Of a DNA stretch of 64,000 bases, positions 1-64,000 are shown piece after piece. The DNA is from Rhododendron vialii. Taxonomy: Eukaryota > Streptophyta > Magnoliopsida > Ericales > Ericaceae. The stretch lies in the NCBI RefSeq assembly GCF_030253575.1, contig NC_080557.1, positions 45,336,501-45,400,500 on the forward strand, read 5' to 3'. The position numbers and the translations under genes were made by a program. The notes under the pieces were generated by a model, which searched no databases, was not told where the DNA came from, and saw only the letters and a program-made list of their open reading frames with translations. The stretch's first letter is position 1. Every line of letters begins with the position of its first letter.

Positions 1-550
1 AAAGCTTTACCAGGCTGCATTTCCCTCAATCTTCAGAAAAAGGCTTTGGTTACTGGTAGAAATGGTTCAGAGTCAAGAAGCTTATAGTTTGTATAAAGGA
101 ATATCCCTTTGTAATAGTAGTAATTTCCGTGTGCATCCGTGATGAACACATTTAACACCATACCAATATTATCCAAGGGAAGATGTGGTACTATGAAAGA
201 AACTGGAAATAAGATAACTTGTCACATGAACATGCAACAAAGATCACATTTTTACATATCTGAGATCCAGCCATGTATGGGTATTATGTAACAAGGACGT
301 TAAAGCAAGCTCTATGCTGTTGACAAGGTGGGTTGTGGAACCCTAAAAAACCAACTAAACTAGGCATGTTCCAGCCACATAAGTTACATAAATGATGTAA
401 CTACAATTCAAGAAAACTTTAGACAAGAATCCCATGAGGGCAGATAAATCTAACTCACCAAAGATTAGGAATGTGGAAGAAATGTTTTAAAGGGAAACAA
501 TAAATATAGGCCAGTTAAAAGAAGCTAAAAAGCACTAATTATGCACATAC
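1..550 (-). other. Intron of the EamA-like transporter gene, running off the window
   Basis: This stretch lies 3' of the last visible exon of the transporter gene on the minus strand. The exon ends in a clear GT donor at 550-549 (reads GTATGT on the minus strand). I found no further segment encoding the remaining transmembrane helices of the family, so the rest of the gene should lie beyond base 1. Nothing else is recognisable here. Confidence 0.6.
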
Positions 551-1830
551 CTTTACCAACAAGAAGACCCACTTGCTTCCATGTAAGTACTTTAAAAGGC
601 TCCAGCTTGGTAAAGTTAAGTATGAGGGCAACAGGTAGGAAGATCAAAAGGTTGAATAACCCTAAATAGCCAAGAAACTGTGCCATACTGACAATACCAC
701 TTTTCCCATCATCATCTGGTAGCTTTCTACGGATAAGTGTAATATACACCGCATACAAGGCTGCAGACACAAGAGCAAGAATGTCTCCAAGCAGAGGGTT
801 TGAAGCAGTTGCACTTAACCCAGTCTCAGAGTCACCCAAGCTGACAATTACCGTTCCAGCCATGCAAAGGATAACACTAACCAGCTTGACCCAAGTGAAC
901 TTCTCGCCCAAGAATGCAAGAGAAACCAGAAAGGTGAAAAGGCTGGAAACACTGCTCAAAATGGTATTTGACTGTAAAAAACAATGGCAAGGAACTTAGT
1001 ATGACAAAAGACTAAGCGCTGTTGCTTGCTTGCTTTCCATTTTACATTTTTTCACCATATTATATAAGGGGAAAAAGATGAACAATCAATGTCTTCGTTT
1101 TGTGCAAAAAGAAAACTTCCAAAAAATTGATAACTTGTTTTCGGTGTTCCCTGAAAAATGAGTTGTTCTGATCGGGTAAAGTTTTCCCGCAACAAGTTTC
1201 TGAGAACTCTTTCCAAACAAGTTTTAGTTTCGGGAAAAGGAAAATGATACCAAAAAAGAAAGTATAGAATACAATATGCCTTACCGTAACTGAAGTATAC
1301 TTCAGTGAGAGATTAAAAGTGAATTGTGCAAGGAACCAAAACGGGCATATCAACAGGCTGATCTTAGCCACTCTGCTGCGTGTCCAACGCCCTTTCGCAT
1401 CTAGTCCTTCATTAGCATCACCACATACAGAAGGATTATCAATATCATTTTCTGATTCCAAAATTACATGGCCTTCATGGTGGGTTATTTCTTGTTGTCC
1501 GACAATCGAACCTGGATTTAACTCAGCTTGAGTACCTGTATCTCTCTGCTCAAGAAGCAGAACCTCTTCTGAACCCCCCAAATCTTGCGAACTACTGCCT
1601 TTTCTGTTTCGCCAAAAGAATATACTCACATATTTATCCTCCAAATAACGACCGATTTCAAATAGAGGAATGTAAACCACGAACAACGAATTGCAAATGT
1701 AGGCTATGAGAAAGGGCGAAACCCCCTCGTCCACAACTGACTGTACCACAAAGCTAGCGACAATCCAGATTGTTGCGACAACAACTATGTATATCAAACC
1801 TAAAACCCACCTCCATGCTTCACTCTTCAT
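551..1830 (-). CDS. EamA / SLC35F5-like membrane transporter, 5' part only
   Basis: Two coding exons are visible on the minus strand: 1830-1285 (182 codons from the ATG) and 971-551, joined in phase 0 across a GTAAGG donor and a TTTACAG acceptor. The 322 visible residues show hydrophobic helices at about 7-29, 37-58 and 157-178, a long polar loop at about 75-150 rich in Glu, Gln and Asn, then the block LKYTSVTSNTILSSVSSLF. That block is typical of the SLC35F5 / yeast YML018C group of drug/metabolite transporters. The family usually has about ten helices and about 400 residues, so the C-terminal part is missing at the window edge. A non-coding first exon probably ends near 2225 and is spliced to 1843 (CTGTTTTTCAG acceptor). 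Plant members are predicted endomembrane or vacuolar transporters; the substrate is unknown. From memory, the Arabidopsis match is At3g07080, next to a kinase gene as here. Confidence 0.85.
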
Positions 1831-2360
1831 GCCTCTCAGCCTTCTGAAAAACAGGAAGAAATCTACAAGACCTTCAATTCCAAAATACCCATTTTACTAG
1901 AATTATTGAGCTCTAAACTACAAACCTAAAACCCATCTCCAAAATTCACTTTTCAATACTTTCCAATGCAATTTTCCAAACAACTCGTCCTCTATGCACT
2001 AAAATCCTCTGCAATCTACAAAACCCTCAATAACCCATAAATGTTTGTTCTTGCTTCTAAAAAGATATGTGCAAATAAACTCAAAGCTTGTATTAAAACA
2101 GCAAAACCCAAATTTCGTACCAGCTATTTCGCCAAAACTATTGGAACGGAACAAGGCCAACCCAACAACCACAAGTATTGATTTGAAGAGGTACAAAGAG
2201 AATTCAACAGATTAGAAGTATTACCAGAGGGGTTCGGGATTCAAATTGGATTCCCAGGTTGCATTTTAGAGAGAGAAGAATTGGGTTGGGGTTTGAATTG
2301 CAGGGACCATGGTTTTCCTTCCCCTTCCAACTAGTAGTACAATATAAACGGTGCCAGAAC
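1831..2360 (-). other. 5' untranslated exon and leader intron of the EamA-like gene
   Basis: On the minus strand a leader exon ends at about 2225 with CTCTG followed by GTAATA. The intron runs to a pyrimidine-rich tract ending TTTTTCAG at 1844, just 13 bases before the ATG. A cap site around 2300-2360 is inferred only. The leader exon contains a CTCTCT tract. Confidence 0.45.
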
Positions 2361-2604
2361 AATAATTGTAGTTTAGTTAGATGAGCGGGTAAATATAGCA
2401 CGCAAGTCACGTGTTACTGTTGAAATGGACTGGGCCTTGAATAGCTAGACTGGACTAGGCCTTGTTTGCTTATTATTCCGACATTTATGAGCCCAAAGAG
2501 CCTTATATTCATGTTGATGGTTTGTATTGAGGGAGGAGTGACTGGGGAGTGGTCGGTATAAGTTTTTAAGTCATTGTGAATGGTTTGTTTGGGGGAAATA
2601 ATTT

Positions 2605-5017
2605 TGTAATGCTCCAATTTTTTGGAAACGTTAATTTAATCATTTTCAAAAGATTTAAACTTTAAAATAAATTTTAGTTAATTAATCTTCAAAATTGAGT
2701 TTAACAACAAAAGTCCTAAAATTCGAATTAAACATAGAAATAATTTGAGTCTTACAAAAGAATAAGTTAATCACTTAAGATTACATTTCTTGGAACTTGA
2801 AATCAGTACTAAAATTAAATTAGAGCATCTAAGGGTACGAGTACAAAAGTCTGACAACTTAATTTAACAAAAGGATAGAGCAAGACTCTAATTCTGATAG
2901 GGATTCCAGGCTTCTTCTTGCCCAGTCTCAGCAACTGGTTTATCTTTCTCAAAGTGTTGATCACCTATCATCCCTTGTATACCTGGCATGAAGTGCCAGG
3001 CCAAACGGCATTAGAATGAGTTTTGACACTCAGTAGATAAATCCTACTCATTAACTCTTACTTTACGAGTAACCACATTGATAACAAAAAGAGCTAAGAA
3101 TTGAAGAGCACAAAATTTGTTCATTATATAACCATCAACTTAAGTAAATTCCAGAATTTCAACTTCTATAACCGTTCCAACACCGCAATATTCACTTGAC
3201 TTACTTTATAGGTTCTGCTAAGCTACCCTCAACATCCCGAGGTCCTAGTAGGCTACTCTCACAATTCTAGGTCCATCAGGCTGCCCTTAATATCCTACTA
3301 GACTACCATCAATACCCGAGGTCCTGCCAGGCCACCCCTGAGGTCCTGCTTGGCCACCCTAGCTATACCGAGTCTTTTAGGCTACCCTCAAGGTCCTACC
3401 AGGCTACCCCTGAGGTCCTACTAAGCTCACAACCTTTCATCTGTTTCCTTTTTCCTTATCCATGACAACATCTACATTCTCTAAGTCCACAACTCATCCG
3501 ATGTCTCTAATGTTCTTTCTACGTTCTCGTTTCAATTGGCAAAGCAATCATTTCAAATGACGAGTAAACAGATCATAATATCACCACATACACAAAATAA
3601 CTGAACCACCGTACACCCATCTCTAACGAGCTTAAGTTCAAACTAACCTCATAACGATTTCAACATGTTTCACTAAGTTAAAATCTTACTAGCCGAGATC
3701 GTCTATTTGTTTTAATCTAAGTTTCACTTTAAACTAACACACCATCTAGTTTTATCAAACTAAATTACTGAAGTAGTAATTTAAGTTTCACTAAAAAGAC
3801 ATACATTTTTATTTACTACAACGATGAATTAATTATTTAAACCTCACACTTTTATTACTAAAATTTGACAATATACCCATATAGTTTTGTATTGTGAAAT
3901 ATAAACTTTACTAGTTAAACAAGTAAAATAATTTTTTTAGCACATCCGTATAACATCTTAATCAAGTAGCTCCAAAAATCTTCCCTTTGTTTTAACTTCT
4001 TTGCCTTTCTAATCAAATATAAGGCCTAAGCTGATCGTATGTCCTTAATTAAGTCACTAACAACAGAACCTAGTATTGCCCAAATAGCCAAACAGATCGA
4101 TTGTTAATAAGGTGGCAGCCGTATGGTCGTGACTCGCGGACTTGAGGTACCAACTTGTTCGAACAGTTTTTGGTAGTTTAATTTGGTTACTCTTTACACG
4201 GGCTCGATTAAGGTCACGGTTTTCTTCACAACAAAATTGTTTTGATATACTTAGAGTTAAGGGGTAATGAGATATCTACTTTGATCCTTAGAGTTCTAGC
4301 TAGGACGGATGAAAAATGGTGGGTTTGGAAGCGGGGCTTGGTGGCGGCAATGGTGGTACTTTTCTTCCTTCTCGGAAAAGAACCCTCTCTCTCACTCTCG
4401 GCAAGGAACAAAAGAAAAGAAGAAAAGGAAATAAGGCTATGGGTTAATGCCTTTCTCTCTCTCACATACTCTCCCTCTGTCTCACTCTCTTTTTCTCTCT
4501 TACTGCCGGAATATGAGGGGGTGGGGAGTACTTATTTGTTTCTTTGGTGTATTATTTTTGTTGGTAGCAGGTGGGGTGATATGGGGTGTGTTAGTTTAGC
4601 TAGGTACAATCCGTTGGGTAATGAAGTGTAGAACTTAAGGCCTAGACCGTAGGTTAGAGCCTTAGAGGAAAGCTTCTAGGAAGTGTGTTGAGTTCTTAGA
4701 GCATCCCCATTGGGATGTAAAATCAGGTGCTATAGTTATTAGTGGCTAGAGAAAAGGAAATGTCAAAAATGGCTAAGCACTGTGATGGAAGGAGTTGATG
4801 GGTTGATAGAAAGGGAGGTGATGGGTTAGGTTAGGCAGTAATAGAGTTTTTGGGTGTCGGTTCAATTAGGATGATATGGTTTAGTTTGTTGGGGTTCTGT
4901 TTATAAGGTCAAATACACTTAATTACATAAATCATTCTAATCAATTACAGTAATAATTTAGGAGCACGCTCACTAAATTTTACTCGAAAAATTAGGGTCA
5001 AAATGAGGATCATTACA
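2605..5017. mobile_element. Probable solo LTR, Ty3/gypsy type (Tekay/Del-like)
   Basis: A stretch of about 2.4 kb begins TGTAATG and ends CATTACA, a perfect 7-bp inverted terminal pair of the TG...CA form used by LTRs. The flanking pentamers are AATTT (2600-2604) and GATTT (5018-5022), a 5-bp target duplication with one difference. No internal domain or second LTR is visible, so it reads as a solo LTR. The TGTAAY...RTTACA ends and the great length suggest the Tekay/Del chromovirus lineage. It is fossil, with no long open frame. It sits inside the first bases of a MITE (5018-5127). Confidence 0.6.
3225..3430 (+). repeat. Decayed minisatellite inside the solo LTR
   Basis: About eight imperfect units of roughly 20-28 bases repeat the theme GAGGTCCTRCYAGGCYACCC. 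Unit spacing is irregular and copies differ at many positions, so the array is old. Confidence 0.7.
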
Positions 5018-5127
5018 GATTTTGTCACTCCCTTTTTTTGTTAACGCCACTTCCCTGCAAGTGTATATTTGCACCAAAAATACACTTACAGGAGAGTGAT
5101 ATTAACAAAAAAGGGAGTGACAAAATC
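5018..5127. mobile_element. Small hairpin MITE, about 110 bp
   Basis: The two ends form a near-perfect foldback: GATTTTGTCACTCCCTTTTT at the left matches the reverse complement of the right end over about 50 bases, with a short central loop. Its left end directly abuts the right end of the solo LTR. A related element with ATGATTTTG ends is at 57917-58048. Confidence 0.75.
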
Positions 5128-5512
5128 AGCAGCCTTGTTGGGCAATGTCTTTAAAATAGGAACTCGGTGAATGCTCTTTGATTTTGAATAGCAATTTCAA
5201 AACTTTTTCGATTGACCAAAAGCATTTATGGTAAATTTGAATTAAGTGTTTTATTGATTCGTTGGGTAATAATTTTGATTGAGAATAAGTTATTAATTTA
5301 GTGGTGGTAGCACAGGATAAATTTACATTATTGTCGGTTAACGCTTGTGAATAAGTGTCTTCGGCCACGGGCTCATGGACTCATGTGCTAGTACTAATAC
5401 ATTGTGGAGTTGATAAAGCGAGAGTAGTTTAGCAAATGAATGTCATGCAATCACGGAAATGATGGGAAGCAATTTGTAGCATACCCTTTGAGAAGACAAT
5501 AGAGCGGAGGAT

Positions 5513-5751
5513 GGTCCTGTTCCAGAACGGATAATAAGTACTTATTTTTTAAAAAGACAATTTCAAACTCAAAAATAAAAAGTTTAATGAAATCTAAAAA
5601 TATGCAATATGGATTTTGTTTGAAAGATCTCATCGAGATCTTTAATACGGTGCAAAAAAAATCAAAAAATTATTTTTCATTTACATTATTTTTGAGTTTG
5701 AAAATGTGAAATAAGTACTTATTTTTTAAGAAGATGTTCTAAAACGGAGCC
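5513..5751. mobile_element. PIF/Harbinger-like MITE, older copy
   Basis: Degenerate terminal inverted repeats (GGTCCTGTTCCAGAA at the left, TTCTAAAACGGAGCC at the right) enclose an AT-rich body. Near each end lies AATAAGTACTTATTTTTTAA. The centre holds the palindromic AGATCTCATCGAGATCT beside a block shared with the copy at 27671-27927. The target duplication is no longer clear here. Confidence 0.6.
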
Positions 5752-5860
5752 TAAACCACTGCCTCCACATGGTGTCTAATGATGACCTCTCTGGGTGAAG
5801 TGACAGACTTCCTCACGGCAGACTTCAGTGAGGTATTTTTTTTATGAGAGATTCTAATTA

Positions 5861-6222
5861 GGGGCTGTTGGGCTAAATAAGTTACTCGGCTTATTTTTTT
5901 GTTTTTATTCAATTTTTTTTGTATTTGTTAGTTTTTTGTTAATTTTTGGGAGATTATTGCTTCTTTATGATAAGAAGAATCTAAAAAATAAAAAATTATG
6001 ATCAAAATCTAATTTTTTTGAATAAAGACGAAAAAATTGGCTTATTTTTGTTTTTATTCAAAAAAATTAGGTTTCAATCGTAATTTTTTACTTTTTAGAT
6101 TCCTTTCGTCATGACGAAATAATAATCTCTAAAAAATTGGCGAAAAATTAATAAATACAAAAAAAAATTGAATAAGGACAAAAAAATAAGCCAAGTCTTA
6201 TTTAGGCGAACGGAACGGCCCC
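5861..6222. mobile_element. PIF/Harbinger (Tourist-type) MITE, 362 bp, TTA target duplication
   Basis: The element begins GGGGCTGTTGGGCTAAATAA and ends with the matching CTTATTTAGGC...GGCCCC, flanked on both sides by TTA (5858-5860 and 6223-6225). Nearly the whole length folds back on itself. A 3-bp TTA duplication and GGGGC ends are standard for Tourist-like elements. Confidence 0.8.
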
Positions 6223-6431
6223 TTAATCTGTTTTCAATTCTCGTTCACCAAAATAACTTAATTTTAAACCGACTTTAATAACACCGAAGATGACCTGATG
6301 TCGAGTAATCTGAAAATTTTATTTATATTAAAAGCTAGTGAGCCAAATAGTACTGTGCTCAAAGTTCTATTTTTAATTTTCGAAATAAACAATTTTTTAC
6401 TCCAAGAAACAACTACGAGCTCTAAATTCAA

Positions 6432-6510
6432 GCGATTTGGCCGAAGTGGTTAAGAAAGTAATTGAAGATCTTGTCCTCTACAAGCAATCTCGAGTTCGAA
6501 TCCCAAGATC
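6432..6510 (+). mobile_element. tRNA-derived SINE head or tRNA relic
   Basis: The segment has a good RNA polymerase III A box (TGGCCGAAGTGG, about 6438) and B box (AGTTCGAATCCC, about 6493) at tRNA-like spacing, resembling a Ser/Leu-type tRNA. The acceptor ends do not pair and the arms are broken, so it is not a working tRNA. A SINE tail and target duplication were not found. Confidence 0.45.
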
Positions 6511-6721
6511 CAAAGGCCAAACATTTAAAAACTTTAGGACAACTAGAATTTTGTCGGATCATTAACGTCAAGATTCTAAAATCAATCCGCATGGAGTGTA
6601 TTTTTAGGTGTTCCTATATTGCCCCGATTGAAAACATACGTGTACGAAATCGAATAGTAGTTTCTTTGTTCTCACCCCTCATGCTCCCCCTCGCTCCCCA
6701 TCTATCGTTCGCCCTCATCTA

Positions 6722-6724
<3 letters not shown>

Positions 6725-6753
<29 letters not shown>
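6725..6753 (+). repeat. CT microsatellite
   Basis: An uninterrupted run of CT dinucleotides sits in a C/T-rich stretch that looks like a plant leader (Y-patch type), probably the untranslated first exon of the gene at 8519. Confidence 0.8.
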
Positions 6754-6755
<2 letters not shown>

Positions 6756-7643
6756 AGATTATTCTCCACAAAACCGGCAATACCCACCTTCGAACACCGT
6801 CGAAACGCCGTCGATCTCATCCAACTCCAAGGAAAAGAATTTCTTCTCCGTTGCTGCTCCAAGATTGCCGACTGTGTTTCTTCCTTCGGTAAAACAAACA
6901 GTTCAATTACTGCTACTCTCTTTCTCACTCTGCCTCTCTTCAGTAAATTAGGGCCTCTTTTTTTTCTTGAAATTGCCGATTTGCCTCTGTGTATCAAAAT
7001 CTTGAATTATCGCTCCAATCGTTAATATCTTTCAAAATTTCATTGAAATGGGGCGAAACTAATCATCTAGGAATGCAAGAAGAAAGTACTCCTATCTTTT
7101 ATGGGGCGTGCTTAAAAAGTGAAGTTGCCAAAATTACCCTAGTAAAGATACAAATATTTTTTTTTTCAAGTTAATGCACATCGGACCAGCTTGCGTGCAC
7201 CTCGAACTATTCTCTACGTGCTTACAAGTGGGGTGAGGTGGGCCAAGAGTTGTTGGCGAGAGGAATAGAATTTAAGACTTTAGGAATGAGCAAACCCCTA
7301 AGTCCGAGGCCAAGACCACAAGGCCAATCCCAATCCCAAGGGTTACAAAGAGATACTACTACAATTACCTATAATTGCTTGATGGAATTTAAAGTTGAGG
7401 TAAGAAGTTTGGAAGAAAAGACCAGGATATTGTTTTAAAGAGAGTAGAATTTACAAATCAGCTACTATTTTAGTTGTTGGATATATAAGTCATCTGATTT
7501 TGGATGTTTATATTTTTGGGCTTGACCTCTCCTACTATATTGTTCATGGTGAATCAAAATTGTCTAGTGTGACCGAAGTTGGTGTACACATTATTATGTT
7601 TTGATTGTAATCAACTCATGATCTTATTTCCTGATTTGATCTT

Positions 7644-7780
7644 CTTCTTTTTTTTTATTGGTGAACGTCAGTATCGTTTGAATAGTTAAATTAGCACCTT
7701 GGAAGAGGAGTTGAACTTTTGACCTCCTTTTTCCTAGCACCTGAGATGTCGTCTAGTCAAATGCCTCTTGGCTTCCCAGT
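7644..7780 (-). mobile_element. SINE insertion, 137 bp, 9-bp target duplication
   Basis: On the minus strand the element runs from 7780 to an A-rich tail at 7644-7655. It is flanked by identical TTTGATCTT copies at 7635-7643 and 7781-7789. A B-box-like AAGTTCAACTCC about 75 bases in supports a tRNA-derived head. It lies in the inferred leader intron of the gene at 8519. Confidence 0.6.
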
Positions 7781-8518
7781 TTTGATCTTTGATTATCCTC
7801 ATGTTAGCTTTTGGTTAATGTTTAGGTGGTGCCTAACATATTCATTGTGCTTATTGTTGCTATAGTCAGTTAGCCATCACTTTTACTTCAAGACATACTT
7901 TATCCATTCTGTCTTTTTTAGGTAATATGATTGTGTATGGTTGAATTATTAGAATTACTATCTATCTCAGATGCAAAATTGATCAATTTTGTTGTTCCAT
8001 AATCCTCTTTATATCCTTCAAATACTGTGTTAAACATGGTGTTCCAGGTTTATAGTAAAAGAGAGTGCTTCTAACAACAAAAATATAGCTAGTAGGGACC
8101 TTGCTAACTGGTCTTTTGCTCTTCCTTTTCTGACAAGATGGTATTTTTTTTTTACATTTATAGCTATAAATGCTTAATATGTTTCTTTATTTGTATATTC
8201 CCACTTACAAAAATGATGCAATTTTTTTTTATAATTAATTGCTTGGTGTAATGAAGATGGACTAATCATGAAAAAGAACCAGTTACGCAGGATTGCTTGA
8301 TGTTCGGAAACAAAAATGAATTCGCTATATTGGGCACTAGCTCGCATGCCTTGTGTGGCTGCCTCACTTGTATAGTAGTACTACTTTAGGGTGCTAGTTA
8401 TTCATCCTCATATCTTGTGATGTTTGGTTTAAAATTTTAACAGCCCATTATCCCAAATCGGACAAAGCTTGGAAGAGAAGCACAGTTTTGGTACCTCAGG
8501 TTCTAAGAACAAAGGAAC

Positions 8519-8908
8519 ATGATGTATCAGAATCACAACATAGAGGATACGTCGAAGCCACAAACAGATATAAACACAAGGCCTGAGGAAATCATGGCAG
8601 AAGCAAAGCGGAAGCCTAGGAAACATAAAAGATCAAGAGATGAGAAGATAATGCTCGAGAACAGCAGCACCATTGAGGTCAACAAGGAGCAACTGATGTT
8701 TGCAAAACTACGAAATAATGCAGAACTGCTCATTGCGATACTTAATGGAAACCTTGATGAGAGTGCAGACTTTGTTTTGGCTGATTTGAAAAATGTGGAG
8801 GCCACTCACACTGCTTTCACAAGGCGTCAAGGTGACAAAGTTATCGCGTGCCTTGCCAATCTAGCAGGCACACTTGACCAGCTCTGTGATCTAGTCCAAT
8901 CTGGTTAG
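8519..8908 (+). CDS. Small conserved-looking protein of unknown function, 129 aa
   Basis: An ATG-initiated frame of 129 codons. An in-frame TAA at 8504-8506 fixes this ATG as the first possible start. The coding exon probably begins after the TTTTAACAG acceptor near 8442, with an untranslated first exon about 1.5 kb upstream (C/T-rich, donor near 6888, CTTCG then GTAAAA). The protein has a basic region at about 30-42 (KRKPRKHKRSRDEK), then a predicted all-helical part (about 55-127) with no transmembrane segment. I do not recognise a family. Low-complexity bias is weak and codon use looks like a real gene. A nuclear location is possible from the basic cluster but is inference. Confidence 0.55.
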   Translation: MMYQNHNIEDTSKPQTDINTRPEEIMAEAKRKPRKHKRSRDEKIMLENSSTIEVNKEQLMFAKLRNNAELLIAILNGNLDESADFVLADLKNVEATHTAFTRRQGDKVIACLANLAGTLDQLCDLVQSG

Positions 8909-9600
8909 TTAGTTTCAGTAATGATAATGCTTTTGTTAATATCTGCCATCCAAGAGCTAATATGCAGTGCCCTTGCTATTTTTGTGACCTTTGGTTTTAG
9001 GACTTTTCAGACTGAATTCTTGTTAATCAGTTGTGTTTGTTTACTTCGAAGGCTAAAGTGTCATATGGAGAATTTGTGATGTAGTAGGTTTAAGGGTATG
9101 TATGTCATTTTGAGTCTTTTGTAGTAGAGGGTCTATAAGTAGGAGTCTAGAGTGTTCATTCGGTAGCTTTTTGATTATTAAGAATATTGAATATATTAAT
9201 TGAGACATAGTTTCTCTTTCTACCCTTTGACATTTATCCCCTTGAATGAAATTTTGCTCTTTTCTTCGAATCTTTGATTCCCCTTTGGTATTTTGATTGC
9301 ATCAATTTGAAACAGTTTTGAATTCTAACACAAATTCAAGTTCCAAACACAACCGAAGAAACCAAGTTTGAGACAATTACATATATTTGTCATATGTCTC
9401 TCATGATGCTCCCGAAGAGAATATTTGAAAGGGTGATGAATTGACAAGATCTCTCACAAAACATTTTTCTTTCAAATATAATTCGCGTGTTAAACTTTAT
9501 ATCAACAGATGAATTCCACCAAGAGTTCACGTAATCATTCTTTCAGAACGTGCGAATACATTTGAATAATTGAAGCAGAAAACAAGGACACCTGGAAATG
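8909..9600 (+). other. 3' region of the small gene and intergenic AT-rich DNA
   Basis: Contains the likely 3' UTR of the gene at 8519, then AT-rich sequence with a TATA-like CTATAAGTAG near 9131. No coding region is supported. The kinase gene on the other strand ends at 9601. Confidence 0.5.
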
Positions 9601-12600
9601 TTACACTGAAGAACCAATAGAAGCCATCGCTCTCGCCTTGTTATGCCTAGAAGTCGAACCCCATTCCAGGGCTTCTGCCACTGCTCTTTCGCGCTCCGTT
9701 GCACCAACTTCATCGCAATTGTTTTCATTTGTACCCTTCACTCTCTCATCCAACGGTGAAGCAGGATCTGACAAGGGTGAAATGGATCCCGTGTGGGGGC
9801 CCAGCCCAAGGTAACTGAGAGCGGTGACCACATCCCTCATCAAGGGACGCATGGAGGCATCGCCGTGGAGACACATGGCAGCAACGGCAACCGCTTGATT
9901 GAAGCATTTCACTGGGAAGTTTCCTTCAAGAAGTGGATCAGCTAGTTCGGTGTATCTAGTTGGTTCTTTGAAAATCGGTTCTGCCTGCTCATAGGCAAGA
10001 AAAGTGTCAGCACAAGTCAGAGTGCATGAAGAATGAGGAGGGATTACATGAAGTAATTGTTATATGAGTGGTTTATGTAACAAAGTTTCATGAACCAATA
10101 AGCTTCCTCATTGCGTCGTGGATGTGAGAACACTTCGTAAACCTTAAGAAAATCTACTTTTTGGGTTGGTATGTTCATTTTCTAAAAGTGCTTCTCTCAA
10201 ATCATGTTTATCGACGCGAGATCAACATGATTTTTTTGAAGGGTTGATATTCTCGACGAAGCCTAAAATTGAAACTGTGCCAATTTTTTTAAGTGGGCAC
10301 TAGAAAGGCCCACATTTGCCCCCACTAGGGCCGTCCAATCCCTTTTCAGAGACTCGAGAGGATCCTGCCTCTAGTTATAACACAGCAATAAGCATTAATA
10401 ATGTCACATAGTTAGCTGTGGGATTATTGTTTCAGTGATTCATCCTGATATGGGCCAACGGGCTACAAATATGAGTTCACTTAGGTGAGGAGAATAATGG
10501 AAAGAGCTTACTGATGAAACTAAATTTTGCTCCCTAGTCTGCCTTGTGGTGTCAATGGCCCGCCGTCCAGTGATTAGCTCCAAAAGAACAACTCCAAAGC
10601 TGTAAACGTCCGACTTTACAGTCAATTGCCCTGTTCTCTGATACTCCGGGGCACAATAACCGTATGTTCCCATCACCCTTGAAGAAACATGCGTTTTATC
10701 TCCAGTGGGACCAAGCTTTGCGAGCCCGAAATCAGAGAGCTTGGAAATGAACTCCTTGTCAAGCAAGATGTTAGACGATTTCAAATCACGATATATGACG
10801 GGCGGATTGGCCTTATCGTGTAAATATTCCAGACCCTTTGCAGCACCTAGAGCGATTTTCATCCTTGTGAACCAATCTAAAGGTGCTTGACCAAGTGGGA
10901 GATCTGAAAATTAAAATGTTGCATGACAAATTCAGTCAGTGGGGAGGTGTTATGCATAAAATGGTGTTGTAAAACTAAATCTAAGTAGGAAACTTCGATT
11001 TTCCAGGTATGGGCACCTCGTAGAAATTGGACGAGTATATTTTGTTCGGATAATTTCAAACTTACATTTGGTCGGTTGCACCGTTATATTTCTACACATT
11101 CAACTGGATTTCATTTTGGTGCATATATATCACATCCATGTTATAACATGGGATATTGACTGGATGCAGCTTAGTTTGGTGACCTTATTGAGTGGTGCGC
11201 TTTAGAGCTACTTAGGCCTCAAAAAGATTTTTCTTCTGAAAAAAAATTGACCATCAAATCATACATTTTCCTGATTCGATAGAAATTATTGCTCCTTTAA
11301 TTTGATGCTAGAAGATAACAGGGTCATTTTTCCTTGTATATTCTCCAGCTGTTTTGCTTTCTCTTGTATAGGGTTATGTCTTTGTGATTTGTAACACTTG
11401 AGAATCTCCCCTTGTTTGTGCTTTCTAATGAATGGTTTAATTACCAAAAACAAAAAACAGGGTCAATGGTCTACAAAATTTGGTAAATTGGATCAGTTAT
11501 CGTTGGCATTAACCACATTATTTTATAGGATAGTTGCTGACTTGCTGTTCAAAAAAACATTTTATAGGATAGACCAGCATGTATAATTTCTGTCAACTTT
11601 AAAACTACAGTTTCATCTCAAAATGATGCCAAGACGCCAATAAGTAGGGAGTAACATAGAAGGGAATGATGTAAAGGAAGAAAGTACCAAGGAGATGGTT
11701 TTCCAAAGATCCCAAGGGCATGTACTCATATACCAGAAGCCTCTGATCTCCATCGGCGCAGTATCCTATGAGATTGACCAGATTTTGATGGTGCAAGAGG
11801 CTCAGCATCAAAACCTCCACAAGAAACTCTCGGTTCCCTTGCAATCCGTTTCGGTCAAGTTGCTTCACAGCTACAATCTGAACTAAACGGTAATTTAATT
11901 CCAAATAAAATGAATAAGAAAAGAAAGAGAAGATTGATATGTATACCTGGCCAGTTTTTTCCAGTTGGCCCTTATAAACTCGCCCAAATCCACCTTCACC
12001 CACCAGACACTCCTGCCGGAAATTCTTTGTTGCTGCAGCCAGCTCACGGAAGGTGAATGTTTGCGCTGCAATGTTGTTGGCAGCTTCTTTTGTCCCATCC
12101 TTTTCATTTGTAGCTTCAGCAGAGACCCTTCTAGGATTCTCTGCACAAGAGAGCTTGTTTCCATCGGTAACCACCCCCATCACAAAACATTTGTCCAACA
12201 CTTACCACAAATTAGATATGACAAATAGAACCTATAATTATCACTAGGTGATTGTTTCTAGAAGCCCAAAGTGGGATTTCGTAGTACATAGGATAAGTTC
12301 AAGAAATTGAGGAGTACTTCTATGGACGGATGAAACCAACAAGACGAGTGTACATCAGTGGACATACCATCTACAAGCTATGATCATCTTAGACAAATAA
12401 GGAGTAGAACAAGACTACTCTATTTCTGAAATATTAGCAGAATTGAATATCATCCCCATAAACTTTCCTGAAATAAATCTTACCCAAATTGAGAAACAAC
12501 TAAAACGGTTTACTTGTTTCCGCGAGAAAATATTTCCGTTCAATCAGGTGATGATACAAATAATCCAAAAAATACCCTCATAGGATTATCTGTCTGAAAT

Positions 12601-12920
12601 GATTGATTCAAGAAGAATGCCAAATTAATCATAACTAATGAATCCCATAAACCCACCCGGAACCCTTTTTAGCTGATAGAAACACCTGCAATACCCCCGT
12701 GGGTATCGATACATATTCGTATTTTAGGTAACAAGGATGAATGTTACAAGAATTAAGAATTTGCCTCTTTGTTTGCAAAGCTAATGTGCTTACCTGGCCG
12801 TTGTTGAGTTCGGGCTTCTCTATAATGAGGAGCAGAAGCAGGCACAGGTCCCCCTCTCCTACTATTTGTCCTCTCAGTTGATTTCTTTTCGTGGGATGAA
12901 AAACACAAAAAACAACTCAT
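9601..12920 (-). CDS. Receptor-like cytoplasmic kinase VII (PBL family), 428 aa
   Basis: Five coding exons on the minus strand (12920-12794, 12140-11947, 11877-11688, 10903-10512, 9984-9601) join in frame to 429 codons including the stop. The N-terminus MSCFLCFSS carries two Cys near the start, as in PBL kinases that are palmitoylated at the plasma membrane. The kinase domain follows the [13 protein letters not shown] block: Gly-rich loop [11 protein letters not shown] (about 90-100), VAVK lysine at 112, HRD-equivalent YRDLKSSN with catalytic Asp 210, SDFG Asp 228, and the activation segment to [11 protein letters not shown]. It is an RD-type Ser/Thr kinase. Such kinases relay signals from surface receptor kinases; the exact partner cannot be read here. 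The C-terminal tail (about 80 residues after SYLGLGP) is Ser- and Glu-rich. The intron between 10903 and 11688 carries a truncated LINE. From memory, the syntenic Arabidopsis gene is At3g07070. Confidence 0.92.
11327..11455 (+). mobile_element. 5'-truncated LINE 3' end in a kinase intron
   Basis: About 129 bases ending in an A-rich tail are flanked by identical AACAGGGTCA copies (11317-11326 and 11456-11465). The T/G-rich text with CTTGTATAGGG and AATGAATGG before the tail resembles the 3' end of plant L1-type LINEs. It lies antisense to the kinase gene. Confidence 0.6.
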
Positions 12921-13648
12921 AATATCAGAATCCAAATGGTAGAAGTATTTGCCACAAATTAAACAGGGCAATCTAAATCCAATCAAATGGAGCTCCACAA
13001 GACGACTTTCGGTATCAAGGAAATGATTCAAACATGTATAGATAATGTTTCCTCTTAAAAAGCCAGAGAAAACAGAATGTGGGTTCTGAAATTCAAAGAG
13101 AGGTCCCACAGGTATCCAAGAATGAAACGCCAAACCCTTTGAATATTCAGAACCCAGGTATCAAAATCGGTATGGCATTGTAAGAATCCTAGAAATGGTT
13201 GTTCAAATTTACCAGATTAGGCAGACCCAGAGAATTAAAAAAAAACTGATGGACAAAAATGTTTTAACATTGTGATCCAAGGGAAAACATGTTTAGCAGG
13301 GGCAACTTTCCTTTGACTTCTCCGCAGAAAGTGGAAAGACAGGTGAAAGGAAAATTTGAAGGGATGTGGGAGAAGTCCTAGAGAGAGAAACGTAGTAGCC
13401 AATTTAGGCAGGGGACCAGGGGTTAAGAAACGGTTTGTCATCTTGTAATACCGTTGTGGACAATTGCTGACTTATTTTAGTTGGCTTATATCTCAGAGCC
13501 ACCAAATGTTCAATTGCATAAAGACCAAATTTTTATTGTTTGACCAAAATGTTGTCACTTGTCATGACCTCTCCTTTTTATTACCTTGAATTAGAATCAA
13601 ATCAAGAAGTGCCATGTCATCATCTTCTTCTCACCAAGAAAAACCCAA
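12921..13648 (-). promoter_or_regulatory. Leader and promoter region of the PBL kinase gene
   Basis: Upstream of the kinase ATG at 12920 lies about 250-500 bases of probable transcribed leader. The boundary to the PPR gene is at 13649. No TATA box could be assigned with confidence and no other gene is seen. Confidence 0.35.
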
Positions 13649-15718
13649 TTACTGAAGGGTTGTGCAGATGCGGCTAAGGCCCGGCTCTCCTCCATCAATA
13701 TTACCTTCTTTCCTCCAATTCTCTCTTACTCGATACGCTTCGTTCCACATTCCTGCTGCAGCATATACATTAGAAAGTGCAACATAAGTCATAGAGACCT
13801 GTTTCTTGGACTCCAACATCTTGTTAGCCACTCTCCTCCCCATTTCAACATTCCCATGCAATTGACATGCCCCAAGCATTGCAGCCCAAATGGTACCACT
13901 AACACACCCATCGCTCGTTTCTCCCTCCTCAATTTCGTCCACCAAAGCCCATGCTTCGTCTAATCTTCCAGCACGTCCCAACATATCAATCAAACATGTA
14001 AAGTGATCTTCCCTCGGAATGATCCTATACTTCTCCCTCATCAGTCTGAAGTACTGCAACCCCTTGTCCACTAAACCACAATGGCTGCAAACAGTTAAGA
14101 CGGATACAAATGTCACCTCATTTGGTTCAATTCCCATTTCCATCATCTGCTGGAAAATTTCAAGAGCTCGAAACCCAAACCCATGAAATGCGTAACCCGT
14201 TATGATAGATGTCCATGCAACTACATTTCTCTCTTTCATCAAATCAAAACAAGTTTGTGAGTAGGACAAATGACCTGATTTAGAATACATATCCACCAAA
14301 GCCGTTCCAATGACCACATTTTCTATATCAGCTTTTGTTAGTGTCCTTGCAAGCTTTGCGTGGATTTGTTTCCCCTTTTCCAAGTTTGGCAAGTGGCTAC
14401 ATGCTTCAAGACCTGCCACACAAGTGAAGCAGTTTCCTTCTACTCTGGATCCATCCCCATGGGAATACATTTTAGCAAGTAAACTTAAACCTTCTCGTGG
14501 CATACCATTCTGCACATACCCTGATATCATGCTCGTCCATGAAATGACATTTTTCTCTGGCATTTCTTCCCACAATTCCCTGGCATTTTCAACTAAACCA
14601 TTATACATATACCCTGATATCATTGAATTCCAAAGGGCAACTTGGGCAGTTGGCCAAGCATCAAAAACTTTTTGAGCTTCAGCAACACTGTTGCACTTGC
14701 AATACATATTGATTAAAGCACTTCCAATAATTGCACCATCTTCTTCTGATGAATTCTCCATCGCAATAAGAAGGCCATGGACTTGTCTTCCAACATTGAG
14801 CAAGGAGAGCTCTGCGCATGCACTCAAAAGAGGCACATACATAGTGCCATCTACTTCAAAAATTCCAGGCATATTATTCTCAGAAGCTACATAATCAATC
14901 ACATCACGATATCTCTGATTAAAGACATACCCTCTTATCCTTACAAGTTTCGAAACAACATTCCCTTCCACTCCATCCAAAACTCTTTCAGCACAACAAA
15001 CTTTCCCACACTGAAAGTACATGCTACTGATCGGATTCGCGCATACCGCCTCAAACCCACTAACAATCACATACCCATGAATCTGCATCCCCAAAACCAA
15101 ATCTTTAGCCCGCCCACAACCCGCCAAAACAGTGGCCACAGTAAACTCATCAGGCCCACAAAACTCAACACACTTCATACAATAAAACAACTCCAGCCCA
15201 CGAATTTCCATACCATTACGAACATACCCAGAAACCATTGCATTCCAAGTAACCAAATTTCTTTCCGGCAAATCATCAAACACCTTACAAGCAAAACCAG
15301 GCATATCACATTTCGAGTACATATCTAACAATGCCGTCCCAAGGACGACATTCGAGGGTAAAAAACCGGATTTTATGGCGTGGGCATGGACAGTCCGACC
15401 CAAAGGGAGGTGGTGTGGGGAGGAAGCAATGGCACGCGCGATGGTGGCAAGGACGAAGTGGTTGGGTTTTAGGGTCGAGCCGGGTTGGCGGGTCATGAGG
15501 GAGAAGAGTTGGAGGGCTTTAAGTGGGTGGTTGGAGCGAGTGTAGGCGGAGATGAGGGAGGTCCAAAGGGTTGTGTCTTTTTGAGACACTTGGTCGAACA
15601 GTTTGTGGGCGTAATTGAGGTTGCACGATGATGACTGTGTGCAGTCGTTGATGAGGCGAGTGACGACTGCTGGGTTTGTGTCGAGGCCAAGTTTGATGAG
15701 CCAGGCATGTCTGTTCAT
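13649..15718 (-). CDS. PLS-class pentatricopeptide repeat protein with E domain, 689 aa
   Basis: A single intronless frame of 689 codons, as is usual for plant PPR genes. Repeats of 31-36 residues run through the whole protein, with signatures such as LFDQVSQKDTTLWTSLISAY, GTALLDMYSKC, KVFDDLPERNLVTWNAMVSGY and NEVTFVSVLTVCSHCGLVDKG. The last about 100 residues (from IWAAMLGACQLHGNVEMG to EPGLSRI) form an E-type extension. There is no DYW deaminase domain. PLS-E proteins bind organellar transcripts and recruit a DYW partner for C-to-U editing; this role is inferred from the family. The start codon is followed by MNRHAWLIKLGLDT and a strong organelle signal is not obvious, so the true start could differ. 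A 33-bp CT tract lies 6 bases upstream of the ATG. It stands between two genes that are adjacent in Arabidopsis, so it probably arrived later. Confidence 0.93.
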   Translation of the reverse strand: MNRHAWLIKLGLDTNPAVVTRLINDCTQSSSCNLNYAHKLFDQVSQKDTTLWTSLISAYTRSNHPLKALQLFSLMTRQPGSTLKPNHFVLATIARAIASSPHHLPLGRTVHAHAIKSGFLPSNVVLGTALLDMYSKCDMPGFACKVFDDLPERNLVTWNAMVSGYVRNGMEIRGLELFYCMKCVEFCGPDEFTVATVLAGCGRAKDLVLGMQIHGYVIVSGFEAVCANPISSMYFQCGKVCCAERVLDGVEGNVVSKLVRIRGYVFNQRYRDVIDYVASENNMPGIFEVDGTMYVPLLSACAELSLLNVGRQVHGLLIAMENSSEEDGAIIGSALINMYCKCNSVAEAQKVFDAWPTAQVALWNSMISGYMYNGLVENARELWEEMPEKNVISWTSMISGYVQNGMPREGLSLLAKMYSHGDGSRVEGNCFTCVAGLEACSHLPNLEKGKQIHAKLARTLTKADIENVVIGTALVDMYSKSGHLSYSQTCFDLMKERNVVAWTSIITGYAFHGFGFRALEIFQQMMEMGIEPNEVTFVSVLTVCSHCGLVDKGLQYFRLMREKYRIIPREDHFTCLIDMLGRAGRLDEAWALVDEIEEGETSDGCVSGTIWAAMLGACQLHGNVEMGRRVANKMLESKKQVSMTYVALSNVYAAAGMWNEAYRVRENWRKEGNIDGGEPGLSRICTTLQ

Positions 15719-15722
15719 TCAT

Positions 15723-15723
<1 letters not shown>

Positions 15724-15756
<33 letters not shown>
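15724..15756 (+). repeat. CT (GA on the coding strand) microsatellite next to the PPR start codon
   Basis: About 16 CT units immediately upstream of the minus-strand PPR ATG at 15718. On the transcript this is a GA-rich leader. Confidence 0.9.
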
Positions 15757-15760
<4 letters not shown>

Positions 15761-15869
15761 GTCTGCAACTGAAACAGGGAAACGATATGACTTTCTGTGT
15801 GAGCAGTTTGACATTGAAACAGGGGACAGAGTCGAAGGATTGAATTGGGCCTTAGATAGGAGTCTATGA

Positions 15870-17135
15870 TGATTCATAGAAGGCCACGGTTAGAGTTTTC
15901 ACTAAACTAAATGAATGAATTATAAATGAAGGGGTATTTAGAGAGTGGAGGGTTTGATTTGGTCCATTTTGGATATAAAAGTCATTACGCAACGTAACCG
16001 AGTCTATACAGATTTGGAAAAAAATATTTAGGATTGGGATAAAACCAAACCTAAATAGAATATCGACCTCTAATTTTCTATTTAATGAACTAAAGCCATT
16101 TTAATGAATTTCTAGATAAATTATTCTCCTGACATATATCAACTAAACATCATCTAAAATACTTACGGAGTACAATTTAAGAGAAACAATTTGACTAGCA
16201 TTACTATTAGCATGAAGACTAAAAAAAATTGACAAAAAATATAGTGGAAACTCACCCTGGATTCATTTTCGTAATGAGTTTTACCATTACCACAAACAAA
16301 TATACACACTTAACATAATTTCGTGCCAGTACCAAGAAAAAAAAAATTTAAATTATGTAAGCATGCATTTTTGCGTGTAAATTGTGCGTGCTTGTGTAAT
16401 CTTTTGTTTCGTAACTGCAATTAAGTGTTCAGAACTTTAGCCATTATAACTGGGCATCCCGTTAAATAACTTAAATTGACCATAGTCCCATTCCACTAGG
16501 GGAAATAAAAAATACAGTATTTTTTGAATTACAAATAATATATTATGAGAGAATGACCTGTTTTGCAAAGCGAAAAATAAGTACTTAAAAAATAAGAACC
16601 TCAATGAAATAGAGCCTAATTTAAAAAATCAATTTCTCAATGCCGAGACAAAACGTCATATACATCGACCCAACAAAAAAACTGAGAGTACGCAGATGAA
16701 ATAAATTCCAGATCAAATTCTTCCCTTAGTATTTAGTAACTACTACCACTGTGCCAACTCCTAGAGTTAAATTTGTATACAAATTGAATTCCCCCCTCAT
16801 CCATACAAGTTAGTTACATCCTCCAATGACGGGGGCATGCGCGCAATAGATACAGGTTTTTCTTTTTCTTTGTGGATGCATAAATTCAACCCATCCCCGC
16901 AGTTGATAACAGAGCAAAACCGTTCCCTTGTTACGGCAACAGCACTGTAAATGAATATTCCGCGAAAAGCGAAGTTGAAGGGAGGGAAAATGAGAATTGC
17001 CTAACTATACCTGTACTGCCAAACATAAACATCAACTCTGGTCTCAGAAAAGAACAGCTTTCTTACAGAACTGTAATCATTAATGCTGAACAATGTCATC
17101 TTGCGCATGGCTGAGCCGTCACCGGGCATTGTGAT
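15870..17135. other. Intergenic region between the PPR gene and the NHL gene
   Basis: AT-rich DNA without a supported coding region. The part nearest 17135 is the likely 3' UTR of the minus-strand NHL gene. Around 16565-16620 there is a short AAGTACTTAAAAAATAAG...GAGCC fragment reminiscent of the PIF-type MITE at 5513 and 27671. Confidence 0.5.
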
Positions 17136-20100
17136 TTAGTTAAGAGATACACTGACATCAATGGAGGAATCTGTTAAAATGAAGTCTTTTGTATCGTTTA
17201 TCTTTGGGTGGTCAAGACATTCAATCTTTAGCTTCACACGTAGAGGTTTCATGAATACTAGTTCTTCCATACTTCTGTCTGATTTCATCAAAAATTGAAC
17301 GCACTGGTCCTTTCCCCACCTTTCAGCTCTCCTATGGTTCAGAATATCAGCAATCCTAGCAGCTTTTCTCTCCTTACCATGGACCTCACTGGAATCTGGA
17401 TGTTGTTTCATTTTGAGATAAAGTGCCGCATAAATGATAACCTGCACAAGTCAGAAATGGCAAAGTAATACAAAATACCAAAATCAGAGCTTTCCATGCT
17501 GGCTAAAGCTTCATAAACATACTCCCACGATCCCTTTTAAGGGTTTGTATTGTTTTCTGTTTCCGAAGTAGAAACATGAAACTGGTTACTGAAAAGTAAG
17601 AATGTGTTTTTGGGGGAATTTGTCAGCAAAAACCAATTTTTTAGAGGATGTTTTCGAATTCTTGAAACCTTTTTCCGCTCAAACATGGCATTATGCAAGA
17701 CTTTTTGACAAACGGCAGCCCGACAGGGTCTTAGATTACGAGTGGACAGCAAATAGAAATGCACTTCAACAGTACCTCACTTCTTCCAGGACTTGTATTA
17801 ATTGCACAATCGACGCAAACTCCATGTTCCTGTAAGTTAACATCAGAAGTGCTTTCCTCTTCAGCACTCAGTTCTGATTCTGGTTCTGAAAAGGCTAGGT
17901 TATCCAACTCATCATACCACTGCTGCGACACACCAACCTGTACACATGCACAGAATGAACTCATTGAGGTACTGCTTACGAATACTAGAACAATTCGACA
18001 AAATTTCAGCCATCTTCTGCGAAGGAAAAAAGAGTATTAAAGTGACATTGATAAAAGCTCTAGTGGGTAAACACCTTCTCTAAGGATGCCGCTTTCCTCT
18101 CTGCTCCTGAGACTTCAATAGCTGCCCCTCTTACCTGGCGCCATACACAACCTTCTTGTAATGGTTCAACAAGCTCAGTATCTTCAGGAATATCAATATT
18201 CAACTGTAAGTCAATTCGTCCTGTTTCATGCAATGAAATCACCAAAAAAGCTGATTAGTCCGTGAAAATTCACATCCAACACTTATCACACACTTTCGTA
18301 TTGTAGACATAACCGATGACATGATCATATCCTACTTGAGCAGTGCAAAAACCGTATCATAAGTCCAAAGAATAAACAGGAACAAGTTTCCCTCACCCTA
18401 AACCTATGCATGAGCATTTATATCTTTCACAGTTCATTGCAAAAACTCCATTGCTTGGTGTAATGATGAAAGATCCGGATGCTGAGATTCAATTATAAGG
18501 ATGCCGCTTTTCGCAGTTAATAATACAACACCAAGGGATGGTTATGTACGCAGTCCCCTGCTCCCAAAAACCCAACAATCAGGGACATAGACTGGGAGTG
18601 GACTCGCAAAAACTAAAATACCAAAATCTGTATAAGTTTCCATTCATTCTTTCGCAGTTTGCGCCATCCGTCATCATCAGTACTGTTGCTAATAGAAATT
18701 TCATCGTTTGTCACTTCCAGGCAAACAAGACCCAAAGGAAGGCAACAAAAATTGTTACAAAGCAGTTAGGGAACAACCCATGGTCAATCGATTCTCGCGA
18801 TAACAAGTTACATATTGTGGCATACAAACATAGAAGTACTGAATCCAGTTAACAACCCCACAGTGCATCATACAACAATAAGCCATATCCAACAGAGTAT
18901 ACTGGAGGGGTACACAGCATGAGCAAAATACCTGGCAAAAAACGGAAACACTGAACATGATCAAAGTGACCTTCTGCCAATACTTCACCACTGCAATACC
19001 AATTGACGAATTATGGAGGGAAACACGGAAACTGAGGGATGAGAGGAAATGAAATTATATGTTTTAGCTTTGATAAAGCAAATGACTTACACAGCATAAA
19101 CTCTCTCCAAAGAGGATGACACCCAATAAGGAAGTCCAAGGATACCAAAGTTTGAGAAGTGGAAGCTGGAGATACATCCAGATTCTCTATTAAGTTTTAA
19201 GACCCTCTGACCAACTTCACAAAACAAAAGATAAATCACATGCATGAAATTTAACCACTAAATACCAGTAATAGTAATGCATGGATAGAAGTCTCTGTAC
19301 CTGTATCACAAATAGCTATATGATCCTCAAACGTTGCTAAAGAAGACATAATGCCAGCATACCACTAAATACAAGTAATAGTAATGCATGGATAGAAGTT
19401 TCTGTACCTGTATCACAAATAGCTATATGATCCTCAAATGTTGCTAAAGAAGACATAATGCCAGCGTACATAGCACCCTCATGTGGACTATTAGTACCAA
19501 CTAGTTGCTGCAGCCAATCACCTGGTATCTGCTTCAAAAGTGATGATTTCTCCAGGATCAACTGTCCGCAGATCTCCACAATCTTTGGAAATCCTTCAGT
19601 AATTGAGAAAAATAGAATCATCATTTTAGAAAAAGAAATGTTGTAAAGGGGGAAGGTGGGACAATTTAAGAGCGTTGGGAGGTTTTTATCAGTTCGAAAC
19701 CTTTGACCACTTCTTTGATCACCCCGGAAGCCAAATCTATAATCCATAAGGTTTCAAAGCTGCAAACAAGAAAATCAAAAGATAGCAGCTTCAGAGCTCA
19801 CATCAAATGACTAGAGATAGATGTGGATATGCATGTCAACAGTGGGAGTATAGAAAACATAGAGATACATGTAGTAAGTATACTGTCACTCTCGGATAAA
19901 AAAAGAATACTGTCACTCCACTCGCTCCTGTAAATGCAAAAAAGACCACATTCAGAGCACATTGGTACCAAAACTGGCTGATTGAAGATATCAAGTACAA
20001 GGAAACCTCTGCAATTGGCGTTGCTGGTGCCCCCATGTTGGCACCTCCAATGTACATTGTTTCCTGCTGAGGTTATTGGTCAATGACATTTCTACAAGTT

Positions 20101-23100
20101 CTTACCCGTGGAATTTCAAGCAATGATGGCCAAGGCAAGCATATATGGTACACTTGCCCCAGGCCAAGTCATTAAGCGGGCTCATGCAGAGAAATTCATA
20201 ACCAACTTATGAATCTGTAAAAGAGACAGACCGGGCACGAGTATGGCATGTTAGAGACTGCTCATGACACCGCTTAAATCAGCCAAGGAAACTGACGGGT
20301 TAACATCAATCAACGGATCTCCAATCTACACTTAGTTGCTATATAGTGAGATACTACAACGTTTGCCAGTTCGTCAACAAATCCTAGGATTGTATGCTTA
20401 AGATCACCAGAGAATCTATGGTTTGGGCTAGAGTTGAGAATTGCAGGTTATGCTTCCTAGAAAAAGAGAGATCATCAACATATTACAAGACAGGACCATA
20501 GTTTCGAGTAGACATGTAATCCTCCGCAATATATATCAGAAAAATGCTAGGCAGATGATAGCAGCTACTTTTCCCTTTTTCAATTTCCTCGCCAATTGAA
20601 TACAAAAAGTACCGAATTTAGTATGCTTTTTTTACCTTCGGTTAGCAATAATGAGGTCATTATCGGACGATTTGATCAGATGCCAAGGAAACAAAAATGA
20701 TTCTGAATTCAAATACTCAGACTTTGTGTCAACATTTCTTTTCATCCAAAGATTACTCGTGATCCAGCTCCAGAGACTATTCCCTTCCTTCGTAGCATTG
20801 GATGTTGGATAGAGTGTCTCCAAAACCCTCTTCACCATATCAGCTCTCCTGACAGCATGGTTCTTTAACAGCAGTCACAAACACAATTATGTGTTAGATG
20901 CAAATCAAATATAGACTTATATTACACCTTAACATACCAAACAACAAACCCAGTAATATAATAAGAAACTGATCTCAGGACAGAAGATTTTTTTCCGGTA
21001 ACTATCTCAGGACAGAAACATCGCTTTTCCTCCAATTCAGGAAATACAGTACATAGGAAGGTTACATCAATGCATTAAACCTTCGAATAGCCACTGCAAA
21101 ATGTCATTTGAGTTCGGTTGGCAATAATTTTACCTTAACAATATTCTATTTCACCAGGAGGGAGTGAATGCCCTAGACCATATGGAAGGATATAAAGGGA
21201 GGAAAGGAGAAGGCAACAAAAAAAAGGTAATCGTGTTTCACCAAAAGAAAAAAGGTAATCAAGCATATATGAAACTACAATGTTGAAGATTTTGTTAAAA
21301 AAGAACAAATGGTAGTACTCATAAATTACCTATGCAGCTAATATTGGTAATTTCATTATTTTACTGTTGTGAATGTCCGGCAACCAATAGAAAACAAAAC
21401 TACTAGACTCAACAAAGCCTTGTACCGACTATTTGGCAGTTCCATAAACAAGAGAAGACATATATATAGGTTGTGTATTCGGAATGATTTTGGGTCTAAC
21501 ACTAAGCAGAGAAAGGCAAAAAAATAAAAAAGATTAATAAGTGAACACATTGTAGTGCCTATTCACAGGCTTGACCAAGAGGAAAAAATGTTACCAAGGC
21601 CACGATTGGATGGCAGGAACGCAAACTTTGAATATATATCTGAGCTCATGTCTCTTCCATTTCACCAATTGTTTATGTTACCACATGAGAAGTCAGTCAA
21701 CATCGTAAAAGCACGACAAGATTGAACTGAACATATTTGGAATCTCATTCCCAAATCCATCCACGAGAATCCTATCAATTGAAAACCAAAAAGGGAAGTA
21801 GGGCCCGCAGTAACTTGAATCCTATCATTTTCTGGGTTCATTTCATATTGTGCTCCAAACCCATGAATGGCATCAACATGAAAATCTTTGTTATACCTAA
21901 TGGTACTCTTGAAAAATGAGACACCCTGCAGGTTGCCATCCATTCGTCCCACCCAGACATGGTATAAGGGTTGCAAAACAACACATAGTTAGGAACTGAT
22001 GAGCTGTACTCTAACAGAAATACTAGGTCCGTACCTCCGAGTCCACAAAATATAGGCAACCCTCAGCCGCATTATAGAAAGAAGCAGCAGGGCACATTAA
22101 TTTGGCAGATTCAAATTCTCCATCCTCAAAGCCTGGGGAAGAACCAATCTGCACCAGTGTAGGTCTGAATAAATGCATTTGTTTCCCAATCTACTATTTT
22201 GTTTTGAACTGATAAACATAACAACTTGCATTCAACCGTAACCGAAATAATACTTCCATACATACACAGTCTAAAATCTTTCCATTGCCATCGAATACGA
22301 TGATACGGTGGTGATTTGTATCAGAGAGGAACAAGCGGTTGCCCATTTCATCAACAGAGATGCAGCCTGCAATAAAAGATGGCAGATATTTCACTTACCA
22401 AAAGAAAAACAAATGGCAGATCTTTGAAGTTTCTTATATTACTATACCATAATAAAGTTGAGAGGTACAATTAAGAAACTAGAAAGATTACAAGTTACTA
22501 CAAAATGTAAAGAGAAGATAAAAAGCTTGACAAGACAAACTACTCGAATAGTCGAATTAAAAGTTGAAAGAAATGATGCTTTTAAAACCGCATAAGATTT
22601 CCCTTTTCTTTTATTCAAGCTTAATTTTGGAACAAGTTTTACTCATTTACTCCTCCACACAGGAGAACTTGAAGCAGCAGACATACAACAGCACTATACT
22701 ACACAGCAACAAATCAAGCAAGCAAGCATATGCATATTCATGCTTGGCATATTAAAGAATTGGACCAAACTGTTAACTATTTTATCATTTAGAACCACGA
22801 AGGAAATTAAAGTTCACTCAAGAACCAGAGTACGCACCACCCTTACAATCATTGCTCTCTTCTCGGCTAGTCTGCCAAGCCAAAGCCAGAGTTAACTTGA
22901 GGCAATCACACACTAAACAAGGTACAGAAGTCCAGAATCTGGAACCTGTAGATCCTGTTTCTAGGCCTAACAAGAAATATACAAATGATCTACTCTTTGG
23001 CATCTACAAACCTTCATCTATTAATAAGACCCACCACCATGGTTTTTACCCCCGTCCCCTTACATAATGAACACCATATTTGGTGAAACCAAGAGTGACA

Positions 23101-26100
23101 CATCACATAACTGTTTATGGTAGGAGACATGATACTTTGTTTGTTCTAGACAGGAAAAAAAGTTACTTAAGCCTGGACAACCATGGAATCCCCCGTCCTT
23201 TAACTAACTTAAATATTGCATTACCCAACATTGCAGGAAGTGGGTGGAAGGTGCACGATGCCAACCTTGAGTTGAGCGACTAATAGAGAGATGCGACCAA
23301 AATATATGAAGCCCAGGCAAGCAACCTTAGGAAACTTTTACCTGGAGAGTAAAGAAGTAAGTTGCGCAAGAAAGCACAAACATGTGGTTCCTTAATGACT
23401 TCAATTTGCTTCGCCCAAGGGCTTTTCACGTTGTTCATTTTTTCATGATTCTCTCCATGCATTAACTCTTTGATGGCTGCATACATGACAACATACAAAA
23501 AAGGGGAAAAAAAAAATTAGAAGAGTAACTATCCTAGAAGGATGAAAAGCGGACCCCAAAGGTTAACAAGATGAGTTAAGCGTTTCATAATGGAGACTCA
23601 ATTCAAGCCGTTCAAAAAAAAAAAAAATGGAGACTCAATTCAAACATGGCAAAATAAAGACAGCACAGCATACCAAGGTTTTACAGTCGTTCAAGCGACA
23701 GCCCTAACATGATTTATAGTATGTTTTCAGCTTCAGTTATGATGGCGCAACTCACAGGTTTTTATGAAATAATATAATTTCACTTTTTGTTTTTATGGTT
23801 TTGGCTTCAATACTATCATTGACGTAGGAATGTAAATGGAACCCGGCAGTTTTGTTTATACCATCCCGACACACAACTCTGTTATAAATCCCTGCCTCTG
23901 CACCATTACTCAGTGCGACTCATTGTGAAAACACCCTCCTGGCCTGACGGGGTTTAGGTCTCCCCAACCAGTATGTATTATTAAGAAAAAATTTGGACTT
24001 CTGGAAGTCCACGTAGCTGTTAGCACACTTATTGAGGTTCACATGCCAAGTTAGAGCTCGACTTTTGTAGAGAGGTTGGAAGTCATGCCTCTAGCTTAAC
24101 TTTACATCAGCTATGGTTCTTCATCAAAATTTCTACTCAATCAGACAAATAATGCAACAATTTCACTGGAAAAAAGATATCTCCAATCTCCATATTTTAC
24201 TAGCTCCCGAATATTGCAGTTCTCATTCGATTCTCTAGGTCAAAAAGTTTGACCCAAACCAGGTAACATCTTTTACGTTAATCTCCAATGGGCAAACAGT
24301 CTGACAATGCACAAAGAATAGCATTAATGGTTGCATTATTGCTAAGAGAAACCCCTAAACATGAAAAAGAAAAAGAAAAAATATCATACCTTTGTCAATA
24401 GTTACAAGGTTCACATCCCTCTCGTAGTAAGTGAAAGGACTCTTGAAGCCTTTAAATAAACCGAAACATGCCCCATCTGTCATCTAAATAGCACGAAATT
24501 AATGCTACAACCAGAGGAAATGACCAACACTGTCTTTGTCGAAAAGTTAAGTACTATTCTAGATAGCAGTCAAGCAAACAGAAATAAAGAATACAAGCAA
24601 CTACAAAACTGGCTTAACATAATTGACTTGGATACCTAGTTCAGTCTTCATTTTTCAGTATACCATGACAAATGGGTATGTTTGAAAGTACCAAAAACAA
24701 AAATATAAACATAATTACGAATACATGTACATGGTCATGTCATCAAATAGACATATGTCCACAAAAGTCGTCCAACAGCTATGATATGTTGTGCTTGATA
24801 ATACAGAATGATGGGCGCCTACACAACAATCACTAGGGAAAAATCTATAACCAGCGGACTTTGTCAGATTCTGTGATGTGCTAAGTGAATAATTCAAACA
24901 AGCAGCAAACTTTATTATCAAGCTTGTAGAAGCCAAAAATTCTGTTTCTGCCATTAGTAGGGAACTGCCTGGTACAATTTACCACATAAATAATGAGATT
25001 TATTTAGTTTTTGGGACAGAAAGAATGCCAACTTTCAAATGTTTCAGTTATTATTATCTATATTTATCAATTTTCCCAACATAAACTACTTTCAGTATTT
25101 AGTAGTTTGGAACACTTAACACTTCTTAGTGAACAAAGCAAGCAAAAAATGGTATGAAATGTTAAATAATGTTCCATTAGCTGTTTACAAATCTACCACT
25201 TCTGTGCAATAATGGTTCATTAATTTGATATAACAAATCTATCAATGACATCCTCGTGAAACAAATGCCTAACAGCAGATGTGAAATCTTACTTCTTACT
25301 ACGAACGTACGTGGGTATCTGTTACCGCTCCACACTCAAATATCAAACAACCGATGGGCGTTGTCATGAAGCAATGCATACTCTAAGGGCTCATCACTGC
25401 TTGAAGGATTTATTTTATTTTATTTTTTATATCAGCTGCTTGAAGGATAGATACTTGGAAAGAAGTTGATGCAACGCTAACGGGCTGACAATATAGTGCC
25501 ACACATTTTCAACATTGCCCCCAAATGGACCTCAAAGTTGTCAAGTTGATGAGTGACCGAACACCTAACGCATGTCTACATTGAAGCAAATACATATGAA
25601 CCAGATAAAAGATGCCATAAAGAATGGCTTTAAGTGCCACTGGCAATGTCTCACCTGATTGGCGGCTATATTAACGTTTGACACAACATTATTAGTCTTG
25701 AGTATGTAAATTCATAGACAGTTATCTTGTTTCAAGTATATAAACCAACCACATATATCTCACCTCTGTAAAGATCTTGTTGGACAACAGTACAGGAAAA
25801 GTAATATAGTGTTTCATGGCAATCTGGACGAATTGAGTACGAACAGCATCAGAGAAAATTGAACTGCTGAACTGAAAACCTATAACATGTAGTGTGGGAT
25901 ACCTACAACAGAAGAAGAATAAATAAACGGTAAAGAATCATCCCATTATCCACCTTAAAACAATCCAAATCTACCAAGTTAATAAGTGACCTGCATAGAG
26001 CATTCCTCTACCTCTGCTGAAGTGATTTTACTTTCTCAAACATAACAGCGGAGTTGTTGCCTCGTACTAAAGGTTCCTCCAGGAATGCACCAAAAAGAAC

Positions 26101-27481
26101 TAAGACTCCATTTTTCCTGCAAAAGTCCTTGCTATCCTCTACTTTATTCATCCAGAAATGATGAGGGCCTGTACATTAATTCATGTTTTTACAAGGGGGA
26201 GTGGTGGAGGCACGACAAATATATAAAGCTGGGAATGAGAGAACACATTGGCTAGTGATTGTGAGGCCCCAGTTCTTGACAAGAGGGGACACCAAGGGCC
26301 TCTGCCCTTCCATCCCAGACAATCCACAGGGCAAAAGAAGTATCAGTTCTTGCAACAAGAGGACCTGCACCCCTGACTTTACGATTAGGAAGCCAACTAG
26401 GACCACTTGCTTACTAGGCTGGTGCCACAGGGCCGCAAACTCAAGCCATTTTCTTAGCCCATATTAAACTAAAATCCTAAAGATTTGAATTATTACCTTC
26501 CACGTCATTCATGGTAGATTCAATAAAGGACAGTAAATTATCTTCAGGAAACAACTCGTGTGATGTTTCCGAAGCAGTCGAGAACCTGAAAGAGACTGTC
26601 ACGGTAAAGTTAGGACTGCTACCAAACACTGAAATGGATACTGAGACATGTTCAAACTTTTAATCTATGAACATTCAAATCTCAACAGCTGTAACAAAAA
26701 AAAAGAAAACAAAAAAGGCAGTCTTTATTGATAATTAGTCCAGAAATGGAGAACCTTTCGAGCCAAAACTAGCAGCCTAATCGGTGAATATTGCACCATT
26801 TCACACGAACCATAACAAGAAAGTGGCATATAAATACAAATTAACTGCTACGGTAATTGCGAAGAACTACTGAGCAATTCACGTATCGTTTTATACAGAC
26901 TTCTGTTCTTACGCCAGCCGTTTGACATGAAAATCGCATGTACAGTTTGGCTCCGTAAAGGGGGCCAAGCTGTCAAAGGTATCTTGAGGCAGCCCGCCGC
27001 GGAGGGATAAATACAAGGTACTTTATTGCTTAGTTTGGCTTTTCGGGATTTCAACTTCAAATATAGTACAGTATTTACAGTTATTACCTCTTCACAAAAC
27101 AACCTCTGTCCGTAAAACTTCTCTTGATGTTTTGCCATGGACCAGGCAAAGAATTCCAACGGGAATCAAATAAGTCCTTATCTGGTCTAAATTGTATATA
27201 ACGATTACCTACACAAGGAAACACAAAGCAACCGCCGCCATTAGCTCTCCCATATCTTTGCTTCCGAAAACAACAACTGAAAACATGTATCAGTAAAAAA
27301 ATAATAATTAACAAGGTACGAAAAAAATAAAATTAATCAAAGTGAAGTTCTCTACAATCGAACATCGACAGGACACAAGCTTTCGATTGAGTGAGTGAAA
27401 CACTGGAGTGGAGATTCTACCCGAGTGAACGCAGGGGGAAACCCTAGAAATTTGCCTCAGTCTTCGAAACACCAGAGACAT
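17136..27481 (-). CDS. EMB1974: NHL-domain protein, EMB1974-like, 798 aa in 17 exons
   Basis: Seventeen minus-strand exons join without a break to 799 codons: 27481-27356, 27260-27088, 26585-26497, 26168-26012, 25902-25764, 24483-24390, 23476-23342, 22366-22266, 22148-22035, 20862-20636, 19759-19701, 19593-19408, 19214-19091, 18990-18932, 18220-18075, 17937-17776 and 17441-17136. The exon 1/2 junction is the least certain. The N-terminus MSLVFRRLRQISRV is Arg-rich without acidic residues, like an organelle presequence. A thioredoxin-fold-like segment (GVLVLFGAFLEEP; exons 4-5) precedes NHL beta-propeller repeats, clearest in exon 8 (DEMGNRLFLSDTNHHRIIVF) and exons 9-10 (GCLYFVDSENHAVRRAD). 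The Arabidopsis match, from memory At3g07060, is embryo-essential; its biochemical role is unknown to me. Exon 12 carries a 107-bp tandem duplication at its 3' end. Introns hold a 19-nt LINE scar and a possible SINE. Confidence 0.88.
19254..19467. repeat. 107-bp tandem duplication across an exon-intron junction of the NHL gene
   Basis: 19254-19360 and 19361-19467 are the same 107 bases with four differences by eye (about 96%). The unit holds the last 60 bases of exon 12, its donor (GATACAG then GTACAG) and about 47 bases of intron. The exon-proximal donor at 19408 keeps the frame. The second donor at 19301 would add 107 nt and shift the frame. Confidence 0.92.
23589..23643 (+). mobile_element. 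19-nt LINE insertion scar with 18-bp target duplication
   Basis: AATGGAGACTCAATTCAA occurs twice (23589-23606 and 23626-23643), enclosing only GCCGTTC plus twelve A. The same GCCGTTC-A(n) end terminates the LINE-like fragment at 43556, so this is an extremely 5'-truncated LINE copy made by target-primed reverse transcription. It lies in an intron of the NHL gene. Confidence 0.7.
26190..26458 (-). mobile_element. Possible SINE in an NHL-gene intron
   Basis: On the minus strand the segment starts near GGGCTAAGAAAATGGCTTGA and includes a B-box-like GGGGTGCAGGTCC about 90 bases in. It ends near a short GTAAAAAC tail just before exon 4. It is GC-richer than the intron around it. No clear target duplication was found, so this is tentative. 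Confidence 0.3.
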
Positions 27482-27670
27482 TTTTTGCCCCCAATTTCTC
27501 CGAGTACCCGTCTGGCCGTCTCTGTTTTCCCCCGGTGTTAGGAATCGGGAATTTTTGTTGTCGGCGGCGGGAGTAGATCGGCGGGTAGGGCTTGAAAATA
27601 TTTTGGTCCGGTTGGCGCGCGGAACCCTTTGTTTGGGCCTAATGTAACAAGGCCCAACTAGGTATACTTA
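27482..27670 (-). promoter_or_regulatory. Leader and proximal promoter of the NHL gene
   Basis: GC-richer sequence upstream of the ATG at 27481, including CGCCGCCGACAA-type text on the minus strand around 27560-27570. It is limited upstream by the MITE at 27671. No TATA box is obvious. Confidence 0.35.
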
Positions 27671-27927
27671 GGTACCGTTTCAGAAATTTTCTAAGAAATT
27701 TTTTTAAAAAATAAATAGCTTATTTCACATTTTTAAATTAAAAAATAATATAAATAAAAAATTATTTTTTTATTTTTTTATTTTTTACACCGTATAAAAG
27801 ATCTCGATGAGATCTATCAAACAAAATCCATATTGATAGAAAAATTATTTGCGTAAATACGTGATTTTTGGGCTTGAAATTACATTCTTAAAAAATAAGT
27901 ACTTATTGGGAGTTCTGAAACGAAGCC
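27671..27927. mobile_element. PIF/Harbinger-like MITE, 257 bp, TTA target duplication
   Basis: Ends GGTACCGTTTCAGAA and TTCTGAAACGAAGCC match as inverted repeats at 12 of 15 bases and are flanked by TTA on both sides (27668-27670 and 27928-27930). The body holds the same AGATCTCGATGAGATCT palindrome and AATAAGTACTTATT blocks as the element at 5513-5751. It sits about 190 bp upstream of the NHL gene start. Confidence 0.8.
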
Positions 27928-28019
27928 TTAGGGGCTATAATTTAACAAGTGTCCCTAATCTCATGAAGTAAAAGCACATCAATCGTGAAACTGTCTATTA
28001 ATTTCATCCTTATAAATTA

Positions 28020-28152
28020 GGGAAAACGACGGCCTAGGACGTGTTTCGATAATTAATAACCCGCTAATAATATTTTCAGTATTAACAAATGTTCTCAGCA
28101 TGTCTTTGGCAAGTAATAATTATCAAAACACGTTATTGACCATCATTTTCCC
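28020..28152. mobile_element. Mutator-type MITE, 133 bp, exact 9-bp target duplication
   Basis: Inverted ends of about 40 bases start GGGAAAACGACGGCC at the left and GGGAAAATGATGGTC on the opposite strand at the right. Both flanks carry TATAAATTA (28011-28019 and 28153-28161). A 9-bp duplication with GGGAAAA ends fits Mutator-like elements. Confidence 0.85.
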
Positions 28153-28161
28153 TATAAATTA

Positions 28162-28823
28162 TAAAGGGTTTTTTCATCCAAATTTTGGACAAGCTAAATG
28201 GATGGAATATTAAGGGAAAAAAATAGAATAACATGTATAAAGAATGAGGAGAGAGGAACTAGAAACAGAAATGCAAGAGATGATGACGAGGTAATAAACA
28301 TGCTACCTTAAGACCTATATCTATGAAACATGCTTTCATATTCTGGTTTATGATTTGATTCTTAACATGTATGTGCCTAATTTCAAGACATCCTTTCCAA
28401 TTTTCACCATCCGCTTTGAAGCTTTCCCTCCCTCCCCCTCCTAGCGAGTCCCCTCTCTTCTTAGTGTTGATGGTGCAACTGATTTCATAGACATTGATCT
28501 TTTGTGGGACTCAGGGGTGTATGTGTTTCTTATTATTGACAAATGCATCTCCATTTTCTTCAAAACATCAATCCGAGAAACGCATACAGAATTACACTTT
28601 TTCACTATCTTTATAATTTTTATTATCCGCGCTTTCCTCTTCGTCGTTCACTCTTTGAAACCATGCCCCATAATTCACAAAGTTATTTGTCAACAATTAC
28701 AGAATGTAAGGCTGGTGCTCATGAAGTTTCAAGTGAGCCCAATTCACAAGCAAACCAAGTGGCTAATTAAGTGAAACACTGTATAATCTCTATTTGAAAA
28801 GTTTGTTTAGTTGGTAGGGTAGT
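28162..28823. other. Intergenic DNA, no supported gene
   Basis: Mixed-composition DNA with short chance open frames around 28500-28770 that overlap each other and lack splice or homology support. Confidence 0.4.
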
Positions 28824-31762
28824 CCTATGGTACACACCCCTTATTAGGGGTGTACCGTACGCATCATGATTTTAAACCCTTGGATTTCAAAGTAAATAAT
28901 CCGGACCACCCATTTATTAAATCAATTTATAAAATAAAAAAAGGGCTCAGCAGGTAACAGGTTGTTCACTCCTCCTTGACTTTCTCTTCCTCTCCCTCAT
29001 GTGTAAAATACTACAAATTATATAACATAACCACAATTGTTATAACAACACAAAAAATTGACACTTTCTTACCACAATGTGTCGTACCAAAAGAAATCGA
29101 TCAAAAAATACTAGATACACGACCAAAATATATCGTAGTACAATCAATAATTATTATACCCAAGCAAGATACATGTCTAAAATATCACAAATTAAATATT
29201 GTATAACTTAACATCCTAACAGTCCTGATTGATCATTTTAAAAATACACTCACTAACGACATTTAGACTGTACAGTTAATTTATAGTATTTGGTGTGAAA
29301 CCTAGTCCTCTGTTATAGTTGAATGTAATGTAGCCATGCGACTGTGACACAATAATAACGATCAAATCCGTTGAATTTTTTATGTTTGTTGATTAAGTCA
29401 CCTACGTAAATTTTTGTCTCAATCAGGTTTAGAAAACTCCATTATCGGCACACAAATTGAATAATAGAATGATATTTTTCATCCAATTAAGTGTCTAGCT
29501 ATAAGCCATCAACTTCATTCTTGGTACGAATGACCTAATTAATATTATGTAAAAGATAGACGATTTTGATAAAATAAAAAATAAAATAAAATAAACACCT
29601 TACGTGGGGCTCAGATGGTGCATTATTATATTTTAATGTTGTATTGAAATTGAACGACGAGATTTGTTGAAGTATGAAAATTTAAGGACTAACTATGTAA
29701 TTTATCCTAAAAAATAACAACATTCTTTTAAAAAAAATAGGAACGAAGAGTGTAAGACATGAACTCCAGATCTTTTAGATAAATGTCCAAATTCCAACAC
29801 TTTATCACTATAGTACACAATTTAGAATTTGTAATTCTAAAGGCTATTAGTTATATAATATTTTCTTGTATGTATGGGCTTTATTTTCAGGCTATGTCAT
29901 TGGTGTAAATCAATATGTCGACTATAATAATTTTTTTTGAAAGAAAGTACAATGACAATAAGCTTACAAAATTATTTAGATTTTACTTCCACGACCTAGT
30001 TCCAAGGACCACCATTAAATTTTGATTGGTATGCATAGGGTGAAGGTTTGACACCGATCCATGTGTCAAATATATAGTGCCAATTGTTAAGTGTATCGCC
30101 CTGAATATTAATAAGATTGGGTATTAATGTAATTAATTTCACCAATTACAAAAAGGGGAGTAATTTTCACAATCTATTTTTTGATATTCACACTTATTTT
30201 TTTGTATTCCATTTTAGTGTCGAAAGTGTATGCATTTGAGACAGTAGGATAATTATTTTTTTAGTGACCTCTCATTTTTCCACGAAGGAATTTTGATTTT
30301 TTGAATTAAATTTTGTGGAGAAATAATTTGATTTAGACAATATTTTGAGAGGAAATTGTAGTTGTATTAAAAATTTTGGGTATAGTACTTACTTTTTGGT
30401 GAATTTCTTGGATGAAATTTTTGTGCGAGAACTTCATTTTTAGTTTAAATTATTGAGGTATTGTGTAGGAACAAATAAGAATTTGAAAAAATAGTATGGA
30501 GGGAATCGAAAATTAAGATAATATGGTGAAAATTTTAAAATTTTAAAAACTAATGTGGCGGGAATTGAAAATAATTAGTGGTAATGTATTTTGCCAATTA
30601 TAATTATCGTTTACTGAACATTCCGATTGAATTTTTTTTATACGACACGTTGTGGGTATGAAAACGACAATTTATGGTGTTGTCATAACAAATTTGGTTA
30701 TATTACTAAATTTGTGGTATGATATTTTGTTGATTATAACTATCGTTAATTGAACATTCTGATTGAATTTTTTTATACGACACGTTGTGGGTATGAAAAC
30801 GTCAATTTATGGTGTTGTCATAACAAATTTGGTTATATTATTGAATTTGCGATATGGTATTTTGTTAATAATAACTATCGTTAATTGAGCATTTCAATTG
30901 AATTTTTTTTATACGACACGTTGTGGGTATGAAAACGCCAATTTATGGTGTTGTCATAACAACTTTGGTTATATTACTGAATTTGTGGTATAATATTTTG
31001 TTGATTATAACTCGTTAATTGAATATTCTGATTGAATTTTTTTATACGACACGTTGTGGGTATGAAATTGTCAATTTATGGCGTTGTCATAACAAATTTG
31101 ATTATATTACTAAATTTGTGGTATTTTAGACATGTGTTATTACGGAATATTTTAATTAATTTCATTTGGTACGACACATTGTGGTAAGAAAACGTCAATT
31201 TATGGTATTGCCATAATAATTATGGTTTGTTATATAATTTGTGGTATTTAAATATATTTTCTTTTGATACGACACATTGTGTTAAGAAAATGACAATTTT
31301 AGGTGTTGTTATAATAATTGTGGATATTTTATAAAATTTGTGGCATTTTACAAATATTTTTGGCTTGAGTATAACAATTGTTGATTCTAGTACTACATAT
31401 TTTGATTTTGTTACGGAATATCATACGAGTCAAAAAAAATTTGGTATGATTCATTGTGGTAAGATAATGCCAATTTATGGTATTGTTATAACATTTATGG
31501 GTAACATTATTTAATTTTTGATATTGTACGTATATATTTGGTTAGGGTATAAATATTATGGATTTCGGTACGAATAATTATGGTTACATAATAACAATAT
31601 TTTTTAATTATGGATAACCTGCTAATGACCTGTTCAACAGGTAAATTTTAATGTACAAGTCGTAACTAGAATCATAAATATGCATTCAAAAACCAAAAAT
31701 CGGCATAATGAAAATCACAAATTGTCATAATTTAGATATACGGTATACCCTGTGTACCATAG
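28824..31762. mobile_element. Possible non-autonomous DNA transposon of about 2.9 kb carrying a satellite array
   Basis: CTATGGTACACA at 28824 reappears inverted at the right end (TGTGTACCATAG, ending 31762). After a 12-16 bp extra palindrome at the left, the similarity continues inward (GGGTGTACCGTA against GGGTATACCGTA). The interior is AT-rich, has no long coding frame and holds the tandem array at 30592-31520. No target duplication is clear. Confidence 0.4.
30592..31520 (+). repeat. Tandem array of about 135-bp units, four similar copies and several decayed ones
   Basis: Units start near 30592, 30733, 30867 and 31002 and share TACGACACGTTGTGGGTATG followed by AATTTATGGTGTTGTCATAA. More divergent units follow at about 31137, 31260 and 31436 (TACGACACATTGTGGTAAG). 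Similarity falls steadily from left to right. Confidence 0.9.
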
Positions 31763-31954
31763 CTTCCTCCAGGTCTTAATTGTTGATACTACATTTTACG
31801 GCAAATTATATAACAGTCGTGATTTAAGGAAATTTGTAATGTCTCAACCTCACGTTTTTTACCAGATCATTCGATCAAAATTACAGTATTTAAAACACGT
31901 TTTACCGCAAGGATACAAAGCTCTTAAAATGCACTTTCAAAGTAAAAATATTGT

Positions 31955-32070
31955 GAGTAGGGCTGCAAATGAACGGAGCAGCTCGCGAGCTCGGCTCGGT
32001 CCGTTTAGTAAATGTGTTGAGATTGAGATTGAGTTTTCGATCTGCTCGGCTCGTTCGACAAAAGTTTGAC
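31955..32070. mobile_element. Fragment of a GAGCTCGGCTCG-rich transposon end
   Basis: The stretch GGGCTGCAAATGAACGGAGC, then GCTCGCGAGCTCGGCTCGG and TCTGCTCGGCTCGTTCGAC, resembles one end of widespread plant hAT-like elements built of such motifs. The other end was not found. Confidence 0.4.
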
Positions 32071-32171
32071 TCGTTTAGTTTAGTAAAATGACCACTCCAT
32101 TGGAGGATGCTGGCAGTACTTTGAGAGAATATTGATATATTATGTACTTACCGACGAAACACACACCAACT

Positions 32172-32257
32172 GGGGTGGTGGCGCAGTTGGCTAGCGCGTA
32201 GGTCTCATAGCTTTCTGAGTAATCCTGAGGTCGAGAGTTCGAGCCTCTCTCACCCCA
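32172..32257 (+). tRNA. tRNA-Met (CAT), elongator, with a 12-nt intron
   Basis: The 86 bases fold as a cloverleaf: acceptor stem GGGGTGG with TCACCCC, D arm GCGC...GCGC, anticodon loop CTCATAA after removing about 12 bases (GCTTTCTGAGTA) placed one base 3' of the anticodon, T arm GAGAG-TTCGAGC-CTCTC, discriminator A. Removing the intron gives the normal 74 nt. A and B boxes are intact, and a TTTTT terminator follows at 32264-32268. Introns in plant genes for elongator tRNA-Met are well known. The gene lies about 290 bp upstream of the NSN1 start codon on the same strand. Confidence 0.95.
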
Positions 32258-32323
32258 ATCATCTTTTTGCTGAACAAACTCCGGGTCAACCCATACCCGC
32301 CCCACATTATCACTCGTCATCTG

Positions 32324-32333
32324 AAACCCTAAA
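32324..32333 (+). promoter_or_regulatory. Telo-box in the NSN1 leader or proximal promoter
   Basis: AAACCCTAAA at 32324, with a second partial AAACCCTA near 32367. Telo-boxes are enriched near the transcription start of plant ribosomal-protein and ribosome-biogenesis genes, which fits NSN1. The cap site is inferred. Confidence 0.55.
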
Positions 32334-32545
32334 ACCCCAACTCCTCCTCTGAGTACTCTCTCCCAAACCCTACTTCATCCGCCCTTCTTTCTGCAACACC
32401 ATATACTCTTTTCTCTCTCCTGTTTTCCCAGGTATGCCGCTTGATTTCCTCTATTGTTTTATCGATTGCTCCAATCAGAGTTATAAAGATCAAGAACTTG
32501 ATTTTTTGTTTATTTTCCAGATAATTCTGTCGTTTACAATCAAAG

Positions 32546-35500
32546 ATGGTGAAGAAGAGCAAAAGTACGTAACTCACCGGCTCTGTATGACTGTATCTAC
32601 CCATTCGTGTAGTGTCAACCCCTTGTGTTTGTGGAAATTGAAAAATGGTTCATTTTCTTTTTGCAGAGAGCAAGAGTAAGAGAGTTACGTTGAAACAAAA
32701 GCACAAGGTGATAAGGAAGGTGAAGGAGCACCACAAGAAGAAGGCCAAGGAGGCCAAAAAGCTGGGCTTGAACAAAAGGCCCAAGGTCGAGAAAGACCCC
32801 GGGATTCCCAATGACTGGCCTTTTAAGGAACAAGAGCTCAAGGCCCTGGAAGCCCGGCGTGCTCGCGTAATCGAGGATTTGGAGCAGAAGAAAGCAGCCC
32901 GTAAGGAGAGGGTATGGTCTTGGATTTCATATCTTTTGGTGGTTATGTGTTGAATTGATATGTTGTGGACCTGTTGTATTCTGCTGTCTGAGTTGTGTTG
33001 CATGTGTTCATTTCTATGAAAATATTGGTGCAAGGAGATTTTTGAAATATGGGAATGGTTTGATAAGACCACCCATGGAGAGAAATATTCACTTCGAGCA
33101 TCATGTTTGTATACTCTTGCTAATTACTTCCAAGTTGTTTCTTCCTCAAGTTCGATGCTGTAACTTGCTTGCACGTACTTATGTGCTTTGAAGTGTCGCG
33201 TTCTAATTAAACAAGACGTTGTTAAATGGTAGTTTCTTGGTCAATTTATGAGAACTGAACGATCAATTGTCATTTTGAAGGTCAGATGAAGTTCTCAATT
33301 GCTGCTTTCTGACCATTTTTCCTTGCTTTTTTGGGGGAAAGGAGGAAATATGGACTGGAGATTGAGGCGTATTACTCGTCTTGGAGCCTTCACTCCATAT
33401 TTGTTCTTTAAAGGCTTTTGGATCCATTGTAGTAGGGAAGTGACCAATGAAAGTATTTCAAAGGAGAGTCTGCGACTTTCTAGTTAAATACCTAAGTTTT
33501 TGATGAGTCTTGTGTTGGTTTAGCAGATAAGAGAAACTTGGAATTTCGGAATCTAGTTGATCTTTTACTTGATAGTTTTTGCATTGGCTGATAACTCCCC
33601 TAGGACTTTGGGCTTCTAGAACTTTTATCTGTTTATGCACCCTAATATGCATGAAACGGCATTCTGCTTCTGTTTGTAAATTTTGTTCTCATCTGTGTTT
33701 GCTTTGGACTATAACTGTTTGATATGCAGATGAATACAACGTATGTTGCAGTGAGGTTGGCTTACTACTTTTGTGGTGTCTGATTCATTTTCTTCTCTGT
33801 GTTCTCTATGGACTTCTGTTTTCATAATTTCTTTTTGGGTATATATTGTTTTGGATAACTTCAGAGAACATTATTTTAGCCGGTGTGATTAATTATGAGT
33901 TTTGCTGCCTTTTCAGGCTAAAAAGAGAAAGTTGGGTTTATTGGAGGATGGTGGTGATGATATTTCTAAACTGGGTGATATAGCTTCTGCAAAAGAGCAA
34001 AATTTCATAGAGGGCAGGGATGATGATGCTTTGACTTCTACTGGCAAGATTAGGGGTATTTTACTTTTTATAATGCCTGGAACTTGCATTCTGGATGGAA
34101 AATGGTACTGTTGTGTCTGTCTTTTTTCCTATATTTTCTTTAACTGTCTTCATTGGAATTATTTTGTACAGAAAACTCAGAGAGGGCTTTCTACAAGGAG
34201 TTGGTCAAAGTCATTGAAGCATCAGATGTCATTGTGGAAGTTTTAGATGCTCGAGATCCGCTTGGTACCCGCTGTGTCGACATGGAAAGGATGGTGCTCA
34301 AATCAGGTGCTGATAAGCATCTTGTGTTGCTTCTTAATAAAATAGGTAATGACTCTCTCTCTCTCTCTCTAACCACCACCACCACCCACCCACCACCACA
34401 CATAGACACACATGCGCGTGCGGAGGGTGTGATTGATAAGTTTCACATGATTGTGGGGTTTTGTTTGACAAACTTGACAAACAAAACCTCTATCTCAAAG
34501 AGGAGCTGGACTGCATGGCCAAAATGATGAAGATGATTTCTAACCATAAAAAACAGTTACGAGTCTTATGACATAAAACTTAAAAATTGAACACATCAAA
34601 TACTTGATATTTGGCCTGTTTTCACAATCTGTTTCTTCATGGTGGTACGGGTCCTGAACTTTTATTGGCTCATAGTCTTCTGACCATGGTTTAGTCTGAG
34701 TCTGCTTGGTTTGACATTTAGCTTAATATTTATTTGGCTCTCAGATCTTGTGCCGAGAGAAGCTGTTGAAAAATGGCTCAAGTATCTTAGGGAGGAGTTA
34801 CCTGCAGTAGCCTTTAAGTGCAGCACCCAGGAGCAAAAGTCAAACTTGGGATGGAAATCTGCCAAGGCTGCAAAAAAATCCAGCAATCTCCTGCAAACCA
34901 GTGACTGTCTTGGAGCTGAAACTCTTATTAAATTGCTAAAGAATTATTCAAGAAGCCACGAGGTACATCTAAATTGCATGTGGAGTTTTCTTAAATAGAA
35001 TTTGAAATCAGTTCCTTGATGGTTGGAGTCTGTTGGACTTCTGAATAGAAGTACACATCTTGGTTGTTTTCGTGTAAGTTATCAAGATGCTGAATAGGTT
35101 ATGAATAAAACAATCGAGAAAAACCTAAATTTCTTTTTGAGAAGACTGGAGCAGTCACAATTGCCCCACCCCTCTCAAATAAAAGGTTCTGTCCATACTT
35201 TCAGAATAATTGCACACAATAAATTTTGGTTGGCTACACTTGTAACTCAGGATTGTGTTTTATTTGTGAACTCTATCCTGTAAATAGTTTTGCATCTTAC
35301 AGATACGCTGTACATAGTTTATATTTTGGTGTGTGGTGCGCTTTTTACTTGATTTTGATTTATTTGATGTGAGATCCTAACCTTCTGACTTCTTTTGCAT
35401 GATTCTTGTAGTTTTTTTTTTTTTTTTTGGCGCATCAACATTTGATCTGATTGATTGGAAATTTTGATGAGCCAGTTATCTTTGTTGATGACAGATCAAG

Positions 35501-37020
35501 AAGTCAATCACAGTGGGCGTTATTGGTCTTCCTAACGTTGGGAAGAGTAGCTTAATTAATAGCTTAAAGAGATGTCAGGTTGTCAATGTTGGCGCTACTC
35601 CGGGATTGACCAGATCAATGCAAGAAGTGCACTTAGACAAGAATATAAAACTACTGGATTGCCCAGGTGTTGTAATGCTTAGGTCTGGGGAGAATGAGGC
35701 ATCTGTTGCTCTTCGAAACTGCAAAAAGATCGAGAAACTAGAGGATCCAATGGGGCCAGGTAATTGTCTGTCTTTTACCCCATGATATTGCCATTTGGTC
35801 CCATTTCTGCCGAGTGAAAGACTTCGTTTTTTTACCGAGCTGCATGCTTCTTTGCTCTTGCTCTAGGACTTTGATTGGTTATGGCAACTCATTTTGTGGC
35901 TATTCTATTAATGGTGCAGTTAAGGAAATTCTCAAGCTTTGCCCAGCAAGAGTGTTGGTAGCACTGTACAAGCTCCCAAGCTTTGACTCAGTCGACGACT
36001 TCCTACAAAAAGTGGCCACCGTCAGGGGTAAGCTTAAAAAGGGTGGTATTGTGGATGTCGAATCTGCTGCGAGAATCGTCTTGCATGACTGGAATGAAGG
36101 TATTCATGATCAGGGAATTATCATTTTCTTTCTGTTTATAAGAGTGCTCAACACCAAGGTTGACACAAAGCCTTCTTGCTTTCTTTGTTCTTTTCCCAGG
36201 TAAAATCCCATATTATACGATGCCTCCAACTAGGAATCAGGAAGAACCGTCAGAAGCAAAAATTGTTTCAGAGCTTGGAAAGGAGTTCAATATTGACGAG
36301 ATTTACAGCAGCGAGTCTTCATTTATTGGGAGCCTTAAATCTTTCGACGATGTAAAACATGTTGAAGTACCTTCAAATTGCCCTCTAAATTTCAATGAGC
36401 AGATGCTCGAGGTTTGTGATTATCTTGAAGACATTGTATGTTTCCTTAGGCCATGTTTGGATCTTCGATTTGTTGTGGGAAAGAAAAATGACAAGAAAAC
36501 CATAAGTAAATTTAGATTCTTGGACTTTGTTATCTTCTCCAATTTTCCTATACTCTTTCCTCTCCGTGAATTCCTCCATAAATTCAAATCCAAGCGCATT
36601 AGCGGGGATCCTAATGTTGACTCTGGTCTCTGGTTCACCTTGCAGGATGATGTAAAGCAACAACCCTCGAATCAAGGCAATGATTTGGTCAATGATGGTG
36701 ACGACGAGCCCATGGGATCTGAAGAAGATGTTGCAGCAGCTGAGGTTAAGGCCAAAAATGCTGGTAGGAGGCAGAATGAGAAGCTGTATGATGCGGCAGG
36801 CATACTCAACACAAAGTTGATGAGAGCAGAGAAGAAGAGGCGGAAGAAAGCCAATAAATCAAGTGGTGATGCCATGGAGGATGATGAAGATTACGATTTC
36901 AAGGTGGATTATGTCAAGAAAGGTTCCGCCATGGATGATGGTGAGGAGAATGAGGAAGCTGGTGGTAGCAATCAAACGAGATATGAGGTGCTTGCTTCTG
37001 GAGTTGAGATTGATGAGTAG
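32546..37020 (+). CDS. NSN1: Nucleostemin-like GTPase 1, circularly permuted, 608 aa
   Basis: Nine exons (32546-32564, 32667-32911, 33917-34055, 34172-34345, 34745-34962, 35495-35759, 35920-36099, 36200-36411, 36646-37020) join to 609 codons. A leader intron probably spans 32432-32520. The N-terminus (MVKKSKKSKSKR) is very basic, typical of the nucleolar GNL3 domain. The GTPase motifs are in circularly permuted order: G4 NKID at 190-193, then G1 GLPNVGKS at 276-283, G2 around Thr 300, G3 DCPG at 320-323. The C-terminus is acidic with a Lys/Arg-rich patch ([11 protein letters not shown]) and ends VEIDE. The family acts in the nucleolus in 60S subunit maturation. The last intron (36412-36645) is 234 nt, a multiple of three, and contains no in-frame stop. 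A partial copy lies at 47050-48343. From memory, the Arabidopsis gene is At3g07050. Confidence 0.95.
34351..34371 (+). repeat. CT microsatellite in an NSN1 intron
   Basis: A short CT run followed by ACC/CAC-rich text in the intron between 34345 and 34745. Confidence 0.7.
36449..36598. mobile_element. Possible Tourist-like MITE filling the last NSN1 intron
   Basis: TTA (36446-36448) precedes GGCCATGTTTGGATC, and AAATCCAAGCGCA precedes TTA (36599-36601). The ends are partly inverted (TTGGAT core). The same sequence is in the duplicate copy near 47800-47960, so the insertion is older than the duplication. The end repeats are imperfect, hence the moderate confidence. Confidence 0.45.
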
Positions 37021-37943
37021 AAGAAATACACTGGCAACAATATTGGCGAGTTTTTTTTCACCCTGCAATTTTCAGCGTTTTTTTTTTTTTTCACCCTGCA
37101 ATTTTGATATCTGTAAGTTATTGAATCTGAGATCAGTGAAGACTTTGAAATGTTTAGTATGCATTCTGCAAGGATGGTATTCAACTAGTACTTTTTTGCT
37201 TATTGGCTACTTTGGATGCCTCTCTCTCTCTCTCTCTCTACCCTTTAGCTGATGGCGCCAAAACAGAGAGGCGTATCTCTATGCAAAAGGAGCACTTAAG
37301 AGACACACATACACCACAGTGCGAGGTTAACATCAGTTTGGAAAATCATCTTCGCTAAGCCCCCAGCAAAAAATCATACACGAATTTATTAGGCTTTTGA
37401 CTTGAAGTAAATGAAATCTTCAAATACCGTTTCATATCTTGATACATTCAAGGTGTAGCTCAAATTGTTACCTTAGGTTGTGTGTTGGATCATGGTGATT
37501 TGCGCGGACATTTACCAAGGAAAAAAGAAAAGATAGAAGTTACGCAAAGGTTACATCGAGCCTGCAGTCATTGCTTGTGAGATCAAACCCAAGATGACTA
37601 CGATCAACGATAAACACCACAAAACTGTCATAATTTTAACTTAAGCAAGAAAATCATGCTCCATTGGACTCAACTGTGAAAGCAGAATATTTTATAAAGA
37701 AATCATGTACCATTCGACTTCACCTTGAAATCCTAAAAATTTCCAAGAACCTCATCTCCAACGTAGAATAGAGTGTCACCGGTTGCACCGAGCAATGAAA
37801 ACTGACCTGAATCATTACAGACAATGATACATGTCACAAAAATGGTTCAACTCACACAAGCGTACACAACCAAGATTCGCAAAGCCAATGCCGTACGATC
37901 ACAAGTTGAGTATCGCTGGAGGTAACAAAGGGAGATGGAACCA

Positions 37944-38803
37944 TCAGTCATCATCTGATACCCCTTCAAGTGGATCGTTCTCAGTGGGATTAGTATCTTC
38001 TTTCATGTCGACATCAGGGGCGCTCGAGCTGGTTGAGGGTGGTGAGATTGCTGAAGTGACTCAACGGTAACTGAGGACGAATTTGTAGTAGCATCAACAT
38101 CACTAACAACTGATACCTCTGCCATGGAAGGCTTGGGAATGAGATTTTGTGCTTCCATGGCTTCACACGCTACCTTCTCTTTGGCTCTTTTGGCTCTCTC
38201 TAATACATCCTCGTGCATATGGCTCATAGAATTTCAGGATTTTTGCCTTTTTCTGTACAAAGCAGTGCACAACAAAATCAATGCAGTGAACAAAGAAAAG
38301 ATGACGGCGTTTGACTCCTGGAATTCTGAGGCATTCATACAAAGAAACCAACAGATAAGAACATAATGAAGAGTCGTCCAACTAAATAGGCTGGACTTCC
38401 CTTAGTATCTGAGTTCCAAAACTCTGTTTTCCAGCTAATAGCTACCTTTTGTCCTCATGGCCCTCATCCAACATGAAACTTACATATTTTACGTTCTTAC
38501 TTTTTCCGGGCTGGGAGGACTTCTCCCAACTCTGGAACCATGTTGATGCTTAGTGATAATGACCCTTAAAAGTAAAAAAAAAAAAGAAGAAGCACGAAAC
38601 CAAATTGAGTTAGATGTGCAATAACCTACTGGAACTACTTGTTAGTACCTGGAAGTCCTGCACTTGCTTTTGCTGCTCAGCTTGCAATCTACAAAGTGTA
38701 CTAAAAAACTCCCCTACTGCAGACTCAACACGCTCAATAACTGCTTCTGCTTGGGCCTTCCCAAAGAAAAACGTATCCAGAACACTCCTGCTGTCGCCCT
38801 CGC
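37944..38803 (-). pseudogene. Broken copy of the small plastid-protein gene
   Basis: Matches exons 2 and 3 of the intact gene at 49256-52008. Exon 2 (38803-38649) is open and has its splice sites. Before exon 3 (from 38212) the acceptor TGCAG has become TGCAC. Within exon 3 one base is missing near 38060 compared with the intact copy, so the frame ends early. Exon 1, with the transit peptide, is absent because the duplication stops in intron 1. It could be transcribed but should not make the normal protein. Confidence 0.85.
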
Positions 38804-38951
38804 CTGCAAAATCCAGTACCCATTTCAGCACATATAAATAATAAAAGAGGAAAGTTCTTACACATCCCTTGGTAGAATTGAGAGACTAATCAATAGAACA
38901 AAGATGTGAGTCCTTGCCCGAGTGCAGAACCAACAAACAATTAGCCAAATG

Positions 38952-39360
38952 AAGCGGTTTTATGGTGACCTATGCTGGGTATACTCTTTTAAAAATGCAA
39001 TGGTATGAACATTAGAAGAACCTCAATAGAGAGAGGTAGGAGTCCATTTAAAAGGTACAATTGCTTACTAATCCCTATACTGTGTGGCCAAAAAAGAGTA
39101 TTTGGACTAATTTTCAAGTGTCTTTTTTTCCCTAACAATTAACTTCTTCAATGATTTTGAGAAGTAAGAAAATCAGCCCATGATTTCCACATCAGAATTA
39201 AAGAAGGCACGTGGCACAAACCTGCTTCAATATCGCCGAGAGACTTTCACTCTTGCATCTGAATTTTCTATCCAAACAATGTGTGCATTTGGATCTGCAA
39301 GGAAAATTGTAAGGTGGTTACGTCAGTTATGTGAAGTACTGAAATTCAGTAATGACTATT
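38952..39360. other. Unique DNA right of the left duplication copy
   Basis: AT-rich sequence with no supported gene. It begins exactly where similarity to the right copy ends. Confidence 0.45.
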
Positions 39361-39364
39361 GAGA

Positions 39365-39450
39365 AACAAACACAATTACAAGACTTGAACCCATGACCTC
39401 TGAACCCGAGCAGAGCTCTAATATCTGAATGACGCCATATATTAGGTAAC
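39365..39450 (-). mobile_element. Possible tRNA-derived SINE relic
   Basis: On the minus strand, TTAGAGCTCTGCTCGGGTTC and AGGTCATGGGTTCAAGTC resemble the anticodon-to-T-arm half of a tRNA, with a B box GGTTCAAGTC. The A box is poor and no target duplication was seen. Confidence 0.3.
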
Positions 39451-39963
39451 AATTTCCGAAAAGATTTGAGGTATTAGGAAAGGGACCAACAATGTATATC
39501 ACACTAACAGCTACAAACATCGATTAGATCAATCACCCCATTTCACATTGGATGTTCCCTTATTAGCCACTGTTGTTCTCTATTAATTGAATGAATAGGG
39601 GGAAAACCTTTCTTATGAAACAAAGATTTGCGGCAACAACAGGAGCTCTTTAGTACTGTTGTTCTTTTCAATATTCTGCATCAGTTATCTAGGGCAGATT
39701 GTATGTTTGATCACTTCAGATTGCTTGTGCAGATAGAAGGAGAAACTAAGGGCATCACTATTTTTACCTTGCGTCATTCTGAACTCTTTTCTGATATGCC
39801 TCAACTTGAGCTTCATGTTACTCAATCAACCATTGCCCATTGTAGCCTCGCATACTTCTGAACAGAACAATATATTGTGGCCACTAAGGGACCAAGGACA
39901 ATCCTTGAACGAAATGCTCTAAGAGGAGCTGGTAAAAAGGAAATCCAACAAACATTAACAAAA

Positions 39964-40870
39964 TCAAAACGGGGATGCCATCCAGTGAGCAGCACAATTT
40001 GTTTCTCTGGGAACCCATAAAATGAAGAGACAAAGACCAGTTGCAAGTGTCTTGATATCTTGAATAATAACTCTGCATTCCCATGGAGGGACCAGCTCAG
40101 AGACACACAAAGTGATCAGGTGTTTGTTGTCATTCTCCACCTGGATGCCTGAGAGATGAAGAGCTTTTCCCATAAGACATGCTTTGCGGAGGGCTAGAGC
40201 TTCACAGGACAAAGCCGAGGGTCCTGAGATACTGACTCTTCTGCCATCAAGAAGCATGCCTGTATGATTGCAAACTACTATTCCCGAAAATCCCGAATGT
40301 GAACCAGCATTCCACGACGCATCGCAGTTGATCTTTATAGAGCCAGAAGGAGTAGGACTCCAAGCAGAAACAGGATTAGAGGCCCTGGAGTGAGGCTTCA
40401 GTAAGGATTTATCAGGATTAAGTGCTTTAGACATCTCCCTTCAAAGCCCATCAGCTAGGATAGCTACCGAGGAAGCTATGGGGGTGCAGTTTTGGAAAAC
40501 CATATCATTCCTAGCTCTCCATATACACCAGCAGATAACAGCCACTTTGCTCAGGCTCTCGCTAGAAAACTCCGGGTTGCTAGTGCCCAAGCTTTGAGCT
40601 GAAGGCCAATGTAAAACAGAGGATAAAATACCAAAATGGCCAAGGATGTTAGGGAAGCCCTTCTGTTAAACCAACTTGGTCCAATTGCAATGAGAGAGGC
40701 TCAACCGATTTGACCTCCTTACAGCATATTGGACACAAGGGGGATATAGAGCATTTCCTCTTGGAAAAGATTTTTCTTAACCGCCAACAGCTTACTGCAA
40801 ACCCTACACCAGGAATGCTGCACTTTGAGATTCCAAATAAGTTTCCATAGGCTTGCATACTTGATCTATT
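39964..40870 (-). mobile_element. LINE (L1-type) fragment: zinc-binding RT domain and RNase H
   Basis: On the minus strand, 40858-40650 encodes CRVCSKLLAVKK-like and CPICCKEVKSVEPL text typical of the zf-RVT domain when frame changes are allowed. 40500-39964 encodes an RNase H domain (SIKINCDASWNAGSHSGFSG, then SCEALALRKAC, IQVENDNKHLI, WVPRETNCAAHWMAS). The order zf-RVT then RNase H is that of the C-terminal half of plant L1 ORF2. The copy is 5'-truncated and interrupted by stops, for example just upstream of REMSKALNPDK, so it is dead. Confidence 0.85.
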
Positions 40871-41375
40871 CTTTATCTTATCGAGATGAAGCTTGAAATA
40901 TTCTGAATAATGTGGTTTGACATAAAACTTTGATTATAGTATTCATTAAAATTTCAGAGCACAAGTGCCATAAAGGATCCATTAAACCACATTTCAATTT
41001 CAGAAGTTTAAAGTATTTCCGTATTGTTTGTTTTTCACTCTCTTTGTGTTTTCTCATGCAAAAATTTTAGCACTTGAGGCTTAGGATAAGCATGGTTCGA
41101 TCAAGTAAACTCTCTCATTCATCCAAGAAGTTCCAAGTCATATGAACCTCTATTGCCCTGAAAACTTCGGATGAAAGAATCATAGACCGAAAAAACGACT
41201 TCCTTCAGAAGCCAAATGTCAAACACGTGGGAGGCATACACCTTACATCAATTTCTAATACCGTAAGCCGTATAAAATCAAAATCCGCAAAGATATTAGA
41301 ATGTACGCTAATAGAAATTGAATTAGATGCAACAATCAACAACCCACTGTACCTTAAACACCTCTATCGGCTGAC

Positions 41376-41455
41376 TCAGTGATCGGAACTCGGATCGGCG
41401 GCGGTTATAACGGACGGCGACCACAAGGCAGGAGGAAAAAAAGTCTTGCGGGTTA
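41376..41455 (-). pseudogene. Short copy of the exon-like sequence at 46742-46969
   Basis: Shares GGAACTCGGATCGGCGGCGG and GGTTATAACGGAC...GACCACAAG with 46745-46860 but lacks about 24 bases in between. It is too short to judge alone and may be the remnant of a duplicated first exon. Confidence 0.4.
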
Positions 41456-41870
41456 TAATCAAGTGTGCCCAGCTTTCTTTTTTTCATTTTTTTTCGAGAT
41501 ATATCTTCTGTGATTAAATACCAGTAGCTATTCGATCGACTTGATATTCAACCAAACTATTCTAATAAACAAGATCTACAATTTGGACGAATCCGATCAT
41601 CAAATCGATTCCCAAATAAGGTAGAAAATTGCAAAAAAAATTGTAACCAAACTCACCCTTTATAAGGTTATAATCAAGTGTGCCCAGCTCTATTTTTTTT
41701 CATTTTTTTTGAAATATTTCTTCACCGATTATATATCCATAGGTATCCAATGAACTTGATAATTCACAAGATTAATGAAAAGGACAATTTATACAATGTG
41801 GACGAATAGGATGATCCAAGAAATTCCGAAAAAGTTCGAAAATTGCCAAAAAGGGAAAGACGCTTACTTC
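41452..41870 (+). repeat. Two tandem copies of an about 210-bp unit
   Basis: GGTTATAATCAAGTGTGCCC begins both copies (about 41453 and 41668). Each continues with AGCT, a T-rich tract, then a diverged match including TTGATA...CAC/CAA and GTGGACGAAT/TTGGACGAAT. Confidence 0.75.
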
Positions 41871-42024
41871 TTGACACTTGGCCATGAGAAGTGTAACTCG
41901 TGTTTTGTATACCCGCGTCTCGGACGTCTTTCAAAACGCGAGCTTTCCTAAACCCCGGACTCGCATCTACAAGACGCGCGTTTTGTCAGACCTTAACTTC
42001 GCATGTTCAACTTGCAATGTTATT

Positions 42025-42478
42025 CCTAAACAGATTCCACCCTTAGAGCCCCAATTTTCATGTCTTTTCGAACGTATTTTAATAATCGATACTGTTTACA
42101 TTTTAGAAGACTTTGATTTTATCAATCGTGAAAAAAATTAGTTTAATCGGATATCAATTGATGCACTTTCGCAACACATCTATATAGTGGAATATTGGAA
42201 CGAATAAAGTGTGAAACACTGAATCGGATCCTATTTTCGAAAAACAAAATAAAATCACTCTCCTAAACGAATTTCTACATTTTTAGACCCAATTTGCATG
42301 CCTTTCCGGACGTTTTTCAATAATCGAGACTGTTTAAGTTTTACAACGCTTTAATTTCATCAATCTAGGAAAAAATTAGATCCATCCGATATCGTTTGGT
42401 AAATTTTCTCAACACATTCATATTGTGGAATATTGGAAGAATTTTAAGTGTGAAACACTGAATCGCAACCTATTTTTG
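42025..42478 (+). repeat. Two tandem copies of an about 240-bp unit
   Basis: Both copies (about 42030-42240 and 42270-42478) share TAATCGATACTGTTTA / TAATCGAGACTGTTTA, a TTATCAATC/TTCATCAATC block, AACACATC/AACACATTC, GTGGAATATTGGAA and GTGTGAAACACTGAATCG. Confidence 0.8.
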
Positions 42479-43149
42479 ATTCTTTCTGGCGCCTCCGTAA
42501 CGCTATTCTCTATTTAATTGCTGCCCATTAACTGTTTGATGAAATGTCTCGCTCACTTCAACTCCAGTTAGAAGTAATGGGATTATGCTTTGTTATGTGC
42601 AGACATTGCCGCCATTGGAAGGTGCTCACAGGGACCACGGCAAAGAACCGCAAAAGGGATGAATTTGGTGTCCCTACTTGACCAGATTGTTGGGCTTTGT
42701 TTAAGTTAATGCTTTGATCTTCAAATGGATGAAAGTTCCTTTCCAGTATATATGTTGAGGTCCATTTGACCATTAGTATCTTTGGTTCAGTTCATTGTTT
42801 TGCCTGTGTTTACTGGTTTACATCATTGGGTGGTTTGGGTCTTTTGACTTTGGACTACACAGTCAGCTCTTCTTGGTGAAACATATCTTTGTTTGTTCAA
42901 GTCTACCTTCCCCTCTACCTATTGGCTGCTACGGTACTACCCGGTCTTGGATAGCATTTTCTTGATTTATACAAGACAGCATTTCCTTGATTTATACTTC
43001 CTATTTCTGTGTTGATGTATGCTTCTATTGCTCCCATGATCCCTGGAATGATGTGTGCTGCTGCAACTGGTCTGCTTCTCTTATGCTACTGCTGCTACTT
43101 TCTGGGGTGCTGCTATTATTCTAGTCTGCTTTTTGGTTCTACAAATGCT

Positions 43150-43556
43150 GATTCTTGGACTGTCTTCTACTGAAGACTAATCTGGTTTCTACTGAATTTT
43201 GTTCTGGCATTATCTGGCTTTGCTGTCTCACATTCCTTCTTTCCCCTTCGCCCAGCCCGGTGGAAAAACCAAGCATTAAAATGGGAAGGCGATCAGTGCC
43301 GTCAAAGAGGAAGCTGAATTCTTGTGTCTCCTCTGAGTTGGTTATTCATAGTGGAAGTGCGGCTTCAAGGACCATCTACCAAATGGAGGCAAATTTCGGG
43401 TTATTAGCTGGGAATTGTCGAATGGGTTTATTTTGGTTACTTGTATCAGCAATCTCTTTTAGTTTTTCTCAGTTAACTTCTTGTCTTAGTCCCTTTAATC
43501 ATTGTACCTCCTACATTTAATGAATAAATTCTTTTTTGCCGTTCAAAAAAAAAACG
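43150..43556 (+). mobile_element. LINE-like 3' end with A tail
   Basis: The segment ends TTTAATGAATAAATTC, then TTTTTTGCCGTTC and ten A. The same GCCGTTC-A(n) terminus occurs in the 19-nt insertion at 23607-23625. Its left limit is unclear and could lie as far back as 42500. No reverse transcriptase is left in it. Confidence 0.5.
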
Positions 43557-43699
43557 CAATTCAACAATTGTGCATTTGAAATTCCTGGACAGTGATACAT
43601 TTGTGCACGTTAGGTCCATTCATTAGTTCTTGAAGCTGGATCTCTCTCCCCCGGGTGAACATAGCCAAGAGAAACCATTTAAACGAATAAAATGCAGCA

Positions 43700-43966
43700 C
43701 AAGTTCAAGACCAAAACAAAACCAGGCGTCCATATATAGCAATAGCAGATACAAAAAAGAACTCGCTCGCCAAGCTGGCGACGGGACCTGTGACCAAAAG
43801 TCTTAACAAGTGAAGTAGCAGTCACTGACCCAAGGCCCTTTGCTACAGGAAGATGTGCAAGGATTAAGTGGTCAGGACATGCAACTGTAATAGTTTCCAC
43901 TGGCACGGTCTTTCCCCCAGAGGCCTCTTCTACGGATTGAACGTTTCTAAGCCAGATCTGAAGCAG
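43700..43966 (-). pseudogene. Fragment of a HAKAI-like E3 ubiquitin ligase gene
   Basis: The minus strand encodes LLQIWLRNVQSVEEASGGK, VPVETITVACPDHLILAHLP, VAKGLGSVTATSLVKTFG and RRSRRQLGERVLFC, matching the N-terminus of plant HAKAI, the RING-type ligase linked to mRNA m6A methylation. At the expected start the family's ATG is CTG. After GERVLFC the family continues RCDFPIAIYGRL; here AIAIYGRL appears in another frame, so codons for about five residues are lost with a frameshift. The RING cysteines do not follow. It is a dead partial copy. The intact gene is not in the window. Confidence 0.75.
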
Positions 43967-43969
43967 CTT

Positions 43970-45235
43970 CAAAGAACTGATTCCCCTTTTTCACTCTGCC
44001 AACCGGGGAAAAAAAAATCAGCCTCAAGCCTTCTAATGAGGCAGTGCTAAAGGATAAAAAACAAGACATTTAATCAAAGATATAAAATTTCTTAAAAATC
44101 AAAATCAACTGTATCTCCAACAACAGAACTACAGCATGTGTTTCCTAGATACTGCCAGCCAAGACATTGTTTTGGATTTGATCCTCCTAAGCATGTCACT
44201 AGCAATATTCATACTATCCATAGCAGAGGAATTGTAAAGCTTCCACACCTAGGGTAAATGAAAACGAGCAGTTAACACTATTGTGGGTACCTTTCCACTG
44301 ACTCTAGTACTCACCCTAACATAGCAGAAAATACATTTCAAGACCCAACAACCCACACTTTCGACTAGAGCAGAAAGGAATTTCATACTGAACCTGAATA
44401 ACCTAATCCACTACGTTAGGTGACAGATGGCAACGTGCTTCACGTATTGGATTCACTGGAGCGAATTCAGAGGGAACTTCCGCTTTCCAGGCACCAAAAC
44501 ACATCATACTGGTATGCACATCCCAATCCCCGCTTATTCTGGAAAGTTCATTTCATGCAGAAACCGCCAAAATAAGAAGGACGAAGGCAATGCCTTGAAA
44601 AATCCTCAACACCTCTCACAAACCTACCACACTACCCAAGAGAATACAGAGAAGGAAAACCAGAACGAACCTATGCCACTAAGACTATGAAAACAGTTCA
44701 AAGATAACCAGAAAAGAGTAAGCAAAATTGAACAATTACCCTTGAGTAATCCTCCTCCCAATATTGTTTTTGAGTTCCTATGAAAAGCTCTGGACAAGTC
44801 CTGATACTCCTTTGTCGTATTATTCTCTTCACAAAGCTCTACCTTCCAATAGAGCAGAGCCAAAAAAATTATGTTAGGGGGGTCTAAAATATATTCATAT
44901 GCAAGTTATTTTTCAAGTTGTTAATCCAATGAAATAACTAAATTAAGACATTAATTATAAGGAAGATATACTGTGAGAAATATAATTTTGCTTTACAATC
45001 GGCCCCAAGGATAGTGTATGTTGAAAACAATGCATCATAGCCTCATTCGTAATGGTATGAACTCTTGAAGAGATGAGAATGCTTGAAATTTCAATGCATT
45101 TAAAGCAAGTAGGGGCAATTTAGAAATTATTTTGAGGGGTCAATATAACAAAATTTGGCTACAAACTATCAAATATCCTTGTGTGAGAAATAAGAGTGAG
45201 TGGGTCAAGTGACCCCACTTGTATCTTAGTCCCTC
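43970..45235. other. Region without a supported gene
   Basis: Contains the 5'-flank-like sequence of the HAKAI fragment and mixed AT-rich DNA. Some short frames (for example on the minus strand near 44130-44250, reading WKLYNSSAMDSMNIASDMLR) could be exon or transposon relics, but I cannot name them. Confidence 0.35.
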
Positions 45236-45239
45236 TGCC

Positions 45240-45634
45240 CCTGATATCCTGCACAAGATTCCCAATAACCTCAGCATACCTCTGATCGAAAATTCTAGAG
45301 TTCCTTTCTCTCCACCGGTAGTAGACAGCTAGACAGTCAATTTGAAGATCAGGACTTTTACTGAATTTCCTTGTGCATGGAGCACAACCCCATTCATTAT
45401 AGCTATAAACCTCTCAGGAAGATCCAAGATAGTCCCTTTGGTTAGAGCTATCAAGAGAAGTGACACTTCAAAAAAAAGGCAGTCAGTACTCTCTTTAGTA
45501 TCACTGCATAGCACAAAACTAGAATTTGCTGCAACACCCCCAACTAGACAATCTACTCTAGCGGCAAGTCTCCCTTGAAAGAACATCCACTGTATAAAGG
45601 ACCATCTAGGGGTACGGTGTGGAAACCACTTCAA
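45240..45634 (-). mobile_element. LINE (L1-type) fragment: zf-RVT end and linker
   Basis: The minus strand reads KWFPHRTPRWSFIQWMFFQG, RLAARVDCL and STDCLFFEVSLL, then after a break YYRWRERNSRIFDQRY. This is the usual layout just after the reverse transcriptase in plant L1 elements. It is a separate piece from 39964-40870, in the same orientation. Confidence 0.7.
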
Positions 45635-45676
45635 TTAAAATATGGTATCGGAATGTTGATACGGAAAACCTAAAAA

Positions 45677-46378
45677 TGTTGTTGTGTGGCCCGTGATCCT
45701 CGATCTTTTCCTCCGTTGGTGGCTTGATGGTTGCTGAGACTTCTTCTCCTAGCCTGCACAGGGAGCGCACGACTAAGACCTGGCCGGGTTGCCCGGCAAG
45801 GCCCTCCAGCGAGAGGATAAGTATGTGTAGGAAGAAAGGGAAGAGACTTAGGGTTTGAGTGGGTAATCGTGTGTATGAGTGCGTACCTCTTTTAGGGTTG
45901 CCATCCTTTAATATTTATAGAGTCTCCTTAGCTTGCTCTCCAAGTACAGGCATGTGCCTTGCACGGGCTAGGCGATGTCACTGTAGCGTCATAGCATAGA
46001 TCTGGTAACCGTTTTGGCATGAGCTGGCACACCCCATGTGCGTTCATCATTATCTTTTGGCATAACCGCTTTTGTCACGTGAAGGGCTATATGACCCAGA
46101 AGGTGGCCGAGCCTTATATACAGCCGAACCCCGTTATTTGGCCGAACCTGGTATACAGCTGAGCCCGATGGGCGGCACGAGTGAGGAATACGTCCACAAG
46201 TACGCCACTGACGGTGGCCGAACTTGCACTTCATACTGAGACAAAGCTCTCTTCAAGGATCTTCCCCATGGATGAATCCCGGCCAGTAGCCGAGCCCAAT
46301 TCAGGCACGGTAGTGGCGGTCGGCTGCGGATGGTTGCGTTCGGCCTGCCACAGTTGTGCATGTATATCCATAATAACA
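45677..46378 (-). mobile_element. Probable solo LTR, about 0.7 kb
   Basis: On the minus strand the segment starts TGTTATTATGG and ends ACACAACAACA (TG...CA). A good TATA box (CTATAAATA) lies near 45920-45930, where an LTR promoter would be. It is GC-richer than its surroundings, with repeated GGCCGAAC-type words. No internal region or clear target duplication was found, so the family is undecided. Fossil. Confidence 0.45.
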
Positions 46379-46741
46379 TCTTTTAGTTCTGTTAAGGAAA
46401 ACATCTTTTCATTTGAATGAATGCTTCTATGTACTGAAACAACAAATCAAATGAAGAAAATCAGTGACTTAACCTACAACGGATAAGACCAAAAGTAAGG
46501 TATAAACCATAGCTTCACGTCAATGCAATTAATCCTACCGTACAACCTTGATTTTAAAAGCATTCTAAAAGCATAGAAAGAAGTGTCATCAAGTTGCCTT
46601 CTTCTTTCTACAAAAAAAAAAAAAATACTGTTACTGGCTTTGTTCTATACCAGGATACGACATACAGAAATTTAAGAAAAGAAAGTTAGGCAATCACGTA
46701 TGCAAAGTATTAGTGGGGTGTCCAAAGTAAATCAACCGTAT

Positions 46742-46969
46742 ACCTGCTCAGTGATTGGAACTCAGATCAGCGGCGGTGAAGGTCGACTTGGATTTGCAAC
46801 GGTTATAACGGACTGAGACCACAAGCCTTCGAGGGAAAAAAAAAAAGTCTTTTCCGGTTGTGGGAGTGTCTATAGAATTTGGAGGAGGTGGGTGTATTGT
46901 ACAAAGAGAGGTGAAGAGGAGACTTGTCGCTATGGCTGCATTCAATTTGCAGTGACTGTTTTGGTGCAA
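46742..46969 (-). pseudogene. First-exon-like sequence of an unidentified plastid-protein gene
   Basis: The minus strand reads NAAIATSLLFTSLCTIHPPP, then RRLVVSVRYNRCKSK and TFTAADLSSN, which looks like a transit peptide of a nuclear gene for a plastid protein. It is followed by CAG and a GTATAC donor-like site. There is no ATG at the expected place and a stop precedes the donor. No downstream exons were found to its left. A shorter relative lies at 41376-41455. Confidence 0.45.
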
Positions 46970-47049
46970 TGCTGCAACTTACTCTTTAATCTGCTGCTGC
47001 AATAATGGTTTTACTAATGTGAGATGTTCTTTTGGTCATGACCTAAAAT

Positions 47050-48343
47050 GGTCTGGGGAGAATGAGGCATCTGTTGCTCTTCGAAACTGCAAAAAGATCG
47101 AGAAACTAGAGGATCCGATGGGGCTAGGTAATTGTCTGTCTTTTATCCCATGATATTGACTTTGTTTTTTTACTGAGCTGGATGCTTCTTTGCTCTCGCT
47201 CTAGGACTTTGATTGGTTATGGCAACTCATCTTGTGGCTATTCTATTAATGGTGCAGTCAAGGAAATTCTCAAGCTTTGCCCTGCAAGAGTGTTGGTAGC
47301 ATTGTACAAGCTCCCAAGCTTTGACTCAGTCGACTTCCTAAAAAAAGTGGCCACTGTCAGGGGTAAGCTTAAAAAGGGTGGTATTGTGGATGTTGAATCT
47401 GCTGCGAGAAAATCGTCTTGCATGACTGGAATGAAGGTATTCATGATCAGGGAATTATCATTTTCTTTCTGTTTATAAGAGAACCAAATAAAAGGAGCTC
47501 AATACCAAGTTGACACAAAGCCTTCTTGCTTTCTTTGTTCTTTTCCCAAGTAAAATCCCATACTATACGATGCCTCCAACTAGGAATCAAGAAGAACAGT
47601 CAGAATCAAAAATCTTTTCAGAACTCGGAAAGGAGTTCAATATTGACGAGATTTACAGCAGCGAGTATTCATTTATTGGGAGCCTTAAATCTTTCGATGA
47701 TGTAAAACATGTTGAAGGACCTCCAAATTGCCCTCTAAATTTCGATGAGCAGATGCTCAAGGTTTGTGATTATCTCGAAAACATTGATTTTGTGTCCTTA
47801 GGCCATGTTGGATCTTCGATTTATTGTGGGAAAGAAAAATGATGAGAAAACCATAAGTGAATTTAGCTTCTTTGACTTTACTATCTTCTCCTATTTTCCT
47901 ATACCTTCTCTTTCCTCTCCCTGAATTCCTCCTATAAACTCAAATCCAAGCGCATTAGTGGGAATCCTCTGTTGACTCTGGTCTCTGGTTCACGTGCCAA
48001 GATGATGTAAAGCAACAACCCTCAAATCAAGGCAATGATTTGGTCAACGATGGTGAGTCGGTGACAACGAGCCCATGGTATCTGAAGAAGATGTTGCAGA
48101 AACTGTATGACGCAGTAGGCATACTCAACTCGAAGTTGATGACAGCAGAGAAGAAGAGGCGGAAGAAAGCCAATAAATCAAGTGGTGATGCCATGGAGCT
48201 AGGATGATGATGATTACGAGTTCAAGGTGGATAATGTCAAGAGAGGTTCTGCCATGGAAGATGGTGAGGAGAATGAGGAAACTGGTGGTAGCAATCAAAC
48301 GAGATTTGAGGTGCTTGCCTCTGGAGTTGAGATTGATGAGTAG
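47050..48343 (+). pseudogene. NSN1 partial copy, 5'-truncated
   Basis: Corresponds to NSN1 from the middle of exon 6 to the stop: about 47050-47127 (exon 6 end), 47258-47436 (exon 7), 47550-47761 (exon 8) and about 47998-48343 (exon 9). The N-terminal basic domain, NKID and P-loop motifs are absent. Exon 7 has two extra bases (GCGAGAAAATC against GCGAGAATC). The exon 8 acceptor CCCAG has become CCCAA. The exon 9 acceptor is also lost, and exon 9 has internal deletions. The piece cannot make a GTPase. Confidence 0.92.
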
Positions 48344-50361
48344 AAGGAATACACTGGCAACATTACATATTGGCGAGTTTATTTTTATCCTTCCACCCTG
48401 CAATTTTGATATCTGTAAGTTATTGAATCTGAGATCAGTGAAGACTTTGAAATGCTTACTAGTATGCATTCTGCAAGGATGGTATTCAACTAGTAGTACT
48501 TTTTTGCTTATTGACTAGTACTCTCTCTCTCTCTCTCTCTCAGACACGCGGGCGCACAATTCTACCCTTTAGCTGATGGCGCCAAAACCGAGAGGCGTAT
48601 CTCTATGAAAAAGCAGCACTTAAGAGACACACATACACCACAGTGCGAGGTTAACATCTGTTTGGAAAATCATCTTCACTAAGCACCCAGCAAAAAACCA
48701 TACACGAATTTATTAGGCTGTCGACTCTAAGTAAAAGAAATCTTCAAATACCGTTTCATATCTTGATACATTCAACGCGTAGTGCAAATTCTTACCTTAG
48801 GTTGTGTGTTAGATCATGGTGATTTGCGCGGAGATTTACCAAGGAAAAAGGAAATGATATAAGTTCCGCAAAGGTTACATTGAGCCTGCAGTCGTTGCTT
48901 GTGAGATTAAACCCAAGATGACTACGATAAATGCCACAAAACTGTCATAAATTTAACTGTGTTTCAGAGCAAAAAAATCATGCTCCATTGGACTCAAACT
49001 GTGAAATCAGAAAATTTTACAAAGACATCATGTCCCATTGGACTTCACCTTGAAATACTAAAAATTTCCAAGAACCTCATCTCCAACGTAGAACAGAGTG
49101 TCACCGGTTGCACCAGGCAATGAAAACTGACCTGAATCATTACAGACAATGATACATGTCACAAAAATGGTTCAACTCACACGAGCGTACACAACCAAGA
49201 TTCACAAAGATCACAAGTTGAGTATCACTGGAGGTAACAAAGGGAGATGGAACCATCAGTCATTATCTGATACCCCTTCAAGTGGATCGTTCTCAGTGGG
49301 ATTAGTATCTTCTTTCGTCTCGACATCGGGGGTGCTCGAGCTGGATGACGGTGGTGAGATTGCTGAAGCGACTGCAACGGTAACTGAGGCTGAATTTGTA
49401 GTAGTATCAACATCACTAACAACCGATACCTCTGCCGTGGAGGGCTTGGGAGTAAGACTTTGTGCTTCCATGGCTTCATGCGCTGCCTTCTCTTTGGCTC
49501 TTTTGGCTCTCTCTAATACATCCTCCTGCATATGGTCATATAATTACAGGATTTTCGCTTTTTTCTGTACAAAGCAGCGCACAACAAAATCTATGCTGTG
49601 AACAAAGAAAAGATGGACGGTGTTTGGCTCCTGGAATTGCGAGGCATTCATCCAAAGAAAGCAAAAGATAAGAACATAATGAAGAGTCGTCCAACTAAAT
49701 AGGCTGGACTCCCCTTAGTATCTAAATTCCAAAACTCTGTTATACAGCTAGTAGCCAGTTTTTGGCCTCATGGCCCTCATCCAACATGAAACTTACATAT
49801 TTTACATATTTACTTTTTTTCAGGCGGGGATGACTTCTCTCGACTCTGGAACCTCTTTGAAGCTAATTGGTAGCGGGTGTTTAGAAACCTTTATATGCTT
49901 TTCAAAATACCAAAGACAGCTTAATGGGACCTTTTTTTGGCTGAACTTTGGAACCATGTTGAAGCTAAGTGATAATGACCCTTAAAAGTAAAAAATAAAT
50001 AAAAGCACGAAACCAAATCGAGTTAGATGTGCAATAACCTACTCGAACTACTTGTTAGTACCTGGAAGTCCTGCACTTGCTTTTGCTGCTCAGCTTGTAA
50101 TCTACCAAGTGCACTAAAAAACTCCCCTACTGCAGACTCAACACGCTCATTAACTGCTTCTGCTAGGGCCTTCCCCAAGAAAAACGCATCCAGAACACTC
50201 CTGCTGTCGCTCTCGCCTGCAAAATCCAGTACCCATTTCAGCACAAAAATAATAAAAGAGGAAAGTTCTTACACATCCCTTGGTCAAATTGTGAGACTAG
50301 TCAATAGAACAAAGGTGTGAGTCCTGCCCAAGTGCAGAACCAACAAACAATTAGCCAAATG
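47050..50361. repeat. Segmental duplication, right copy
   Basis: Partner of 35682-38951, in the same orientation. The space between the two copies (38952-47049) is about 8.1 kb. Confidence 0.93.
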
Positions 50362-52008
50362 GAACTTCCCCCCACCCTAGGGAAAACGACCACCAAACCG
50401 GCTAATTCTCTATGAACCTTCACCAAACATTCCCACCCAACCAAAACTGAACCAAACCAAAGTAAGGCTTGTGTCCCATCAAGTGTGGTCAGCGACTAAA
50501 CAATTATTCTGTGAACTCGTAAAACCAATGGTGATGGTAGCTGAAGAGAGAAATATTGGAAACGCCCTGAAAACACAATTATCAAGGGGGGAAAACAGAA
50601 GCAGCAAGAAATGCTATAGCCCAGACTTGGCTGCAATTCGACAACTGATTATTTTCACTTTTAGCTATGAAGTTGGGTTATAATGAGAAAGAGATACCCG
50701 GAGAGAGATGCCAAAACATTTTGAAACAAAAGAAATGTCGCCAAAACTAAAAGCAGCAAGAAATGCTTTTGACCTTCAAAGCACAAAACAGGATATATTT
50801 GTATAACTAGCAAAGATGAATAATCACGATTGTCATAAAATATAATGCAGATATGGGATGGATGAGTCTACACAATACATGGGAGCTCAAGCAACAATTT
50901 TATCAACTTGAGTTGCTACAAATTGACAAGGAATGGAGTCTGCATTCACCAAACACTTGATCCCAAAATCAGATTGCAACATAGAAGAATAAGAAATGAT
51001 ACTCTCTTCATACCTCGACTGCTTGAAGACATTCAAGCATAATATTCAAAACCAACCGTAATTTCACTTATGTTATGATAGTTGTCATCTTATGGGATTT
51101 AACAAATAAATGTAACTTCTTCACTCTCACTATGTTTCTATCTTCCTCTATGCCTCTAAAAATCCCACAACTAACCCATGATCCAAACAGCTACTAAACA
51201 TATGCTTTTAGCAGCATTAAGACTCCATATATCCTCCACCAATGATCCCAGTCGCAATTCTCCGCTGATACCAACTCATGACTAAACCAGTACAAGTGCT
51301 ATCATGGATGCCAAACAAACAAATGCCCTATCTTCATGAGATGCCAAATAGAAGAATAGAACTTGTATAATATCCTCAAAGGGGGAGGCTGAGGCATTCC
51401 AATAATCTGAAGCTCTCTTGACCCAGTATTCCAACTCATACATGAAGTACAACTGAACTAAGTCGAATACTGGTTCCATTCTTACAAGTAAAAGAAAGTC
51501 CCGCATAACACGTTGACGGATTAAATCTTCATAGACAGTAATCACTGTCAAATAATGTGGGAAACTACAACTACAAGTACAAAGTGAAGCAAACTGCCAA
51601 ATTGACAGTTCTTTCAGAAACCCACGTCATAATACACGCAGAATTAGTCTAAAACCCTCTTCAAATTTCAAACCCAATTCATTTCAAACAATATGCACGT
51701 ATACAGATTTTACACTGACACAGAAATGGTATTAGCTAGTAGTACTTACCAGGGCCAGGAGCCCCTGGTCCTGTGCTGCTATTGCACCTAAAGCAGATAG
51801 TATTTGATAAAACTCCCCCAAATCTTGTTGATCTGACCTTTAGAGACGAAGAAGAGAAGGGAATATTCTCAAATGAAAGACAAGGAGGGGTAACAGCTGA
51901 GGGGACCCATGATGGATTGGGACAAGGGTTTTTGTGGGTGATTGATGGGATTCGAGAATATGTCGTTGATGGTGGTGGGGATGCCGAAAATCCCCCGACA
52001 GTCATCAT
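49256..52008 (-). CDS. Predicted plastid protein of unknown function, 227 aa, intact copy
   Basis: Three minus-strand exons (52008-51750, 50216-50062, 49525-49256) join to 228 codons. Residues 1 to about 75 are rich in Ser, Thr and Pro with few acids (MMTVGGFSASPPPSTTYSRI) and look like a plastid transit peptide. The conserved core (about 88-170, ESDSRSVLDAFFLGKALAEA through QAEQQKQVQDFQEDVLERAK) is predicted helical and coiled-coil, from AEAVNERVESAVGEF on. The tail is Ser-, Thr- and acid-rich and ends VSDND. There is no transmembrane helix in the core. I recognise it as a conserved plant protein but cannot name its family with confidence. It is tail-to-tail with the NSN1 pseudogene, as the broken left copy is with NSN1 itself. 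Confidence 0.82.
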
Positions 52009-52761
52009 TTCCTATGCGTTTCCACCACCGGTCCTTTCCTTCCCTCTCACTCTAGATTGGGTCACACCGACACAGAACAAAGGGTTGGTGAAAGAAGCCG
52101 GATTCGTATGGGAGAAATTTCTCCGTACCGGGTATAGTTGATGGTTAATAACGCCACCTGGTACTTGCGCATCTGAACCTTCTGTTGTACAGTATAGTCT
52201 GTTCCAATAATTCTAAATTACGAAAAAAAATATGTTCCGAAATTACCGGAAGATATAGCACAGGTACATATTCAAGGGATTTATTCCAAATTTGTATTAT
52301 TGATTTATCTTTTTGGTGTAATTTCGGAATATATTTTCTATGTGCAAAGGAAAAAAAAAAAAAAAAACTGTTATATCTGGTCCAATTAGTTTGCCTCCTA
52401 TTTTATTTTAATTGAATATAAAATAGGAGTATTCTTTTAGCTGATAATCATTTTGATATATAATGTGAATCTTATCTAATGTATTTTATAGTTTCACTTA
52501 AAAACTCTTGAGAATCACAGAAAAATTTGCAAATTAAAAGATATAAGAAATTTAAAAGTGACAAGAACTCTCATAGAGGACTACTAAATTGGGATGGATG
52601 TGGAGTAGTAATCTTTTGGTATTCTTCCATCGAGCAATATGGGAAGACAATTTGTCAACGATGAAAATAAGACGATGTTATATTCTCCAAAGAGCTTTAT
52701 GTTTCTTTTGAAAAATATTGTCAACCCATTCGGAAGGTTAATGATAACGGTCTTTCTACTG
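52009..52761. other. Promoter side of the plastid-protein gene and AT-rich DNA
   Basis: The first about 150 bases are the probable leader and promoter of the minus-strand gene. An A(18) run lies near 52350-52367. No other gene is supported. Confidence 0.4.
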
Positions 52762-52880
52762 TCAGCTCAGTGGGTTGACAATAAGCACACAAGAGAATAA
52801 AGAAAACACATATTTCTATATATTTTTTTTATATTTTTTAATATACATTCACACTTCTTATTGTCAGCCCAGTGAGCTGA
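52762..52880. mobile_element. Small foldback MITE, about 119 bp
   Basis: TCAGCTCAGTGGGTTGACAA at the left is matched inverted by the right end (TTGTCAGCCCAGTGAGCTGA). The AATAAG / CTTATT next to it also pairs. The centre is AT-rich. Confidence 0.7.
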
Positions 52881-53242
52881 TTTTAGATTTTTCCTAATGA
52901 TAAAGTAAAGAAAACATGAACACGTCCTATCCATTCTAAAAAAAACATTTGACTATGATGTGATGTTACGCTATTTTGTGAGTTTTTTCTTGGGCCAACT
53001 TGGATTAAAAAAGATATTATTATTTGAAAATTGTGGAAAGCATCAATTACATTAAATTACGTTGATTGGATTAGGATACCAAGTAGTAATACAATATCAA
53101 AATGCAATTATCTTGAAAAATATTAGATTGCCACAATGCGAATCATGCAATCATATATTAATTGACATCTCGATCAACATAATTTGTGGTATGACTTAGA
53201 TTCTTATAGGAACATCTATTTTTTTTCTCGGTAAGATAAAAA

Positions 53243-53364
53243 TTTATAAAACGAACCTGCAAATATTACAGCTGCTAAGAGGCATACTTATAGTAACATC
53301 TTATTTATAAAAACGAACCTGCGAATATTACGAATGCTTGGAGGCATACTTATAGTAACATCTT
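53243..53364 (+). repeat. About 61-bp tandem duplication
   Basis: TTTATAAAACGAACCTGCAA and TTTATAAAAACGAACCTGCG begin the two copies. Both end GAGGCATACTTATAGTAACA followed by TC. Confidence 0.85.
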
Positions 53365-53597
53365 TCTGTATGTTATTTCAAACCATTAATCCAAGCATTG
53401 AAAACAACCCTTTTCCCTTTTTTTATTGTCTAGTCTCTTTTCCCTTTTTTTTTTGGGGCTTTCTGGGGCTGGGTACGTAATTGATTACCGAATGGTTTGC
53501 GTAATGCGTAAACAAACTGTTCCAAATCCTTACCCGTGAAACACTGGAAAAGCCCAAATGCGCAGATTCAGGAAGGAACTTTTATACTACACACAAT

Positions 53598-54163
53598 TAG
53601 GCCTGTCAATGGACCGGATTCGATCCGGATCCGATCCCAAAAATCCGATCCGGATCCGGATCCGAATCCGATAACATCGATCCGATAATCCGATAATCCG
53701 GATCCGGTAATTCAATACGGATCCGGGTCGGATCCGGGTCGGATCGGATTAAATCCGTTATCAATCCGAATCCGAACTTTGTTTTTTTTTAAAATTTTAA
53801 TTTTTTTAAAAAAAATAGTAAAATTTTTATTTTGAAAAAAAAAATGTTTAAGAAGTTGTATTTTTATTTTTATTTTTTATTTTAATTTTTTTAATTTTTT
53901 TTTCTGAAAATAATTTTTTTTTGAAAAAAAAATTGTATTTTTTTGAAAAAAATATTTTTTTTTGGCTAAAATTTTTGAAGTAAAAAAAGTTTCCGGATCG
54001 GATTCGGATTTTCGGATCGGATCCGGATTTTTCGGATTCGGATCCGGATTCTCACTATCGGATTTGAGTCTTATCGGATCCGGATCGGATTGTGTCTTAT
54101 CGGATTCGGATCCGGATCCGGATCTGTCGGATCCGGATCGGATCCGGCCCATTGACAGGCCTA
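53598..54163. mobile_element. hAT-type MITE, 566 bp, exact 8-bp target duplication
   Basis: Ends TAGGCCTGTCAATGG and CCATTGACAGGCCTA are perfect inverted repeats, flanked by CACACAAT on both sides (53590-53597 and 54164-54171). Both arms are packed with GGATCCGGATCGGATC-type words, and the centre is T/A-rich. The 8-bp duplication is diagnostic of the hAT superfamily. There is no transposase. Confidence 0.92.
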
Positions 54164-54905
54164 CACACAATTCGTATTTCAGAAAACTTCCGACACAATT
54201 TTGAAACACAAATTGGGACACAAGTATATTCGAAATCGATAGATGTATATGAATCTATATGCATTCATCGGTTTCAAATATAGTTGCATCCGGAGTTACT
54301 TGCCTTGTTTGGAAAATAATTTGCAAAAAAAATTTCAACTCAAAAAATACACATTACCTCTAATTCTAATTATTACTCTCATTATCTTCAATTATTTCTC
54401 TAATTTCTCTTTCTATATCTCTCTATTCATTACCCCTTTATCCAATTACCCTACTTTCTCTCTCCATCATAACTTCAAAAATTCTTTTCAAAATTTTCAA
54501 AACTGTCATCCAAACATAGCAATACGGGTGTTCAAGAAAACCATATGAATCGTAAAACCGGCCCGGCCCGGCCCGACCTACTTGGTCCGGTTATGCGGTT
54601 CTACGGGGCTCAAAAAAATAAGAACTGTTAGTTTTGGTTCGGTTATTGCTTATCAATTAATGAACCGTGGTTACAATCGAACCGGACCATTTAAAACTAA
54701 GATAAATATAGATATACATATGTGTGTGTAATTAAATATGTATTTGAATTTAGTAGGTTAATCTTTTCCTTACTAAACTTAATTTATCTAGAGATGAAAT
54801 TTTATTTATTAGGAAAGCTTTTATTTTCTTCATTCCTTTCCTATTCCATCAGATTATCTTTCTATTTCTTTAATTTTATGAGTTCATATTTTCTGAATGG
54901 AAGCA

Positions 54906-56912
54906 GATAATGCCACGACTCCAATTTATAGTGCCACGACAACTTTCTATTAAATGACCAACATACCCTCTCTCCACTCTACAACAAATCTCTCTCTCTC
55001 TCTCTTTCGCTTTACAGCAACCAACTTCCATCTTCTTCCATTGCTTTCAATCATCGTCAACGTGATACAACGGCTTGCCCTAGGATTCATCTCTATTGCT
55101 CCTTCTCTTCCCCTCCTCCGCTGCCACCACATCCACAAGACCCAATTTCCCCCACCGCCCCATTGAATCGTCTCCTTAAATTCCCTCTTTTATAAACAAA
55201 AAAAAAAAAAACAAGAAACCCCTCTCTCATAGCCCACAGTATGTAGTACAATATAAAATTGAGCGCTAAAAAGACGGTGATTATTGCAATTAATATTTGC
55301 ATCAAGCACCATGTACACCACACAATTTCTACATTGGTCTAGATCTATATATTAATTTAACCCGTTAAAGGTGAACGCAACAGTTGGTCTGGCCAATTTT
55401 TATCTTTTTTAAATAGCAATAATCCTCCAGTCTTCTCTGTCTATTATTGTCCACTGCCACGCAGGTATAGATTGTGGATTCAGAAAATGATTTTCTGCAT
55501 GGGATGGGGAAGGAATAGATTATAGAGGTAATCGAAGCAAATTGGACGGTGGCAGTTGTGGCTGGTTAATGTCAAGTGAGAGGAAAGAAGGAGAGAAAAC
55601 TAGGTCTTTTGGAAGTAGCAGAGGCCAAAGAGTAAATGAGATGGATTCTAGAGGTGAACAGATTTGTCAACGATGAAGTGCGAGGGAAAATTTTGGGAGA
55701 GTGACAGACAGAGAGAGAGAGAGGAGAAATTATTCATTGCCCATGGGACAACACATCAGCTCTTGCCTTCCACCAATCAAAATTTGATTTGTGGGTAAAA
55801 AGTAAATTGCTATTCTCCCTTTTGACACCCCACCCCCGACCCCACAGCACTTTTTCCGCACTTTTCCCCGGGTTCTTCCCCAGACCCTAAAACGTTGCCG
55901 TTTTATTTATAAAAAAAAATTCAAAACCATCAATTTGCAATCCTGTGGAACAGAAACGTAATTATGAGAGCCTTAGAGCCAAAATTTAACTATGTCTCTT
56001 TAGAATAATATGATCAGAATAAAAATATCCGCACACCCGTTCAAACGGATTAAAAATTAAAGCACTTAATTTTTTAATTATATTTTTTAATATATAAACG
56101 GTTTCAAATAAGTCAAGTCACCAAAAAAAATTTGAATAAGTTAAAAAAAAAATAAATCACTTGACCTATTTAGTAGAACAACCTACTAAAGTTCTCTGAA
56201 TCAAAAGAAAAAAGCTTTCCGCTAAAATAATAAAATCTTCACATCCGTTCAAATGGATTAAAAATTGAAGCACTTAATTTTTTAACCATATTTTTAAATA
56301 TATAAACAGTCTCAAAAAATTAAGTGTTCAAATTTTTACTCCATTTGAATCAGTACAAAGATCTTGTCAATATAATCAGAATAACAAGATCTTTGCACGG
56401 ATAAACGAAGTGAAAATTTAAGCACTTACCGTTTATATATTAAAAAATATGGTTAAAAAATTAAGTGCTTCAATTTTTAATCCGTTTGAACGGGTGTGCA
56501 GATATTTTTATTTTGATCATATTATTCTAAAGAGACATAGTTAAATTTTGACTCTAAGGCTCTCATAATTACGTTTCTGTTTCGTAGGATTGCAAATCGA
56601 TGGTTTTGAATTTTTTTTAAAAAATAAAACGGTAACGTTTTAGGGACTGGGGGGAGAGCCGGGGAAAAATAGTGTGGAAAAAGTGCTGTGGGTTCGGGGG
56701 TGGGATGTAAGAGGGGAATAGCAAAAGGTAAATTTTGATTAGGGAAGGCAAGAGCTGACGTGTTGCTCCAAGTGCGATGAATAATTTCTCGAGAGGAGAG
56801 AGAGAGAGGGGGGACAAAAAGCCTGCAGTTTGCATCAGTTAACACGTGGAGGGTAAAATAGTCAGCAGCTCCAAAATGTCGTGGCACTAAAAGATCTCAT
56901 CGTGGCATTATC
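54906..56912. mobile_element. Long foldback DNA transposon, about 2.0 kb
   Basis: Outer ends GATAATGCCACGA...AGTGCCACGACA pair inverted over about 40 bases. A second, much longer inverted pair (about 55710-56120 with about 56420-56840) includes CATCAGCTCTTGCCTTCC, CCCCACAGCACTTTTTCC, AAAACGTTGCCGTTTTAT and CACACCCGTTCAAACGGAT. The part 54950-55700 has no partner on the right and may be acquired DNA. No transposase frame is present. Confidence 0.7.
56025..56515. repeat. Nested copies of an AT-rich unit inside the foldback element
   Basis: A unit with CCGTTCAAAYGGATTAAAAA and AAGCACTTAATTTTTTAA occurs directly at about 56035 and 56240 and inverted at about 56450, with a diverged copy near 56390. 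This suggests a MITE inserted and multiplied within the larger element. Confidence 0.65.
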
Positions 56913-57210
56913 AATACCCTTTGTGAATGCTTATTGAATAGAACCGGAACCGAACCAAAACTGGATCGGTCTTGCGGTTTGATTTTGGTTCGGTTCCATG
57001 CATATATTGGTTAGATTCTGATTCTCAATTTTTTAGAACAGTTTAAAATTGTCCGATTACTGATTTTCTAAAAAATCGGACCGTATACCCTCCTACGTAG
57101 CAACTATGATTTGTGCTCTTTTATAAGTACAAGTATTTCACTTTGAACATGACATTTTACTTATGGTAGAACATCGCAAGTCACAGGCTCTCCGCCATTT
57201 TCCCTTTTGG

Positions 57211-57457
57211 GGGGAGAAGTTTTTCAGTCCATGCAAAAAGTGTTGGGTGGGCACGGGTCACGTGGTGCCGAGCGCGATATCGGCTGTCAAAATATATTTT
57301 GGATGGTTCAGATCTGTTTAGGTAATTTTTTAGGATACAAATTACCAAAACACTCTCTTAAGCCCAAACAGATTTGGCCCGTCCAAAATACATTTGGATG
57401 GCCGAAATTGTGCTTGGCACCACGTGGCCCGTGTCCACCGGCACTGAAAAATTCCCC
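57211..57457. mobile_element. Foldback MITE, about 247 bp
   Basis: Ends GGGGAGAAGTTTTTCAGT and ACTGAAAAATTCCCC are inverted. Inside, CACGGGTCACGTGGTGCC pairs with GGCACCACGTGGCCCGTG, and the match continues to the centre. A clear target duplication was not found. Confidence 0.75.
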
Positions 57458-57916
57458 TATTGGTAGGCAGTAGGCACCTGATTAGGAGTAATTAGCTTGG
57501 CAATGATTATCAGTGGTTATTGATGATCTCGATCGGTCGCGTTTGGACCAACTTTAGCTTTCAACTTTTTTTGCCGAAAATAAATTAATCATGGGTAATG
57601 ACCAAGCATTACACAAATCTTATGCATCCACCCACCCTCAATTCTCACTCTAGCAATTTTCAATAATTTTAAAGTTTGGACAGATGCTTTCTTGATCGTG
57701 CTCTTACTCACCTTTGCAGAGTCGCAATTATGTGATTTAGATCATGACTACAGAAAAGAACGAAGGACTAAACGTTGAAACAAAGAAAAATATAAAGAAT
57801 CCGAAACAAGCGTAAAACAATTGTAGAGGGAAAAATATTGTCTTACTGCTAGATTTTGGCGAACCTACGTATTATGTGCAGTCGTTCACATTATTTTCTA
57901 TGTTTTTTTTAGGAAA
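57458..57916. other. Intergenic DNA, no supported gene
   Basis: AT-rich spacer between two MITEs with no coding or RNA signal that I can support. Confidence 0.4.
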
Positions 57917-58048
57917 ATGATTTTGTACACCACTTTCTTATAAATGCACTCCATAATTTGTATTTTAGCGCTTTCTTTGTGTGTAATTCTGAGTACTGAA
58001 AGACAACATTTGGAGTGCATTAATAAGAAAGTGAAGTGACAAAATCAT
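57917..58048. mobile_element. Hairpin MITE, about 132 bp
   Basis: ATGATTTTGTACACCACTTT at the left matches the inverted right end (ATGATTTTGTCACTTCACTT), both followed by CTTAT and AATGCACTCCA. The ends resemble those of the element at 5018-5127. Confidence 0.8.
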
Positions 58049-58555
58049 TATTTTTTATTCATAATTGTTGGTATTCAAAATCATTACTGTACTATTATAA
58101 TAAGCCCATAAAATAAAGAAATGATGTTCAGCTCGCCAAACAAACCAAAGTCCAGAACATTAATTCACTGGTAGTTAGCAGAAGAACGACATTTGCGTTG
58201 ATGAGTTCAGCTACCAAACAATTGTTTTACTTTAAAAAAAGTTTTAAATGGGCAATAGCAATATTAGTGGAGAATAGGTAACACTGTTTTTTGTTTTTTT
58301 TTTCCATTCGTTAAACATAATTTACTCTATCCTAAGGGACTTGGGGAGAGGGGTAAGTGTTTATGGGAATCGAATCATGTACATATGCATGAGAATATAA
58401 TGAAGACACCAACTTGAAAGAGTTCTGCAAGCGGGTTCATGTTCAACAATGCTAGAACTTCCGAAAAGTTTTTCCGAAAAATATCTCCGAAAGAAAAATT
58501 CAGTGATTCTGATTCACTTGGATGTTTGGATCAATAGAAATAGCACTAAGTCTAG

Positions 58556-58922
58556 GTACACTACATCCAACTATTACACCATACTACATTTTTTGTAGGG
58601 TCCACCTCAGGTCTTAAAAAAATACAGAAAAATGTTCATAAATTTATAAATAATATATTATGAGGCCCTATAAAAAATAAGCTCCAACAAATATCGGTAA
58701 GTATTATTTTTTGATTCGTAGGGACAAAATTGTTTAGTTGAGCAGTTTCGCCCCTACAAATCAAAAAATAATAATTACCGATATCCGTTGGAGCTGATTT
58801 TTTACATGGCCCGATAAAATATTGTTCTAAAATTTATGGACATTTTTCTATATATTTTTGGGACCCGGAGTGAGCCCTACAAAAAATGTAGTTGATGATA
58901 CAGTTGATGAATTATAGTGTAC
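58556..58922. mobile_element. Foldback MITE, about 367 bp
   Basis: Ends GTACACTA / TAGTGTAC are followed on both sides by a diverged stretch, then ACTACATTTTTTGTAGGG, CTCCAACRRATATCGGTAA and TATTATTTTTTGATT in inverted orientation. The arms are about 170 bases long, with a short loop near 58735-58750. Confidence 0.8.
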
Positions 58923-59454
58923 GTAGCATCTATCATAAAAATAATTATTGGTTTGTGGTTATGAAAATTTGTCGTGAGGAATGATTGGACGTAATTCGAA
59001 TAACTTGCTCGAGTGACAAAAAATGTATTTAATGTAGAACTAAAATGGCCTATAATCCACAAAAAATTGAAACGAAACTAAAAAATGCAAATTTTTTTAT
59101 ATAAAACAAAAAAGTTAATTGACTTATTTACCCGAAATTTTCGTGTCCGAAATGCAATATCCAAAAAGCCGGAAAACCCGCAAAACCAAAATTCCGAAAA
59201 TTCGAAAACTGCGGTGGCATTTCCGTTATTTCCCGTAGTTTCGGAGGGTTTTAAACAACTCAGATCAACACGGAGGAGACATCAAAGAGGAAAGTTCCTC
59301 TCTTCCTACTTCAAAAATCAAACCCCATCGATTCATCCTTCCCGCATCGCCACGCTTCCTCTCTCTCTCTCTACATCCACCCCTTCCACTTCTCTCTCTC
59401 CTCCAAGGTTTATAGGGTTTGCGCGGCGAGAGAGATACACAGTGAGATAGAGAC
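58923..59454 (+). promoter_or_regulatory. Promoter and leader of the VAMP gene
   Basis: AT-rich DNA passes into a C/T-rich leader with CTCTCTCTCTCTC near 59360-59372 and again just before 59400. Such tracts (Y patches) are common around plant transcription starts. No clear TATA box was assigned. Confidence 0.45.
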
Positions 59455-62400
59455 ATGGGCCAGCAATCCCTCATATACAGCTTCGTTGCCAGGGGCACCG
59501 TAATCGTCGCCGAGTTCACCGAATTCACCGGCAACTTCACCAGCATCGCCTCCCAGTGCCTCCAGAAACTCCCCGCCACCAACAACAAGTTCACCTACAA
59601 CTGCGATGGCCACACCTTCAACTACCTCGTCGAAGACGGCTTCAGTAAATTTCGTATTCCTTCTCTGTCGTTTTCCTCGTCAACGCGTAGATCTGATTGT
59701 CCTTAACGTGTTCCGATCTGATCGTAGTCGTAGTTTACTTTCTGTTGGCCTTATCCGTTTTGCCCCGATTTGACCTAGTTTTGAAGTTTTTTTCACTGAT
59801 GTTTAGCTTGGATCATCGTTTATCTTGTGTTTGGAACCCGATTGCAGGATTTTGGATTATCGTTGAGTGTTTTCTTATTTTTTGGTTGAACTCTACATGG
59901 AGTATAGGTTTTGTCGGTGTGGATCTGTACTTTGTGAAGCTTCTTTTTATTTTTCTTTGTGGGCACGTATTGTTATTGTGAGCAGAACAATGATCACATA
60001 TTGTTCGGATTGATCTCGGTGCTTATCCTTAACCTGATAGGGCGGGATGAAAACAGCGATCGAAGTTCGTGTACTAGTCTATTTTGAGGATCTCTCTACT
60101 CAAATCTGAGTAAGTGATTCACTTGATATGAAGCACTCCAATGTCCCAACTCAAAACTAAGCATAAAGTTGAGTAAAAACTTCATTAATGGCATTGTTGT
60201 AAATTTGAGAAGGGAGAAATAGCCTGTAAAAATTTGAGTGGCCATGATTTCAGCACAAATTTAAGTAATCAATTTGATATAGATTTGAGTCAGAGTGGAG
60301 TGCATTCTTACTTAAATTTTGAGTTTGAGTAAAAACAAGGGTAAGGGCGGGAGATGCTCTAAGCTATTTTACAGTAGCTCCAAATTGAAAATTACTTGCA
60401 ATGGATATACTTTTAGGCACCTGAGGCCTGGTGGCTTGAATGCTTTTCCAAGTGTTATTATTATAGTAGTGTAAGCATGTCGTGATTTCTCGGCATGTTT
60501 GTTATAACTTATGACTTATCCACCTAGGATATGGTGTTTCAAACTTTAGTTGTTGCAAATGTTTTGGTGTTGCGATGATATTTGGCTATTTTATTCTTGT
60601 AGTCAATTATTTTCTGTCAGTTAATTGTGGGTGGAGATTGTTTCTGTGTATTTTTATTTTATGGAAACAAGACCTTTTATTCACTTTTCTCCCCTGCTCA
60701 TAATGTGGTTTTTATTATCCTTATATGTCGATATGACCCCGTTATGTCATCTAGGATTGATTTAGTGAGAGTTGTGTTTTAACTTTAGTAAATGAGCTGC
60801 AGATGGCTTTAATGGACGTATTGCAATGGGGGAGTATCTGTCGTAATCTTGTTGAAGTACAAGATTGGCTAATGTTAATAACTCCACATATTTGCTACTT
60901 TTGGATTCGTTGTATTTCACTGTTATATTGGTCATATTTCCCAGTGTATTTACAAGTTTGTGGTTTATCCTGGCTTCGACACAGTAATTTTCTTTAAGTG
61001 AGAGGTCGCAAGTTGAATCTTTTATGGTAGAATTTCTGCATGTTTCTTTTTGTGTAGTATTTTTAGTTGCTAATCGCAATGTCAAACTTTCTATTATGGC
61101 ATCATTGGTGTCAATTTGAAATCACCCGATCATTCTGTACTCCAAATATCTATGTCAGAGTAAACAAAACTAAGCTGTTCTGTGAATTGATTACATGGTG
61201 TATGCTATGTCTATATCTGTTAACTGGTCTTACTTTTCAGATCAGGATTAGACTTGTCTAAAATTCTTAGTTCTCCGTGCTTCCCCATAGACATTGGAGA
61301 TGCTTAGTGTGTCTTTCTGCTCAATTGGGTTACTAAATTTGTCTGTCAAACTTTGCAGCTTATTGTGTTGTTGCCGTGGAATCTGCTGGCAGACAGATCC
61401 CAATGGCATTTCTTGAGCGAATTAAAGAAGATTTTACCAAGAGATATGGTGGTGGAAAAGCTGCAACAGCTGCTGCTAATAGCCTGAATAGGGAGTTTGG
61501 GTAATCGTCTTCCTCATTTATGCTGTATTTTTTTCCTGGTGATCTCTATAACTTAAATCTTGCAATGTAGGCCCAAACTTAAGGAGCAGATGCAGTACTG
61601 TGTGGATCATCCAGAGGAGATCAGCAAGCTTGCAAAAGTGAAGGCTCAGGTTTCAGAAGTCAAAGGAGTGATGATGGAAAATATTGAGAAGGTGAGGAAA
61701 AACTAAGGCCTTCTGGTCGTGCAAATGCTACTGCCAACCGATTTGGCTCTATGATATTCATCACGTGAAAGTTTTATTCTTGGGGAACTGGATTATAAGA
61801 AGTCTGAAAGTTGAGAGATGGCCTGTGGTATTAAGGAAGTATGTGATTTTGCAGGTTCTTGATCGTGGAGAGAAGATTGAGCTTCTAGTAGATAAAACAG
61901 AAAACCTTCGCTCTCAGGTCAGTGGATGCTATACATAACTTCTTGAGCTTTGAGTAGTGTTCTGTAAATCTAGCTTAGTGGTTATATTGAATGGATTTGT
62001 TCCTGATTTTTTTGGTTTGTTGTGATGGCAATTGGCCATGACATTGCATATAGCAGTATCACTTAAGACAGGAAGGATGTAATGATATGAAACAGAGGGA
62101 GAATAGGCTATGTTCAGTAGGGTTTAGTTTACTCCTATTTGAATTTTCAAAATTTCCAGATGAGTGCTTGGGTTTTTGGGTCGCAAACTCATAGGTCTGG
62201 AGCTGCTAAATTCGGTTCTTTAGATTCCAAGTGATCTTAACGGCCTTAATGTTCTCCTTTCATCAGTAAATGTAGTGCGGTAGAATTAGAAGTGCTGCAT
62301 TTTTTTAGAGCCTTATTGGTAATATGTTGCAATGCAGGCACAAGACTTCAGGACTCAGGGTACCCAAATGAGGAGGAAGATGTGGTTTCAGAATATGAAG

Positions 62401-62484
62401 ATAAAGCTTATAGTTCTTGGTATCCTTGTTGCCTTAATACTGATCATAGTGTTATCCATCTGTGGTGGCGGCAAATGTAAGTAG
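59455..62484 (+). CDS. R-SNARE of the VAMP72 family, 220 aa
   Basis: Five exons (59455-59644, 61359-61500, 61571-61691, 61855-61917, 62338-62484) join in frame to 221 codons, the normal length. Residues 1 to about 115 form the longin domain ([20 protein letters not shown], then [20 protein letters not shown]). The SNARE motif follows (about 130-190) with the zero-layer Arg at 155 in [21 protein letters not shown]-terminal anchor ([20 protein letters not shown]) ends in GGGKCK. VAMP72 proteins pair with syntaxins such as the SYP1 group in fusion of secretory vesicles with the plasma membrane and cell plate. The MGQQ start is like the VAMP724-726 subgroup. The first intron is long (1.7 kb), as often in this family. 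Confidence 0.95.
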
Positions 62485-63214
62485 TGTATGGTGTGTTACA
62501 CTTGCGTTAATTAGGATCATATTATTAGCAAATTAACGGTGTTCTACCAGTTTGATATCCTTTTGGTGTTGTTTACTTGTAATTTTTTGATGGTACATTT
62601 CGTATTGTAAGACCAGTGTAGAGTTTGGGATTCTGAATTCTTCTATTCTTCTGGTACTAGTAAATTGTCTTTTGATGTGTGGATGTCTCTTGCCCATGTA
62701 CCTCTTCTTTTGTTCATTCATACCTGGTAAAATTGATAGTGTCTTTTGTTCATTCATACCTGGTAAAATTGATAGTGAAGATGGTGGATTTATAGTACTC
62801 TGAGCCGAATGTCCATTGTTGGGAAAATGAGAGTGTGTTATTACTGAGGGTCGATTTGCCTTTGCACGAGTCGTGGTTATTCTAAGTTCTTAGCCTTGCT
62901 GAACATGTTGGCTAGACTAGGAGGTACTTGTACAACCTGTGTGCTGTGTTTAATATCATTGGGATATTTAAGGGACTTCCCAGAAACGAAAAAGGAAGGG
63001 GGAAATGGAAGGGAAACCGAAATAGAAATTGATTAGCTTTTTCATTTGTGAAACCCTCCACAAGTTCATCATTCAGCCAATTATTGCCCTTTTAAGATTT
63101 TACGCAAATGTCTCGGCATAGATTCGAACACAGATATGTCTTTGGCTGTGTGATAAATGTGAGGTTCATGACTTCATGTGCATTGTGGAGGATTCACGTT
63201 ATTGAATAAATCAA
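62485..63214 (+). other. 3' UTR of the VAMP gene and spacer
   Basis: Probable 3' UTR for the first 250-300 bases, including a 36-bp tandem duplication, then spacer without a supported gene. Confidence 0.45.
62706..62777 (+). repeat. 36-bp exact tandem duplication in the VAMP 3' region
   Basis: TCTTTTGTTCATTCATACCT, continuing to GATAGTG, occurs twice head to tail (62706-62741 and 62742-62777) with no differences seen. It is therefore recent. Confidence 0.9.
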
Positions 63215-64000
63215 ATACAAATTGCGCACAAAACAAGAAAAGCCGCAAAAAGTTAGCTCTGGTGTCGGATTCATCATTCCGCTCAAGGTGGATGGGGAGA
63301 ATCATGGTGTGCACCATGCGCCATACGTGCCTCTTTCCGTCGTAGGTCGGAGGTCAAAGCCGGAACAATGCCGAATCCATTGCAAATGCCGTACCATCCC
63401 CGTCGGGTTATCCTACATCTGTATACGTAACACAGCTCTTGGGCGTCATGGTCAATCTTAAGTTGGGGGAAGAGAGAGACAGCCTTCTTGACATCTACCG
63501 GACTGAGGGGAGGCTTTTCTCGGAGCGCCTCTAACCCTTCCACTTGGAGTGAGTTCCGCTTCCTCATTCCATGATTCACAACTCGTCTTACGTAAGACGA
63601 AGAAACTCCAACTTCGAGCTAGCTTATTCCAAATTCAATTCGGAAAAGGTTTTTATTCCAATCTTTGTTAGCATTCTGAGGGTTCCCGGGAACCAGACAG
63701 AGGGAGCGGTGTTTTGTTCGAATCTTTGTCGTGAATGCGTCCATCGTTACCGGAAATTTTGTCTTACCATACCCCCGTTCATTGAGTGAGGCTTCTTCTG
63801 TTCAGCGAGTCCCTCATCCAGTGGTGGTCGGTCCGACTCAAAGTAATATCTTGGTTCCATTCCCGTCCACCGCATAGCGGCGTATACGCCGGATAAAAGC
63901 CTCTGCTCCCCTTCCCTGTCGTAGTTGTTGGGTGTTCCCGTTTCAGTCCGTGCATATCAGTAAGTGTGAAGTGAAATAAAGATAAAGTAAAGTGACAAGA
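63215..64000. other. Base composition shift; possible organellar (mitochondrial) insertion
   Basis: From about 63215 the sequence becomes GC-richer and loses the AT-rich spacer look, with words such as CTTTCCGTCGTAGGTCGG and CCGCATAGCGGCGTATACGCC. Moderately long open frames occur on both strands (minus 63579-63283; plus 63571-63789), but I recognise no gene. This style resembles plant mitochondrial intergenic DNA, but that is a judgement by eye. A 16-base perfect palindrome CGTCTTACGTAAGACG lies at 63584-63599. It could instead be an unfamiliar transposon. Confidence 0.3.

Follow-up and report, generated by a model that had tools for sequence, protein, structure and literature searches.

How a locus can come to hold two convergent genes, each in one whole and one broken copy, is the question raised by this stretch of Rhododendron vialii DNA (64,000 nucleotides, hereafter the window). 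The first gene, on the forward strand at 32546-37020, encodes an NSN1-type GTPase of 608 aa in nine exons (32546-32564, 32667-32911, 33917-34055, 34172-34345, 34745-34962, 35495-35759, 35920-36099, 36200-36411 and 36646-37020), with GT-AG at all introns of the model and the Pfam domains GN3L_Grn1 and MMR_HSR1. The second, on the reverse strand at 49256-52008, has three exons (52008-51750, 50216-50062 and 49525-49256), and its 227-aa product matches Pfam PF20711 (4.3e-34); this DUF6825 gene is the "plastid gene" of the first-pass annotation. NSN1 is whole at the left only and DUF6825 at the right only, and the gene models and the lesions in the partial copies thus agree with what the first-pass annotation had described, namely an intact NSN1 with a broken plastid gene at the left and the reverse at the right.

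Self-BLAST and global alignment both detect a 3.3-kb unit present as a direct repeat, whose two copies share one locus and one orientation. The self-BLAST pairs are 35682-38558 with 47050-49872 (86.6% identity with gaps, E=0) and 38528-38951 with 49944-50361 (93.2%). Global alignment places the edges at 35682-38951 for copy 1 (3270 bp, forward strand) and at 47050-50361 for copy 2 (3312 bp, in direct orientation to copy 1), upholding the earlier description of a two-copy unit over the 3' ends of convergent genes. Copy 1 runs from the last 78 bp of NSN1 exon 6 to exon 9 and on through the convergent interval, DUF6825 exons 3 and 2 and part of DUF6825 intron 1. Queried with the first 1001 bp of the unit, the assembly gave two matches, namely the two unit copies. 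The edges are sharp and lie inside both genes, in NSN1 exon 6 and in DUF6825 intron 1, and outside them the flanking sequences of the two copies are unrelated. The copies differ at 212 of 3136 aligned bases (6.8%, K2P 0.071), with 30 indel events; in the non-coding part the figure is 142/1914 (7.4%). It is scarcely credible that two haplotypes, or a misjoin, were set in tandem by the assembly: alleles would each have both genes whole, and this degree of difference, the disabling lesions in the partial copies and the unrelated sequences past the edges all argue against such an artefact.

Where the edges fall decides how the pattern of whole and broken genes is to be read. When a segment whose two ends fall inside genes is duplicated in tandem, the left gene invariably stays whole at the left and the right gene at the right, and no reciprocal loss is needed because breakpoint geometry alone sets the pattern. 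Reciprocal gene loss, or divergent resolution, denotes the loss of different copies in different genotypes, as set out in the available text of PMC8042742. Like the cases meant there, our locus has one intact and one broken copy per gene, but here the pattern is fixed by the breakpoints and is known from one genome, and we therefore do not retain the earlier label of reciprocal gene loss.

The broken copies themselves are still legible. The DUF6825 3' fragment (37944-38951, reverse strand) lacks exon 1 and has a 1-bp frameshift in exon 3, whose acceptor has changed from AG to AC, with another AG three bases further on. In the NSN1 3' fragment (47050-48343, forward strand) exons 1-5 are missing, as is the greater part of exon 6; indels of 2, 8, 44 and 4 bp shift its frame, and the AG is displaced by one base in the acceptors of exons 8 and 9. 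The redundant gene parts are thus still in place, with frameshifts and altered splice acceptors, contrary to the earlier statement that decay had removed only the redundant parts. Automatic annotation may call these two fragments genes.

Comparison of the aligned copies by Ks as well as indels, as the first-pass annotation had envisaged, covered both gene pairs. The DUF6825 pair shows 21 nonsynonymous and 7 synonymous changes over 139 codons (Ka 0.068, Ks 0.078), which fits one copy having been neutral, provided that some changes were accepted in the intact lineage (P 0.11 at w0=0.2, 0.025 at w0=0). In the NSN1 3' pair, 22 nonsynonymous and 20 synonymous changes were counted over 262 codons (Ka/Ks 0.27). 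Its amino-acid changes fall below expectation if the intact lineage accepted at least 30% of them (P 0.03 at w0=0.3), the deficit having P 0.31 at w0=0, and its synonymous changes are slightly over expectation (P 0.044). Could the fragments have been kept for a function, with a read-through tail carrying the diverged 3' end of the other gene in antisense, which would have turned a cis overlap into a trans one? The geometry would allow it, as the DUF6825 3' fragment lies antisense downstream of NSN1 in copy 1 and the reverse holds in copy 2. We nevertheless consider it very improbable, given that both fragments have frame lesions, that the DUF6825 pair has diverged about as expected without selection on one copy, and that the same potential already existed in the ancestral convergent pair.

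The NSN1 counts bear on a second alternative. They may leave room for a period of constraint and, because of that, for a second NSN1 that was once complete, as would be the case if a larger duplication had copied both genes whole and later deletion and patching had removed the 5' parts of DUF6825 from copy 1 and of NSN1 from copy 2. The Ka/Ks of this pair hints at constraint for part of its history, and the sequence between the units has clearly been reworked. On the other hand, the NSN1 signal loses its significance on the assumption of few amino-acid changes in the intact lineage, and one extra event is required, a deletion that stopped inside both genes. When the spacer was compared sensitively with the entire window, at E values up to 1e-3, neither DUF6825 exon 1 nor the NSN1 5' half nor either outer flank had left a trace in it, and the DUF6825 5' half (50362-52200) gives one match when searched against the assembly. 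We regard a larger duplication as unlikely. We infer that the copies arose in tandem and were partial from the start, in keeping with the earlier claim that complete-partial pairs resulted at the outset from a unit which took in only part of each gene.

Our preferred reading, which we hold to be quite probable, is a tandem partial duplication of the convergent 3' ends by an illegitimate event, with decaying fragments and a mosaic spacer. The 3.3-kb stretch over the convergent NSN1 and DUF6825 3' ends would have been duplicated in tandem during illegitimate (non-homologous) repair or replication, the breaks falling in NSN1 exon 6 and DUF6825 intron 1. Both full genes would survive automatically on the outer sides, while the 3' fragments, which lack promoters and lie on the inner side with their 5' ends facing each other, would decay as pseudogene pieces; their inner ends are now linked through 8.1 kb of mosaic sequence, made up of broken repeats and one low-copy gene fragment of contig C5 origin.

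The first-pass annotation gave no explanation for this 8.1-kb spacer. The two units do not abut, being separated by 8098 bp (38952-47049) of broken dispersed sequences, unlike either outer flank. At the left, a dispersed-sequence piece (38949-39642, forward strand) that recurs on C8 and in two places on C12 (about 17% different) is cut at the unit edge and overlaps the unit end by 3 bp (ATG), whereas its C8 relative extends about 535 bp further left, beyond the edge. It is followed by a LINE-like piece (39988-41304, reverse strand), 11.5% different from its C2 copy, where an open frame (39964-40440) encodes an RNase-H-type domain (Pfam RVT_3). A gene-locus fragment at 43037-44538 (reverse strand) derives from C5:39098625-39102239 and retains the first exon of the gene there, most of the coding sequence being absent. 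We take the C5 gene to be a HAKAI-like E3 ligase; a domain search of its two pieces returned no Pfam family, one piece had weak matches to zinc-finger proteins in the Protein Data Bank (best E 0.011), and the spacer fragment had none in Pfam or the Protein Data Bank. Further along, a dispersed repeat at 45682-46352, putatively solo-LTR-like, is found in at least 33 other places among the best 40 of 1083 candidates. At the right, a 71-bp piece (46979-47049, forward strand), 87% identical to C5:11257714-11257784, ends flush with the start of unit copy 2. Neither junction has long homology.

The motif AAATG occurs at both spacer edges, at 38947-38951 and 47046-47050, and would fit a 5-bp target-site duplication. 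The units might then first have been joined directly (CCAAATG|GTCTGGGG), with one 8.1-kb element inserted later. This differs from our preferred reading in the timing and nature of the spacer only, and the confidence we place in the two overlaps. Taken by itself, however, we judge the insertion of a single element to be rather unlikely: five matching bases count for little, neither spacer edge was seen to hold the end of an element, the leftmost spacer base already lies inside dispersed sequence, the right edge falls where similarity to another dispersed piece stops, and the spacer is a mosaic of pieces of differing divergence. The copies being non-abutting, a tandem origin would call for filler or for later insertion, and under the tandem partial duplication that we favour the filler probably arrived with the duplication or soon after, with later repeat insertions.

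Divergence was compared between the spacer pieces and the unit. The C5 gene fragment (91/1137, or 8.0%, in non-coding parts) does not differ from the unit non-coding sequence in divergence, a comparison that omits two further spacer pieces, 41040-41354 and 41388-42476, because these also match C2 and C12; their C5 matches lie a few kb on, in unchanged order, with divergences of 12.1% and 20.1%, and once they are included the C5-derived part is 13.7% diverged and equality with the unit is rejected (P 3e-15). The C2-matched piece (140/1222) is more diverged than the unit non-coding sequence or the C5 fragment. Across the pieces matched on C2, C8 and C12 divergence is 11.5-17%, figures that date the families and not their arrival.

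A 5' half of NSN1, 6.6% diverged and with its open frame kept, is also present on contig C9, in the region 38018021-38020600. Its divergence is similar to that of the two units, and within the 20 kb of C9 that were compared it does not continue into spacer sequence. One complex multi-template rearrangement might conceivably have made the tandem unit, the C5 fragment and the C9 NSN1 5' half, in which case a second NSN1 would have been split between C1, where its 3' half is dead, and C9, where its 5' half is still kept by selection as a short nucleolar protein; we find this highly doubtful. A burst of such duplications all round is not supported by two control stretches (8001-17000 and 18001-27500), where no listed match was longer than 260 bp above 85% identity, a lower bound since one of the searches scored the best 40 of 1764 candidates.

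Measured from stop to stop, the two genes are 0.92 kb apart within the unit (37020 to 37944), and the two whole genes are 12.2 kb apart. The earlier estimate that the plastid gene had been moved by about 11 kb is therefore right for the gain (11.3 kb), but 8.1 kb of that gain is spacer and not unit.

Such outcomes have precedents. Complete duplicates make up about 40-44% of young pairs in a worm and two flies in the consulted portion of PMC3449122, and in Drosophila yakuba 1004 of 1116 tandem duplications captured genes or gene fragments, according to the sections used of PMC5460883. As far as these excerpts describe them, partial duplicates from small-scale tandem duplication resemble our locus in having intragenic breakpoints and a full and a truncated copy, the truncated one often dead. 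Here, by comparison, both breakpoints lie in convergent genes and so only promoterless 3' ends were copied, with no promoter-bearing chimera, and the copies stand 8.1 kb apart with other sequence between them. The filler DNA of plant break repair, as portrayed in extracts from work on maize p2/p1 (PMC2686159) and a review (PMC7407515), likewise involves illegitimate joins with little or no homology and mosaics drawn from several places and tied to duplications. The fillers and insertions mentioned there range from 1 bp to about 1 kb and are mostly local, whereas the interval here spans 8.1 kb, contains sequence from a different contig and has probably taken in later repeat insertions.

We see the locus as mostly an ordinary partial duplication, slightly unusual for the 8 kb of scrap DNA between its copies. 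If the like divergence of the tandem unit, the C5 fragment and the C9 NSN1 5' half did go back to a single event, the locus would illustrate multi-template repair as it occurs naturally in a plant genome. It shows in legible form how both genes can go on working, beside two dead 3' fragments, after a tandem duplication that broke within each of them, and it warns that "left whole, right whole" is geometry and not evidence for selection or reciprocal loss.

Self-comparison of the window, which spans 45336501–45400500 of contig C1, recovered the two-copy unit of about 3.3 kb that the first-pass annotation had proposed, namely a direct repeat of 35682–38951 (3270 bp) and 47050–50361 (3312 bp) flanking a spacer of 8098 bp. 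At the left stands a whole NSN1, a GTPase gene (32546–37020, plus strand), with nine exons, GT-AG ends at every intron and 608 aa carrying the Pfam domains GN3L_Grn1 (3.7e-17) and MMR_HSR1 (2.7e-18). At the right stands a whole DUF6825 gene (52008–49256, minus strand; 3 exons, 227 aa, Pfam DUF6825 4.3e-34), whose product is in keeping with a putative plastid-type protein, since among 14 control genomes the family was detected only in Synechococcus elongatus. The partial copies are an NSN1 3' fragment lacking exons 1–5 (47050–48343, plus strand) and a DUF6825 3' fragment lacking exon 1 (37944–38951, minus strand). The former has one 3-bp loss, its frame is broken by indels of 2, 8, 44 and 4 bp, and at the exon-8 and exon-9 acceptors the AG is shifted by one base; the latter has a single 1-bp frameshift and an exon-3 acceptor changed from AG to AC, with another AG persisting three bases on. 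Gene models and lesions agree with the annotation on which copy of each gene is whole and which is broken.

The annotation had also claimed that a unit covering only part of each gene yields complete–partial pairs from the duplication itself, and this follows from geometry, the unit's edges lying at base 188 of 265 in NSN1 exon 6 and in DUF6825 intron 1. When the two breakpoints of a tandem duplication fall within two genes, the left gene is always complete at the left and the right gene at the right, whatever their orientation. Selection is therefore unnecessary for the pattern, and the label "reciprocal gene loss" is unfit because breakpoint geometry alone forces it. Nor did decay remove the redundant parts, as had been supposed: both fragments persist, damaged. 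Because NSN1 and DUF6825 converge, only promoterless 3' ends were added; the two fragments face away from each other over the inner junction, and each surviving gene retains about 2 kb of native downstream sequence within its own unit copy.

Aligning the units for Ks and indels, a check that the annotation had suggested, gave 212 differences in 3136 aligned bases (K2P 0.071) and 30 indel events. The whole unit is affected, with divergence of 4.1% to 8.8% in ten 300-bp windows (35682–38681) and 15 of 267 bases in the final stretch, so there is no sign of recent gene conversion. Over 262 codons the NSN1 3' pair differs by 22 nonsynonymous and 20 synonymous changes, with Ka 0.036 and Ks 0.135; the DUF6825 pair, over 139 codons, differs by 21 and 7, with Ka 0.068 and Ks 0.078. 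Expected coding changes were set against the non-coding rate of the unit, with w0 the share of amino-acid changes accepted by the intact lineage. The 22 NSN1 changes agree with neutral evolution of one lineage, provided that few were accepted in the intact one (P 0.31, 0.08 and 0.03 at w0 of 0, 0.2 and 0.3), and the 21 DUF6825 changes do so if the intact lineage accepted some (P 0.025 at w0=0, 0.11 at w0=0.2). Synonymous changes in the NSN1 pair are somewhat above expectation (P 0.044). The substitution counts weigh against birth of the NSN1 copy as a dead fragment, and it may have passed through an early period of constraint.

Compared with the whole window, the spacer had no match beyond the unit edges. 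A search of the assembly (532.6 Mb, 13 sequences; 47 matches listed, best 40 of 1083 candidates scored) revealed a mosaic. From left to right it comprises a dispersed piece (38949–39642), found among the matches listed on contig C8 and twice on C12; a LINE-like piece (39988–41304), which has an RVT_3 domain in an open frame and a listed relative on C2; a C5-matching piece (41040–42479), parts of which also occur on C2 and C12; a fragment (43037–44538) of a gene locus at C5:39098625-39102239; a dispersed repeat at about 44850–45250 (43 matches listed including its own place, best 40 of 196 candidates scored); a repeat (45682–46352) present in at least 33 other places; and a 71-bp piece (46979–47049) also at C5:11257714. 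When two pieces of this C5 gene, which we take to be HAKAI-like, were joined into a query, three matches were listed: one for each piece on C5, and one for the first-exon part within the spacer. Domain searches provided no confirmation of that name.

At the left junction the bases ATG are shared between the unit and the C8/C12-type sequence, whose C8 relative extends about 535 bp leftward past the join. At the right, the unit begins at 47050, directly after the end of the 71-bp match at 47049, with zero overlap. Our preferred explanation is that filler would have been taken up as the units were joined, through either end joining or template switching. Alternatively, a later single insertion may have made the spacer, in which case the AAATG present at both of its edges could be a target-site duplication; however, sequence comparison of both edges found no element ends. 

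Pieces of NSN1 also lie elsewhere. Its 5' half (32470–34370, exons 1–4) recurs at C9:38017931-38020551, where it breaks off within intron 4 at a CT microsatellite, with intact splice sites and no indels in 577 coding bases versus 14 indel events in introns 1–3. Over 192 codons it differs from the window copy by 8 nonsynonymous and 14 synonymous changes (Ka/Ks 0.14), and its amino-acid changes are below expectation even with zero in the window lineage (P 0.026). In Arabidopsis, according to an excerpt of PMC4588883, NSN1 residues 1–174 are enough for nucleolar targeting. Given the few changes, the intact frame and this sufficiency, the C9 copy may be a short NSN1 that has been retained, or a gene whose truncation came late. 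For control stretches 8001–17000 and 18001–27500, no comparable copies longer than 260 bp above 85% identity were listed (for one stretch, among the best 40 of 1764 candidates). A 186-bp fragment at C6:24483127-24483312 is 94% identical to part of NSN1 intron 3 plus exon 4 (34104–34289).

Non-coding divergence is 142/1914 (7.4%) in the unit, 91/1137 (8.0%) in the C5 gene fragment and 78/1186 (6.6%) in the C9 introns, values that do not differ significantly (chi-square P 0.41); once the C2 piece (140/1222) is added, equality is rejected (P 4e-5). Left out were 76 bases directly preceding the C9 start codon, with 16 differences (P 0.82 when included), and the spacer pieces 41040–41354 (37/305) and 41388–42476 (216/1072), taken for dispersed repeats because they match C2 and C12 too. 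These two also match C5 a few kb beyond the gene fragment, in conserved order; with both included the C5-derived part diverges by 13.7% and equality fails (P 3e-15). The like-age argument would fail if they arrived with the gene fragment. At plant rates of between 2.5 and 7 substitutions per billion sites each year, K = 0.078 gives a rough bracket of about 6 to 16 million years.

Other features of the window were also seen. The stretch 28817–30656, perhaps to about 31530, is 96.7–97.1% identical to C8:797082-799000, where the compared stretch ends. It holds inverted repeats (29003–29193 and 31335–31529, 72%) and a 135-bp tandem repeat (30573–31145), stops about 1 kb upstream of NSN1 and is probably a young mobile element. 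Nothing in the C9 NSN1 copy matches it, and there inverted 28490–28712 adjoins 32470. Just upstream of NSN1, a tRNA gene call with an ambiguous anticodon (32171–32258) looks by eye like an intron-containing tRNA-Met. Roughly 9600–12920 matches C13:5030593-5033803 at 69–83% identity in conserved order (best 40 of 1764 candidates scored) and is a paralogous gene block that has diverged further than the unit. The stretches 55724–56102 and 56428–56790 form an inverted repeat with 85.6% identity over 382 columns; similar sequence occurs on C12 and C9, and the two are probably mobile-element arms.

A literature search on antisense effects in convergent gene pairs that have partial duplicates returned no paper on the topic, as judged by title and abstract opening. 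In excerpts of the respective papers, partial duplicates are described as frequent among young duplicates (PMC3449122; PMC5460883), and illegitimate joins in maize and rice are reported to carry filler and duplications (PMC2686159; PMC7407515). Since both partial duplicates and filler at joins have already been described, the locus is a new example of known processes.
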